From positions 1 to 39,180 of IMG/VR virus record IMGVR_UViG_3300042509_001215: 39,180 nucleotides of DNA; one strand, given 5' to 3'. The stretch comes from a virus. Each line of letters starts with the position of its first letter. Positions within the stretch are counted from its first letter, which is position 1. Made by a program: the position numbers and the translations under genes. Below are positions 1-39,180 of the stretch, in pieces. Below the pieces are notes generated by a model. That model had not been told where the DNA came from. It did not search any database and saw only the letters and a list, made by a program, of their open reading frames with translations.

Positions 1-103
1 TCTTGCTGTATCTTTCTGCATGACCAGCAAAAAGTATCTCTCCATCTTTAATTAAAGACAGGGATGCGTCATGAGATGTTTCATTTATGCCAAGGATTAT
101 CAT
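1..103 (-). CDS. Carbamoyltransferase (NodU/CmcH-type), N-terminus only
   Basis: This is the first 34 codons of a gene that runs off the left edge. The protein starts MIILGINETSHDASLSL and continues with a short Lys-Asp-Gly turn and a HAERYSK segment. That is the hallmark opening of the NodU/CmcH/TobZ carbamoyltransferase N-terminal domain, an ASKHA fold: a G-I-N-x-x-H-D-A-S strand-turn, then an E-R-x-S-K-like element. Such enzymes use carbamoyl phosphate and ATP to carbamoylate a hydroxyl on a sugar or antibiotic. It is the last gene visible in the minus-strand cassette that also holds SGNH-like, methyltransferase and glycosyltransferase genes, so a sugar substrate is a reasonable inference. 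No Shine-Dalgarno (SD) sequence is obvious in the A/T-rich leader. The family call is fairly sure despite the short length; substrate and completeness cannot be judged. Confidence 0.75.
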   Translation of the reverse strand, partial: MIILGINETSHDASLSLIKDGEILFAGHAERYSK

Positions 104-178
104 TAATAAATAAAATTTCTTTTTTTTGTTTTTCTTTTTTTAAAGAATATAAGTATTTGGTAGAATTTCCACCTAATA

Positions 179-1084
179 TTATTTATCATTGTCTATTTCC
201 ATGTATCTATTAATAAAAAGTTCTGCCATGTGTTGATGGTTGTGAATTCCCCAATGACCTACACCTCTTTTACTGCCATAGTCTGCAGCCCAGTCATACA
301 ATTTATGATTATTATTAATTTTGTTGACACACTCATCATGTATTGTTTTATATGGAAAATCATCATATGCTGAATATTTAGATGTTTTTAAATAGTTGTT
401 TGAAATATTAGGAAGTGATTCTATGTCTACCTTTAAATTATAATCATCATATATACTCCATATAAGCTTTATATGGTTTGATTTGCAATATTGTTCCAAC
501 ATTGATATAAACATAAAATTATAAAATACTACAAATTCATTTGGAATAACATATGTTGGATCGTGTGGAACCTTGGAAAATTTTAATACAGATCTTTCAT
601 TAAAGTATGCATTTGAGAACCCCTTTGTTTTTGGTCTATTTTCTAAATTTGTTCCGCCAGTAGATAAAAACGATTCTGGAATTATAGGGTATTCTATTCT
701 ATTTATTGGAAACAATGCTACAATTATTTTTGGATTACCTATTTCTTCAAAATACCTGAATGCTTTATAGATTTGACCACCTATGCTATCTCCTAAAAAT
801 GCAAGTCTTGAACATTTTTTATTTATAGATTTACAAAAAATTTCTGACCAGGTAAATTCATTTGGCATTCCAGCACCATAAGTTTGGGAGCACCCTAAAA
901 CTAAAACTTCATTATCTTTATCAAACTCATCAGACCTATAACCATAACTATTTATTCCATATTCAACTCTTTCTAAAATATCGGAAGGAGAATAAATTAT
1001 TCTTGGACTCTCTTTTTTATGATTAATTCCTAGATGAATCAAGCTTCTGTATAATAAAAGTTCTTCAAAACTATAGCTATCCAT
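179..1084 (-). CDS. SGNH-hydrolase-like protein, copy 1
   Basis: A 301-residue soluble protein. Block I reads VLVLGCSQTYGAG (residues 60-72), a GxS motif after a beta strand as in SGNH/GDSL esterases. A GDSIGGQ segment follows at about residue 98, and a C-terminal D-W-A-A-D ... G-H-W-G ... H stretch could supply the catalytic Asp/His. It is clearly paralogous to the protein at 14135-14956: both share NSYGYRS, LVLGCSQT, a FP[IM][SN]R element and the final GHWG. Family knowledge: SGNH enzymes remove or transfer acyl groups on glycans and lipids. Which reaction this one performs is unknown. The gene sits between the carbamoyltransferase and a methyltransferase, which suits glycan decoration. A GGGGAAAG element 13 nt upstream may be a poor SD, and an extended -10 lies at 1126-1134. 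No terminator was found after the stop. Confidence 0.65.
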   Translation of the reverse strand: MDSYSFEELLLYRSLIHLGINHKKESPRIIYSPSDILERVEYGINSYGYRSDEFDKDNEVLVLGCSQTYGAGMPNEFTWSEIFCKSINKKCSRLAFLGDSIGGQIYKAFRYFEEIGNPKIIVALFPINRIEYPIIPESFLSTGGTNLENRPKTKGFSNAYFNERSVLKFSKVPHDPTYVIPNEFVVFYNFMFISMLEQYCKSNHIKLIWSIYDDYNLKVDIESLPNISNNYLKTSKYSAYDDFPYKTIHDECVNKINNNHKLYDWAADYGSKRGVGHWGIHNHQHMAELFINRYMEIDNDK

Positions 1085-1125
1085 TGTTATAATATTCTTT
1101 CCCCTACTTTAAGAACAACTTATTA

Positions 1126-1134
1126 ATTGTATCA
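1126..1134 (-). promoter_or_regulatory. Extended -10 promoter for SGNH gene
   Basis: On the minus strand this reads TGATACAAT, an extended -10 (TGn plus TACAAT). It lies 41 nt above the SGNH start at 1084. No good -35 is seen at 16-18 bp. It diverges from the tRNA-Arg promoter that begins at 1140. Confidence 0.45.
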
Positions 1135-1139
1135 TGTAT

Positions 1140-1168
1140 TTGACTTTTAGGTTTATACCATGTATACT
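1140..1168 (+). promoter_or_regulatory. Promoter of tRNA-Arg
   Basis: TTGACT (1140-1145), a 17-bp spacer, then TATACT (1163-1168) on the plus strand. The predicted transcription start at about 1175 is four bases before the mature tRNA 5' end at 1179. This is a near-consensus sigma70 promoter with ideal spacing, so the tRNA has its own promoter on the strand opposite most genes. Confidence 0.75.
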
Positions 1169-1178
1169 TATATTAAAT

Positions 1179-1250
1179 GCCTTTATAGCTCAGCGGAAGA
1201 GCGGACGGTTTCTACCCGTTAGGTCGGAGGTTCAAATCCTTCTAGGGGCA
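1179..1250 (+). tRNA. tRNA-Arg (anticodon UCU)
   Basis: A full cloverleaf can be drawn. The acceptor GCCTTTA pairs with TAGGGGC (two G-U pairs). The D arm is GCTC/GAGC with a GG in its loop. The anticodon stem GACGG/CCGTT holds the loop TTTCTAC, giving anticodon TCT. The variable loop is AGGTC and the T arm GGAGG/CCTTC holds TTCAAAT. The discriminator is A; only CC and then T follow, so the terminal A of CCA is not encoded. It would read AGA codons, which are common in these AT-rich genes. Its last nine bases overlap the 3' end of the minus-strand methyltransferase gene. Confidence 0.9.
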
Positions 1251-1823
1251 CCTTTTTATGTAGATGTCTGCATACATATTTTGTTGTAATGCAAAACCAA
1301 TTACTTCCCAGTCTTTATTTTCATCAAGGAATTCACAAACCACTTCAATAACACCGTAATCAACACCATGATCCTGATCAACTATGTAATCATTAAATCC
1401 AATTATTCCACCTTCAGCAAGCAATTCAAGTGAATTTATAAGGTCAGCCTTACAGTGCTCATAGTCATGGTTAGCATCTATGTATATGTAGTCAAATTTT
1501 TTATCAAGTGTTGGCATTATTATTTCGCTATACCCTTGGTGATAAGTAATAGTTTTAACATTCTTAAATCTATTTTTTACAAAATTAAAGTGCCCTGATC
1601 TATTAAATCTATTACAGTCAGGCCAGTCATTGGACCTAAATACGTCTACAAGGTCAATAGAGGCTGGATTAACTTCTTTTATAAGTACTTCTGCATAGTC
1701 TCCAGCAAGTGTACCTATCTCAAGTATCCTTGATCCTTTTGGAATATGCTTTGCAAATTCTTCCTTGCTAGTAAAAAGTCTTGCATTATTAAGCTGTTCT
1801 TGTGATATAGTTTTAATAGACAT
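1242..1823 (-). CDS. Class I SAM-dependent methyltransferase (Methyltransf_24 type)
   Basis: A 193-residue protein with a Rossmann methyltransferase core. Motif I is RILEIGTLAGDYAEVL (from about residue 32), with the acidic SAM-ribose strand DLVDVF after it. A FDYIYIDANHDYEHC segment (about 110-124) is the metal or substrate-facing D-x-x-H/D seen in Methyltransf_24, CmcI-like and TylF-like enzymes. GGIIGFNDY closes the core. Those relatives methylate hydroxyls, often on sugars. It faces away from a second methyltransferase of the same type, and the pair share a short divergent promoter region. The -10 (TATACT) ends six bases before the ATG, so a leaderless mRNA is likely. Its stop codon lies inside the 3' end of tRNA-Arg. 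Confidence 0.8.
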   Translation of the reverse strand: MSIKTISQEQLNNARLFTSKEEFAKHIPKGSRILEIGTLAGDYAEVLIKEVNPASIDLVDVFRSNDWPDCNRFNRSGHFNFVKNRFKNVKTITYHQGYSEIIMPTLDKKFDYIYIDANHDYEHCKADLINSLELLAEGGIIGFNDYIVDQDHGVDYGVIEVVCEFLDENKDWEVIGFALQQNMYADIYIKRCP

Positions 1824-1829
1824 AAGCCT

Positions 1830-1838
1830 AGTATATCA
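1830..1838 (-). promoter_or_regulatory. Extended -10, leaderless start of methyltransferase
   Basis: On the minus strand this reads TGATATACT, followed by six bases and then the ATG at 1823. Transcription should begin at or next to the start codon. No recognisable -35 is seen. Confidence 0.6.
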
Positions 1839-1850
1839 GAGTCTCTGGTG

Positions 1851-1856
1851 TATAAT
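1851..1856 (+). promoter_or_regulatory. -10 box, leaderless start of plus-strand methyltransferase
   Basis: A perfect TATAAT on the plus strand, preceded directly by TG and followed by seven bases and the ATG at 1864. No SD precedes that ATG. It lies back to back with the minus-strand -10 at 1830-1835, giving two divergent leaderless promoters within about 40 bp. Confidence 0.6.
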
Positions 1857-1863
1857 GATATGT

Positions 1864-2439
1864 ATGGGGTATCCAAATTGGTTTAATATAAGTGCCGTGA
1901 AATATTTTGACTTAATCTTGCCACGCAGGTTTGCAGGTAAGCCCTTGATAGACTTTCTACAAATAGGTGCCTATACTGGAGATGCTAGCCAGTGGATGTT
2001 AGATAAGATACTTACAGATCCAACTTCATGGCTTACTGATGTTGATACCTGGTCTGGCTCTGAAGAAGAAGCACACAAGAAATTTGACTGGAATGAACTT
2101 GAACAGTTTTATGATAGCAGAATGTCTGCTTATACAAATGTATGTAAAGTTAAAGGGTACTCTGAAGAGTTCCTTAATACCGCTGAGAAATCACACTATG
2201 ATTTTATATACATAGATGGCGATCATACTGCACATGGAGTATATACAGATGCAATACTTGGCTGGGATAAGCTAAAAATTAATGGGATAATGGCATTTGA
2301 TGACTACCTATGGCAACATGATACATACCAGGAACACCTTAGACCTAAGCCAGGAATAGATAGGTTTTTACAAGAGCATAGTGGTAAATATCAGATACTG
2401 ATTATGGATGAGCAAGTTTGGATATTAAAGCATGAGTAA
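1864..2439 (+). CDS. Class I SAM-dependent methyltransferase, second copy
   Basis: 191 residues from the ATG at 1864; a second ATG three codons earlier (1855) lies inside the TATAAT box and is less likely. Motif I is weaker than usual (DFLQIGAYTGDASQWML). The metal/substrate segment YDFIYIDGDHTAHGVYTD and the closing GIMAFDDYLW match Methyltransf_24. The sequence differs enough from the 1242-1823 enzyme that it is a homologue rather than a recent duplicate. It overlaps the GT25 gene by eight bases, so methylation and glycosyl transfer are probably co-expressed and may act on one glycan. The substrate is unknown. Confidence 0.78.
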   Translation: MGYPNWFNISAVKYFDLILPRRFAGKPLIDFLQIGAYTGDASQWMLDKILTDPTSWLTDVDTWSGSEEEAHKKFDWNELEQFYDSRMSAYTNVCKVKGYSEEFLNTAEKSHYDFIYIDGDHTAHGVYTDAILGWDKLKINGIMAFDDYLWQHDTYQEHLRPKPGIDRFLQEHSGKYQILIMDEQVWILKHE

Positions 2440-3907
2440 GCTTAAAGGGTTTGGTCCAGCGTATGTTATAAATCTTAAAGACCACACTCATAGATTAAAC
2501 AATGTAAAAAAGCAGTTTGATAAGTATGGAGTAACTGATTATACTATTGTTGAAGCAGTTGATGGTAGAAAAAGCGATCTTTCTGATCAAATATCTGGAA
2601 AGTATCCTAAGTTAAAGCCATCAGAAATTGGCTGCATTATGTCTCACATCAAAACAATTAAGCTCTGGCTCAATACATCTGATAGCGAGTACGCCATTAT
2701 AATGGAAGATGATTTTAGTTTTGATACTGTTGAGTATTGGTCATGGGACTGGGAATATGTAATTAAAAATCTACCAAAAAGGTGGGACATTATCCAGCTA
2801 ATAATGATTAAGAATCAGCCAGTTAAGTTTAGCCTTCATAAAAAAGAAAAATATAATGTCAACACAAGAGCTTCATATGAATGGTCAACTGCATGCTACA
2901 TAATTAACAGAAAGTATGCAGAGTCAATTGTTAAAGCTCATACATTTGAGGATAAGTATGTTCTTAAAAGCTACGGATTACCAAATCAAGCAGCTGATGT
3001 TATTTTGTATAGTCTTGGTGAAGCGTACTCTATGCCATTATTTACTCATATACTAGATCCTAAAAATTCTATTAACAAAAATCATGAAGATTTTCACTCA
3101 AAGTCCAGCAACTATATAAACAAATGGTGGGAGAAGAACGGAAGACTTTACCCTAAAGAACAATTTTTTAATATTAATGAAGGACTAAACAATAAAACTG
3201 GTAAACCAAATATTTCCTTTAAGATATTTCATAACGAAGAAGATACCCCTATTATGCAAAAAAGAAACATACTAACTAAACGTGCTATAGCACAGCTAGA
3301 AAAAGACTTTGATAACTTTACAACACCAACAATAATGATGAGAAACATAGAAGACATACAGGAATTTTATAAAAAATCAGATATTAAGGTTGACCCAAAA
3401 GGTTGGCTTGGTGAAGGATGGAAGCCTGGAGAACTTGGAATTTGGGCTAGCAACTATACTGCATGGGCAAACTTTGCTAACTCTAACTATGATCATATAA
3501 TATTAATGGAAGATGATATACAGCTTTCAAAAGATTTTAGTCAAAGACTATACGAATACATAGATGAGCTGCCAGAGGACTGGGATGTATTCACTGTCTA
3601 TGTTCCACCTACTGGTAATATTAGATATAAAAAAGATGGAAAACATTTAGACATTGGAAAGAAGAATGTTTGTAAGGTTTATCAGTCTTGGTCATGCTTA
3701 TGCTATGTTGTAAGTAAGTCTGGTGCAAAGAAGCTGCTTGAAATGGTAAAGACTCCAGTATCAAGACCAATTGATCACTATCTATTTTATAATGAAGAAC
3801 TAAATGTGTATGCTATTAAATACAACAGAGCAAACATTTGTAACATATATTCAACAACATCAACTGTTCAGCATACAAAAAAACAAGACATGACTGGTTA
3901 TCTTTAA
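2432..3907 (+). CDS. Two-domain GT25-family glycosyltransferase
   Basis: 491 residues. The N-terminal half is a classic family-25 glycosyltransferase: AYVINLKDHTHRLNNVKKQF at residues 10-29, then VEAVDGR, a GCIMSHIKTIKLW helix and the IIMEDDF motif (acidic D-x-D-like, metal and nucleotide-sugar binding). The C-terminal half repeats the plan: W-A-S-N-Y-T-A-W matches the S-H-x-x-x-W helix and HIILMEDDIQ repeats the acidic motif, so the protein is probably an internal duplication. GT25 enzymes add sugars such as galactose to LPS, or to hydroxylysine in animal collagens. Given the phage-encoded 2OG oxygenases, a hydroxylated amino acid as acceptor is an interesting but unproven option. It is convergent with the next gene, overlapping it by four bases. 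Confidence 0.78.
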   Translation: MSKLKGFGPAYVINLKDHTHRLNNVKKQFDKYGVTDYTIVEAVDGRKSDLSDQISGKYPKLKPSEIGCIMSHIKTIKLWLNTSDSEYAIIMEDDFSFDTVEYWSWDWEYVIKNLPKRWDIIQLIMIKNQPVKFSLHKKEKYNVNTRASYEWSTACYIINRKYAESIVKAHTFEDKYVLKSYGLPNQAADVILYSLGEAYSMPLFTHILDPKNSINKNHEDFHSKSSNYINKWWEKNGRLYPKEQFFNINEGLNNKTGKPNISFKIFHNEEDTPIMQKRNILTKRAIAQLEKDFDNFTTPTIMMRNIEDIQEFYKKSDIKVDPKGWLGEGWKPGELGIWASNYTAWANFANSNYDHIILMEDDIQLSKDFSQRLYEYIDELPEDWDVFTVYVPPTGNIRYKKDGKHLDIGKKNVCKVYQSWSCLCYVVSKSGAKKLLEMVKTPVSRPIDHYLFYNEELNVYAIKYNRANICNIYSTTSTVQHTKKQDMTGYL

Positions 3908-4602
3908 ACAAACTTCTTGTAGAAATACTCTATTGCAGAACCTTTAGGAAGATCATTCTTGTCAATACCTTCTCTATTTAAAAATTGATTCCAGATCTGC
4001 AGTGTATGAGAGTATTTACATTTATCTAAAACCTCATCTAGGTGCTCGCTCATCCAAATCTTTTTCCATTGCCAGAAATGAATTGGATAGAAAACCTTTG
4101 GTTGCTGTGCATATCTTAAAAGACCAAGCTTTTTAGCACACTTTGTTACAAGCAGTGGCCCTATCTCTGACCAAACTATCTTTGTCTTATCGTACTTAAC
4201 TGAGTTATCTATTAGCATGGTAACAAGTTCAGAGTCTTGTGGCATTCTTAATATACCGTTTGCAAGTCGCCCCTCTTCTTCATACCCAAACAGGTAATCT
4301 CCAAAATCCCATTTGTGTCTAAGGCATATAGAGTCTGTATCAGTCCATGTAAGACCTGTTTTTTGTATCATTGTATATCTAAACATATCTGCAAATGGTC
4401 CATATGAATTCTGTATTGTAAAAATCTCAGACTCAGGAATTATTTTATTAGCATCTTCCTTTACTACTCCTTGTGGGACCTTCATGTTCATGTCATAAAC
4501 AAACAGGGTAAATGAATGACCATAATATATAAAAGATGCAAGGGCTGTTTGCTCAACCTTGCTTAATGGATTACCTATCCATAATGATCCAAAATCAGCC
4601 AT
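3904..4602 (-). CDS. GT-A fold glycosyltransferase (GT32-like, DxD)
   Basis: 232 residues. The region around residues 70-90 (A-D-M-F-R-Y, then TGLTWTDTD) is the typical GT32/GT44-like nucleotide-sugar site: an A-S/D-x-x-R-Y helix followed by the G-x-x-W/Y-x-D-x-D motif, here D88 and D90. Upstream, Y-G-H-S-F-T-L-F-V-Y fits the sugar-nucleotide Rossmann-like strand after a W-I-G-N-x-L opening. No membrane segment is seen. It is the fourth sugar-related enzyme in the left cassette. The start at 4602 has an extended -10 (TGATAGGAT) ending six bases upstream. An AGGA inside it could instead serve as an SD, so the transcript form is uncertain. Confidence 0.7.
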   Translation of the reverse strand: MADFGSLWIGNPLSKVEQTALASFIYYGHSFTLFVYDMNMKVPQGVVKEDANKIIPESEIFTIQNSYGPFADMFRYTMIQKTGLTWTDTDSICLRHKWDFGDYLFGYEEEGRLANGILRMPQDSELVTMLIDNSVKYDKTKIVWSEIGPLLVTKCAKKLGLLRYAQQPKVFYPIHFWQWKKIWMSEHLDEVLDKCKYSHTLQIWNQFLNREGIDKNDLPKGSAIEYFYKKFV

Positions 4603-4608
4603 GACTAT

Positions 4609-4617
4609 ATCCTATCA
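4609..4617 (-). promoter_or_regulatory. Extended -10 before glycosyltransferase
   Basis: The minus strand reads TGA-TAGGAT, then six bases, then the ATG at 4602. TAGGAT fits the loose actinobacterial TAnnnT. It lies just below the terminator at 4631-4652, so this gene appears transcribed independently of the upstream membrane-protein gene. Confidence 0.45.
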
Positions 4618-4630
4618 TACAAAAAGAAAA

Positions 4631-4652
4631 GCCAGCCCATTTCTAGGCTGGC
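4631..4652 (-). terminator. Intrinsic terminator
   Basis: A seven-bp perfect stem (GCCAGCC/GGCTGGC) with an eight-base loop is followed on the minus strand by TTTTCTTTTT. It lies 15 bases after the stop of the gene at 4668-4955, the right place and polarity to end that transcript. Confidence 0.85.
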
Positions 4653-4667
4653 CCTCTTTATTTGATA

Positions 4668-4955
4668 CTACTTAACCTGATTAGTCTTTCCACCACCAGA
4701 AGACTTCTTAGCAGCCTTCTTTACAGGTGCTTTAGCAGCCTTCAGAGCCTTCTCTACGTCCTTAGCATCTGGTAGTACACCAAACGCCTTGTCGTTAGGG
4801 TTAATTGCTCTAATTGCTACGGGTGCAATCGCTGCAACAAGTGCAGTCCATAGATCCTTTGGATCTGTCACGCCTGCCATATATAGGGCAAGTCCTGATG
4901 CAAGAACTGATCTTCCGTATGAAGATAGTAGTGCTTTTAGTTGTTCTGTATTCAT
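4668..4955 (-). CDS. Small membrane protein with basic tail (holin candidate)
   Basis: 95 residues. I start it at the ATG at 4955 because AGGAGG sits six bases upstream (4962-4967); a longer reading to 4982 lacks this. The middle holds two moderately hydrophobic helices (around residues 13-28 and 36-52), the second containing ALVAAIAPVAIRAI. The C-terminus is Lys/Ala-rich and ends near KKSSGGGK, nearly identical to the tail of the endolysin at 12585-13226. Both genes also have very strong SD sequences. A lysis role (holin) is inferred from size, hydrophobicity, basic tail and this shared tail; family homology was not recognised. The gene has its own terminator. Confidence 0.5.
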   Translation of the reverse strand: MNTEQLKALLSSYGRSVLASGLALYMAGVTDPKDLWTALVAAIAPVAIRAINPNDKAFGVLPDAKDVEKALKAAKAPVKKAAKKSSGGGKTNQVK

Positions 4956-4975
4956 GTTTTTCCTCCTAGGATATA

Positions 4976-4992
4976 TGATCATATTCTGATCA
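4976..4992. promoter_or_regulatory. Paired TGATCA sites, possible operator
   Basis: Two TGATCA palindromes at 4976-4981 and 4987-4992 lie 11 bp apart, one helical turn, just upstream of the SD of the 4668-4955 gene. The first extends to ATGATCAT. The spacing is what a repressor or activator dimer pair would use, but the sites are short and could be chance in AT-rich DNA. Confidence 0.25.
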
Positions 4993-5004
4993 TAATGAAG
5001 CTAC

Positions 5005-5856
5005 CTATGTTTTAGATAACCCCAATTCTCTGTATTCTTTTATAAAAGATATAAGATTTTCTCTTTCTTGTGGTTGATGTCCATTCATTAATATTTCAGT
5101 AATACCCTCTGATTCTAATTTTTTTATAAAAATATCAAACTCTTCGTGGGTAAAGTATTCAATGTCAGTGACTTGACCATTCTTTTCACCATCTTTCCAA
5201 ATTGGTCTTTTACCGTAATCTTCAGACAAGTCTAACTCTTCATGTGTCTTTCTTATTATTGGCGTTATGGCCAACATTATATTTCTTCCTTTAATATCAA
5301 AACTACTGCCATTGTCTTGTTGTTCGTTTTCAGTAATTAATGTCCAGTACCCATTTTTATAATCTCTATATGGAAGAATTATTTTGTTGTTGTATTCTGA
5401 TGTTGCATTAAATACATATTCATTAGTTGTAGAAACATAAAAGTCTAAAGGCTTTTTCCTTTTGTTTCCAGGCATAGTATTTAACATTTTAACATAATCT
5501 ATCATGTAGTTTGATCTATCAATACGACTTGAATCATCTCTTACATCACCTAATATACCACCAAATTCTTCTTCATGTTTTTTTATATATCCAGATATTA
5601 AATTTATCTGTAATCTATTGGGCGCTATTTGATTAATTGATTTATTAATCATGCACAGATATTGTGGAGATATAGCGTATGGTCTAATTGCAACCAAGTA
5701 TTTTATCTTTTCATTTTTTCTAATATCTCTTGCAATATGTGTAAACACATCACCAATTACTGCATCGTATACAAACATGACTCCATCAAAATGGCTTTGT
5801 TCTAATCTGGTTATTTCACCAGGGTTAAAATTACCACCAAAATAATAGAAGTTCAT
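5005..5856 (-). CDS. Luciferase-like (LLM) flavin monooxygenase
   Basis: 283 residues with the look of a bacterial luciferase-like TIM barrel. It opens with a short first strand (MNFYYFGG), then FDGVMFVYD. A V-A-I-R-P strand follows, with P-Q-Y after it, and then the diagnostic APNRLQINLISGY segment (about residues 88-100), equivalent to GRL-x-x-N-x-V-x-G in SsuD-type monooxygenases. A downstream E-E-F-G-G is also as expected. Later come an R-x-Y-x-x-G-Y-W element and a C-terminal G-I-T-E-I-L-M-N-G-H strand typical of the last barrel strand. These enzymes use FMNH2 (or F420) and O2. The family is shorter than usual here (most are 320-380 residues). The physiological substrate is unknown. The start has a -10 ending six bases upstream and no SD. 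Confidence 0.6.
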   Translation of the reverse strand: MNFYYFGGNFNPGEITRLEQSHFDGVMFVYDAVIGDVFTHIARDIRKNEKIKYLVAIRPYAISPQYLCMINKSINQIAPNRLQINLISGYIKKHEEEFGGILGDVRDDSSRIDRSNYMIDYVKMLNTMPGNKRKKPLDFYVSTTNEYVFNATSEYNNKIILPYRDYKNGYWTLITENEQQDNGSSFDIKGRNIMLAITPIIRKTHEELDLSEDYGKRPIWKDGEKNGQVTDIEYFTHEEFDIFIKKLESEGITEILMNGHQPQERENLISFIKEYRELGLSKT

Positions 5857-5862
5857 GTATCT

Positions 5863-5871
5863 ATTATCTCA
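5863..5871 (-). promoter_or_regulatory. Extended -10, leaderless start of monooxygenase
   Basis: The minus strand reads TGA-GATAAT, then six bases, then the ATG at 5856. The box overlaps the stop codon of the XapX gene. No SD is present, so a leaderless transcript is expected. Confidence 0.55.
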
Positions 5872-6022
5872 TATATCCTGAAAGTATGTAGTAGCCAAGC
5901 CATAAACCAATGATGCCAGCGACACCAGCAAAAACTGGTGGTGCTGGAACTGGTAGCTTAAATGCAGCAAATACTACACCGCAACCAAAACCTGTAAGTA
6001 TTGACAGGAATATGTCTTTCAT
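5864..6022 (-). CDS. XapX-domain small membrane protein
   Basis: A 52-residue protein. It has the XapX (DUF1427) pattern: a first hydrophobic helix beginning MKDIFLSILTGFGCGVVF, a central K-L-P-V-P-A-P-P-V-F-A-G turn, and a second helix with GIIGLWLGYY. The P-x-P-A-P-P motif between two helices is diagnostic. XapX proteins are small inner-membrane proteins of unclear function, first named next to xanthosine transport genes. Here it could be a membrane-active phage protein. GAGGAGG lies four bases before the ATG, and the start overlaps the stop of the upstream gene (ATGA), so it is translationally coupled to it. Confidence 0.75.
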   Translation of the reverse strand: MKDIFLSILTGFGCGVVFAAFKLPVPAPPVFAGVAGIIGLWLGYYILSGYMR

Positions 6023-6429
6023 TTTTCCTCCTCAGATGGTAAAAGTTTTTTTAGCTCTTTATACTCTTGTGATATTTTTTTCATTGAGTGATAGTGTGGA
6101 TAAGCATCTCCTACTAACCCATACTCATCAAAGTATGCGATCTCTGGCTCAATTTCATTAACAAACTTTTTAAGACCAGACTGAACATCTTCAATATATT
6201 CGTATGCCCAATCACGAGAGTCAGATAAAAACTTGATAAAGTTTTCTTTGTGCACGTCGTTGTCAGACTCTTGTTGCTTAGTGCTATTAAAAACATCTTG
6301 CACCTTTACTAAAGACATAGCTAGGGTTAACATTCTTTGTCTAAGCAGAATAACCTTTAATGTCAATAAAATTGATGCCGTACTAACAGCAACAAGCAAT
6401 AGTCCAATTATCATTGTAGTTAAATCCAT
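6019..6429 (-). CDS. Membrane-anchored protein of unknown function
   Basis: 136 residues. The first about 27 residues form one transmembrane helix (MIIGLLLVAVSTASILLTL) followed by K/R residues, so the rest is probably cytoplasmic (N-out anchor). The remainder is charged and helical, with W-A-Y-E-Y-I-E-D and an acidic C-terminus (SEEEK). I do not recognise a family. It sits directly after the 6430-6660 gene and overlaps XapX by four bases, so the three are one translational unit. A membrane-remodelling or spanin-like role cannot be shown. Confidence 0.7.
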   Translation of the reverse strand: MDLTTMIIGLLLVAVSTASILLTLKVILLRQRMLTLAMSLVKVQDVFNSTKQQESDNDVHKENFIKFLSDSRDWAYEYIEDVQSGLKKFVNEIEPEIAYFDEYGLVGDAYPHYHSMKKISQEYKELKKLLPSEEEK

Positions 6430-6660
6430 TTATTTTACCGCTTCCCTAGATACTAACACAATTGCACCCTCCATCTCAAGAGCATTCTTAAGCTGAACAA
6501 CATACTGTAATGCTTTTATTTTTTCATCATGATTCATAGAAATAAAGTCATACTCATTAAGTTTGATTGTAAGGAAATGATCATTGTCTATTAGTTTTAC
6601 TGAAAAACCTTTAGGAGCAGTAATAGAGTGAAATGCTCTACGCATTGAATCAGTGTACAT
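6430..6660 (-). CDS. Unknown small protein
   Basis: 76 residues, no membrane segment. The C-terminal half (D-E-K-I-K-A-L-Q-Y-V-V-Q-L-K-N-A-L-E) is a clear amphipathic helix, and the N-terminal half is beta-like around F-S-V-K-L-I-D-N-D-H-F-L-T-I-K-L. No known family is recognised. Its stop is directly adjacent to the ATG of the 6019-6429 membrane protein, and the previous gene ends six bases upstream, so it belongs to the same operon. Possible roles cannot be narrowed further. Confidence 0.65.
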   Translation of the reverse strand: MYTDSMRRAFHSITAPKGFSVKLIDNDHFLTIKLNEYDFISMNHDEKIKALQYVVQLKNALEMEGAIVLVSREAVK

Positions 6661-6665
6661 TTACT

Positions 6666-6977
6666 TTAATCCTTTTTCTTATCAACAAAATTAAATACTT
6701 CTTCAAGTGTTTCCCAGCCCATGTCTTCATCAACTTCTAACGCTGCAAGAAATATATCCCATGTTTCATAAACATACTGTGTTGCAAGTTCATTTGGCTC
6801 AACAAGATCGTTGTCAACTAGGAATGCAATTGGAAGTCCAATATCGTTATATTCAATAAAATCCTTAAAGTATTTATCTGACTTATAGTCCATCCATAGT
6901 TCACCTAGTATTGAGCATATTGACTCAAAACTAGTTACTTCTTTTCTATTGTTAGACTTGTCCACATTTGACCCCAT
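6666..6977 (-). CDS. Unknown protein, phage-conserved type
   Basis: 103 residues, acidic. The core IGLPIAFLVDNDLVEPNE, followed by an E-T-W-D-I-F-L-A-A-L-E helix and a W-E-T-L-E-E-V-F helix, resembles a small all-helical protein I associate with many tailed phages, whose function is not known. The start at 6977 overlaps the WhiB gene by 43 bases. An internal ATG at residue 29 (6893) would remove the overlap but would also cut the first helix. The AAAGAAA before 6977 is a weak SD. The protein could be a regulator of the replication or host-takeover stage, but nothing in the sequence proves it. Confidence 0.65.
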   Translation of the reverse strand: MGSNVDKSNNRKEVTSFESICSILGELWMDYKSDKYFKDFIEYNDIGLPIAFLVDNDLVEPNELATQYVYETWDIFLAALEVDEDMGWETLEEVFNFVDKKKD

Positions 6978-7222
6978 TTTTCTTTAGTTCTATGTCTACT
7001 AAACTCTCTGGATATTTCACCGTTCTCTAAGTATATACCGCCCCAAACACCCCACTCTTTGCCTGACACACCGTTAGCAAAACATACCCTTTGAACTGGG
7101 CATGACTGACATAAGGAATCTATTTTTGGTCTTAAAGATTCATCTTCTTCGTATTTATCAAAAAATAAATTAGTATCTGAATCAAAACAACGTCCTTCAT
7201 CTTTCCATAAGTGTTGTTTCAT
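6935..7222 (-). CDS. whiB: WhiB-family iron-sulfur transcriptional regulator
   Basis: 95 residues. The four WhiB cysteines are C12, C38, C41 and C47 in the arrangement C-x25-C-x2-C-x5-C, with the CPV linker between the third and fourth. The signature turn GVWGG follows at residues 58-62, then a short basic tail. WhiB proteins bind a [4Fe-4S] cluster and contact the principal sigma factor; they are confined to Actinobacteria and their phages, so this gene fixes the host phylum. Phage WhiB proteins can act on host septation or transcription. An AAGG lies eight bases before the ATG. The C-terminal DNA-binding tail is short, as is common in phage versions. Confidence 0.93.
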   Translation of the reverse strand: MKQHLWKDEGRCFDSDTNLFFDKYEEDESLRPKIDSLCQSCPVQRVCFANGVSGKEWGVWGGIYLENGEISREFSRHRTKEKWGQMWTSLTIEKK

Positions 7223-7224
7223 AT

Positions 7225-7434
7225 TTATACCTTATATCTATTTGGAATATCCCACCCATTGCGATCAGGTACAAAGTTTTTAGCTAAAAACCATTTTCCA
7301 TTACGATAGATTCCATTGATAGCTGTCTTTGCCATATCAGATTGCTTTGTTTCTACAACTGTCCAGCCATCCCAATGTAGATTGTAGTTCTTTGCAACAA
7401 TCTTTTCCATTGTGTTTAAATTATTTATAATCAT
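7225..7434 (-). CDS. Unknown 69-residue protein
   Basis: The start is placed at the ATG at 7434, five bases after AAGGGG; the longer open frame to 7608 is overlap with the next gene. The protein is small and aromatic (NLHWDGWTVVE; NGIYRNGKWFLAKNFVPDRNGWDIP) and looks like a compact beta-rich fold. No family was recognised. It ends two bases before the WhiB start, so the two are co-transcribed. Confidence 0.65.
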   Translation of the reverse strand: MIINNLNTMEKIVAKNYNLHWDGWTVVETKQSDMAKTAINGIYRNGKWFLAKNFVPDRNGWDIPNRYKV

Positions 7435-7444
7435 TTTTACCCCT

Positions 7445-7807
7445 TTAGTATCGGAAAATTCCAACTTCAATGTTATTTTGTTCTGCAGTCGTAACAAGTT
7501 TAGATACAGGCTGCTTAGGTTTACTAAGAAAAGCAAGATAGTTGACACTCTTGATATTTTCTTCAATGTACCATGTAGGCACCTGTATAAACTTAATCTT
7601 TCGTCCACGAGACTTCATACCTCTTTCTGAAAGATTACAAAACTCAGAAACAAAAGAGTTAACTGCAGCAGGTCCTGCTGAGTAAACTAAAAATTCTTTG
7701 TCCCCATCTTGCATTCCAGAAAGAGCGACACCCATAGCACGAAGAAAGACTTGATAATCATCAAAGTCAGTTGTTCCATGCACCGCTACTATCATCAGAA
7801 TTTCCAT
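7445..7807 (-). CDS. SLOG/DprA-like Rossmann-fold protein (tentative)
   Basis: 120 residues. It opens IVAVHGTTDFDDYQVF, a beta strand, a small-residue turn and a D-x-x-x-F helix, like the start of DUF2493/SLOG nucleotide-binding proteins (V-A-V-x-G-S/T-R/T-x-F-x-D). A second strand ends at LVYSAGPAAVNSFV and a third at KFIQVPTWY. That spacing suits a Rossmann-like fold that binds nucleotides or nucleotide signals. The canonical arginine of the family is not present, so function is open. The start could be the ATG at 7807 or at 7795; either overlaps the previous gene. Confidence 0.5.
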   Translation of the reverse strand: MEILMIVAVHGTTDFDDYQVFLRAMGVALSGMQDGDKEFLVYSAGPAAVNSFVSEFCNLSERGMKSRGRKIKFIQVPTWYIEENIKSVNYLAFLSKPKQPVSKLVTTAEQNNIEVGIFRY

Positions 7808-8186
7808 TCTTTAAACTATCCAAAATGAATAGCATCTTATCAATATCCCGATTTGACATATTGTTTGTATCAATTGGCCTTACAGTTTCTGGATTAACCA
7901 ATCCTTCAACAGTATCAGCTGTATAAAACATATTGTCATGAACCCAATATGCATGATCTTCTATTATCAAAACCCTAACCGTATTGTTTTTCAAATGCTT
8001 TCTTGCTTGAGAAAGCGGTTTTGGCTTTTCAAAAAGATCATTAGGGATAAAGTTCTTTACTATTTTGTGTATATCACTTTGTGTATATACTACCTTAGAA
8101 AAGTACTTATCCTTCTTTTTTACTGCTACTATAATTATAGAGCATACCACTATCAATGTCAAGCTGATAGCTAATAACTCAATCAT
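7767..8186 (-). CDS. Membrane-anchored unknown protein
   Basis: 139 residues with one N-terminal transmembrane helix (about residues 3-22, LLAISLTLIVVCSIIIVAV) followed by KKKDK, so the body is probably cytoplasmic. The body has a strand VRVLIIEDHAYWVHDNMFY and a helix D-I-D-K-M-L-F-I-L-D-S-L-K-N. The ATG shares one base with the stop of the previous gene (TAATG), which suggests coupled translation. No known function was recognised. Confidence 0.65.
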   Translation of the reverse strand: MIELLAISLTLIVVCSIIIVAVKKKDKYFSKVVYTQSDIHKIVKNFIPNDLFEKPKPLSQARKHLKNNTVRVLIIEDHAYWVHDNMFYTADTVEGLVNPETVRPIDTNNMSNRDIDKMLFILDSLKNGNSDDSSGAWNN

Positions 8187-8320
8187 TAGTTTTCCTTTTT
8201 AGGATGCTTAACAGTATAATTATCAATAATAGATTTAATTGTACCGTTTTTATTTAAACGAACAATCTTTCCGTTTTTAATCTGTGTTGGATTAAATGAT
8301 CCAGATTTCTTCTTTGGCAT
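8186..8320 (-). CDS. Small basic protein, 44 residues
   Basis: The frame begins MPKKKSGSFNPTQIKNG and ends HPKKEN. It is rich in Lys/Asn and has an I-V-R-L-N-K-N-G-T-I-K-S beta-hairpin-like centre. Both ends use TAATG overlaps, with the 326-residue gene before it and the membrane protein after it, which is strong evidence that it is really translated. No family was recognised; size and charge would suit a nucleic-acid-binding protein. Confidence 0.6.
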   Translation of the reverse strand: MPKKKSGSFNPTQIKNGKIVRLNKNGTIKSIIDNYTVKHPKKEN

Positions 8321-9300
8321 TAGATATTACCATTTTCTGTTGGCTTAAATATGTGTGTCAGTGATTGAGACGTTGTGTAGTCTTTACCAAAGTCAGCAAA
8401 CAATGCTTTATCTCTTTCACGATTAGCAATTCCTCTTGACCATGAGTAACCTGCGTCTCCACCCCATGCAAGCCACATGATGTATCCATTAGATGGGTTT
8501 GCTGAGTTGCCCCAGTCCTTACCCTTCTTATCTACTTCATGGCGTGAGAAGTATGAGTACATTCTCTTAACAGTGCTAAGAGATATTGTTTCTCCTCTTG
8601 CTAACTGCCCTGCACGAGTCCAACCAACTGCAGTTCCTGCACCAGTTGCTTTGCCATCTTCTTTAAACTTAAGTGCTCTACGAGCTGCAGATCTTGCACC
8701 AGCAGGTGGTGAGTAACCTTCTGCTTTTGATACTGTATCTGTATCGTATTCAACTGTGTCATCATCTTCAAACAAGTCATCTGCTTTTGCTACTGGAACA
8801 CAGTTAGGAACCATCCTACCGCCTTCTCCAGGCTTCATTCCACGTTGTACATATCCATCCCAACATGGTGCTTTCTTGTTCATTTCATCTTGACAAACTG
8901 GACATTCTGGGCAATCAACATTTAGCTCTTTGCATGTTTCGCATCCACAACCTTGATATGCTTTACCAATTGATGCCTCTGCTGGGCAACAATGAGATTT
9001 GCCAATTGATGAGTCGTACATAGCCATCTCTACCTCTGAATCCATTGTATGATTTTCCATATCTGCTATAGTTGCATCCTGATACATCATGCCAATACTG
9101 TATGCGGTTGGCTTCCACTTACCATCTTCTTCTTCATAAATTCTAACAGCCATTGCTGGATTTTCTGGTGGCATAGACTGAATTGCATACTCTGTTCCAG
9201 GAACTCCGTATACCCCACCCTCAACCATAATATGTTCTACAACACCATGGACAAGACCCTCAGATGTTGTGCCCATAACAAAGTCGCCTTCTTTTATCAT
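8320..9300 (-). CDS. Multidomain phage protein with Cys cluster
   Basis: 326 residues in three parts. Residues 1-85 are beta-rich (KEGDFVMG ... GVVEHIMVEGGVYGV), like a small SH3/Tudor-type barrel. The middle (about 100-165) holds eleven cysteines (HCC, GCGC, CKEL, CPECPVC, then two singles), which should bind zinc or form a cage. The C-terminal part (about 195-300: PPAGARSAARRALKF, then SRHEVDKKGKDWG and WLAWGGDAGYSW) is a conserved domain I associate with phage proteins, often attached to structural or protease modules; its function is unknown. The -10 at 9307-9315 ends six bases before the ATG and there is no SD. A head-associated protein is possible but unproven. Confidence 0.6.
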   Translation of the reverse strand: MIKEGDFVMGTTSEGLVHGVVEHIMVEGGVYGVPGTEYAIQSMPPENPAMAVRIYEEEDGKWKPTAYSIGMMYQDATIADMENHTMDSEVEMAMYDSSIGKSHCCPAEASIGKAYQGCGCETCKELNVDCPECPVCQDEMNKKAPCWDGYVQRGMKPGEGGRMVPNCVPVAKADDLFEDDDTVEYDTDTVSKAEGYSPPAGARSAARRALKFKEDGKATGAGTAVGWTRAGQLARGETISLSTVKRMYSYFSRHEVDKKGKDWGNSANPSNGYIMWLAWGGDAGYSWSRGIANRERDKALFADFGKDYTTSQSLTHIFKPTENGNI

Positions 9301-9306
9301 ATAAAG

Positions 9307-9315
9307 ATTATATCA
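9307..9315 (-). promoter_or_regulatory. Consensus extended -10, leaderless start
   Basis: The minus strand reads TGATATAAT, six bases, then the ATG at 9300. Its TGA is also the stop codon of the gene at 9313-9657. No SD is present before the ATG. Confidence 0.7.
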
Positions 9316-9657
9316 GAATTCTTTGGGCTTTACGACTCTTTTTAGCTCTTGAAGAGACCACTTCTCTTGTTTGGAAAGCTTTGCGACCTCTTCTTGGTTA
9401 TAAGATTTTTTAGTTAATGATATTAGAGGGTCATCTTGAAGAAAGTCTATGTCAACATATCCTTTTTCCCAAAGCACCATAAGCTCAGCATTAACAAAGT
9501 TAAGGTGGTCATGATACAACTCTGGCATTATTTCTTTGACCTTTGGAGTAAAAGAGTATAACATTTCACCAGTATCAGGGTCTACACCAGCGACCTCTAT
9601 GCCACCCTCAAGAATAAGGTTATCTATTATTTTACTAATAGAGTCATCATCAAACAT
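9313..9657 (-). CDS. Unknown protein, 114 residues
   Basis: A soluble, acidic protein. It contains GGIEVAGVDPDTGEMLYSFTP followed by helices (H-L-N-F-V-N-A-E-L-M-V-L-W-E-K-G-Y-V), a pattern like a winged-helix or small regulatory domain, but no family can be named. Its stop codon provides the TG element of the promoter for the next gene. It starts eight bases inside the end of the thioredoxin gene, so these are co-expressed. Confidence 0.6.
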   Translation of the reverse strand: MFDDDSISKIIDNLILEGGIEVAGVDPDTGEMLYSFTPKVKEIMPELYHDHLNFVNAELMVLWEKGYVDIDFLQDDPLISLTKKSYNQEEVAKLSKQEKWSLQELKRVVKPKEF

Positions 9658-9901
9658 CTACAAAGTCCAGGAACTCTTGACGAGTCTTTGCACCATTCAT
9701 ACGTTTTACTTCTCTTCCATCTTCTAGAAGTATGTATGTTGGTACAGACTTGATACCAAACTTTTTAAGTAGCTCTATTTCCGTATCTGCATCAACAAAA
9801 ATAAAATCAATTACTCCATCTTTTTTTAGCTCTTCTGCTATTGGTCTGGTACGCTGACAAGGATTACACCACTCAGCAGTAAAGTATAATACGTGACTCA
9901 C
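9650..9901 (-). CDS. Thioredoxin/glutaredoxin-like protein
   Basis: 83 residues, shorter than host thioredoxin (about 105) because the first helix is trimmed. The active site is WCNPC (C12, C15) after the strand VLYFTAE. The FVDADTE strand and the cis-proline KSVPTY (P54) complete the thioredoxin fold, with a final E-F-L-D-F helix. It would reduce protein disulfides, possibly feeding ribonucleotide reductase or keeping phage proteins reduced. It overlaps the SNase gene by four bases. Start M-S-H-V is supported by this ATGA overlap. Confidence 0.85.
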   Translation of the reverse strand: MSHVLYFTAEWCNPCQRTRPIAEELKKDGVIDFIFVDADTEIELLKKFGIKSVPTYILLEDGREVKRMNGAKTRQEFLDFVDV

Positions 9902-10305
9902 TTGCCAGACTTCTTTCTAGCCTTTGCAAGAGCATCAAAATCTTTTACCTTCGTATCACCTAAGTATCCCCATGCATAACCGTCATTAATCATCATGTCA
10001 TTAAGAGATTCTGTGTCTCCATTAATATATACCCATCCTAAAATGCGACCATACTTTTCAGATGAATCCATTTTCTCAGTCTTAATCACAACAGACTTGG
10101 CATCCTTTAAAGCCTTTTTTAAATACTCCTTGGACTCAAGTCCTAGAGCTTTTTCTTTAAGATCCTTTGTGCGAGACTCAGGGGTATCAATGCCAGCCAG
10201 TCTTACACGAGATGCAAATAGGATATCAAACCCTAAATCAATAAGAACGTCAATGGTATCTCCATCTACTACATTCTCTACTTTTCTTACATAGTATTCA
10301 TACAT
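9898..10305 (-). CDS. Thermonuclease (SNase-type)
   Basis: 135 residues from the ATG at 10305, chosen because GGGGGAG stands six bases upstream and the start shares a base with the previous stop (TAATG). SNase landmarks are all present: VDGDT (D14, D16, calcium ligands), RLAGIDTPE with R35, D40 and E43, and KYGRILG with R87. So both catalytic arginines and the Asp/Glu pair are intact. It cleaves DNA or RNA with Ca2+. No signal peptide is seen, so it would act inside the cell, perhaps on host nucleic acid, unless a host export route exists. Confidence 0.9.
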   Translation of the reverse strand: MYEYYVRKVENVVDGDTIDVLIDLGFDILFASRVRLAGIDTPESRTKDLKEKALGLESKEYLKKALKDAKSVVIKTEKMDSSEKYGRILGWVYINGDTESLNDMMINDGYAWGYLGDTKVKDFDALAKARKKSGK

Positions 10306-10508
10306 TATTTTCTCCCCCATTTAACTTTATTCCAACCACGCTCATGGAAGTAATAAAGGATTGTTTTTGTAAATACCTCAAAACTTGCAATTGCTCCAGC
10401 CGTAACTGGCTCTTTTGTTATTGCCCAAGATATTACAAAAGTATCTGCTGTACCAATTATACGCCATGTAATAGACTTTAATGCTGACCTTTGTTTGGTT
10501 ACATTCAT
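10305..10508 (-). CDS. DUF2061 membrane protein, copy 1
   Basis: 67 residues from the ATG at 10508, with GGAG eight bases upstream; a GTG at 10517 is the alternative. DUF2061 signature: S-x-L-K-S-I-T-W-R-I-I-G-T-x-D-T opening, two short membrane helices, and the closing TKTILYYFHERGWNK. DUF2061 proteins are small integral membrane proteins of unknown function, often beside sulfate-assimilation genes in bacteria; here the neighbouring upstream gene has an APS-kinase-like domain, which is a notable match. A second member lies at 12385-12585. Confidence 0.85.
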   Translation of the reverse strand: MNVTKQRSALKSITWRIIGTADTFVISWAITKEPVTAGAIASFEVFTKTILYYFHERGWNKVKWGRK

Positions 10509-10556
10509 GATGGCCACTCCATGTTCTTGGGACCCTTGGCTAAAGAACTATAAACT

Positions 10557-11318
10557 TTATATACCCATTTCTTTACGCTTTTGCGTAGCCGATATAGCAT
10601 GAATGTCTGCCCCCAAATCTACTTGTTCAATCTTATACCCAACATCACGACCATAAACAATGTTAGTAATGTTAGGTAGTCTTAGGACTAATGCACCATC
10701 CATGAACTCATCCCTAGCGATATATCCCTTGACCTCATCAAATGTCAGTGGATCCTTTTCGCTTGTGTTGTAGGTATTGCGGACACCCAAAAGCACTTGA
10801 TCAGTTCTCTTTCCAGCTTCCTTATAAAGGGCATGGTGTCCTTCGTGCCATGGTTGATAACGACCAAGCATTAAAGTCGTTGGAGCTGACCAATCATGAA
10901 GTTTAAACTTTTGAATAATATGCGATGCCTTTGCATCAGCGTTTAAATTATGACTGATGAATGCTACATCAAAACTTGTTGGTCTTTCAAACATTTTGTT
11001 TGTATCTTCAAACCTACCCTCAGCAAGTGTATCCATAAATACAAGAATGTCTGGCTTACCAAATGCTGCACGAGTTAAATCTGTAGGGCATACAAAGTCA
11101 ACAACAACTGGAGCAACCCCCTGTTTTGCAATAAGACGAGCCATTTCTCCCATACGACGAGCCTGCTCAAGTCTATCTTCTGCACTAAAACCTAAGTCTG
11201 AGTTTACTGTTGCTCTAACCTCATCTGCATTAAGATGAATAGCATTTATGCGTTCTTTTAGTGCCTTCGCTAATTCTGTTTTACCAGAACCTGGAAGACC
11301 TATGATCTGAATGATCAT
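10557..11318 (-). CDS. APS-kinase-like / nucleotidyltransferase fusion
   Basis: 253 residues, two domains. Residues 1-125: a P-loop GLPGSGKT (7-14), then LNADEVRATVNSDLGFS and D-R-x-E-Q-A-R-R, then CPTDLTR; this order matches adenylylsulfate kinase (CysC), though the phosphorylated substrate may differ. Residues 145-253: MLGRYQPWHEGHHAL with the HxGH motif (H158, H161) and a terminal ISATQKR, as in cytidylyl/adenylyltransferases. Such fusions of kinase and HxGH nucleotidyltransferase resemble NadR, but with the domain order reversed. It could make a nucleotide-activated compound used by the sugar-modifying enzymes, which is inference. It overlaps the next-upstream gene by four bases (ATGA). 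Confidence 0.75.
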   Translation of the reverse strand: MIIQIIGLPGSGKTELAKALKERINAIHLNADEVRATVNSDLGFSAEDRLEQARRMGEMARLIAKQGVAPVVVDFVCPTDLTRAAFGKPDILVFMDTLAEGRFEDTNKMFERPTSFDVAFISHNLNADAKASHIIQKFKLHDWSAPTTLMLGRYQPWHEGHHALYKEAGKRTDQVLLGVRNTYNTSEKDPLTFDEVKGYIARDEFMDGALVLRLPNITNIVYGRDVGYKIEQVDLGADIHAISATQKRKEMGI

Positions 11319-11572
11319 GCGTGTGGTTCCTCTGTTGCTTTGTTTTCAATAAGCTTGTCACGCTCATCAAGTATTGTTATTGCAAAAGACATCATTTTCT
11401 TATAACTATCTGGATTGTTCATGATGCTATTATAGTGATGTCCACAAAACATTAGTATTCCCTCAATGCCTGTTACTTGAACTAATGCTTCTGCTGCACA
11501 AGAATCACAACGGTCTGTTGCTTTCAAGATCCATTCTGGCTTAACAGTCTCATCTTTAATCATTGTAGTCAT
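11315..11572 (-). CDS. Small Cys/His zinc-binding protein
   Basis: 85 residues. A DRCDSCAAEALVQV segment followed by a GILMFCGHHYN segment gives C-x2-C and C-x2-H-type ligands, the layout of a short zinc-binding domain common in actinobacteria (DUF7455-like, from memory). The rest is helical and charged. An AAAGG lies six bases before the ATG at 11572. A role as an RNA polymerase or sigma-factor adaptor is possible; the sequence does not show it. Confidence 0.65.
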   Translation of the reverse strand: MTTMIKDETVKPEWILKATDRCDSCAAEALVQVTGIEGILMFCGHHYNSIMNNPDSYKKMMSFAITILDERDKLIENKATEEPHA

Positions 11573-11581
11573 AGTATACCT

Positions 11582-11764
11582 TTACTTTCTATTATCAGTG
11601 GAATAAAAACCACTACCGTTAAAAACTGCTCCTATATTAGAGTATACACGAACTAAGCTAGCATTGCAAGTTTCACATGTATAACCAGGATCGTTTTCCT
11701 TAATAGATCTTTCTTTTGTGTACCGTTTTGCACAAGGCATACAGTCATATTCATAAACTGGCAT
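11582..11764 (-). CDS. FmdB-family zinc ribbon protein
   Basis: 60 residues. It opens MPVYEYDCMPCAKRY, then has Y-T-C-E-T-C and ends FNGSGFYSTDNRK. This is the complete FmdB/CxxC_CxxC_SSSS pattern: P-x-Y-x-Y-x-C-x-x-C, a second C-x-x-C and G-x-G-F-Y-x-T-D. FmdB proteins are small zinc ribbons thought to be regulatory. The start is the second methionine of the frame (MLIMPVYEY), two bases after the stop of the previous gene. Confidence 0.85.
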   Translation of the reverse strand: MPVYEYDCMPCAKRYTKERSIKENDPGYTCETCNASLVRVYSNIGAVFNGSGFYSTDNRK

Positions 11765-11766
11765 AA

Positions 11767-12378
11767 TTAACAATCATGAATCCATGTAACAATGGCATAT
11801 TTTTCACCAGATGTAACTGGGTGTGCTATATGTCTATAAGCATAATTAGACGGAAACACCAATAATGACCCAGCTTTTGGCTTAATCTTTATTCCAAAGT
11901 TAACGAACTCAATCTCTCCCCCCTCGTAGTCTTCATTTAAATAAACTATGGGAGACACCACCCTTCTAGATGATGTATCTCCATCGTAATGTGCTTTGTA
12001 GTACTGTGAATCTGTATATTTTAATAAGCTATTGCTCTCTGTGTAAAAAAATGTTTCATTTATATTAAACATTGAACGATAACTATACAAGTATACATTA
12101 AGAATTTTATTAAACTTTTCATTTATATTTTTTAGATCTTTATCTGTCTCTGAGGCTTTTTTCAAAGAAAGTGAATAGTTTGTTCTTACTTTATGTATTC
12201 CAAGGTTAGCATTTTCTTCTTCACTTTTAACTTTTCCTTTTGAAAAATATACTTGAGATTCTTGGTCTGAAGATATATTACTTATAGTAATAAGGTCTTC
12301 AGCCAAGCCATCCCAAACATCTTCATATATAGCAATTACACCAGCAAGCGTATATGTTGGCTTAATTGAGTTTAACAA
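11767..12378 (-). CDS. 2OG-Fe(II) oxygenase, prolyl-4-hydroxylase type (copy A)
   Basis: 203 residues. Fe ligands H130 and D132 lie in AHYDGD, followed by VSPIVYLNEDYEGGEIEF, then the distal H183 in YRHIAHPVTSG and the 2-oxoglutarate-binding K193 in KYAIVTW. This H-x-D ... H ... K layout, with L-N-x-x-Y-E/D-G-G-x-x, is that of prolyl-4-hydroxylase-like dioxygenases. It needs Fe2+, O2 and 2-oxoglutarate. The likely target is a protein or peptide proline, but this is inference. The start appears to be TTG at 12378: the only upstream in-frame codons after the preceding stop give no ATG or GTG. It resembles the 23403-23933 protein. Confidence 0.82.
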   Translation of the reverse strand: MLNSIKPTYTLAGVIAIYEDVWDGLAEDLITISNISSDQESQVYFSKGKVKSEEENANLGIHKVRTNYSLSLKKASETDKDLKNINEKFNKILNVYLYSYRSMFNINETFFYTESNSLLKYTDSQYYKAHYDGDTSSRRVVSPIVYLNEDYEGGEIEFVNFGIKIKPKAGSLLVFPSNYAYRHIAHPVTSGEKYAIVTWIHDC

Positions 12379-12384
12379 GATTAA

Positions 12385-12585
12385 TCACTTAACCTTGTTA
12401 CCAAACTTAGCCCAGACTCTTTCATGTAAGAAATATCCAAGTGCTTCCCAACCAATGTAAAGAAGAGCACCAAGACTTGCATACTCCCACTCACCAGTAA
12501 ATAAATAAATTACTCCAGCAACTCCAACAAGGTGAAAAGTTTCCCAACTTGCTGTTTTTAATAGTGTTCTTTTAGTTGATTCCAT
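12385..12585 (-). CDS. DUF2061 membrane protein, copy 2
   Basis: 66 residues. Same plan as the 10305-10508 protein: a K-R-T-L-L-K-T-A-S-W opening, a hydrophobic centre VAGVIYLFTGEWEYASLGALL and the terminal HERVWAKFG. The two copies are diverged, so they are not a recent duplication. Function unknown. The start overlaps the stop of the endolysin gene by one base (TAATG), so it is translationally coupled to lysis-enzyme production, which makes a lysis-related (holin-like) role worth considering. Confidence 0.82.
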   Translation of the reverse strand: MESTKRTLLKTASWETFHLVGVAGVIYLFTGEWEYASLGALLYIGWEALGYFLHERVWAKFGNKVK

Positions 12586-13226
12586 TATAGAGCCACTGAA
12601 CCCTTTCCTCCGCCAGAAGACTTCTTTGCTACAGTCTTTGCTGATTTCTTTGCAGCATCTGCAGTTGTAGCTTTAACAGGTGTTGCTGCCAACTTGTTTA
12701 GTAGTGGGGTATTCTCTTCACCAGTATAAACTGGACGGCCCCAACCAACTACAGCATTAACTAGCTTCTTCTTATTGTTCTTTACATATGCACGAGTCTT
12801 TTCTACGCACATACCACCATTACGCTGATCTCCCTTTGCAGTTCCAGATGTATTTCCTTCAATAACTTGTATAGTTCCATCTCCATTGTTCTTAATGCAA
12901 AGACCAACATGTGAAATACGATTTACACCATCATCTGGGAAATCAAAATAAATCCAGTCTCCTGCTTGTGGGTCATCGTTACGAGCATCTGACCAACGCT
13001 CAGCCTTCTTAAACCAGTCTGCTGCTGCTACTGTTGATGCTGACTTAGGGAATGATTTTACTCCCGCAGTAAACGCACACCAAGAAACGAATGACTGGCA
13101 CCATGGTTGGAAGTTAACCTTTATCCATGCACCGTACTTTGTTTCGTTATCTTTTGGGCCTTCAATCGTGCCCACTTCTTTCTTTGCAATATCAATGATT
13201 GCTTCTAGTGATCCTTTAGTTGCCAT
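12585..13226 (-). CDS. CHAP-domain endolysin
   Basis: 213 residues. The CHAP cysteine peptidase core runs from about 25 to 150: C43 in QPWCQSFVSWC is the nucleophile, H106 in NRISHVGLC the base, and E123/N125 in VIEGNTSG the third position. Usual reaction: amidase or endopeptidase cleavage of peptidoglycan cross-links. The C-terminal about 40 residues are Ala/Lys-rich and end AKKSSGGGKGSVAL, like the tail of the membrane protein at 4668-4955. No signal peptide, so export needs a holin. AGGAGGG lies four bases before the ATG. The promoter is 13252-13281. This is the best-marked lysis gene here. Confidence 0.88.
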   Translation of the reverse strand: MATKGSLEAIIDIAKKEVGTIEGPKDNETKYGAWIKVNFQPWCQSFVSWCAFTAGVKSFPKSASTVAAADWFKKAERWSDARNDDPQAGDWIYFDFPDDGVNRISHVGLCIKNNGDGTIQVIEGNTSGTAKGDQRNGGMCVEKTRAYVKNNKKKLVNAVVGWGRPVYTGEENTPLLNKLAATPVKATTADAAKKSAKTVAKKSSGGGKGSVAL

Positions 13227-13251
13227 TTTACCCTCCTATAGGTATCTATCT

Positions 13252-13281
13252 ATTATAGCATTAGGAGGCTTTGTGTGTCAA
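13252..13281 (-). promoter_or_regulatory. Strong promoter of endolysin
   Basis: The minus strand has TTGACA (13276-13281), an 18-bp spacer, and TATAAT (13252-13257), with TGC just before it making an extended -10. It is a near-perfect sigma70 site. The start would be around 13245, giving a short leader with the AGGAGGG SD. The -35 sits inside the 3' end of the HNH gene. Confidence 0.85.
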
Positions 13282-13536
13282 ACGATAATGAGTTCTTATT
13301 CTATGACAGTTAGCACAGACTACCTCACACTTTGCTATTTCTTTTTTAATGGCTGCCCAAGAAAATCCATCATGAATCATTCTTGAGATGTTATATTTTT
13401 TATCATGCAGGTGATCAAAATCTAAAACTATATGATTATTAACGCCACAGTCTACACAGCCAGATGACTCTTTTATTTCAGACAGTCTTTTTTTAAACTG
13501 TTGCTTGTTGTAGTGAACCAACTCTTTGTCAGTCAT
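13261..13536 (-). CDS. HNH endonuclease
   Basis: 91 residues. Zinc knuckle CVDCG, the first catalytic strand LDFDHLHD, G-F-S-W, then EVVCANCHRIRTH: this is the compact C-x-x-C ... D-H ... C-x-x-C-H HNH core. Such small HNH nucleases may be free-standing homing endonucleases or packaging nucleases; its position next to lysis genes rather than terminase makes a homing or selfish role more likely. An extended -10 ends eight bases before the ATG, so the transcript is probably nearly leaderless. A perfect inverted repeat pair lies immediately upstream (13566-13647). Confidence 0.8.
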   Translation of the reverse strand: MTDKELVHYNKQQFKKRLSEIKESSGCVDCGVNNHIVLDFDHLHDKKYNISRMIHDGFSWAAIKKEIAKCEVVCANCHRIRTHYRLTHKAS

Positions 13537-13544
13537 AGACTTTA

Positions 13545-13553
13545 ATTATATCA
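13545..13553 (-). promoter_or_regulatory. Extended -10 for HNH gene
   Basis: The minus strand reads TGATATAAT, eight bases before the ATG at 13536. No -35 is seen. The HNH gene therefore has its own promoter and is not simply part of the Hsp20 transcript. Confidence 0.6.
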
Positions 13554-13565
13554 ACAAATATTAAG

Positions 13566-13647
13566 CCCCACACAGGCAATTCACCTGACTTGCGCCACGG
13601 TCTCTATCCAATGGGTAACTAATCCATCACTAAGGTCCTGTGTGGGG
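13566..13647 (-). ncRNA. Candidate small structured RNA
   Basis: Two arms pair perfectly over 11 bp (13566-13576 with 13637-13647, CCCCACACAGG/CCTGTGTGGGG) and enclose 60 bases that can form internal helices, for example GATGG/CCATT. On the minus strand a TACAAT box at 13656-13661 would start transcription near 13649, exactly at the base of the stem. It is not a tRNA, having no T arm or D arm. It has no U tract after the 3' arm, so it is not an ordinary terminator. Strand and boundaries are inferred; it could be an mRNA leader or tail structure instead. Confidence 0.4.
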
Positions 13648-13661
13648 ACATTTATATTGTA

Positions 13662-14078
13662 CTACTTGATTTTGATTGTCTTAGGCTTCTTTTCTTCAGG
13701 AACAATGCGTACTACATTAATGTGTAGCATTCCATCCTTTAGCTCTGCAGAAGTCACTTCCATGTATTCTCCAAGAGCAAAAGACCTTACAAACTTTCTA
13801 CCTGCGATACCTTTATGAACTACCTCTACATTTGCAACCTCAACAATCTCACCCTTGATAATTAATGTTCCATTATCTACTGAAACATCAATATCTTCTT
13901 TTGAAAAACCAGCGACAGCCAGTGAAATCTTGTACGTATCTTCATCTAGTTTGATAAGATCATACGGAGGGTATGACTGTGAGTTTGTTTTGTGTGCTGT
14001 ATTTAGGCGACTTAGCTCTCTGTTGAAGCCAATAAAAAAAGGATCATTGAATAGATCCATTGCATGTGTTACTACCAT
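13662..14078 (-). CDS. Hsp20 small heat-shock protein
   Basis: 138 residues. An alpha-crystallin domain is clear: PPYDLIKLDEDTYKISLAVAGF, then KEDIDVSVDNGTLIIKGE, then the signature IAGRKFVRSFALGEYMEV (R-x-F-x-R-x-F-x-L-like) and L-K-D-G-M-L-H-I-N-V. The C-terminal region ends in P-E-E-K-K-P-K-T-I-K-I-K, with an I-x-I/V-type tail. It holds unfolded proteins without ATP and could protect virion assembly or keep lysis proteins soluble. AAAGGGG lies six bases before the ATG; promoter at 14134-14142. Such genes are known in cyanophages; in an actinophage it is uncommon. Confidence 0.9.
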   Translation of the reverse strand: MVVTHAMDLFNDPFFIGFNRELSRLNTAHKTNSQSYPPYDLIKLDEDTYKISLAVAGFSKEDIDVSVDNGTLIIKGEIVEVANVEVVHKGIAGRKFVRSFALGEYMEVTSAELKDGMLHINVVRIVPEEKKPKTIKIK

Positions 14079-14133
14079 TTTATTCCCCTTTCAAGCGAAT
14101 AAGTTAATGTATCCCCGTAGGCAATACAATTAT

Positions 14134-14142
14134 ATTATAGCA
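14134..14142 (-). promoter_or_regulatory. Extended -10 for Hsp20 gene
   Basis: The minus strand reads TGCTATAAT, ending 55 bases before the ATG at 14078. TTGAAT is near at a short spacing, so the extended -10 probably carries the recognition. It overlaps the end of the SGNH gene. Confidence 0.65.
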
Positions 14143-14956
14143 TACTATGAAATGATTCAACAAGGTGTATTTGTTGATGTAGTCCCCAGTGAGGATGACC
14201 AAGCTTATCGTCAGCAGCAAAGTCAAAAAGATCTGCAGCGTACTCTTGATGACATGTCCTAGTTTTCCCGTCATTAATAAAATCACCTAAAAAGTAACTA
14301 TCTAAATTGATTCTATAAAGAATATCAGAATACGATGTATCATTATAAGAAGTCCACAAAAGTTTAATATTGTTAGTCTTACAATATTGATCTAACATCT
14401 TCATAAACATCAAATTATAAAAAATTGGTACTTCTTCTGGAATTACCTCATCTCCACTATGTGGTAGCTTTGAAAACTTTTCAATTTTACTATTATTAAT
14501 AAATATGTTTTGTATATACGCTCTATCTTGATCAGAAATGTTTGGCTTTTTATCTACACCAAAAATATCTTTTACATATGGCATCTCCATTCTTGACATT
14601 GGAAATACACCAAGTATATATTCTGGATGATAAAATTCTTTAAAAAATTGAAATGCTTTTATTACTTGTGCTTGCATGCTGTCGCCACCTTTTGCTAAGC
14701 TGATATATGGCATATTTGTTTTTTCTGAGAGTAAGAATGGCCATGTATACTCTATAGGTAGACCAACACCCAAGGTTTGAGAACATCCCAAAACCAAAAC
14801 CTTTTGATCTTTAAATTCTTCAGACCTATAGCCATATGAATTATATTCATAATATATTTGTCTGTTATCATTTAACATTATAGTTCTTCCAGGGTCTCTG
14901 GAACTCATTTTTTTTAAAGACCTTGAAAAAAGATCTAGAAAATTAACCTCAGTCAT
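14135..14956 (-). CDS. SGNH-hydrolase-like protein, copy 2
   Basis: 273 residues from the ATG at 14956 (MTEVNFLD), eight bases after an AAGGAAA and overlapping the previous stop as ATGACTGA; the longer frame to 15022 is inside the upstream gene. It carries KVLVLGCSQTLGVGLP (GxS serine motif), GGDSMQAQ, FPMSRME and the final FAADDKLGHPHWGLHQQ with Asp and His. It is a clear paralogue of the 179-1084 protein at other ends of the same modification toolkit. Presumably it adds or removes acyl groups on a glycan or lipid; the exact reaction is unknown. Confidence 0.65.
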   Translation of the reverse strand: MTEVNFLDLFSRSLKKMSSRDPGRTIMLNDNRQIYYEYNSYGYRSEEFKDQKVLVLGCSQTLGVGLPIEYTWPFLLSEKTNMPYISLAKGGDSMQAQVIKAFQFFKEFYHPEYILGVFPMSRMEMPYVKDIFGVDKKPNISDQDRAYIQNIFINNSKIEKFSKLPHSGDEVIPEEVPIFYNLMFMKMLDQYCKTNNIKLLWTSYNDTSYSDILYRINLDSYFLGDFINDGKTRTCHQEYAADLFDFAADDKLGHPHWGLHQQIHLVESFHSML

Positions 14957-15599
14957 GCCAATATTTCCTTCCATCTGGAACTTTACTATACTTGTCAGGA
15001 TATCCAATACCTGGCCTTCCATCTAATGCAAAATCAGCATACTGACCATTTACATCAACATAGTGCAAAAATGCCTGTGCCTGCCAAGATCCAACAGGTG
15101 CATCAAATGGTTCACGCCAATGCTCTAGACTAACACCTTTGTAAATTACCATATCTCCAGGGAGCGTAATATTTTCTTTTCCATCTACCCAAATATTCCA
15201 ACTATAATTTTTATCATCTGTATTATAAAAACATCCTAGGTTAACTGTTGCTGATATCTCACAAGCAAACCTGTCTTTGTGTTTTTTGAGGTAATCTCCA
15301 GTTTTATATAGTCTGTGGTATGAATATGTTGGTGAAAGAGTAAGTCCTGTGGCCAGCTCAACTGTGTGATGCATTGCTACAAGTAGTGATTCTGTAATAG
15401 GGTTTGCATAGCCAACCTGTGTAGGAGGACTTATAATGTCATTTTTAATGTTTGGGTTTGAAATTGAATCAAAATATATTGCATTAGCAAGAATATTTGC
15501 TTCATTTTGTGTTAATGCATTAGATACTTTAACATAGCCATTTTTAGTAAAGAGATAAGAATTCTCTTTATTTTTATCAACTGGATTAATGTATGACAT
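14949..15599 (-). CDS. 2OG-Fe(II) oxygenase-like protein (copy B, divergent)
   Basis: 216 residues. A double-stranded beta-helix pattern: YSYHRLYKTGDYLKKHKDR gives the H107-x-D109 iron pair, then a long N-L-G-C-F-Y-N strand, LPGDMVIYKGVSLEHW with distal H160, and a W-Q-A-Q-A-F-L-H-Y strand. It differs from the two prolyl-hydroxylase-type copies: the L-N-x-x-Y-x-G-G stretch and the terminal K-Y are absent, so it belongs to another branch and may use a different substrate. AGGAGA lies six bases before the ATG. It is immediately followed by the SGNH-like gene with an eight-base overlap, so the two act together. Confidence 0.65.
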   Translation of the reverse strand: MSYINPVDKNKENSYLFTKNGYVKVSNALTQNEANILANAIYFDSISNPNIKNDIISPPTQVGYANPITESLLVAMHHTVELATGLTLSPTYSYHRLYKTGDYLKKHKDRFACEISATVNLGCFYNTDDKNYSWNIWVDGKENITLPGDMVIYKGVSLEHWREPFDAPVGSWQAQAFLHYVDVNGQYADFALDGRPGIGYPDKYSKVPDGRKYWHD

Positions 15600-15623
15600 C
15601 TGATTCTCCTAACTATTACATTG

Positions 15624-15696
15624 CTGGTCTGGCAAGACTTGAACTTGCGACATGGGCATTAACAGTGCCCCGCTCTGCCAACTGAGCTACAGACCA
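15624..15696 (-). tRNA. tRNA-Asn (anticodon GUU)
   Basis: The acceptor is TGGTCTG/CAGACCA, the D arm GCTC/GAGC, and the anticodon stem GGGCA/TGCCC holds CTGTTAA with anticodon GTT. The T arm is GCAAG/CTTGC with loop TTCAAGT. The discriminator is G, as in bacterial tRNA-Asn. CCA is not encoded (the next bases are CAA). It lies just below the subtilase stop; no strong private promoter was seen, so it may be processed from a longer transcript. Confidence 0.93.
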
Positions 15697-15702
15697 AAAC
15701 CT

Positions 15703-16557
15703 TTATCTAGCAATAAATACATACCCTAAAACTTTTGGCAAAGAAGATAAAAAATCTCCAAAAGTTTTTGATTGATTTAGAGTTACATACTTTGTTGCTG
15801 CTACTACGGTAGCTCCAGAAGTTTGAGAAGCTGCATAAGTTGATACAACTCCGTTATACATTGTTACAGGAATATCTCCACGTGTAACAAGATCAAGTCC
15901 AGGACCACGATTTGTACTTGGAACCAGGTTTACTTGAGAACTTTGCAATGAGCCAACACCGATTACGTCAACGACACAAGATGGAAAGCCAACGATTTTG
16001 TCTGATCTATCGTTACCAGTTGCAGCAAAAGTTGGAATATTTTGTGCCTTTAAAGATGCTACAGCATTGATAGTATTAGTATCTGATGTGCAAGCCAATA
16101 GGTTGTTTTTTGATGTACCTGATTGACTAATAGATACAGCATCAATACTATATTTTGATGCATTCTTTGATACCCAGTCAATTGCTAAGGCTAAAGACTG
16201 TGGCTGGTTTCCTGAGTTACCCTGTGCCGTAATGTCTGCAATTCTAACAAATACAATCTTAATGTTTGGATTGATTGCTAAAGCTGCCTGTGTCATGTTA
16301 TGACCATGATACGTAGCATTACCAATGTTTGCAGGCCATACCTTTGAATTTGCTGAACCAACACCCTCCATGAACGCTAGTCCATTTGGGCAAGAACGGT
16401 TTACAGTGAAGCATGCTTCATAAATTACGGATGGAATCTTTGCAGAGTCTACTGCTGTGTCAATGATTGCCAATACCTTTTGATCTTGTGCCTGTGCTGG
16501 CTCAACTGCCATTAGTGCAAGTACTGCTGATAGTGCTACGATTACTAGTTTCTTCAT
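15703..16557 (-). CDS. Secreted subtilisin-like serine protease
   Basis: 284 residues. A Sec signal peptide: MKKLVIVALSAVLALMAVEP followed by A-Q-A, with cleavage expected after residue 23. Subtilase catalytic residues: D33 in LAIIDTAVD, H84 in TYHGHNMTQ, oxyanion N182 in AATGNDRS. S244 lies in YAASQTSGATVVAA, where the usual G-T-S-x-A-x-P is degenerate (A-A-S, no proline), so activity might be altered. Two Cys pairs may form disulfides outside the cell. A phage-encoded secreted protease could process surface proteins or degrade host or competitor proteins. AAAAGGGG lies seven bases before the ATG. Probably co-transcribed with the acidic small gene upstream. Confidence 0.75.
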   Translation of the reverse strand: MKKLVIVALSAVLALMAVEPAQAQDQKVLAIIDTAVDSAKIPSVIYEACFTVNRSCPNGLAFMEGVGSANSKVWPANIGNATYHGHNMTQAALAINPNIKIVFVRIADITAQGNSGNQPQSLALAIDWVSKNASKYSIDAVSISQSGTSKNNLLACTSDTNTINAVASLKAQNIPTFAATGNDRSDKIVGFPSCVVDVIGVGSLQSSQVNLVPSTNRGPGLDLVTRGDIPVTMYNGVVSTYAASQTSGATVVAATKYVTLNQSKTFGDFLSSLPKVLGYVFIAR

Positions 16558-16579
16558 TTTGTTACCCCTTTTTTGTTTG

Positions 16580-16801
16580 TTATTGTTGTTTGATTTTAAA
16601 AACTACTTGACAAGGGTCTCCGCCCTCTTCCCATTCTTGCATTTCTTCATCTGTCATGTAACTGTCACCTTCGTGTGTGTTACAAAATGGTTCTGTAATC
16701 CAGCCACGCTTGATTCCATTTTCCATCCAGATTTCAAATTCATCATAGTCAGACTCTAATGCCTGAATATCTTTTAATATTTCTTCAAACTCTTCGTTCA
16801 T
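16580..16801 (-). CDS. Small acidic protein, unknown
   Basis: 73 residues, very acidic (E/D rich) with W-M-E-N-G-I-K-R-G-W-I-T-E-P-F, C-N-T-H, and E-G-G-D-P-C-Q-V-V. The single Cys-His pair and the final G-G-D-P-C element look like a conserved small phage or actinobacterial protein of unknown function. It has a full promoter (16808-16836) whose -10 ends six bases before the ATG, with no SD, so it is probably a leaderless transcript. The gene reads on into the subtilase. Confidence 0.6.
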   Translation of the reverse strand: MNEEFEEILKDIQALESDYDEFEIWMENGIKRGWITEPFCNTHEGDSYMTDEEMQEWEEGGDPCQVVFKIKQQ

Positions 16802-16807
16802 ATTATA

Positions 16808-16836
16808 AGTATATACCTATCCCTGAAGTATGTCAA
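16808..16836 (-). promoter_or_regulatory. Consensus promoter, leaderless start
   Basis: The minus strand has TTGACA (16831-16836), a 17-bp spacer and TATACT (16808-16813), then six bases (TATAAT) and the ATG at 16801. -35, spacer and -10 are all near-ideal. It is embedded in the last codons of the proteasome-like gene. Confidence 0.85.
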
Positions 16837-17335
16837 CTGGACCAATACAAGATGTACTGTATGCAACCGCTGCATTTAATGCTAGAGTCAGACGACGCTT
16901 GGGATCTTTATGATTTTGGGTAGCATGAAGAGAACCCATAGCGAAGTCTGCCCCAGATCCTATAGCACAGAAATCTCTGTCATAGGAAACCAATGTAAGG
17001 CCATCTGCATCATGTTCATACAGCTTTCCTTTTACTCCAATTAATAGCGATAGCTCACTGTCTTTACCGCCAATATCCCACTCAGTATAAAAAGCTTTTA
17101 GTGACTTTAAGAATTTACCATGCATAAATTTATCAGGATTGCCTTCTAATGCAGGTGGTACAAAGTTGTATTGAATAATTTGTCCATCAAATGTTCCTGC
17201 AAAACCAAAAACATAAGGTCCTGACTTCCATACCTTTGGTTTATCAATTGGTACTATGTAGCTACCCTCAGAGGCACCACGTTCTCCAGCAAGGTATACC
17301 TTACCATCCTTCATTATTCCTGCAATACAAGTCAT
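16817..17335 (-). CDS. Proteasome-like Ntn-hydrolase (HslV-type peptidase)
   Basis: 172 residues beginning MTCIAGIMKDGKVYLAGERGAS. After Met removal Thr2 is the expected N-terminal nucleophile of the proteasome beta / HslV fold; G-x-R/D-x-A-S and the strand YVFGFAGTFDGQ follow in the family order, and CAIGSGADFAMGSL matches the A-I-G-S-G-x-x-x-A signature. Length is close to HslV (about 174). It would form a ring with peptidase activity; a partner ATPase is not in this window, so it may use the host's Mpa/ARC or a phage one. Leader GGGGTAGGC precedes the ATG; promoter at 17363-17391. Confidence 0.8.
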   Translation of the reverse strand: MTCIAGIMKDGKVYLAGERGASEGSYIVPIDKPKVWKSGPYVFGFAGTFDGQIIQYNFVPPALEGNPDKFMHGKFLKSLKAFYTEWDIGGKDSELSLLIGVKGKLYEHDADGLTLVSYDRDFCAIGSGADFAMGSLHATQNHKDPKRRLTLALNAAVAYSTSCIGPVDILQG

Positions 17336-17381
17336 GCCTACCCCTAAGTTTACTGTATTACCAGTATACCAGAGGTAGGCA
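17335..17381. repeat. Inverted repeat around the -10 of the proteasome-like gene
   Basis: TGCCTACC (17335-17342) and GGTAGGCA (17374-17381) are perfect 8-bp arms separated by 31 bp, containing the -10 box and most of the leader. One arm lies in the promoter spacer and the other touches the start codon. It is too far apart for a simple RNA hairpin because the upstream arm is not transcribed; a looping or dimeric DNA-binding site is possible. Confidence 0.35.
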
Positions 17382-17391
17382 CGAGTGTCAA
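17363..17391 (-). promoter_or_regulatory. Consensus promoter of proteasome-like gene
   Basis: The minus strand has TTGACA (17386-17391), a 17-bp spacer and TGG-TATACT (-10 at 17363-17368). The start should be near 17356, giving a leader of about 20 bases with a GGGG SD. Confidence 0.85.
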
Positions 17392-17407
17392 TTAACCTAA
17401 AATATGA

Positions 17408-17695
17408 CTAATTAGCTTTTTTATCTACAGTTTTAAATGCATCATTTATTTCTGCGATAGTAAGCTTGCCATCGTCCAAAAAAGCTCGTGCCAGTCTTTC
17501 AATAACTGTTGCCACTCCTAATAGACCTGCAAGCATTACTGCCTGAATTGTATCAATTCCTACTACTGCTCCAGCACCAAGTACTGATAGACCAGAAGCA
17601 GCAAAGACTGCTACGATACGCATCAAAACATTTGTCAAAGCTTTTTGTGGGTGCTCCTTTTTTGGAGCTTCTACTACCTTTTTTCTAGTTGCCAT
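17408..17695 (-). CDS. Membrane protein, holin-like
   Basis: 95 residues. A basic N-terminus (MATRKKVVEAPKK) precedes two hydrophobic stretches: about residues 26-46 (IVAVFAASGLSVLGAGAVVG) and 50-66 (QAVMLAGLLGVATVIERL). A short hydrophilic tail with L-T-I-A-E-I-N-D-A-F follows. Size and pattern fit a class II holin or other small phage membrane protein. It is one base below the 17697-17903 gene. No known family was recognised. Confidence 0.5.
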   Translation of the reverse strand: MATRKKVVEAPKKEHPQKALTNVLMRIVAVFAASGLSVLGAGAVVGIDTIQAVMLAGLLGVATVIERLARAFLDDGKLTIAEINDAFKTVDKKAN

Positions 17696-17696
17696 T

Positions 17697-17903
17697 TTAT
17701 TTTTCCTTTCGTAGTGGTATTGTGATTAGCCATACAACTGTGGTTGCAAGAACTGCAATCCCAACAATGTCTCTGGCTGATCCTGTTAATGTTAGCCATG
17801 CTATAAAGAAACCAAGAAGAGTAAAAGCTTGTGCGATTACTTCAACTCCAGCGTCTTTCAGCCATGTGAAGAATCCCTTCACAACTTTTTTGATTATTTT
17901 CAT
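17697..17903 (-). CDS. Small membrane protein
   Basis: 68 residues with basic ends (MKIIKKVVKGFFTWLKDAG ... RKEK) and two hydrophobic helices (about 23-40, ALTLLGFF-type, and 48-62, GIAVLATTVVWLITI). GAGGAGATAAT precedes the ATG. It is linked to the holin-like 17408-17695 gene and follows the large secreted protein gene, suggesting a membrane or lysis module. The pair of small membrane proteins could form a holin/antiholin or holin/spanin set; this is inference. Confidence 0.5.
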   Translation of the reverse strand: MKIIKKVVKGFFTWLKDAGVEVIAQAFTLLGFFIAWLTLTGSARDIVGIAVLATTVVWLITIPLRKEK

Positions 17904-17904
17904 A

Positions 17905-20112
17905 TTATCTCCTCATCCCAATCATTACGTTTGCAATCTGTGAAACAATGATTACTGGAATAATGACTTCCTGGGCCTTTTCTCTCTGATCATCTGTCAT
18001 ATCGCTACCTAATTCAGAGAAATTAGATAGTAATTCTGCTACGTCCACCTCAAGTACTGCTCCAATTGGGTCTGCTAAAAATGCTTCTGTTTGTACTTCT
18101 GTTACTGCATCTGCTAATGTAAATGGCATTGGTGTATCCCCTGCTGATTCTGCTCTGTCAGTAAACTCAACAAATGCTTCGGCAAGTGCTGGGTTAGACT
18201 TCATCTGTTCAGCAATCTGTGCAACTTCTGACGGCTTAATACCAAGGTCTTCTGCAACTTCTACTTTTGCTTCTTGCGTCAATGCTTTGAGTGTTTGACT
18301 TACTGCTGTAATTTGTTCAGGGGAAAGAGTAACTAACTTATTATCCTTGCTTGTAAGGTTAGCAATAACTCCAGACAAGTCTTCTGCTGTCCCAGTACCC
18401 TTTTCAGGAATAAGTTCTGCTAAAACTTCATCTTTAATTTCTACATCTGGCTCAGTCCATGGGTTTTCTTCAGGCTCAGGATCTGGTCCTGGTTCTGGTG
18501 AAGGTTCAGGCGTAGGCTCTTCTGTGGGTTCCTCAGTAGGCTCTGGAGTTGGTTCTGGAGTTTGTTCTGGATCTGGTGTAGGTTCTATTGTAGGTTCAGG
18601 AGTTGGCTCCTCTGTAGGCTCTTCTGTAGGCTCTTCTGTAGGCTCTTCTGTAGGCTCTTCTGTAGGCTCAGGAGATGGCTTTGGCGTAGGACTAGGCTTT
18701 GGTTCCTCTGTAGGCTCTTCTGTAGGCTCAGGGCTTGGTTCCTCTGTTGGCTCATCTGTAGGCTCTTCTGTAGGCTTTGGAGATGGATCATCTGTAGGTT
18801 CAGGACTTGGTTCTGGGGTGGGTTCTGGGGTAGGCTCTGGAGTTGGTTCTGGAGTAGGCTGATTGGCTGCAGCGTTAGCTGCTGCCTGAGCAATAGCAGA
18901 CTGAATCTCTCTTTGTAATTGTTCTTCATAGTAACGCCATGCGTTATCAATCGCACTATTAAGATTATTTATTGACTGCTCGTATGCATCTTCAGCATTA
19001 TTTTTATTTTGCAATGCAGTGGCAACATTTAAAACTGCGTTGTTATATTCGTTTGTTTTATTAATTAATGTTTGATTATAATTATTTAATGTTGAAACTG
19101 CTTGATTATAAATATTTAGTTTGTCATTATATACATCTTGTGCTAAGTTCTTTGTAGCAAGTGCTTGGTTATAATCATTTATCTGCTCCTGTGTTGCACC
19201 TGGTCCAGAAGAAAATGTATTAAGGTTACAGCTAAAATTTTGTCCCCAGACTCTTGGATTTCCAGCATAGTCACATCCTGCTCCAGTCCATCCTCCAGGA
19301 ATTGCCCATCCAAGATGATATGAACCTGGGCCTCCGCCGTTATACCACCATATTTCTACATCTAAAGTCTTGTCTTCACTAACATCATATGCTGGAGAAT
19401 AGTCGCTCCATGTAGCACCTTGCTCTACCCAGTTATCAACGGCAAGTTGCCCATCAACATACATTCTAAACCCATCATCTGTATATCCTGCAAAGTAGGT
19501 TGATGTGAACCAAGACGGTACTGTTATTTGACCAGTGAACTTAACTATAAAGTTTTCGTATCTGTTACCACAAACTGGTAGTTGCATGTGGCTTGAGTTC
19601 CAAGTACCAGAACAAATCACAGATCCTGGGGTAGCGACATTACCCTGTCTAACAAGAGTATAAACAGTGTATTCCAAACCTGTTCCTCCAGCAGACTGCA
19701 TGTTAGATTGTGCTGTTTGTAGATTAATGTTGGCTACTTCAAGTGCATCTAGTGCATTATTCTTATTAGTTAGGGCAGTGGCTATTGTGGCTGTTTGTCC
19801 ATCTACCGCTGATTGGGCTAAATCTTTTTCTTCAAGTGCCGTGGTTTCTGCGTCAAGGGAGTCATCATATAGGACAGAGGTTTGTGTCTTGGCTTCTTCT
19901 GCAGATACGGCAAGATCATATTTGTCTTCTGCTTCTTGGATTAAGGATATAAATTCATCCTTGTATCCAAGGTCGTCTATGCTGTTGTTTAGTTCCTCAA
20001 TTTGCTGAGCAGCAACTGTTAGTGGATCGTCAGAGTGGGCCTCTGTAGGGGCTATAAGAAGCCAAGCAAAGGCAAGGGTAGAAACTGTAAATATACGCAA
20101 GAGCTTTTTCAA
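17905..20112 (-). CDS. Large secreted protein: PA14-like domain plus Pro-rich repeats
   Basis: 735 residues from a TTG at 20112; a GTG at 20130 gives 741, but GAGGAG (20123-20128) lies in the right place for the TTG, and the resulting [20 protein letters not shown] is a better Sec signal peptide (cleavage near T-E-A-H). Then: coiled coil (about 35-140); a beta-rich region (145-300) with [18 protein letters not shown] and a long D-Y-S-P-A-Y-D element typical of PA14 carbohydrate-binding domains; a second coiled coil (310-415); about 130 residues of PTPEP/PTEEP repeats; an acidic helical domain with a terminal hydrophobic helix that may anchor it. Probably a cell-surface or virion fibre-like protein that binds sugar. 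It has a promoter at 20135. Confidence 0.65.
18460..18861 (-). repeat. Pro/Glu/Thr repeat block (PTPEP/PTEEP)
   Basis: About 134 residues made of P-T-P-E-P, P-T-E-E-P, P-S-P-E-P and P-K-P-S units. The DNA repeat is imperfect 12- to 15-bp units with many identical stretches, so copy number could change by recombination. Polyproline-II extended stalk; Thr and Pro residues are possible glycosylation or hydroxylation sites. It is long enough to span a cell wall or reach beyond a capsid. Confidence 0.9.
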
Positions 20113-20134
20113 GTGGTGTACTCTCCTCACACCT

Positions 20135-20143
20135 ATTATATCA
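20135..20143 (-). promoter_or_regulatory. Extended -10 for the large secreted protein
   Basis: The minus strand reads TGATATAAT, ending seven bases before the start of GAGGAG. No -35 was found. This placement puts the GTG at 20130 too close to the -10 (four bases) and supports the TTG at 20112 as the start. Confidence 0.6.
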
Positions 20144-20176
20144 AATTATTCAGTTAGACATATAGGCAAAAAGAAA

Positions 20177-20198
20177 GGGAGCCAGTTTCCTGACTCCC
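20177..20198 (-). terminator. Intrinsic terminator with GNRA loop
   Basis: Nine-bp stem GGGAGTCAG/CTGGCTCCC (one G-U) with a GAAA tetraloop, followed on the minus strand by TTTCTTTTT. It ends the transcript of the secreted coiled-coil protein at 20216-21622 and insulates the promoter at 20135. Confidence 0.9.
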
Positions 20199-20215
20199 AA
20201 ACTTTTAAGTTATTG

Positions 20216-21622
20216 TTACTTAACTAAAGCAACCTTAGCCTTTGGATTCTTCTTGTTCCACTGAGTGGCCAACTTGTTAAATGCAGCCTTCATGGACTTA
20301 ATCGCTGCAGCATTATCTGCAGTCAACTTAGCAATCTGTGCATCCTTAGCAAGAAGAGCAGCATCTGATGCAGTCTTTGCATCAGCAAGTGCCTTTGCAC
20401 CTGTTGCCTTTTCTGTTGCTACAGCATCTGCAACTGCCTTATCTGCAGCAGCCTTGGCATCTGCAAGTGCCTTATCTGATGTAGCCTTTAGATCAGCAAG
20501 TGCCTTAGCATGTGAAGCCTTTAGTTCTGCAAGTTCTGCAGTAACTGTTGCAAGTGAAGCATTAGCTGCTTCCAGCTCCAACTTGAACTGTGCGATAATC
20601 TTATCTGCAGCAACGCCTGCATCTGCAAGTGCCTTTAGAGCATCTGCTTCTGCCTTCTTTGCATCAGTTGCCTCTGCTGTTGCCTTTAGTAGGTCAGCAT
20701 TAGCCTTTGCTAGGCTTGCTGCTAGTTCTGACTTAGCCTTAACTTCTGCTTCAAGCTGAGCCTTTGTAGATGCATGTGCAGCCTTCTCAGCAGCAAGTGC
20801 TGCCTTCTCAGCAGCAAGCTCTGAAACTAGATCACGAACTGCAATTTCTGCAAATGGTGAAAGTGTACGAGCAGGAAGTCCAACTACGTCTGCAGATGTT
20901 GCATCAGAAGATGTTGTTGGAGCAAATGTAATAAGTGAGCGTGTTCCAGTTGCTGGTAGTGTTGCAGTAAACTTTGCAACTCCAAAATCTGAAAGTGTTG
21001 CACCAGTTGTTACTGTTGCTGTATCTAGTGTTGCTGATGCAGCAAACACTGCTGCTGTAATTGACTTACCAGATACCTTGTTACCAAATGCATCTGTTGC
21101 TGTAACTAGAATATCATGCTTTGTACCAGCAGCTCCTGCTGATGGAGCAGATACTGTTAGGTTGTTGATCTTTCCAGCAGTTCCCTGTACATAGTATGTA
21201 AGAGTTGTTCCACCGTTGTTGATTACAACTGTACCAATTGCTGTTGTCTTTGTGTAGACAAAAAATGTTGCAGTATTTCCAGTACCTGTTGCAATTGTCA
21301 AAGATGATGATCCTGACGATGCTCCTACTGGTGCTGCTGATGTGTGTAGTGCAGACACGATTGTTGCGTTAGTTGCTGAAGCAGTAACTGATGTTCCTGT
21401 TGCAACTGTTGCTACAAAGCGCAATGCATCTGCTGCATCAATTGTGTTGTCCTCTGGGACTGGCAATGAAGCAGGTGTAGCAATTACACCATTAGTTGTA
21501 TTTGCTACAGAGTTTAGCGTTACTGCAACAGTCATTACCGTTGCATTCGCAGGTGCTGCTGCGACAGTTCCCAAAGTCATGGCTGCAGCCACGGCAAGGG
21601 CGATCTTCTTAAATGAATTCAT
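20216..21622 (-). CDS. Secreted Ala-rich coiled-coil protein with Ig-like region
   Basis: 468 residues. Signal peptide MNSFKKIALAVAAAMTLGT ending A-A-A-P-A-N-A (cleavage near 28). Residues about 30-265 are Thr/Ser/Gly-rich beta segments; AGTKHDILVTATDAFGNKVSG is the core of a Big-1 or invasin-type Ig domain. Residues 270-430 form a long Ala/Lys/Glu coiled coil (repeated KALADAK, A-A-E-K-A-A). A basic tail (NKKNPKAKVALVK) closes it. It looks like a host surface-layer-type protein rather than a normal virion part. AAGGAG lies five bases before the ATG and a strong terminator follows, so it is a self-contained unit. Its role may be surface coating of the host or an adhesin. Confidence 0.6.
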   Translation of the reverse strand: MNSFKKIALAVAAAMTLGTVAAAPANATVMTVAVTLNSVANTTNGVIATPASLPVPEDNTIDAADALRFVATVATGTSVTASATNATIVSALHTSAAPVGASSGSSSLTIATGTGNTATFFVYTKTTAIGTVVINNGGTTLTYYVQGTAGKINNLTVSAPSAGAAGTKHDILVTATDAFGNKVSGKSITAAVFAASATLDTATVTTGATLSDFGVAKFTATLPATGTRSLITFAPTTSSDATSADVVGLPARTLSPFAEIAVRDLVSELAAEKAALAAEKAAHASTKAQLEAEVKAKSELAASLAKANADLLKATAEATDAKKAEADALKALADAGVAADKIIAQFKLELEAANASLATVTAELAELKASHAKALADLKATSDKALADAKAAADKAVADAVATEKATGAKALADAKTASDAALLAKDAQIAKLTADNAAAIKSMKAAFNKLATQWNKKNPKAKVALVK

Positions 21623-21633
21623 TTTTCTCCTTG

Positions 21634-23406
21634 TTATATTAGTTTTAGGTTATCAAGAAAACTCTTGACATCTTCAGGCATTTGCCTGTCTTCCAATTCT
21701 ACCATAGCTCTCTGCTGTCTTGCAACTTTATCCGCAGATCCCCAGGTATGAATCTCTATCTCAATATTCATTTCCTTTGGGGTATGAGAAATGGCACCAA
21801 ATACTGCCCCACAAACAGCATCTGCCAAGTCCTTAGACTTCTTTCTAGGGTGATCTACACGATTACCCTTCATGATCTTAAGCTCTGACATTTCTTCCAG
21901 AAGCAAGGGAATCATGGGCATAGCAATACGCTCTTCATAGACCATCATTGCTAAATCTTCGTAGTGTTTTTTGGCAACAGAAACAGTATCAGTTCTTATT
22001 CCTACCTGCTTTAGCTCTTGCTGAATATCATATGACTGCCAACGGTCAAATGAAACAATACCAATATTAAAACCTTGTCTGCGTAGATTAATAATCCATT
22101 GTTTTACTTCAGATAGATTAACGGGTCCTTCTGCCTTTGGTTCCCACCATGCTACTGCATCTACTACAACTATGGGCGCTACCTGTTCATAATCTTTAAT
22201 TACCTGGATATTTACCCATTTATCTACGTGAGCAATAGCAACTGCACACTTATCGTGCTTCTGTGCAAGGTCAGCGTGAATGTAATATTGCTTGTCTGGG
22301 TCTGGCTTAAAGTTTTCTGCAAACCTTCTAAAACTATCCACAGGATTTGTTAAAGTCATACAGTTAATAAGTTTATCCTTTTGCTTAAAGAAAGCATCTG
22401 ATGCGTAGGTTGGTGTACACAAAAAGCGCATCATTGCATCTCCTAAGTCTGTTAGGAATGCTATCTTAAAGTCATCAATCTGTCTGGTAGGGTTTACTTC
22501 CCATGTTGGTCGCTTTAATGCCAATACCTTTGGAATCTTGTATGAAATAATATGATCTTCTTCCCATGCAATCTCAAAGAAGTTGTCTGGGTTATCTTCT
22601 GGTAGGTCTTCGTTAATAATAAACTTATGTGATCTATCTACAATTTCTTTCTCAGCAATTACTGCATCGTACCTTTGTGAAATAAAGTCACCTGGATAGC
22701 GTGGGAATGAAAGCAAAACTACCTTACCAAGATCAGGAAAACGAGAGTCTACGGTACCACGGAAAGCTTTATATATATTGTCCGCAGTCTTTCCTTGTTC
22801 ATTTCCTGTTGCTACTTCTGATGCAAAGCCAGAAATTTCATCAAGCACAGCCATAAACAAGTTCAAACCCTCATGTGATTCACGCTCTGAGTGACCAGAG
22901 TAAACAGTGATTGACTTATCAAACTCAATTGAATCTGCTTTAGGGTTATACTTTCCAGCAAACCAGGGTGATCTTTCAATCTTTGACTTAAACCCTTTAA
23001 AGAAAACATTTTTAGCCTGTTGAGCGTTAATAGCAACGTTAATAATATCAATAGCATCTCCTGCAGGCTTACCGTAGTAGACTGCTGGATCTTTTAAACA
23101 TAACATCTTATATACTACATATGCACATGCTACTGTAGATACGAAGTCTTTTCCAGATCCCTTGCCAAGTTGCAGAATGATCTCATTCTTTGTGTACTTT
23201 TTAAAATATGCTTCACCATCATCACGAATATCCATTACATCTTCTTTACGATATATCTGACTCATTGCTTCAACTATGTCGTATTGTATATCAGAAAGCG
23301 GTGGTTGGCCAAGATAATCTGGAGACTCAACAAATGTTTTTGCATCTACTGGCTGTTCAACAAAATGGTTTTCCTTTAATACTTCTAAGAACTCTTTAAA
23401 ACTCAT
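21634..23406 (-). CDS. terL: Terminase large subunit
   Basis: 590 residues from the ATG at 23406, which overlaps the previous stop as ATGA; the upstream TTG at 23427 has no support. ATPase: Walker A LGKGSGKDF (K86; the final Thr/Ser is Asp, as in a subset of phage terminases) and Walker B LFMAVLDEISGF (D189, E190). RNase-H-type nuclease: HADLAQKHDK (D379), DRWQSYD (D454) and HPRKKSKDLADAV near residue 555. It cuts and translocates DNA into proheads. All catalytic sites look intact. The 2OG oxygenase between it and the putative small subunit is unusual. Confidence 0.93.
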   Translation of the reverse strand: MSFKEFLEVLKENHFVEQPVDAKTFVESPDYLGQPPLSDIQYDIVEAMSQIYRKEDVMDIRDDGEAYFKKYTKNEIILQLGKGSGKDFVSTVACAYVVYKMLCLKDPAVYYGKPAGDAIDIINVAINAQQAKNVFFKGFKSKIERSPWFAGKYNPKADSIEFDKSITVYSGHSERESHEGLNLFMAVLDEISGFASEVATGNEQGKTADNIYKAFRGTVDSRFPDLGKVVLLSFPRYPGDFISQRYDAVIAEKEIVDRSHKFIINEDLPEDNPDNFFEIAWEEDHIISYKIPKVLALKRPTWEVNPTRQIDDFKIAFLTDLGDAMMRFLCTPTYASDAFFKQKDKLINCMTLTNPVDSFRRFAENFKPDPDKQYYIHADLAQKHDKCAVAIAHVDKWVNIQVIKDYEQVAPIVVVDAVAWWEPKAEGPVNLSEVKQWIINLRRQGFNIGIVSFDRWQSYDIQQELKQVGIRTDTVSVAKKHYEDLAMMVYEERIAMPMIPLLLEEMSELKIMKGNRVDHPRKKSKDLADAVCGAVFGAISHTPKEMNIEIEIHTWGSADKVARQQRAMVELEDRQMPEDVKSFLDNLKLI

Positions 23407-23933
23407 GACCAAAAACCAACTATACAATACTTAACGCCAGAAGTAACTGGGTCTGCTGAATGAATAAACTCTTCTGATGATGGAAATACAAATAGAGTGT
23501 TTGACTTTGCTTTAAATGACTTATTAAGATTGCTAAAGGTAATTGTTCCACCATCATAGTTATCGTTTAGGTACAGCACTGCAGATATTTTTCTAGGAAA
23601 TTCTTCAGTAGAATCTATATGCTCTGCAAAAAATTGTCCTGGAACATACCTGACAACGTGATATCCTTCTCCAGTAGTTATATTAATGCTGTGTCTTATT
23701 GCATACTCATTAACAATAAAATCAACTTCTTTTCTTAGCAGATCGTTTAATTCAACATCTATTCGTTTAACGTTTGCATCCCTTATATCTTTTGCTGAAA
23801 GCTTATTGTTTGTTTTGTATCTAGACTCCGCAACTCTTGCATCTGCCCATTCATGCTCTGAACAATGACCTAAAACATAGTCTAATTTTATGTTTGGTAC
23901 ATCATAGATAGAAATCATGTCTAAACTATTCAT
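23403..23933 (-). CDS. 2OG-Fe(II) oxygenase, prolyl-4-hydroxylase type (copy C)
   Basis: 176 residues. GYHVVRYVPGQFFAEHIDS gives H105 and D107; the centre ISAVLYLNDNYDGGTITF matches the family; the distal H158 lies in FIHSADPVTSG and the 2-oxoglutarate K168 in KYCIVGFW. All four cofactor residues are present. It resembles the 11767-12378 protein and would hydroxylate a peptide proline or similar residue. It sits precisely between the small and large terminase genes, overlapping both (eight and four bases), so it is expressed with virion assembly. Confidence 0.85.
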   Translation of the reverse strand: MNSLDMISIYDVPNIKLDYVLGHCSEHEWADARVAESRYKTNNKLSAKDIRDANVKRIDVELNDLLRKEVDFIVNEYAIRHSINITTGEGYHVVRYVPGQFFAEHIDSTEEFPRKISAVLYLNDNYDGGTITFSNLNKSFKAKSNTLFVFPSSEEFIHSADPVTSGVKYCIVGFWS

Positions 23934-24468
23934 TGATATCCACAGAAACTATAGTTAAAACTTCTCCCTCTTTTGCTATTGCTGATAGCCTTTGAAGGAT
24001 TATGTCTCTTACATCTGGGTGTGTTGATGCAATATCTCTAAGGATTCCTACCAACACTTCTTGTCTACGTTCAATTTCAACCATTTCTTCGGCAAGCTCT
24101 TTGTTTTCAAGTAGTCCAGCTTTTTGAAGCATATCAATGCGCTTAGACTCAATGTCCATTACAAGCTTAATTGCTGCTGTTTTTGCACTAAGGTTATTCG
24201 TCATTGATGCTTCGTCAATAACTTCATAAGATTTTAATATAAGCTTACTATAGTGTGCATCAGCTCCAGCAAGTGCATCCTTAGCACGAGCACGAATTGC
24301 TGTATTATTAGATGTTTTTTCTTTCCATTCATCAATGTATGCAACAACACGAGTTCTTGGAATAGCTAGCTCTTTTGATATGGTTGTTGGGTCGCTACCT
24401 TTTAGATACTCGCTAACAACATCATTCATTATGTCAAGATGCTTTACTAGTTCTTCTTCAGTTGACAT
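23926..24468 (-). CDS. Probable terminase small subunit
   Basis: 180 residues. The N-terminus contains a helix-turn-helix (VSEYLKGSDPTTISKELAI, then P-R-T-R-V-V-A-Y-I-D-E-W) that could bind the packaging site. A long helical middle (SKLILKSYEVIDEAS ... KTAAIKLVMDIESKRIDM) fits oligomerisation, and an I/V-rich acidic C-terminus could contact the large subunit. The assignment follows from HTH plus helical core plus position just upstream of terL; no exact family was recognised. GAGGGAAAGT lies before the ATG, and it overlaps the DUF3310 gene by eleven bases. Confidence 0.65.
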   Translation of the reverse strand: MSTEEELVKHLDIMNDVVSEYLKGSDPTTISKELAIPRTRVVAYIDEWKEKTSNNTAIRARAKDALAGADAHYSKLILKSYEVIDEASMTNNLSAKTAAIKLVMDIESKRIDMLQKAGLLENKELAEEMVEIERRQEVLVGILRDIASTHPDVRDIILQRLSAIAKEGEVLTIVSVDINE

Positions 24469-24700
24469 ACTTTCCCTCTAGTCTATTGATTTCATCCTTA
24501 ATGTAAAAGATTGCCTTCTCAAGATCTTGAATAGTTTTTGACTCATCTTTAAGTCCTGCTCTCCAAAGATACTTAAATGCATTACCAATATTAAAATTAC
24601 GATGACGAGTAATCTCTATACACTCAACACCAGATGGGTCTGTTGTATAATGACGTGGATGATTTACCTGATCTACTGTAATATTTAAATTATCACTCAT
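24458..24700 (-). CDS. DUF3310 family protein
   Basis: 80 residues from the ATG at 24700, which overlaps the previous stop as ATGAGTGA. The signature VNHPRHYTTDPSGVECIEIT, then F-N-I-G-N-A-F-K-Y-L-W-R-A-G, then D-L-E-K-A-I-F-Y-I is the full DUF3310 pattern of phage proteins linked to T7 gp1.7, a nucleotide kinase related to dideoxythymidine sensitivity. The role here may be nucleotide metabolism. Longer starts at 24730 or 24718 lie within the upstream small gene. Confidence 0.85.
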   Translation of the reverse strand: MSDNLNITVDQVNHPRHYTTDPSGVECIEITRHRNFNIGNAFKYLWRAGLKDESKTIQDLEKAIFYIKDEINRLEGKYVN

Positions 24701-24827
24701 GAATTTGCTCTTCGTCATCTTCCCAATCAAATACTTCTGGCATGCCCTTTAGTGCTGTTATGACGTAAGTTAGTCCAACAGCTCCTGCAACACCAAGACC
24801 AATAACAACTCTTTGTAATTTATTCAT
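24693..24827 (-). CDS. Small membrane protein, 44 residues
   Basis: Starts MNKLQRVVIGLGVAGAVGLT, one membrane helix (about 6-25), then an acidic tail V-F-D-W-E-D-D-E-E-Q. The start overlaps the previous stop as ATGA (24824-24827) and the stop overlaps the DUF3310 start by eight bases, so coupling on both sides supports it as a gene. No family function is known. An N-out, acidic-tail-in topology would follow from the basic residues before the helix only if inverted, so topology is unresolved. Confidence 0.7.
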   Translation of the reverse strand: MNKLQRVVIGLGVAGAVGLTYVITALKGMPEVFDWEDDEEQIHE

Positions 24828-24979
24828 CGCCTACTCTTCCTTAGTCCAAATTTAGCAAGATAAACATAGATAGTTTCTACACTTGCCCCACACTCTTTTG
24901 CAATTTCTTCTGGTGACTTCTTATCAATAAGAAATCGTTTTTTTAGCCATACTTCTGATGTATATAGTTTAGCAGCCAT
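24824..24979 (-). CDS. Small HTH protein, 51 residues
   Basis: The start is the ATG at 24979 (MAAKLYTSEVWLKKRF), four bases after the RuvC-like stop; the longer frame to 25081 lies inside that gene. Residues 15-48 form a helix-turn-helix of resolvase or sigma-70 region-4 type (KKSPEEIAKECGASVETIY, V-Y-L-A-K-F-G-L) with a basic end. It could be a transcription regulator or a DNA-contact subunit. Target unknown. Confidence 0.7.
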   Translation of the reverse strand: MAAKLYTSEVWLKKRFLIDKKSPEEIAKECGASVETIYVYLAKFGLRKSRR

Positions 24980-24983
24980 AGTG

Positions 24984-25550
24984 TTATTTGTCAACCCCAA
25001 TTGCTTTATCCCAATTAGACAGAGCCCAATGACCAATACCGCAAGCATCTGCAACATCATTATCACTAATAGTTCTATCATAAATAGTATTAATAAATCT
25101 TATTGTTCTTTCTTTTCTAAGGTTTCTCTCATAAGATTTGTACCAAGAAACAGACTTTCCAGGGTTGGTAGACCTAATGACAAGTTGCTCTTCTTTTGAT
25201 ATCTTTTTGTTACCAATAAAGTTTTGCCATGTAATTGGAGAAACCTTGCCTATAATCTGTGTTCCAGTTTGTCCTGCTGATCCAAGAATAGCTCCTTGAA
25301 CCAAGGCAAGGTCTGCAGCAGTCTTAGGACTATTCATAAATACTGTGTGCTCAATAATAATTGCTTCAAACCCACCGTATATATCAAAAAAAGATTTTAC
25401 TTTTTTGCCTGCATCCATAACCTTTTCGTATGTATCTTTTCCTTCAAAGTTAATCTTTCCAACCGTTACTATGTTTTTTGTAAATGTATCAAACACTGAA
25501 AATGCAAGACTATTAGTGCTAGCATCAATAGCACAAATTCTTTTAGGCAT
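24984..25550 (-). CDS. RuvC-like Holliday junction resolvase
   Basis: 188 residues from the ATG at 25550 (MPKRICAIDAS). RNase-H/RuvC catalytic acids: D9 in ICAIDASTNSLAF, E67 in AIIIEHTVF, and D165/D168 in DNDVADACGIGHW. A-A-D-L-A-L-V-Q-G-A between them fits the RuvC helix. It would resolve four-way junctions formed during recombination-dependent replication before packaging. An in-frame ATG at 25586 lies inside the upstream gene, and the GTGGGG 10 bases before 25550 is the better SD. Confidence 0.8.
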   Translation of the reverse strand: MPKRICAIDASTNSLAFSVFDTFTKNIVTVGKINFEGKDTYEKVMDAGKKVKSFFDIYGGFEAIIIEHTVFMNSPKTAADLALVQGAILGSAGQTGTQIIGKVSPITWQNFIGNKKISKEEQLVIRSTNPGKSVSWYKSYERNLRKERTIRFINTIYDRTISDNDVADACGIGHWALSNWDKAIGVDK

Positions 25551-25566
25551 AATTGCAACACCCCAC

Positions 25567-25857
25567 TTAGTCTTGTTCATACTCAATAAATCCTTTAATT
25601 TCTTTTAACATCTTATCAACTGCTTTTTTGCTTACATTACAATTAGCACAAAAACCAGAGTCATTGTAGATAGAAAGGGAAGTATTGCATCCGCCTAAAC
25701 ATCTGCGATCCTTCCCCTTCCTTTTTTGTCTACGAGTTACCTGATATCTTTCTTTAATCTTATCTTTTGTAGCAAGGTCACGACATTCAAGGCTGCAGTA
25801 AATTTGATAACTGACCTTGGGATCAAACCTATTATCACATCTGCTACAAAGTTTCAC
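25567..25857 (-). CDS. Zinc-finger protein
   Basis: 96 residues beginning with GTG (GGAGG seven bases upstream). Cysteine pairs: M-K-L-C-S-R-C, Y-C-S-L-E-C, then R-C-L-G-G-C and F-C-A-N-C, four C-x2-4-C knuckles, with a basic stretch RRQKRKGKDRR between them. This fits two zinc ribbons flanking a nucleic-acid-binding arm. It overlaps both neighbours, the Cas4-like nuclease by fourteen bases, so it is part of the replication/recombination block. Function unknown; DNA-binding is inferred from charge. Confidence 0.7.
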   Translation of the reverse strand: MKLCSRCDNRFDPKVSYQIYCSLECRDLATKDKIKERYQVTRRQKRKGKDRRCLGGCNTSLSIYNDSGFCANCNVSKKAVDKMLKEIKGFIEYEQD

Positions 25858-26629
25858 TCAGTTCCTCCAGAGATGCTATTTTCACAACACCTACTCCAGC
25901 TTCATCACATGCCTTTTTGATTGGACAGTTTTTACAAACCTTAGAGTTTGATCTGTAGTTCTTTGTTGGAAGCTCTTTAACTTCCCAAGACTTACGAACA
26001 ACTCTCATCCATTCAAAAGCTTCATCAATCCATTTACGGTAATGATCATTTACCTCAACTGGAATTACAAGAAGTTCATGGTTATTTTTATTTTCATAAA
26101 TAAGAACACCCTTTGCCTTCTTAAGAATCTTCATATAAATAAGTATCTGTACAACGTGACCCATCTTAGGCTTTCCTGTACGCTTGCGATACTCAAACAC
26201 TTCATTGTTAGTTGTCTTAACTTCAACAACTACCTCTTCGCCCTTCCAATTAATAAAGTTGTCTACATAACCAAAAATTGGAGGATCATCATTAAAAATC
26301 TTAAACTCTGAATCAATTGAAATACCAGAGTTCTTAAACGCTGTCTCAATTCTTCCATGAGCAAGAGTTCCATTAGTCATATTTGCTACTGCGTATGGAT
26401 CAGAGTTGTCTTCAAATACCGCTCCCTCAAATGCAAGGTACCAATATCGTGGACATTCTCCATGCCCGTAGGCAATAGTAGATGGACCAAATGTTTTCTT
26501 TTGTGTATGCTTAGGCTCACGCCCAACTAGATATCCAGCCTCAATAGCCTTTACAAGCTCCTGTGCATCAATCTGTGCTGGTGTCTCAACCTCTTTAATC
26601 ATTATTTGCTTTAGTAAATTCTTTGTCAT
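25844..26629 (-). CDS. Cas4-like PD-(D/E)XK nuclease with Fe-S cysteines
   Basis: 261 residues from the ATG at 26629, four bases after AAAGGAA; a longer frame to 26797 lies in the upstream gene. Cluster ligands: C59 (GECPRYW) and C232, C235, C241 (VCKNCPIKKAC), the one-plus-three spacing of RecB/Cas4 [4Fe-4S] nucleases. Catalytic set: H91, D123 in GYVDNF, E136-V-K138 in VVVEVKTTN, and Q161. The whole RecB-type site is intact, so it should be an active exonuclease. No CRISPR array is present; phage Cas4-like proteins usually act in recombination. A promoter sits at 26650-26658. Confidence 0.85.
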   Translation of the reverse strand: MTKNLLKQIMIKEVETPAQIDAQELVKAIEAGYLVGREPKHTQKKTFGPSTIAYGHGECPRYWYLAFEGAVFEDNSDPYAVANMTNGTLAHGRIETAFKNSGISIDSEFKIFNDDPPIFGYVDNFINWKGEEVVVEVKTTNNEVFEYRKRTGKPKMGHVVQILIYMKILKKAKGVLIYENKNNHELLVIPVEVNDHYRKWIDEAFEWMRVVRKSWEVKELPTKNYRSNSKVCKNCPIKKACDEAGVGVVKIASLEELSETL

Positions 26630-26649
26630 TATATTCCTTTGTTTATATA

Positions 26650-26658
26650 AGTATACCA
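26650..26658 (-). promoter_or_regulatory. Extended -10 for the nuclease block
   Basis: The minus strand reads TGGTATACT, with its -10 ending 20 bases before the ATG at 26629, leaving room for a short leader with AAAGGAA. No -35 was found. It suggests separate expression of the nuclease/RuvC/terminase segment. Confidence 0.6.
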
Positions 26659-26660
26659 GG

Positions 26661-26963
26661 TTAGCGCATAATATATTTGAGTGCTGATACCAAGTTGTTA
26701 ATTGATTCTGCTGCCGTATAATAAAGGTTCTTCTTGCCACGATCTGATTTATCAACATTGGCCATCCACGTAGCCTTAAATGCCATCTTTGCTGCAATTG
26801 CCTGAAGTCTAACTATCTCTACCGTTGCTACATTTAGAGGAATGTCTGGTTTGATAATAATCTTAGCAATGAAGGTTAGGGCTTGGGTAAGCTCTTCGTC
26901 TTGCATATAATCAGCTATCTCAGATAGTCCATTAACCATTTCTATTGTTGTTTGTTCACTCAT
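26661..26963 (-). CDS. Unknown helical protein, 100 residues
   Basis: Starts MSEQTTIEMVNGLSEIADYM. Almost all helical: L-S-E-I-A-D-Y-M-Q-D-E-E-L-T-Q-A-L-T-F-I-A, then a helix with V-A-T-V-E-I-V-R-L-Q-A-I-A-A-K-M, then K-K-N-L-Y-Y-T-A-A-E-S-I-N-N-L-V-S-A-L. Such a helical repeat-free protein between a nuclease and a PD-(D/E)XK-like protein may be a subunit or partner of one of them. No family was recognised. It overlaps the previous gene by eight bases. Confidence 0.65.
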   Translation of the reverse strand: MSEQTTIEMVNGLSEIADYMQDEELTQALTFIAKIIIKPDIPLNVATVEIVRLQAIAAKMAFKATWMANVDKSDRGKKNLYYTAAESINNLVSALKYIMR

Positions 26964-27246
26964 TGTCTTCTCCTATTATTTGTTCTATTAGTTCAAACTC
27001 TGTTATCATTAATCTTATTTTTGAGTTACCCTCGCCAAGCACAACTAGTATGGCTGGATCATTGCCATTTCTAATTGCATCAGTAACAGCCTTAGCCCAT
27101 ACATCTTTATTTAGAGTAAAAGACTTAGAGCATTCCTTAAAGTCAACAGTAAAGTTTTTCCAGGTTGCATCACCTTTATGTGTATTACGACCAGAGTTCT
27201 TGTGCTGCTTAGCACCAATTCTTTTACTTTCCGCTCTTTCGCTCAA
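26956..27246 (-). CDS. Small PD-(D/E)XK nuclease-like protein
   Basis: 96 residues. KQHKNSGRNTHKGDATWKNF then TVDFKECSKSF: the G-D-A ... D-x-K-E layout (D in GDA, D and K in VDFKE) is the signature of compact PD-(D/E)XK resolvases and related phage nucleases. A later strand, AILVVLGEGNSKIRLMITEF, completes the core. I therefore call it a probable junction-resolving or structure-specific nuclease, an addition to the RuvC-like one. Not tested: active-site completeness. The start overlaps the zinc protein gene by 23 bases. Confidence 0.6.
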   Translation of the reverse strand: MSERAESKRIGAKQHKNSGRNTHKGDATWKNFTVDFKECSKSFTLNKDVWAKAVTDAIRNGNDPAILVVLGEGNSKIRLMITEFELIEQIIGEDNE

Positions 27247-27406
27247 AGTCTTTCCTTGTCATAATAATTGGCACCCTTGACAGGTGTTTGCTAGAACACA
27301 TCCATGTCAGGTCTGCACTTTCTTTCCATAATCTTACAGATGTAACTTCTTCTCCACATGTCTTGCATGGAAACTTACCTGAAAATATTTTAAATTTTTC
27401 AGACAT
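27224..27406 (-). CDS. Small zinc-binding protein
   Basis: 60 residues. FPCKTCGEEV gives one C-x2-C, and LTWMCSSKHLS gives C ... H ligands, with W-K-E-S-A-D-L before. This looks like a one-finger protein widely seen beside phage RecA-like genes. Possible function: a recombination mediator or DNA-contact factor; not established. It overlaps the RecA start region by eight bases and the nuclease by 23. Confidence 0.65.
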   Translation of the reverse strand: MSEKFKIFSGKFPCKTCGEEVTSVRLWKESADLTWMCSSKHLSRVPIIMTRKDFERKSGK

Positions 27407-28412
27407 CTAAAATCTTATTCTTAATAGAATCTTGTAGATCTAGATCCTCACGAACCCTATTGACAAATCCTTCTCTACCCTGCACCTTAGTTCCATCTGG
27501 CAATACATACCATGCTCCAGTGCGTTCTACAATCCCCATCATTTCAGCCGTATCAACAAGATCGCCAATGCTATCAATACCAACATTATCTCCCCTGAAA
27601 TAAAAGTCATACTCGCCAGACTGAAAGCCAGGAGAAGTCTTAGAAAATTGTAGTTCCCAACGAATCTTGCGACCAATTTTTTCTTCAATGAGCTTATCTC
27701 CAACATGAATCTTACCTTTAATCGCTTGATTGTCTGATTCTGATGAAAAAAGTTTAATGACTGTTGAAGAATAAAATTTAGTAGCCTGACCACCAGTAGG
27801 CTGCTGGCTAGTATACATAGCACTAATATTATTACGAGACTGGCTAATAAGTACCAGCATAGTTGGCTTAACTTTATTGTTAGCGTAGTTAAGCATTTTC
27901 CAAGCGTTGCTAAAGTCTCTAGACTCTGCGCCAATCTGTTTTGTATTTTCAAGTTGCTTAAGTTCATCTGAGTCCTTTTCAAAATAAATTGCGGGTAATA
28001 AAGAAGTAATAGAGTCAATAACTATTATATCAACTCCAGCGTTCATTAGGTTAGTACCAATATCAACCATTTCATTAATTGTACGACACTGCGAGACAAT
28101 AAGCTTTGATGAGTCAACACCTAGACTTTCTGCCCATTTCTTATCGTATGACATTTCTGCATCAATCCATGCACAGATCTTTCCTTCCTTCTGTGCTAGA
28201 CCTATCATTTGAAGGCATAGAGATGACTTTGCAGAAGATTTTGAGCCCCACACTAATACCTGACGACCATACGGTAGACCACCATTTAGTGCACGGTTTA
28301 AGCCAAAACTTGGTGTTGCTGCATACTCTGTTGCTGGAACAGTGTCTCCAGCCATTACTGTCTTTCTTAGCTTTGGACTAAGCTGAGCTAATACTTCCTC
28401 TACCGTCATCAT
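27399..28412 (-). CDS. RecA/UvsX-like recombinase
   Basis: 337 residues, close to RecA length. The RecA core is clear: T-P-S-F-G-L-N-R-A-L-N-G-G-L-P-Y-G-R, then a P-loop GSKSSAKSS (residues 56-64). Here Ala61 stands where the motif normally has Gly (G-x-x-x-x-G-K-S/T). W-I-D-A-E (E86), Walker B DIIVIDS (D133), and a Q-S-R-N-N-I sensor follow. It would pair DNA strands and support replication from recombination intermediates. The ATG shares a base with the MazG stop (TAATG). C-terminal acidic/basic region short. Confidence 0.88.
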   Translation of the reverse strand: MMTVEEVLAQLSPKLRKTVMAGDTVPATEYAATPSFGLNRALNGGLPYGRQVLVWGSKSSAKSSLCLQMIGLAQKEGKICAWIDAEMSYDKKWAESLGVDSSKLIVSQCRTINEMVDIGTNLMNAGVDIIVIDSITSLLPAIYFEKDSDELKQLENTKQIGAESRDFSNAWKMLNYANNKVKPTMLVLISQSRNNISAMYTSQQPTGGQATKFYSSTVIKLFSSESDNQAIKGKIHVGDKLIEEKIGRKIRWELQFSKTSPGFQSGEYDFYFRGDNVGIDSIGDLVDTAEMMGIVERTGAWYVLPDGTKVQGREGFVNRVREDLDLQDSIKNKILDV

Positions 28413-28729
28413 TAGAATCTTACCCCATGCTTCTTAGGTCTATCAGAGTTCTTGTCCATCTTTTGTTTGATTGCAGAGTCTAAAGATTTTGTCATATAAC
28501 CTGCTTTTACCATACCTGCATACAAGTCTAAGGTGCGAATGATAATGTCTGCAAACTCATCTGACATTTGGTCTGGGTCCATTTCTTTTCTCAATGCTTC
28601 CATTGCCTCAACAACCTCAGAGACTATCATCATCATTTGTTTTGTTACAAAGATCTCATCTGCTGGGCGATCCCAAAATCCTTTTGCTACTGCATTTGCG
28701 TGAATTTGTTCTGCTAGATTATCAAACAC
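28412..28729 (-). CDS. MazG-like nucleotide pyrophosphohydrolase
   Basis: 105 residues. The helical bundle has the metal-binding acids E38 and E41 in IVSEVVEAMEALR, and E58 and D61 in MSDEFADIIIRTLD. That E-x-x-E ... E-x-x-D arrangement is the MazG catalytic centre that hydrolyses (d)NTPs to monophosphates and PPi. A single MazG domain, shorter than bacterial MazG (about 260 residues, two domains). It could trim host nucleotide pools or modify (p)ppGpp responses. It overlaps the polymerase gene by eight bases. Confidence 0.82.
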   Translation of the reverse strand: MFDNLAEQIHANAVAKGFWDRPADEIFVTKQMMMIVSEVVEAMEALRKEMDPDQMSDEFADIIIRTLDLYAGMVKAGYMTKSLDSAIKQKMDKNSDRPKKHGVRF

Positions 28730-31700
28730 TTTCTACCTCATTCATTGTAATTGTTCCATCCTTTGTTTTTCCAAAATCAAACTTATATACGCTTCCTTCT
28801 TCAATCTTCATGTATGCTTTTGCAAACTGCATTGGGAATACAACGATTGAGTGCATCTCTCTTCCTGCATCAGCAACTACTAAGGATGCCATCTTCTTTC
28901 CAGCCTTTGTTACTCTTGGCTTAAATGAAACTACAAAGTGCTCGCCTTCTTTATATGGCAACATCTTATAGTTTAAAAACTTTACCAAGGAACTCTTAGA
29001 TCCTTTTATCTCGTCAGCAGGTACTGCAGATACAATCCTATTGTCACTTGCAAGAATAAGATAAGTGCGACCAGTCTCAATAGACGTAGACTCTTCATCA
29101 AATATACCAACACTGCCAGTCTTGTCCAAAACTTCAACTCTTGACCATCCTGTTCCTCGTTTAATTGATTTTACCATACCCAATATTACAAATGATCCAG
29201 TCTCTTCATATTCTTCAACATCATTAATATAAGCATAATAATGTTGCGGAATAGATGTATTGAACTCAGGAAGATTGAGGTACTCATAGAGGTTCTCTTT
29301 TACTTCCTGCGGATTAGCTGGATTATCTGGAAATGTAAGTGCTCCTACACATCTCATTGCCTGTAGTGCACGGCTATTTACTCCGTTACCTTTTGTAAAT
29401 GTAAACTCTTCAACATCCTTATATGATGCAAATGGACGACCTGCAATATATCTTTCAGCTATCTTGTCAGATATATACTTAATGCCAGTCAATCCAAACC
29501 TAATACCCTTGCCCTCAATTTTAAAATCAATATCTGAATCGTTAAGGTGAGGAAGCTTAATAGGGATACCCATACGCTTTGCCTCAATTAGGTATTCAGT
29601 TCTTCCGTCCTTGTCCTTTTCGTTCTTAAGCAACGCAAACATAAACTCAAGAGGATAATGATACTTTAACCATGCTGTCCAGTAAGATAGTGTTGAGTAT
29701 GCTACTGCGTGAGACTTATTAAATGAGTACCCTGCGTGAGCCTCAAAGTCATGCCATAGATCTAACGCATCATTTGGCGAAAGGTATTGCGAAGCACCCT
29801 TAACAAATTGATCTTTAAAAACATCAAACTCTTTAGCATCTTTTTTCTTTCCAATGATCTTTCTAACTTTATCTGCTTCCGACATGGACATACCGCCAAG
29901 CTGTACGCATGCTTGCATAACTTGTTCCTGGTAAAGAATACAGCCATAAGTTTCCTCCGTAAATGATTTCATAACTTGATGCTTATAATCAATGTTCTCA
30001 CGACCATGTTTACGAGCAATATAAGACTTACCAATAGTATTCATAGCACCAGGACGAACTAAAGCATTTGATGCTGCAAGTTCAGCAAGGTTCTTTACAC
30101 GCATCTTAACTAGAAGGTTTGTGTATGGTGCTGCTTCACACTGGAATACACCCTTAGTGTATCCGTCAGATAGCATGTTATAAACGTTTGCATCATCCAT
30201 ATCAATCTTTAATAAATCAATCTTTGTTCCTTCACGCTCTTTGATAATATCAATACAGTCTTTAAGTACGCTTAAGGTCTTTAGACCAAGAGCATCAATC
30301 TTAATCAAACCAATGTTTTCTGCTTCACCCATATCAACTGCCACTACTGGGATTCTTTCATCTTGCCCAGTTACTGATCTTGTCTCTAATGGTGCGTACC
30401 TAAATATTGGATCTTTGCTTGTTACAACTCCTGCTGCGTGAATTCCAGTACCACGAATTCTGCCACGAAGCTGGTCTCCGTAACGCTCTACCTCTGGATA
30501 CTTTTCTCTAAACCAATATGTATTCTTTGATGTGCAGAAATCATCCCATGTGTCAACAACCTTGAGTACCTTATTAACATCTGGCAAAGGAATGTTTAAG
30601 CATCTTGCAACGTCTCTTACAACACCCTTGTCTTTAAACTGTAAGAATGTGGCAATAGATGCAACGTGTCTGTATTGTCTAACCAGGTAATCTTTTACTT
30701 CATCACGACGAGTATCTTGAATATCTGAATCAATATCAGGAAAATCGTTACGGTCTGGATTAATAAAACGGAAGAAAAGAAGTCCATGCTTTATTGGGTC
30801 AATGTCTGTGATACCAAGAGCATAACATAGTAGTGAACCTGCTGCAGATCCACGACCAGGACCAACCATAATCCCTTCACTCTTTGCCCAGTTAAGCATG
30901 TTACGAACAACTAGAAAGTATGGACCAAAGTTTTTCTCACCAATAATTTCTAACTCTTCATCAAGACGTGTAAGGTATTCTTCATTTTTGTCTAACTTTC
31001 TTTCCTTAAGACCTTCAAGTGCAAGCTTCTTAAGCTCGTCCATAGGCTTCTTATACTGCACTGGAAGAAGATCTAAATGTTCTTTAATGTCGTATCCTTC
31101 AACCTTATCAGCAATCTCATTGGTTGACACAAACATGTCTTCACGATCAATGCCCTGCTTAAGCATTGCATCCTTCATCTCATCATATGAAAGAAGATGG
31201 ATATCAAATTTATTAAAACTCATCATGCGATCAGCACCATAAAGGTAGTCAAGACGATCCATGAATGAATCATGCTTCTTTGACTTATCGTAAGTTACAT
31301 CCTTCTGCAATTTAGCATGAGTATTAAGAAGAAGCATTAGCTCTTGAACTTCTTTTTGACTTGTGTCAGAGTGATGACAGTCTGGTGTTACAACAATCTT
31401 TACCTTTGCTGCATCAGCAAGTTCAATAATTCCTTTATTAACTTCTGGTGGGTTGTGTGGCATTACCTCAATGTAGTAATCATCACCAAATTCTTTTTTA
31501 AACCACTGTATGTGTTTCTTTGCTGTTGCAAGCTCACCTAACTCAACAGCTTTTGCTATCCAACCACTAAGACATGCAGAGGTTACGATAATGCCTTCTT
31601 TATACTTTGCCAATGTTTCAAAATCAAATCTTGGCTTACTAAAGAAACCATCTGTCCATGCAATTTCATTAATCTTGTTAAGGTTTTCCAAACCTTGTTG

Positions 31701-31997
31701 GTTCTTAGCGAGAAGGACTATATGATGATAGTTTTGGTCAAGAGGGTCAAGGCGGTCTGCCTTTGCTCTCTTATCTGCCATACTTGTCGTCATATAGCCT
31801 TCTACACCAAGTATTGGCTTAATTCCATTTGCTTTTGCAATACGGTGCAGTTCCCTATGCCCAGATAAAGTACCGTGGTCAGTGATAGCAATTGCTTGCA
31901 TCCCTAACTCAACTGCACGGTTCACGTATTCTTCTGGAGTAGCAACACCATCCATTAAGGAGTAGTGTGTATGGACATGTAAGCCAACGTAGTTCAT
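28722..31997 (-). CDS. dnaE: DNA polymerase III alpha subunit (DnaE-type)
   Basis: 1091 residues, near full DnaE length. An N-terminal PHP domain: GLHVHTHYSLMDG (H7, H9) and ITDHGTLSG. Polymerase C family palm: GPGRGSAAGSLL (389-400 region, nucleotide-triphosphate loop) and DFPDIDSDI with catalytic D421 and D423. Helix-hairpin-helix region near F-K-I-E-G-K-G-I-R-F-G-L-T-G-I-K-Y-I-S-D-K, and a C-terminal OB-fold with L-D-K-T-G-S-V-G-I-F-D-E. So it is a replicative polymerase without a proofreading domain of the PolC type. Most phages use family A or B; family C is a restricted feature of some actinophages. Gap of three bases to the SSB gene. Confidence 0.95.
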   Translation of the reverse strand: MNYVGLHVHTHYSLMDGVATPEEYVNRAVELGMQAIAITDHGTLSGHRELHRIAKANGIKPILGVEGYMTTSMADKRAKADRLDPLDQNYHHIVLLAKNQQGLENLNKINEIAWTDGFFSKPRFDFETLAKYKEGIIVTSACLSGWIAKAVELGELATAKKHIQWFKKEFGDDYYIEVMPHNPPEVNKGIIELADAAKVKIVVTPDCHHSDTSQKEVQELMLLLNTHAKLQKDVTYDKSKKHDSFMDRLDYLYGADRMMSFNKFDIHLLSYDEMKDAMLKQGIDREDMFVSTNEIADKVEGYDIKEHLDLLPVQYKKPMDELKKLALEGLKERKLDKNEEYLTRLDEELEIIGEKNFGPYFLVVRNMLNWAKSEGIMVGPGRGSAAGSLLCYALGITDIDPIKHGLLFFRFINPDRNDFPDIDSDIQDTRRDEVKDYLVRQYRHVASIATFLQFKDKGVVRDVARCLNIPLPDVNKVLKVVDTWDDFCTSKNTYWFREKYPEVERYGDQLRGRIRGTGIHAAGVVTSKDPIFRYAPLETRSVTGQDERIPVVAVDMGEAENIGLIKIDALGLKTLSVLKDCIDIIKEREGTKIDLLKIDMDDANVYNMLSDGYTKGVFQCEAAPYTNLLVKMRVKNLAELAASNALVRPGAMNTIGKSYIARKHGRENIDYKHQVMKSFTEETYGCILYQEQVMQACVQLGGMSMSEADKVRKIIGKKKDAKEFDVFKDQFVKGASQYLSPNDALDLWHDFEAHAGYSFNKSHAVAYSTLSYWTAWLKYHYPLEFMFALLKNEKDKDGRTEYLIEAKRMGIPIKLPHLNDSDIDFKIEGKGIRFGLTGIKYISDKIAERYIAGRPFASYKDVEEFTFTKGNGVNSRALQAMRCVGALTFPDNPANPQEVKENLYEYLNLPEFNTSIPQHYYAYINDVEEYEETGSFVILGMVKSIKRGTGWSRVEVLDKTGSVGIFDEESTSIETGRTYLILASDNRIVSAVPADEIKGSKSSLVKFLNYKMLPYKEGEHFVVSFKPRVTKAGKKMASLVVADAGREMHSIVVFPMQFAKAYMKIEEGSVYKFDFGKTKDGTITMNEVESV

Positions 31998-32000
31998 CTA

Positions 32001-32657
32001 TTACCAGTCAATGTTTGCTGATGATGAAGATGAAGGAGTATCAAAGCCTAGATAAAAGGCTTCTTGTTCCGCATACGGAACCTTATTGAGAGCCTTCTCC
32101 AATGGATAAGGTTCAATTCCTGCCCAATCAAATGGTGCAGAATCTGGGCCACTTGGAATAAGTGTATAGCTTGTCTCAGTACCCTGACCGTTACGCTTTA
32201 CCTTCCAAGTAAGATTTGAGATGCTACCTGTTTCAAGTGCATATTCACGAATAGTATTAAATGCTGATTGCTTGCTTACTCCCATGTTCCAGATAGCAAC
32301 ATATGGAGCCTCAATGCCATCATCTACAAGAACGTTGCAATAGAAACGAAGACGTGCACGCCATCCAGCCTTTGGATCCTTGCGATGCATCTCTTCTGCC
32401 CAGTCACGTCCTTCTGATTCCATTGTATCTACAGCCTTGCGCTTGTAGTCCTTTGGGTTTGTGTGCTCTGATACAACTAGAGCCAATCCACGATCTACGT
32501 TATAGTTTGCTGAATCTTCATCAAGCTCTTCAATAAAGCGAATCTTTACTGCTTGACCGTCAGCGATCTTAAACCAACGAACCTTTGCACCTGTGCCTTC
32601 AAACTTTGGCTTATCTACTAATGCGTTAATGTTTTTTAGTCCTTTTACAATTGCCAT
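32001..32657 (-). CDS. Putative ssDNA-binding protein
   Basis: 218 residues starting MAIVKGLKNINALVDKP. The beta-rich core has KVRWFKIADGQAVKIRFIEEL, W-R-A-R-L-R-F-Y-C-N-V, and a W-N-M-G-V strand, with basic residues. The acidic/aromatic C-terminus ends S-S-S-S-S-A-N-I-D-W, like the protein-contact tails of single-strand binding proteins. Position directly before the polymerase and after primase supports a T4 gp32-like role. AAGGAG lies nine bases before the ATG, and a full promoter at 32689-32718 would give high expression, as needed for a coating protein. Family homology not certain. Confidence 0.55.
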   Translation of the reverse strand: MAIVKGLKNINALVDKPKFEGTGAKVRWFKIADGQAVKIRFIEELDEDSANYNVDRGLALVVSEHTNPKDYKRKAVDTMESEGRDWAEEMHRKDPKAGWRARLRFYCNVLVDDGIEAPYVAIWNMGVSKQSAFNTIREYALETGSISNLTWKVKRNGQGTETSYTLIPSGPDSAPFDWAGIEPYPLEKALNKVPYAEQEAFYLGFDTPSSSSSANIDW

Positions 32658-32686
32658 TTTTTATTTCTCCTTGTTTATTGTTTTTT

Positions 32687-33613
32687 CTATTTTAGCATAG
32701 ACATGATAGAGTTGTCAAACTGGAACTCCAGCTTTTTGATCTCATCATCATCCATGTCTCCTATGTCTTTATATTTTTTGTCTAGGTTAATAACAGTTAC
32801 AAGACGACCTAGTTTTTCAACTAACTTATCTTTCATAATGCTACCAGCCTCGTCGTTGTCTGCAATAAGCACAACATTATTGAAGTACTTCTCTAATAGT
32901 CTGATTTGAGATACAGACACATTAGCACCCAGCGTTGCAACTGCTGGAAAACCTACTTGGTCTAAGCGGATAGCATCAAATGATGATTCCACCACATAAA
33001 CTATACTAGAGCTTTTAACTCTATGCAAATTAAACATTACTTTACTTTTTGGAAGCCCTGGAGTATTTTTAAACTCTTTACCTTCAATAGTTCTAGCAAC
33101 AAAACCAAGGCACATACCATCAGGTGAGTGAATTGGAATTGTTACAGATCCTTGCTTTTCTGAATACCCTAAGTCAAACTTAATGACAGAATCTTTAGTT
33201 ACTCTGCGACTATTAAAATAGTTCATTGCTCTTGGTGCATCAAGTGCTTGTTTGTTTAATCTCTTTATGAGTAGTTCATCATACTGTACAAAATCAGGTG
33301 GGGCATATAGTGCTTTATCTACTATGGTTTGTATATCAGACTGCTGCTCTTTGCCTTTAATATACCTTACCGTTTCAAAATACGATCTGTTAGAAGTAAA
33401 CATAATCAGCTCAACAAGATTCTTTGTTACCTGACATCCAAAACAAAAGAATAGCCCACTGTCTTTTGCTACTTCTCCAGCAGGTGTTCTAGTGTTGTTG
33501 TGGTATGGGCAATAAATAATAAAGTCATTACCAAACTCAGCTTCAATATCTAGGCCTGCACCATTTAGAACACGACGAATCTGTTCTTCTGTATAAATCT
33601 CTTTACTTACCAT
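32687..33613 (-). CDS. dnaG: DnaG-type primase
   Basis: 308 residues from the ATG at 33613 (MVSKEIYTEEQ), overlapping the helicase end by eleven bases and preceded by AAGGA. Zinc-binding CHC2 domain: CPYH (C35, H38) and FCFGC (C57, C60). TOPRIM catalytic domain: VYVVESSFDAIRL (E209) and VVLIADNDEAG (D252, D254). So zinc finger, core and TOPRIM are all present, but the C-terminal helicase-interaction domain of long primases is missing. It makes RNA primers with the adjacent helicase. A longer reading up to 33655 overlaps helicase more and has no SD. Confidence 0.92.
   Translation of the reverse strand: MVSKEIYTEEQIRRVLNGAGLDIEAEFGNDFIIYCPYHNNTRTPAGEVAKDSGLFFCFGCQVTKNLVELIMFTSNRSYFETVRYIKGKEQQSDIQTIVDKALYAPPDFVQYDELLIKRLNKQALDAPRAMNYFNSRRVTKDSVIKFDLGYSEKQGSVTIPIHSPDGMCLGFVARTIEGKEFKNTPGLPKSKVMFNLHRVKSSSIVYVVESSFDAIRLDQVGFPAVATLGANVSVSQIRLLEKYFNNVVLIADNDEAGSIMKDKLVEKLGRLVTVINLDKKYKDIGDMDDDEIKKLEFQFDNSIMSMLK
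32689..32718 (-). promoter_or_regulatory. Consensus promoter for SSB/polymerase operon
   Basis: The minus strand has TTGACA (32713-32718), an 18-bp spacer and TGC-TAAAAT (-10 at 32689-32694). It lies inside the end of the primase gene and drives the SSB and perhaps polymerase genes at extra level. Confidence 0.8.
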
Positions 33614-34826
33614 CTTCAAAGTCCTTGTAACGATAGTAGCCCTTATCAAAGTCACACTGTACTAGGAAGTCTCCCATAAAACCATTACGGTTCTTTCTAA
33701 AGGCACACTCAATAATATCGCTATTGCTAGCACGACCTAGAGCCATAACCCAGTCAGCATCATAAGCAATCTGTCTTGACCAAGCTGTCTGTGCAAGAGT
33801 AGGAACAGTAGACATGTCCTTTACATCATCAGGTGTAGCAGATGAGATAGCGATGATAGGAACTTCTTCACTGATAGCCATAAGCTTTAATTCACGAGAT
33901 AGATTCTTCATCTTTACCGTTTCGTTATCAGCTTTTTGGTTTGGACTCATCAACTGAAGATAATCAACTACAACAAAGTCTGGCTTATACTGATCTAGCT
34001 TTCCACGAATAACAGATGGAGTTACTTCTCCGCCAGAGTCGTTAGAAATAATATGGAAAGGTGGGCGACCATCAATCTTGTCTGTATGCCATTTCTTTAG
34101 CATGTCAATCTCTATTTCACCATTGGACATCTTACGGTGAGACCAAAGTCCTTCACCCATAATTGTAAATACACGATTACGAACTTCTGTTTCACTCATC
34201 TCAAGGGAGATAATAAGTGGTGTCTTACCCTGTTTCCAGGCCTGTACAGCGAAGTACAGAGCCATCCATGACTTTCCTATACCAGGGTAAGCTAAAAAGA
34301 CTCCTAGCTGTCCAGGCATAATTCCAGAAGGTAGATAGTTATCAAATCCTGGAAGCCCAGTCTTAATACCACGAACTCCAAGTGCTTGCTGCTCTTTAAC
34401 ATTTTCAAAATATGCAATAGCAGAATCAATATCTGTTGCATCAATGTCACGAATAGAAGATGTGTTTTTCTTTAGTGTTGATGTCTTAGTAATTAGATCT
34501 TCAAGTGCTTGTACACCTTGTCCACCTTGGACTTCTGTTGCAGCAGATCGTAAAATATCTTTTAGGCTATCATTTAAGTACTCAGACTGTAACTCTTCTA
34601 GATGATGCTTTGTTGCACCAACATCTTTAAGAATCTCAAAATCTCTAAACTTTTCTACAACTAAGGATGATGGTGGAACTGTTCCATTGTTTTCAGCATA
34701 TAGGCGAATAAAGTTCCATACATCGTTATGTGTTCTAAGTAATGTCTCTACGTTAGCTTGCAGCAGTACATGAAGTTGCTTATCTTGTAATACCGCTGAA
34801 ATTACTTTAGCTTCCGTATTATTCAC
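33603..34826 (-). CDS. dnaB: DnaB-type replicative helicase
   Basis: 407 residues starting at a GTG (34826). The N-terminal helical domain has L-Q-A-N-V-E-T-L-L. The RecA-like motor has GIKTGLPGFDNYL, Walker A AYPGIGKSW (K185, S186), P-L-I-I-S-L-E-M-S, Walker B FVVVDYLQLMSP (D288) and S-R-Q-I-A-Y-D-A-D-W-V with a downstream R-K-N-R finger. So it is a hexameric 5'-3' helicase. It overlaps the next upstream gene by eight bases, which may encode its loader. Length is close to other DnaB-type phage helicases. Confidence 0.93.
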   Translation of the reverse strand: MNNTEAKVISAVLQDKQLHVLLQANVETLLRTHNDVWNFIRLYAENNGTVPPSSLVVEKFRDFEILKDVGATKHHLEELQSEYLNDSLKDILRSAATEVQGGQGVQALEDLITKTSTLKKNTSSIRDIDATDIDSAIAYFENVKEQQALGVRGIKTGLPGFDNYLPSGIMPGQLGVFLAYPGIGKSWMALYFAVQAWKQGKTPLIISLEMSETEVRNRVFTIMGEGLWSHRKMSNGEIEIDMLKKWHTDKIDGRPPFHIISNDSGGEVTPSVIRGKLDQYKPDFVVVDYLQLMSPNQKADNETVKMKNLSRELKLMAISEEVPIIAISSATPDDVKDMSTVPTLAQTAWSRQIAYDADWVMALGRASNSDIIECAFRKNRNGFMGDFLVQCDFDKGYYRYKDFEDGK

Positions 34827-35127
34827 TTAGCCACTCCTTTGCTTTAGCCCTGCGCTCTTGTCTTTCTTTTAGATCTTGCTCTACATCTAGTTTACCATTA
34901 AGAATCTTTTCTGCGTTATATGCAAAATAGTTCCAGCTTGCTTCCTGTGCAACAGAAAAGTAATAGTCTAATAAGTCATAGCATTGTGACATTCCATATG
35001 ACTCAATGAGTCCGTCTGCTGCCCACTGCTCAACATTTAAATTTAAAGATGGCTTTTGCTCGTACTTTGCTGTATGCAATTTTGAGTATCTACTAAGCAA
35101 AGCCATACGGTCTTTGCGTTCAGCCAT
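34819..35127 (-). CDS. Unknown protein, possible helicase partner
   Basis: 102 residues. Basic N-terminus (MAERKDRMALLSRYSK), then a helix-rich core with W-A-A-D-G-L-I-E-S-Y-G-M and Y-D-L-L-D-Y-Y-F, then a very charged helix KLDVEQDLKERQERRAKAKEW. Position right before the helicase, with an eight-base overlap, suggests a helicase loader or a primosome link, but no family signature is visible. The ATG shares one base with the previous stop (TAATG). Confidence 0.6.
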   Translation of the reverse strand: MAERKDRMALLSRYSKLHTAKYEQKPSLNLNVEQWAADGLIESYGMSQCYDLLDYYFSVAQEASWNYFAYNAEKILNGKLDVEQDLKERQERRAKAKEWLSE

Positions 35128-35354
35128 TACTCGTTGATTTCAGACTTTGCTTCGTTAATCTTTTCAGTTAGCTTGTCTTCTACAAACTTGTACACACGCT
35201 CAAAAGCTTCGTTTGTAGTTTCTCCATCACGCTTGCTATCTACAACTCCTAGATCAAGTCTTAGTGACTGAAAGTTACCAAGATTAAGCGTATACCCTAA
35301 TGTTACATTTACCTTTGTTGGTTCATTTGTTACTACGTAATTGCTATTTTCCAT
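35127..35354 (-). CDS. Unknown small protein, phage-conserved
   Basis: 75 residues from MENSNYVV (35354), the most conserved-looking start; three other in-frame ATGs up to 35411 would overlap the previous gene. The core is LGYTLNLGNFQSLRLDLGV followed by E-A-F-E-R-V-Y-K-F-V-E-D-K-L, a beta-hairpin then a long helix, seen in many phage genomes near helicase genes. Function is unknown. The GGGG before the ATG is only two bases away, so start choice is uncertain. Confidence 0.55.
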   Translation of the reverse strand: MENSNYVVTNEPTKVNVTLGYTLNLGNFQSLRLDLGVVDSKRDGETTNEAFERVYKFVEDKLTEKINEAKSEINE

Positions 35355-35373
35355 TACCCCACCCATTTCTAAA

Positions 35374-35916
35374 TTAAATAGACTCATTCCACACTGGAAT
35401 GAATCGTCCATCTTCTGTTCTCGTATATGTAAGTATACCGTCTCCCATTCGCCGTGTCAACTCTTGGCTTGTAGGAGTCATGTTGTTTGTTATTAATTTG
35501 TCTTTTCTTGGTTGTCCAATATGTATACTTGCAAGTATAGCACGTATCTCTCTTACATGTGATTCTGAATAATAAGCTCTAACCTTAAAAGATCTTTCAC
35601 CATTAAGTGATGCACCTATTGGAGGAGGAATGACTCCTCGTTTAATTAAACTTGGAATATATTTTCTATGTCTATTGACAAGTTGAGCAGTTTCTGCTAC
35701 ACTATATGCACGTTCACGACTTTTTTTAAAGTCAGCAAGCAAGCATGTCTCTAAACGATCTTTAGTTATATTATAAAACGTAACCATTCCAGTAGAACGA
35801 GAGCTATGATAAACCTTTACAAGATCACCATTAATAAACCATACTTTAACTTTGCCTTTTATTACAGGTTCGTTATTGTATGCTTGGCTCTGGATTTTTC
35901 CTTTTGAAGTATCCAT
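35374..35916 (-). CDS. DNA-binding protein with MerR-like HTH
   Basis: 180 residues. An N-terminal beta-part VIKGKVKVWFINGDLVKVY, then a winged helix-turn-helix: AYSVAETAQLVNRHRKYIPS, L-I-K-R-G-V-I-P-P-P, then a wing S-L-N-G-E-R-S-F and V-R-A-Y-Y-S-E-S-H-V, close to the MerR/excisionase style DNA-binding domain. A basic C-terminus (R-R-M-G-D-G) follows. It might mark an origin or repress early genes. It overlaps the zinc-ribbon gene by 55 bases; an AGAGGGACA before the ATG makes the start at 35916 credible despite this. Confidence 0.65.
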   Translation of the reverse strand: MDTSKGKIQSQAYNNEPVIKGKVKVWFINGDLVKVYHSSRSTGMVTFYNITKDRLETCLLADFKKSRERAYSVAETAQLVNRHRKYIPSLIKRGVIPPPIGASLNGERSFKVRAYYSESHVREIRAILASIHIGQPRKDKLITNNMTPTSQELTRRMGDGILTYTRTEDGRFIPVWNESI

Positions 35917-36053
35917 TGTCCCTCTTTTGTTGCAGAAGGTGGATGATAGAATTTTCTATTTCCACATGTTATGCAGGCTGTTTCTATATGTTCAGAAGTT
36001 GTGTACTGTCTATCTACAAAGACACGACCTTCGCATCTATTACATTTTAGCAT
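35862..36053 (-). CDS. Zinc-ribbon protein
   Basis: 63 residues. MLKCNRCEGRVFVDRQYT then T-A-C-I-T-C-G-N-R-K-F-Y-H: two C-x2-C pairs make a zinc ribbon of the type found in transcription and recombination factors. The C-terminus is basic (I-L-Q-K-E-K-S-R-A-K). It could be a small transcription or replication accessory factor; function not known. AGGTAG lies three bases before the ATG. Confidence 0.7.
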   Translation of the reverse strand: MLKCNRCEGRVFVDRQYTTSEHIETACITCGNRKFYHPPSATKEGQWILQKEKSRAKHTITNL

Positions 36054-36061
36054 TAGCTACC

Positions 36062-36247
36062 TTACTTAGAAACTTTTTCTTTGAGGCTTTTAGAGTATTC
36101 TTCTTCTGCCTTTTCTTTGTCTTCTTTTTCTTGTACAGCCTGAGTAATTTCAGCTCTTAATATTGCAATCTGTGTTTCATAGTTAGAAACAAGTTCTCCA
36201 ATACGTTGTTGTAATGCCATAATTACTAACTCAGCTCTTTTGTCCAT
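36062..36247 (-). CDS. Small coiled-coil protein (third of a set)
   Basis: 61 residues starting MDKRAELVIMALQQRIGELV (ATG at 36247, AAGGGG eight bases upstream; a GTG at 36256 is the alternative). The whole protein is one charged helix with Q-I-A-I-L-R-A-E-I-T-Q-A-V-Q-E-K and a K/E-rich end. It resembles the two coiled-coil proteins just before it in size and composition. Together they may be small assembly chaperones or scaffold-like proteins for the fibre whose gene precedes them. Not a recognised family. Confidence 0.6.
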   Translation of the reverse strand: MDKRAELVIMALQQRIGELVSNYETQIAILRAEITQAVQEKEDKEKAEEEYSKSLKEKVSK

Positions 36248-36262
36248 ATAACGCACCCCTTT

Positions 36263-36478
36263 TTATTGTAAAGAATCTAGCTCATCCTGTAATATTTGTT
36301 TTTGTGAAATGCTATCTTGAATTTTTGTGTTTAAAGATAAAATTGTTTCTGCATTTGGATTAGATAAAGCATTTTCTTGTGCTAAGCTTAAGATTGCATT
36401 ATATTCTGCATAAGCAATAGCCTTCATGTGCTGTTCTATAATAATAGTTTTTTCTTCTGCTGTTAATTCTATGGTCAT
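36263..36478 (-). CDS. Small coiled-coil protein (second of a set)
   Basis: 71 residues, MTIELTAEEKTIIIEQHMKA then a long helix E-N-A-L-S-N-P-N-A-E-T-I-L-S-L-N-T-K-I-Q-D. It aligns by eye with the next upstream gene (36483-36698): both start with M-x-x-x-L-T-x-x-E-K, have a helix, a proline break in the middle and a second helix ending D-x-L-x-x-x-L. So they are tandem paralogues. The four-base gap to that gene suggests one operon. Confidence 0.65.
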   Translation of the reverse strand: MTIELTAEEKTIIIEQHMKAIAYAEYNAILSLAQENALSNPNAETILSLNTKIQDSISQKQILQDELDSLQ

Positions 36479-36482
36479 AATA

Positions 36483-36698
36483 CTACTCTACCTTTGCTAA
36501 TTCTGCTAAAAGAGCATCAATCTTCATATTGTTTTGATCTAGTTGCAACTGAAGATCATCAATAGTTGTTGATTTTGGTTCTGGAACTGCTGATTCCTCA
36601 ATAAGGCTAATCTCAAAATGAAACTTAGACTGCTCTAAGTTTTTTAATCGTTGATGTATTATGTCAGCTTTTTCCTGATTTGTCAATGTGTATACCAT
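36483..36698 (-). CDS. Small coiled-coil protein (first of a set)
   Basis: 71 residues, MVYTLTNQEKADIIHQRLKN, a helix, then V-P-E-P-K-S-T-T-I-D-D-L-Q-L-Q-L-D-Q-N-N as the second helix. Tandem paralogue of 36263-36478. AAGGAGC lies five bases before the ATG and an extended -10 precedes it, so it begins a small transcript after the fibre gene. Two-helix proteins of this size next to fibres sometimes serve as tail-fibre assembly proteins; this role is inferred from place only. Confidence 0.65.
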   Translation of the reverse strand: MVYTLTNQEKADIIHQRLKNLEQSKFHFEISLIEESAVPEPKSTTIDDLQLQLDQNNMKIDALLAELAKVE

Positions 36699-36726
36699 TG
36701 TTGCTCCTTATTTATAGTACCTATTA

Positions 36727-36735
36727 AGTATATCA
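36727..36735 (-). promoter_or_regulatory. Extended -10 before coiled-coil genes
   Basis: The minus strand reads TGATATACT, with its -10 ending 28 bases before the ATG at 36698. No -35 was seen. Confidence 0.55.
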
Positions 36736-36768
36736 TATTGATTCACCATATACCCTTGTATATTGTCA

Positions 36769-39180
36769 TTAAGCAGATGTTGTAAAGGTTACTGAGTTTG
36801 ATGCTGAGGTTCCAGTCTGATTTGAACCTGAGTAAACAGTTATAGTAACAGTATATTGTGTTGAACGGGTTGCTCCAGTAACTTGTCTACTTCTAACGGT
36901 GGAACCACCAGTGGCTCCGCTTGGACTTGCGAAAGGAGAAACTGTAATTAAGTATGAAGCCTGACCAGTAGAAGTCCAGGTTATAACTGCTCCAGTCCTA
37001 ATTATGTTACTAGCTGTAACACTAGAAATTGTTGGTCCTGCAACAGCAAAGAATGGAGGGAAGAACGGTGGGAAGAATGGAGGGAAGAATGGAGGGAAGA
37101 ATGGAGGGAAGAATGGGAAGAATGGTGGGAAGAATGGAGGGAAGAAAGGAGGGAAGAAAGGAGGGAAGAACGGACTTGCACCAAAGAATGGAGGGAAGAA
37201 TGGCGGGAAGAATGGAGGGAAAAATGGCGGGAAGAATGGAGTTGCAGCAGTTACTGCAGTAATAAGTGTTGTTTCTCCAATATCAGTATTTGCTGGTTGT
37301 GTGGCAAGAAGCATGTTTGAAGTAGCTCTTGGTGAATATCCTCCAGGAAGGCTTGTTGGGGCAGATGAATTAAAATTAACACGGTATCTACTGCTTTGAG
37401 TTGGAGTAACTGGATAACTAGTTATAGCAGATCCATCATTTACAAATGCAAAAGCATTATCTTGAACCACAAATCTAGTTATAACAAACATATCAGCATA
37501 CTGCTGTCCTGGATAAAACTTTGCTTCATATTCCATTATATTTGCAGGAACGTTATATTGATGACCTTTCCACCTTACAACATATGAGGCTGAATCTCCA
37601 AAATAGTGTAAAGAAGTTTGTTGCATATCTCTTGGCATTACAGCAAATACTAGTCCAGTCGTACTAGTTACTGCATCTGCCGTATTAGCAGTTACTGCAC
37701 TGGAGGTTCCTAAGCTTATATAGCCATTAGTAGATACGCTTATTCTATTACCCAAAGAAAAAGTATATGTAATTTGTGGGTTATTAACTGTAAAGGTTGC
37801 AGATGCTGTGTTGCTTCCTGCAGAGTTTGTTGCTGTAACTACAACTCTCCATGCAATTGCTGAAGCATTTTGTGCTACCGTTGGAGTAAATGTTGTTCCA
37901 GTTGCAACAGGATTCCAGTTACCACTAGTATTCTGCCATTGCCAAGAATATGTATATGTTATTGGAGCAGTACCACTCCAACCAGATGTTGATGCTGTAA
38001 ATTGTGTAGTACCAGCAGTTCCAGTTGTAGGATCAACTGATGCTGTACCTCCAGATGGAGCAACTACTGGTGCTGTATATGTAACAGATCCCGAAGATGT
38101 TGTGTCTGTTATTCGGTCTGCTCCTGTAGCTGATGTTCCAGCTGGTGCTGATAGAGTTGTTGAACTACCAGTCTGATTTAATTCAGAATAGACAGTGATA
38201 TTGGTAATTGTAAAGGTATTTGCAGATGTTCCAATTACTACAGAAGGATTAGCATCTGAAGAATTTCCATTTGCTGTTTGTGTGCCTGGAACACCAGATA
38301 TAGTATAAAGTATTCTGTAACTTTTTGCGTTTGCTTGTGACCATGAAACTGCAACTGTTTTATTGGTATTAATAGCTCTAATACTTATGTTTGCTGTTCC
38401 TGTTGATATAACAGTAAAGCTTCCAGTAGTTGATACTGATGATGGGTTTGTCGGTGACGATCCTCCAGATCCAGAACCAGATACAGTGAATAAGCCTGCA
38501 GCAGATGTGTTAGATCCGTTTGTCCACGAAACAGATCCAGTGTTAGATGGTGCTGTATTAGAGACTGATATGTTTGTTGCAGAGCCAGGTGCAGTTGTTG
38601 TATTTGAAATAGATATACCACTAATTGTCACTGCGTTTGTTGTTATTGCCTTTACTAGGCTCCAATCACTTTTTGATCCTGAGTACCTTGATGACCTAAC
38701 CCACCAATAATATGTTGTACCTTTACTAAAAACAATTGGTGTTGTAAAAGAGTTGGTAGTTATTAAAGGAAATACACCATAATCTGGCACTGTGTTCGCA
38801 GATGGTGCTGTTCCAGTTCCATTATAGTATAGCTCATATGTTTCAGCATTAGTTGCAGCGTCCCAAGATAAAGAAATGCTTTGAGAGTCTCCAAAACCGT
38901 TTGCTGATCCAGTTAAGTTGGTTGGTGTTGCTGGGATAATAGCTAACCTTGTTCCAGATATAGCATTTGATGCTGGTGCTGGAAACCAGTCTGAGTTATT
39001 TGTTGCAGTTGCAGTTGCTGATATTCTAGCACGAACACGATAGAACCTTGTAGATCCTTCTGTAATTGTTGTATCTAAAAAAGAATTTGTTGTTATTGAG
39101 TTATCCTGTCCAAAGTCTGCAAATGATGATTGATTAGCTGGTCCAGTTCCCTGTGAGCTTTGGTAATAAACTTCATAATA
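36769..39180 (-). CDS. Fibre-like structural protein, 5' end outside window
   Basis: The open frame runs to the right edge without a stop (at least 803 residues), so the GTG near 38790 is not its start. The repeated plan is Fn3-like: T-x-S-x-T-x-W, I-S-L-S-W-D-A-A-T-N-A-E-T-Y-E-L-Y-Y, R-F-Y-R-V-R-A-R-I-S, Y-S-W-Q-W, and several Thr/Ser/Gly strands. It ends with another Fn3-like domain (I-T-W-T-S-T-G-Q-A-S-Y-L-I-T-V). Between them lies the (PPFF)n block. A region with W-K-G-H-Q-Y-N-V near the middle could be a carbohydrate-binding module. It is probably a tail fibre or appendage protein. Codon use is like the rest of the phage. Confidence 0.75.
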   Translation of the reverse strand, partial: YYEVYYQSSQGTGPANQSSFADFGQDNSITTNSFLDTTITEGSTRFYRVRARISATATATNNSDWFPAPASNAISGTRLAIIPATPTNLTGSANGFGDSQSISLSWDAATNAETYELYYNGTGTAPSANTVPDYGVFPLITTNSFTTPIVFSKGTTYYWWVRSSRYSGSKSDWSLVKAITTNAVTISGISISNTTTAPGSATNISVSNTAPSNTGSVSWTNGSNTSAAGLFTVSGSGSGGSSPTNPSSVSTTGSFTVISTGTANISIRAINTNKTVAVSWSQANAKSYRILYTISGVPGTQTANGNSSDANPSVVIGTSANTFTITNITVYSELNQTGSSTTLSAPAGTSATGADRITDTTSSGSVTYTAPVVAPSGGTASVDPTTGTAGTTQFTASTSGWSGTAPITYTYSWQWQNTSGNWNPVATGTTFTPTVAQNASAIAWRVVVTATNSAGSNTASATFTVNNPQITYTFSLGNRISVSTNGYISLGTSSAVTANTADAVTSTTGLVFAVMPRDMQQTSLHYFGDSASYVVRWKGHQYNVPANIMEYEAKFYPGQQYADMFVITRFVVQDNAFAFVNDGSAITSYPVTPTQSSRYRVNFNSSAPTSLPGGYSPRATSNMLLATQPANTDIGETTLITAVTAATPFFPPFFPPFFPPFFPPFFGASPFFPPFFPPFFPPFFPPFFPFFPPFFPPFFPPFFPPFFPPFFAVAGPTISSVTASNIIRTGAVITWTSTGQASYLITVSPFASPSGATGGSTVRSRQVTGATRSTQYTVTITVYSGSNQTGTSASNSVTFTTSA
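37048..37240 (-). repeat. (PPFF)n tandem repeat inside the fibre-like gene
   Basis: A 12-bp DNA repeat (TTCCCTCCATTC and variants on the minus strand) runs about 190 bp, broken once by F-G-A-S. It encodes about 64 residues of alternating P-P and F-F. The copies differ by only one or two bases, so copy number is likely to vary. The chain should be an extended, very hydrophobic polyproline-type segment between two folded domains. I know of no standard fibre fold with this composition. Confidence 0.9.

Follow-up and report, generated by a model that had tools for sequence, protein, structure and literature searches.

The 39,180-nucleotide stretch of viral DNA analysed here (IMG/VR record IMGVR_UViG_3300042509_001215, hereafter the window) encodes three 2OG-Fe(II) oxygenases together with proteins that carry proline-rich repeats, which raises the question of whether these enzymes hydroxylate the repeats, as a preliminary description of the sequence had suggested. 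Virus use of prolyl 4-hydroxylase is described as cryptic in a passage of PMC9301287, and PMC9602691 says at one point that the functions of phage 2OG oxygenases have not been specifically investigated.

Oxygenases and proline-rich repeats of the window

All three oxygenases are encoded on the minus strand and lie where the preliminary description had placed them. Oxygenase A (11767..12378, 203 aa) and oxygenase C (23403..23933, 176 aa, between the genes for the small and large terminase subunits, TerS and TerL) are prolyl-4-hydroxylase-like members of PF13640 (E=2.8e-17 and 2.4e-14, respectively), and both carry the H-x-D...H iron triad and the 2OG-binding K/R of the superfamily, at precisely the residues named before (H130/D132/H183/K193 in A and H105/D107/H158/K168 in C). 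The best PDB sequence matches of A are the prolyl 4-hydroxylases 3itq/5hv0 (4.2e-8), followed by the PBCV-1 enzyme 5c5t (7.1e-7), and the best match of C is again 3itq (1.6e-6). Oxygenase B (14949..15599, 216 aa) matches no family in a Pfam search, and its match to phrog_2954 (1.1e-39) bears the PHROG label 'ferrochelatase'. It has no K/R about ten residues after H160, the place seen in A and C; R162 is invariant instead, as are H107, D109 and H160, across 18 aligned sequences from which two others were excluded. The AlphaFold2 model of B (pLDDT 83.8) finds the P. putida prolyl 4-hydroxylase 4j25 as its top Foldseek match (6.6e-10, TM 0.59 to 0.67), and a second structure comparison (VIA) ranks SnoN (Z 16.3) and PHD2 (Z 15.0) best. 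The fold and the invariant H-x-D...H place B within the superfamily, so that it was rightly called a more divergent member. The phrog_3531 profile combines one B-like part with one A/C-like part.

Both repeat blocks were recovered by repeat finding and translation. The PTPEP/EPT-rich block (18460..18861, minus strand) lies inside a linker protein of 741 aa (17905..20130, minus) with matches to PA14 (5.8e-6) and a PT repeat (5.7e-11) and, by eye, a signal-peptide-like start. The (P)PFF block, also on the minus strand, was located by TRF at 37049..37241 (previously given as 37048-37240) within a tail-fibre-like protein (36769..39180, minus) that runs off the right end of the window, its open frame of 803 aa spanning 36772-39180 up to the edge. 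Third codon positions vary within the repeat blocks, which are therefore coding sequence and not a plain DNA repeat. A scan of promoters and terminators gave counts no higher than those of shuffled sequence.

A GT25-family glycosyltransferase (2432..3907, plus strand; PF01755, 2.6e-25) had been suggested as a partner that adds sugar to the hydroxylated repeats, and nothing supports this link. No GT25 relative was found in the DNA searched around 80 TerL loci, and in the 114-kb sister record introduced below the gene (98568-100043) is distant from the oxygenase array. The stretches searched at the TerL loci are short, so the link lacks support but is not thereby refuted.

A conserved oxygenase array behind a (P)PFF protein

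The same phage is represented by a 114-kb IMG/VR record, G001, that is 97-99% identical to the window. G001 contains the full-length counterpart (18680-23365, 1561 aa) of the PPFF protein that is cut by the window edge, with tail genes near it. Outside the window, a second FN3-like (P)PFF protein (66884-67960) is followed by ten consecutive PF13640 oxygenases (57272-66728). Orthologous arrays of six to ten paralogues in the same gene order are found in three further genomes (G010, G017 and G026), with counterparts between the four genomes mostly 50-93% identical and paralogues within one genome only 23-45% identical. Three of the ten G001 members were searched against the PDB; those at 60634 and 64552 have P4H, P3H and LH structures as best sequence matches, and the member at 58516 has no match at E<=0.1. 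Oxygenase A is 40-48% identical to array member 3 of the four genomes. A and C are outlying members of the array enzyme family, probably peptidyl-prolyl hydroxylases as well, and B is a more distant one.

The repeat of these proteins is built to a precise grammar, with doublets making up 1189 of 1192 aromatic runs in a count that by design takes in P, F, Y, H and W runs only. The median distance from the end of a block to the stop codon is 18 aa, for the 78 of 82 blocks that have the stop in view. Blocks in G001 read (P)PFF and lack glycine at every third place, and hence are not of the collagen Gly-X-Y type; a separate collagen-like gene (PF01391) lies upstream at 68001-68720. Matches to fn3 stand above the curated cut-off in three of the four array-side repeat proteins (G010, G017 and G026) and below it in both PF-block proteins of G001. 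By FN3 domain and by tail-gene neighbourhood, the latter examined in G001, the PF-block proteins classify as tail-fibre-like and would be expected in the virion.

We propose a model, which we consider somewhat more likely than not, in which the array hydroxylates the prolines of the neighbouring (P)PFF fibre repeat. The tail-fibre-like protein consists of FN3-like domains followed, towards the C terminus, by a (P)P-[FYHW]-F repeat, and directly downstream stand paralogous 2OG-Fe(II) oxygenases of prolyl-hydroxylase type in a conserved row. These enzymes would modify the repeat prolines post-translationally, with each paralogue taking its own position, context or regiochemistry. Hydroxylation may then determine how stiff, soluble or adhesive the fibre tip is, and the PPFF block of the window would represent a second copy of the same type of substrate. 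More tentatively, and with the odds against it, the array may amount to a phage assembly line, in which six to ten dedicated and anciently diverged oxygenases write a patterned hydroxylation code on the (P)P-aromatic-F repeat of the fibre tip, producing a mussel-adhesive-like or otherwise new material for holding the host.

Parts of this arrangement have parallels in known systems. The prolyl 4-hydroxylase of the algal virus PBCV-1, to which A has sequence likeness, reportedly acts on proline-rich peptide substrates; there too, a virus-coded enzyme stands beside virus-coded proline-rich sequence. PBCV-1 is known for one such enzyme, whereas in the four tailed-phage genomes six to ten paralogues stand beside one repeat type. 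In collagen, several peptidyl hydroxylases work on one repetitive proline-rich fibre, and array members indeed match chains of P4H, prolyl 3-hydroxylase 1 and LH3; the collagen systems differ in that their substrate is Gly-X-Y rather than (P)PFF, and collagen-like phage repeats come without arrays. The pairing of repeat and array, found in many uncultured phages, points to a fibre whose chemical finishing is done by the phage itself. Pairing with so precise a repeat names a candidate substrate and gives puzzling viral enzymes a testable job. If the model is correct, it would bring a new structural material made by post-translational modification, a compact hydroxylase set whose site preferences probably differ and, for uncultured phages, a new level of host recognition. 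Among the matches listed for the open-licence PMC literature, PPFF/PPYF phage repeats and their pairing with oxygenases are undescribed; one set of matches, 20 of 45 of them listed, concerned mostly antimicrobial peptides and otherwise cyclic peptides of mushrooms, a food hydrolysate and an EEG study.

Co-occurrence of repeats and oxygenases

The preliminary description had called for a comparison of repeats and oxygenases across related phages, and the outcome depends on the repeat. PF13640 was detected (E<=0.001) in 70 of 80 PPFF-bearing IMG/VR records, 68 of them above the curated cut-off, with three or more copies in 51 of the 80 and a maximum of 11. A second set, chosen by PPYF, has the family in 41 of 50 records with up to 15 copies. 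Conversely, all 33 array loci for which 7 kb or more of upstream sequence is available have a repeat on the same strand, as do 39 of 40 loci when at least 6 kb is accepted (56/56 blocks on the same strand). Near PPFF blocks, 203 of 221 oxygenases are co-oriented with the block. Records that have no PF13640 number 10 of 80 for PPFF, two of them 37-38 kb long, and 9 of 50 for PPYF; 29 PPFF records reach 30 kb or more, and of these 24 hold at least three copies, one holds two and four hold one or none. Nine MAG contigs carry the PPFF pattern, two with an oxygenase in the DNA searched around it.

Other repeats behave differently. PTPEP records contain PF13640 in 6 of 50 cases and collagen-like GPQ records in 10 of 50, never with more than two copies, corresponding to about 4.2 and 6.5 copies per Mb as against about 151 in PPFF records. 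The linkage of a virus-coded proline-rich repeat protein to the enzymes, as in PBCV-1, therefore holds for PPFF/PPYF and is not general for PTPEP. We accordingly reject collagen-like repeats as a substrate class and PTPEP as a general oxygenase substrate, the latter retaining only a clade-level co-occurrence with C. What survives of the proposal that the oxygenases hydroxylate the repeats is the association with PPFF, and the partner there is the array outside the window and not specifically A, B or C.

These counts have a defined scope. The pattern loci taken (80 of at least 120 matches, and 80 of 93 for the permuted (PF)6 pattern) are not random samples, and the DNA patterns require exact repeats and thus miss weaker ones. 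Whole-record searches took 50 of 80 PTPEP loci, 50 of 79 collagen loci and 50 of 57 new PPYF loci, and also covered 39 of 80 TerL relatives. The profile used for local counts at the pattern loci was built from G001 array members, A and C and so favours array-like proteins; the whole-record PF13640 counts, which cover the PPFF, PPYF, PTPEP and collagen sets and not (PF)6, are independent of it. With the local profile, an oxygenase was found at none of 80 (PF)6 loci. An open frame of at least 120 aa covers the pattern at 15 of 80 of these loci versus 68 of 80 PPFF loci, so that (PF)6 serves as a composition control and not as the equivalent of a real protein repeat. Local counting at collagen-pattern loci gave 5 of 79, or 6 of 80 if one PPFF locus with many oxygenases that also matches the collagen pattern, and was left out of the collagen controls, is added.

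Relatedness among the records weakens these statistics. Protein linkage at 80% yields 40 groups, 36 with PF13640, and linkage at 50% yields only 8 groups, 6 with it; grouping of loci by loose protein sharing chains nearly everything together. Of the longer PPFF records, 35 in number, 10 carry a TerL of this lineage (55-93% identity), with an eleventh match marginal. The T4-like capsid family PF07068, tried as a lineage marker, has zero matches, control genomes included, and so carries no information. The few groups at loose linkage, the lineage TerL and the collinear arrays of the four genomes would all be accounted for if one transmissible cassette had spread through related phages and the linkage reflected descent without function. 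We regard this as improbable, given that the oxygenases at PPFF loci form a diverse set, with 45 clusters at 40% identity when paralogues and G001 seeds are pooled, that the link is seen for both F- and Y-type repeats, and that three other TerL relatives longer than 70 kb have neither array nor repeat.

The content of the array itself raises another explanation, namely that what the oxygenases modify is a glycan or small molecule, for decoration of the host surface or virion, with the (P)PFF fibre a mere receptor-binding neighbour in a host-interaction cassette. The array module also contains an SDR (PF00106) and two DUF6065/phrog_7084-type genes, one of which has a predicted structure with a pLDDT of only 32.5. 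In G017 a 274-aa gene that by eye resembles the Gb3-type glycosyltransferase of the window lies between repeat gene and array, methyltransferases and glycosyltransferases are encoded elsewhere in the genome, and cyanophage S-SCSM1 mixes sugar genes with oxygenases. This role is nevertheless unlikely in our estimation, though less so than descent alone, as the collagen-like fibre repeat brings no arrays and the nearest solved relatives of the enzymes act on peptides.

Hydroxylation of the (P)PFF repeat also fits better than a role in tuning 2-oxoglutarate/nitrogen metabolism or in DNA repair, which has been suggested for cyanophages in parts of PMC3037559 and PMC9602691. Oxygenases of the same superfamily are common in cyanophages, in several copies per phage (PHROG 61, 81, 2297 and 3531), and S-SCSM1 is given 24 in a passage of PMC9602691; there the genes are scattered, with up to four in tandem, and a PF repeat is absent. 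A metabolic or repair role would not lead one to expect co-localisation with one repeat type or a row of at least six conserved paralogues, and we hold it to be very improbable here. The Phold authors note, at one point in PMC12774648, phage relatives of human EGLN3.

An optional oxygenase gene at the terminase junction

As C lies between the terminase genes, it had been taken to be made with the virion. Its coupling to TerS and TerL fits late expression and does not imply a role in the virion. Of the 78 TerS-TerL junctions in view, 11 have the insert, the window counted, and 67 lack it, which makes C an optional cassette. Dereplication by a crude ungapped identity reduced 27 usable loci to 22; among these, a long proline-rich linker accompanies five of six loci with C and two of 16 without it, mostly within one clade. 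One locus, whose TerL is 99% identical to that of the window, has C and no long proline-rich run, and was merged with the window in this count though it runs against the trend; two others keep the linker and have no C.

C may have its own role, as a moron cassette that modifies a host protein, with an EF-Tu- or ribosome-like target as for the Pseudomonas prolyl 4-hydroxylase, and that occupies the TerS-TerL junction for late expression. Its optional nature is consistent with this, as are the weak similarity of C to 4iw3, an EF-Tu prolyl hydroxylase (0.0033), and the presence of C both in PPFF-bearing records (G001 and G010) and in four fragments, none longer than 38 kb, in which no PPFF is seen. 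The top PDB sequence match of C is another prolyl 4-hydroxylase, 3itq, and the host target is putative, and we consider this role possible rather than probable.

The nearest named genomes are Streptomyces phages of the Stanwilliamsviridae (Genie2 and others, TerL 53%); the 20 kb of Genie2 examined has no annotated oxygenase and yielded no ORF resembling A or C. The small terminase-like protein (23926..24468, minus strand) is named by its position, its phrog_9507 match having a blank function; 80 of the 84 sequences searched contain a homologue. Finally, TerL (21634..23406, minus; phrog_2, 5.8e-19) overlaps C by ATGA at 23403-23406, and its start is thus probably the ATG at 23406 rather than the TTG at 23427.

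The oxygenase array and its repeat gene

We propose that the (P)PFF repeat and a row of PF13640 oxygenases are most simply read as substrate and enzymes, because a precise repeat is tightly linked to a mostly co-oriented row of prolyl 4-hydroxylase (P4H)-like proteins and no such row lies beside the two other repeats tested. The row lies outside the window, in the 114,443-bp record G001 (L003), which matches window 1-18308 at 98.6% and window 18098-37768 at 97.2% and is the same phage species; as both ends of G001 fall within the PTPEP gene, it shows nearly the whole genome. A whole-record PF13640 search of 39 of the 80 relatives by large terminase subunit (TerL) gave 13 matches in G001, ten of them forming an array at 57272-66728 and the other three being oxygenases C and A of the window and one weak match (25 bits, under the cut-off). 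Inspection by eye shows H-x-D...H and a later K/R in each of the ten proteins of the array. The row additionally contains an SDR, a DUF6065 protein and a phrog_7084 protein, and directly upstream on the same strand is a 358-aa FN3-like protein (fn3 match 1.9e-4, under the cut-off) whose (P)PFF block spans 132 residues.

In three further TerL relatives, G010, G017 and G026, a comparable row holds six PF13640 matches per genome, with an fn3-positive repeat protein in front that is separated from the array by two small genes in G017. Gene order is common to all four arrays, the in-row extras being one gene each in G017 and G026 and the additional oxygenases of G001. Counterparts between genomes are mostly 50-93% identical (42-55% at one position in G026) while paralogues inside one genome share 23-45%; the paralogues are therefore old and retained, which argues for distinct tasks among them. 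The DUF6065 and phrog_7084 genes (L087:3824-4552 and L087:5239-6015 in a locus of G001) are inside 4/4 arrays compared, and the phrog_7084-type gene, among isolate phages, otherwise matches haloarchaeal tailed viruses at ~30%. The repeat gene and array are immediately preceded by a collagen-like Gly-X-Y fibre gene in G001 (tail-fibre gene, 68001-68720; L087:8001-8720) and G010 (91463-92200), the only two of the four array genomes where it was seen.

Association of repeat and enzymes in both directions

An IMG/VR scan for PPFFPPFFPPFF (PPFF pattern) returned at least 120 stretches, of which 80 were taken. PF13640 was present at E<=0.001 in 70 of these 80 records (45/50 and 25/30; 68 above the curated cut-off), with at least two copies in 57, at least three in 51 and a maximum of 11. 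Like scans with control repeats found PF13640 in 10/50 records of a collagen-like GPQ repeat and 6/50 PTPEP records, never in more than two copies, at similar median record sizes (PPFF 18.6, PTPEP 19.9, collagen-like 24.5 kb); the co-occurrence with oxygenases that the preliminary description put forward as a check was not borne out for PTPEP in general, and nothing was found to support either PTPEP or the glycosyltransferase GT25 (2432-3907) as an oxygenase partner. In the ~8-10 kb of DNA covered per locus, an oxygenase accompanied 60/80 PPFF loci vs 1/80 PTPEP, 5/79 collagen (leaving out L141, itself a PPFF locus) and 12/80 TerL loci. The composition-matched permutation (PF)x6 gave 0/80 loci, a control for composition rather than for real protein repeats as only 15/80 matches fall in open frames 120 aa or longer. 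Scanning again, with PPYFPPYFPPYF (PPYF pattern), added 57 further loci, 47 with an oxygenase in the surrounding DNA, and whole-record searches found PF13640 in 41/50, with up to 15 copies. PF13640 was absent from 10/80 PPFF and 9/50 PPYF records. Where the PPFF record reaches 30 kb (29 cases), three copies or more were counted in 24 and two in one; G059 and G060 carry one each and G046 and G098 none.

From the enzyme side, 80 loci were retrieved with one array oxygenase, and the repeat is present in 54; 25 of the 26 repeat-less loci have <5 kb of upstream sequence, the other being L286 with 6.4 kb. By upstream length, the repeat is present in 33/33 loci at >=7 kb, 39/40 at >=6 kb and 23/23 at >=10 kb. 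All 56 repeat blocks lie on the enzyme's own strand, 4.3-7.7 kb upstream, and a background of 3.37 Mb of other DNA contained only 8 blocks, all in G001, G010 and G017 or G026. The repeat occurs in 5/39 TerL relatives, namely the four array genomes and G006, a 25-kb fragment in which PF13640 is absent. Neither array nor repeat was found in G008, G021 and G022, the other TerL-relative contigs >70 kb; G008 has a single lone oxygenase.

These counts have to be read against common descent of one module, which could also explain the linkage of repeat and array. The enzyme-side loci are close kin (query region at least 85% identical), the repeat-side scans being the more diverse test. Linking loci by any common protein leaves 40 groups at 80%, 36 with PF13640, and 8 groups at 50%, 6 with it, and with so few groups the statistical weight falls below that of the raw counts.

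Repeat grammar and its possible meaning

Across 82 blocks (window, G001 and the 80 loci), scored over runs of P, F, Y, H and W only and from a PPFF-pattern retrieval that favours F, the pattern is a single proline or a proline pair followed by an aromatic doublet ending in F (PPFF 743, PFF 242, PPYF 156, PYF 13, PPHF 12, PPWF 9); aromatic runs are doublets in 1189/1192. Proline codons are mixed (CCA, CCG, CCT, few CCC), and selection therefore acts on the protein. From block end to stop the median is 18 residues in the 78 blocks with a visible stop, and at most 60 in 58, so placed that the block reads like a fibre tip. In the fibre proteins of L107, L134, L144 and L167 a Hint/intein-like stretch follows the block by eye, with C-I-x-x-D-T in various forms, which we take to be a Hint/intein-type motif and which suggests autoproteolysis or splicing there.

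PBCV-1 is a precedent for a viral P4H with viral proline-rich substrates (cited in PMC9301287), and multi-copy oxygenases are already known in phages, with other roles proposed (PMC9602691, PMC3037559). The literature searched held no description of a (P)PFF/PPYF phage repeat or of its pairing with oxygenases, and if the enzymes do write a pattern on the repeat this would possibly be categorically new. In the oxygenase-rich cyanophage S-SCSM1 (L629, L632), two of the annotated virion proteins, at ~23.4-31.3 kb and ~170.3-173.0 kb of the record, contain long tracts of PxPx, possibly another type of substrate.

Oxygenases A, B and C of the window phage

The catalytic residues previously named for A (11767-12378) and C (23403-23933) are all present, and both are PF13640 proteins. 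Among solved structures their best matches are to prolyl 4-hydroxylases, namely 3itq/5hv0 (a Bacillus enzyme) and for A also PBCV-1 5c5t. B (14949-15599) has no Pfam family, and its earlier assignment as an oxygenase is upheld by a 2OG-oxygenase fold in a confident structure model and by H-x-D...H, kept in all 18 aligned sequences. Given this predicted fold, the database name 'ferrochelatase' for phrog_2954, the family of B, and for phrog_3531 looks wrong. Since the single profile phrog_3531 contains a B-like and an A/C-like part, other phages probably carry fusions of the two types. A and C belong to the family of the array enzymes but are not array orthologues, the best identities being 40-48% for A (to array member 3) and 29-38% for C, and similar PF13640 singletons occur in TerL relatives where no repeat was seen.

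The window is an IMG/VR virus record of 39,180 bp. Its TerL is 53% identical to that of Streptomyces phages such as Genie2 (Stanwilliamsviridae), and a WhiB-like protein recognised by eye (6935-7222) strengthens the impression of an actinobacterial host. Two ~300-aa proteins without Pfam family (179-1084 and 14135-15022) look related by eye and have a common G-C-S-Q-T motif. A terminator-like stem at 20177-20198 (9 pairs, 6 GC; stem frequency not above shuffles) after gene 20216-21622 may separate the PTPEP gene from the unit formed by the small terminase subunit (TerS), C and TerL.

C is a cassette. Of the 78 junctions in view, counted with the window and without dereplication, 67 have TerS and TerL adjoining, and the remaining 11 carry a ~500-bp insert that is C in 11/11. 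C starts within the TerS 3' end, and its own end overlaps TerL by ATGA. L009, L010 and L011, with TerL 96% identical to the window's, retain the PTPEP protein; the junctions of L010 and L011 are uninserted and that of L009 is out of view, its record starting at TerL. L004 (TerL 99%) has C and no long proline-rich run. The single PF13640 copy of G059 sits directly before its TerL and is, by position, a C-type cassette.
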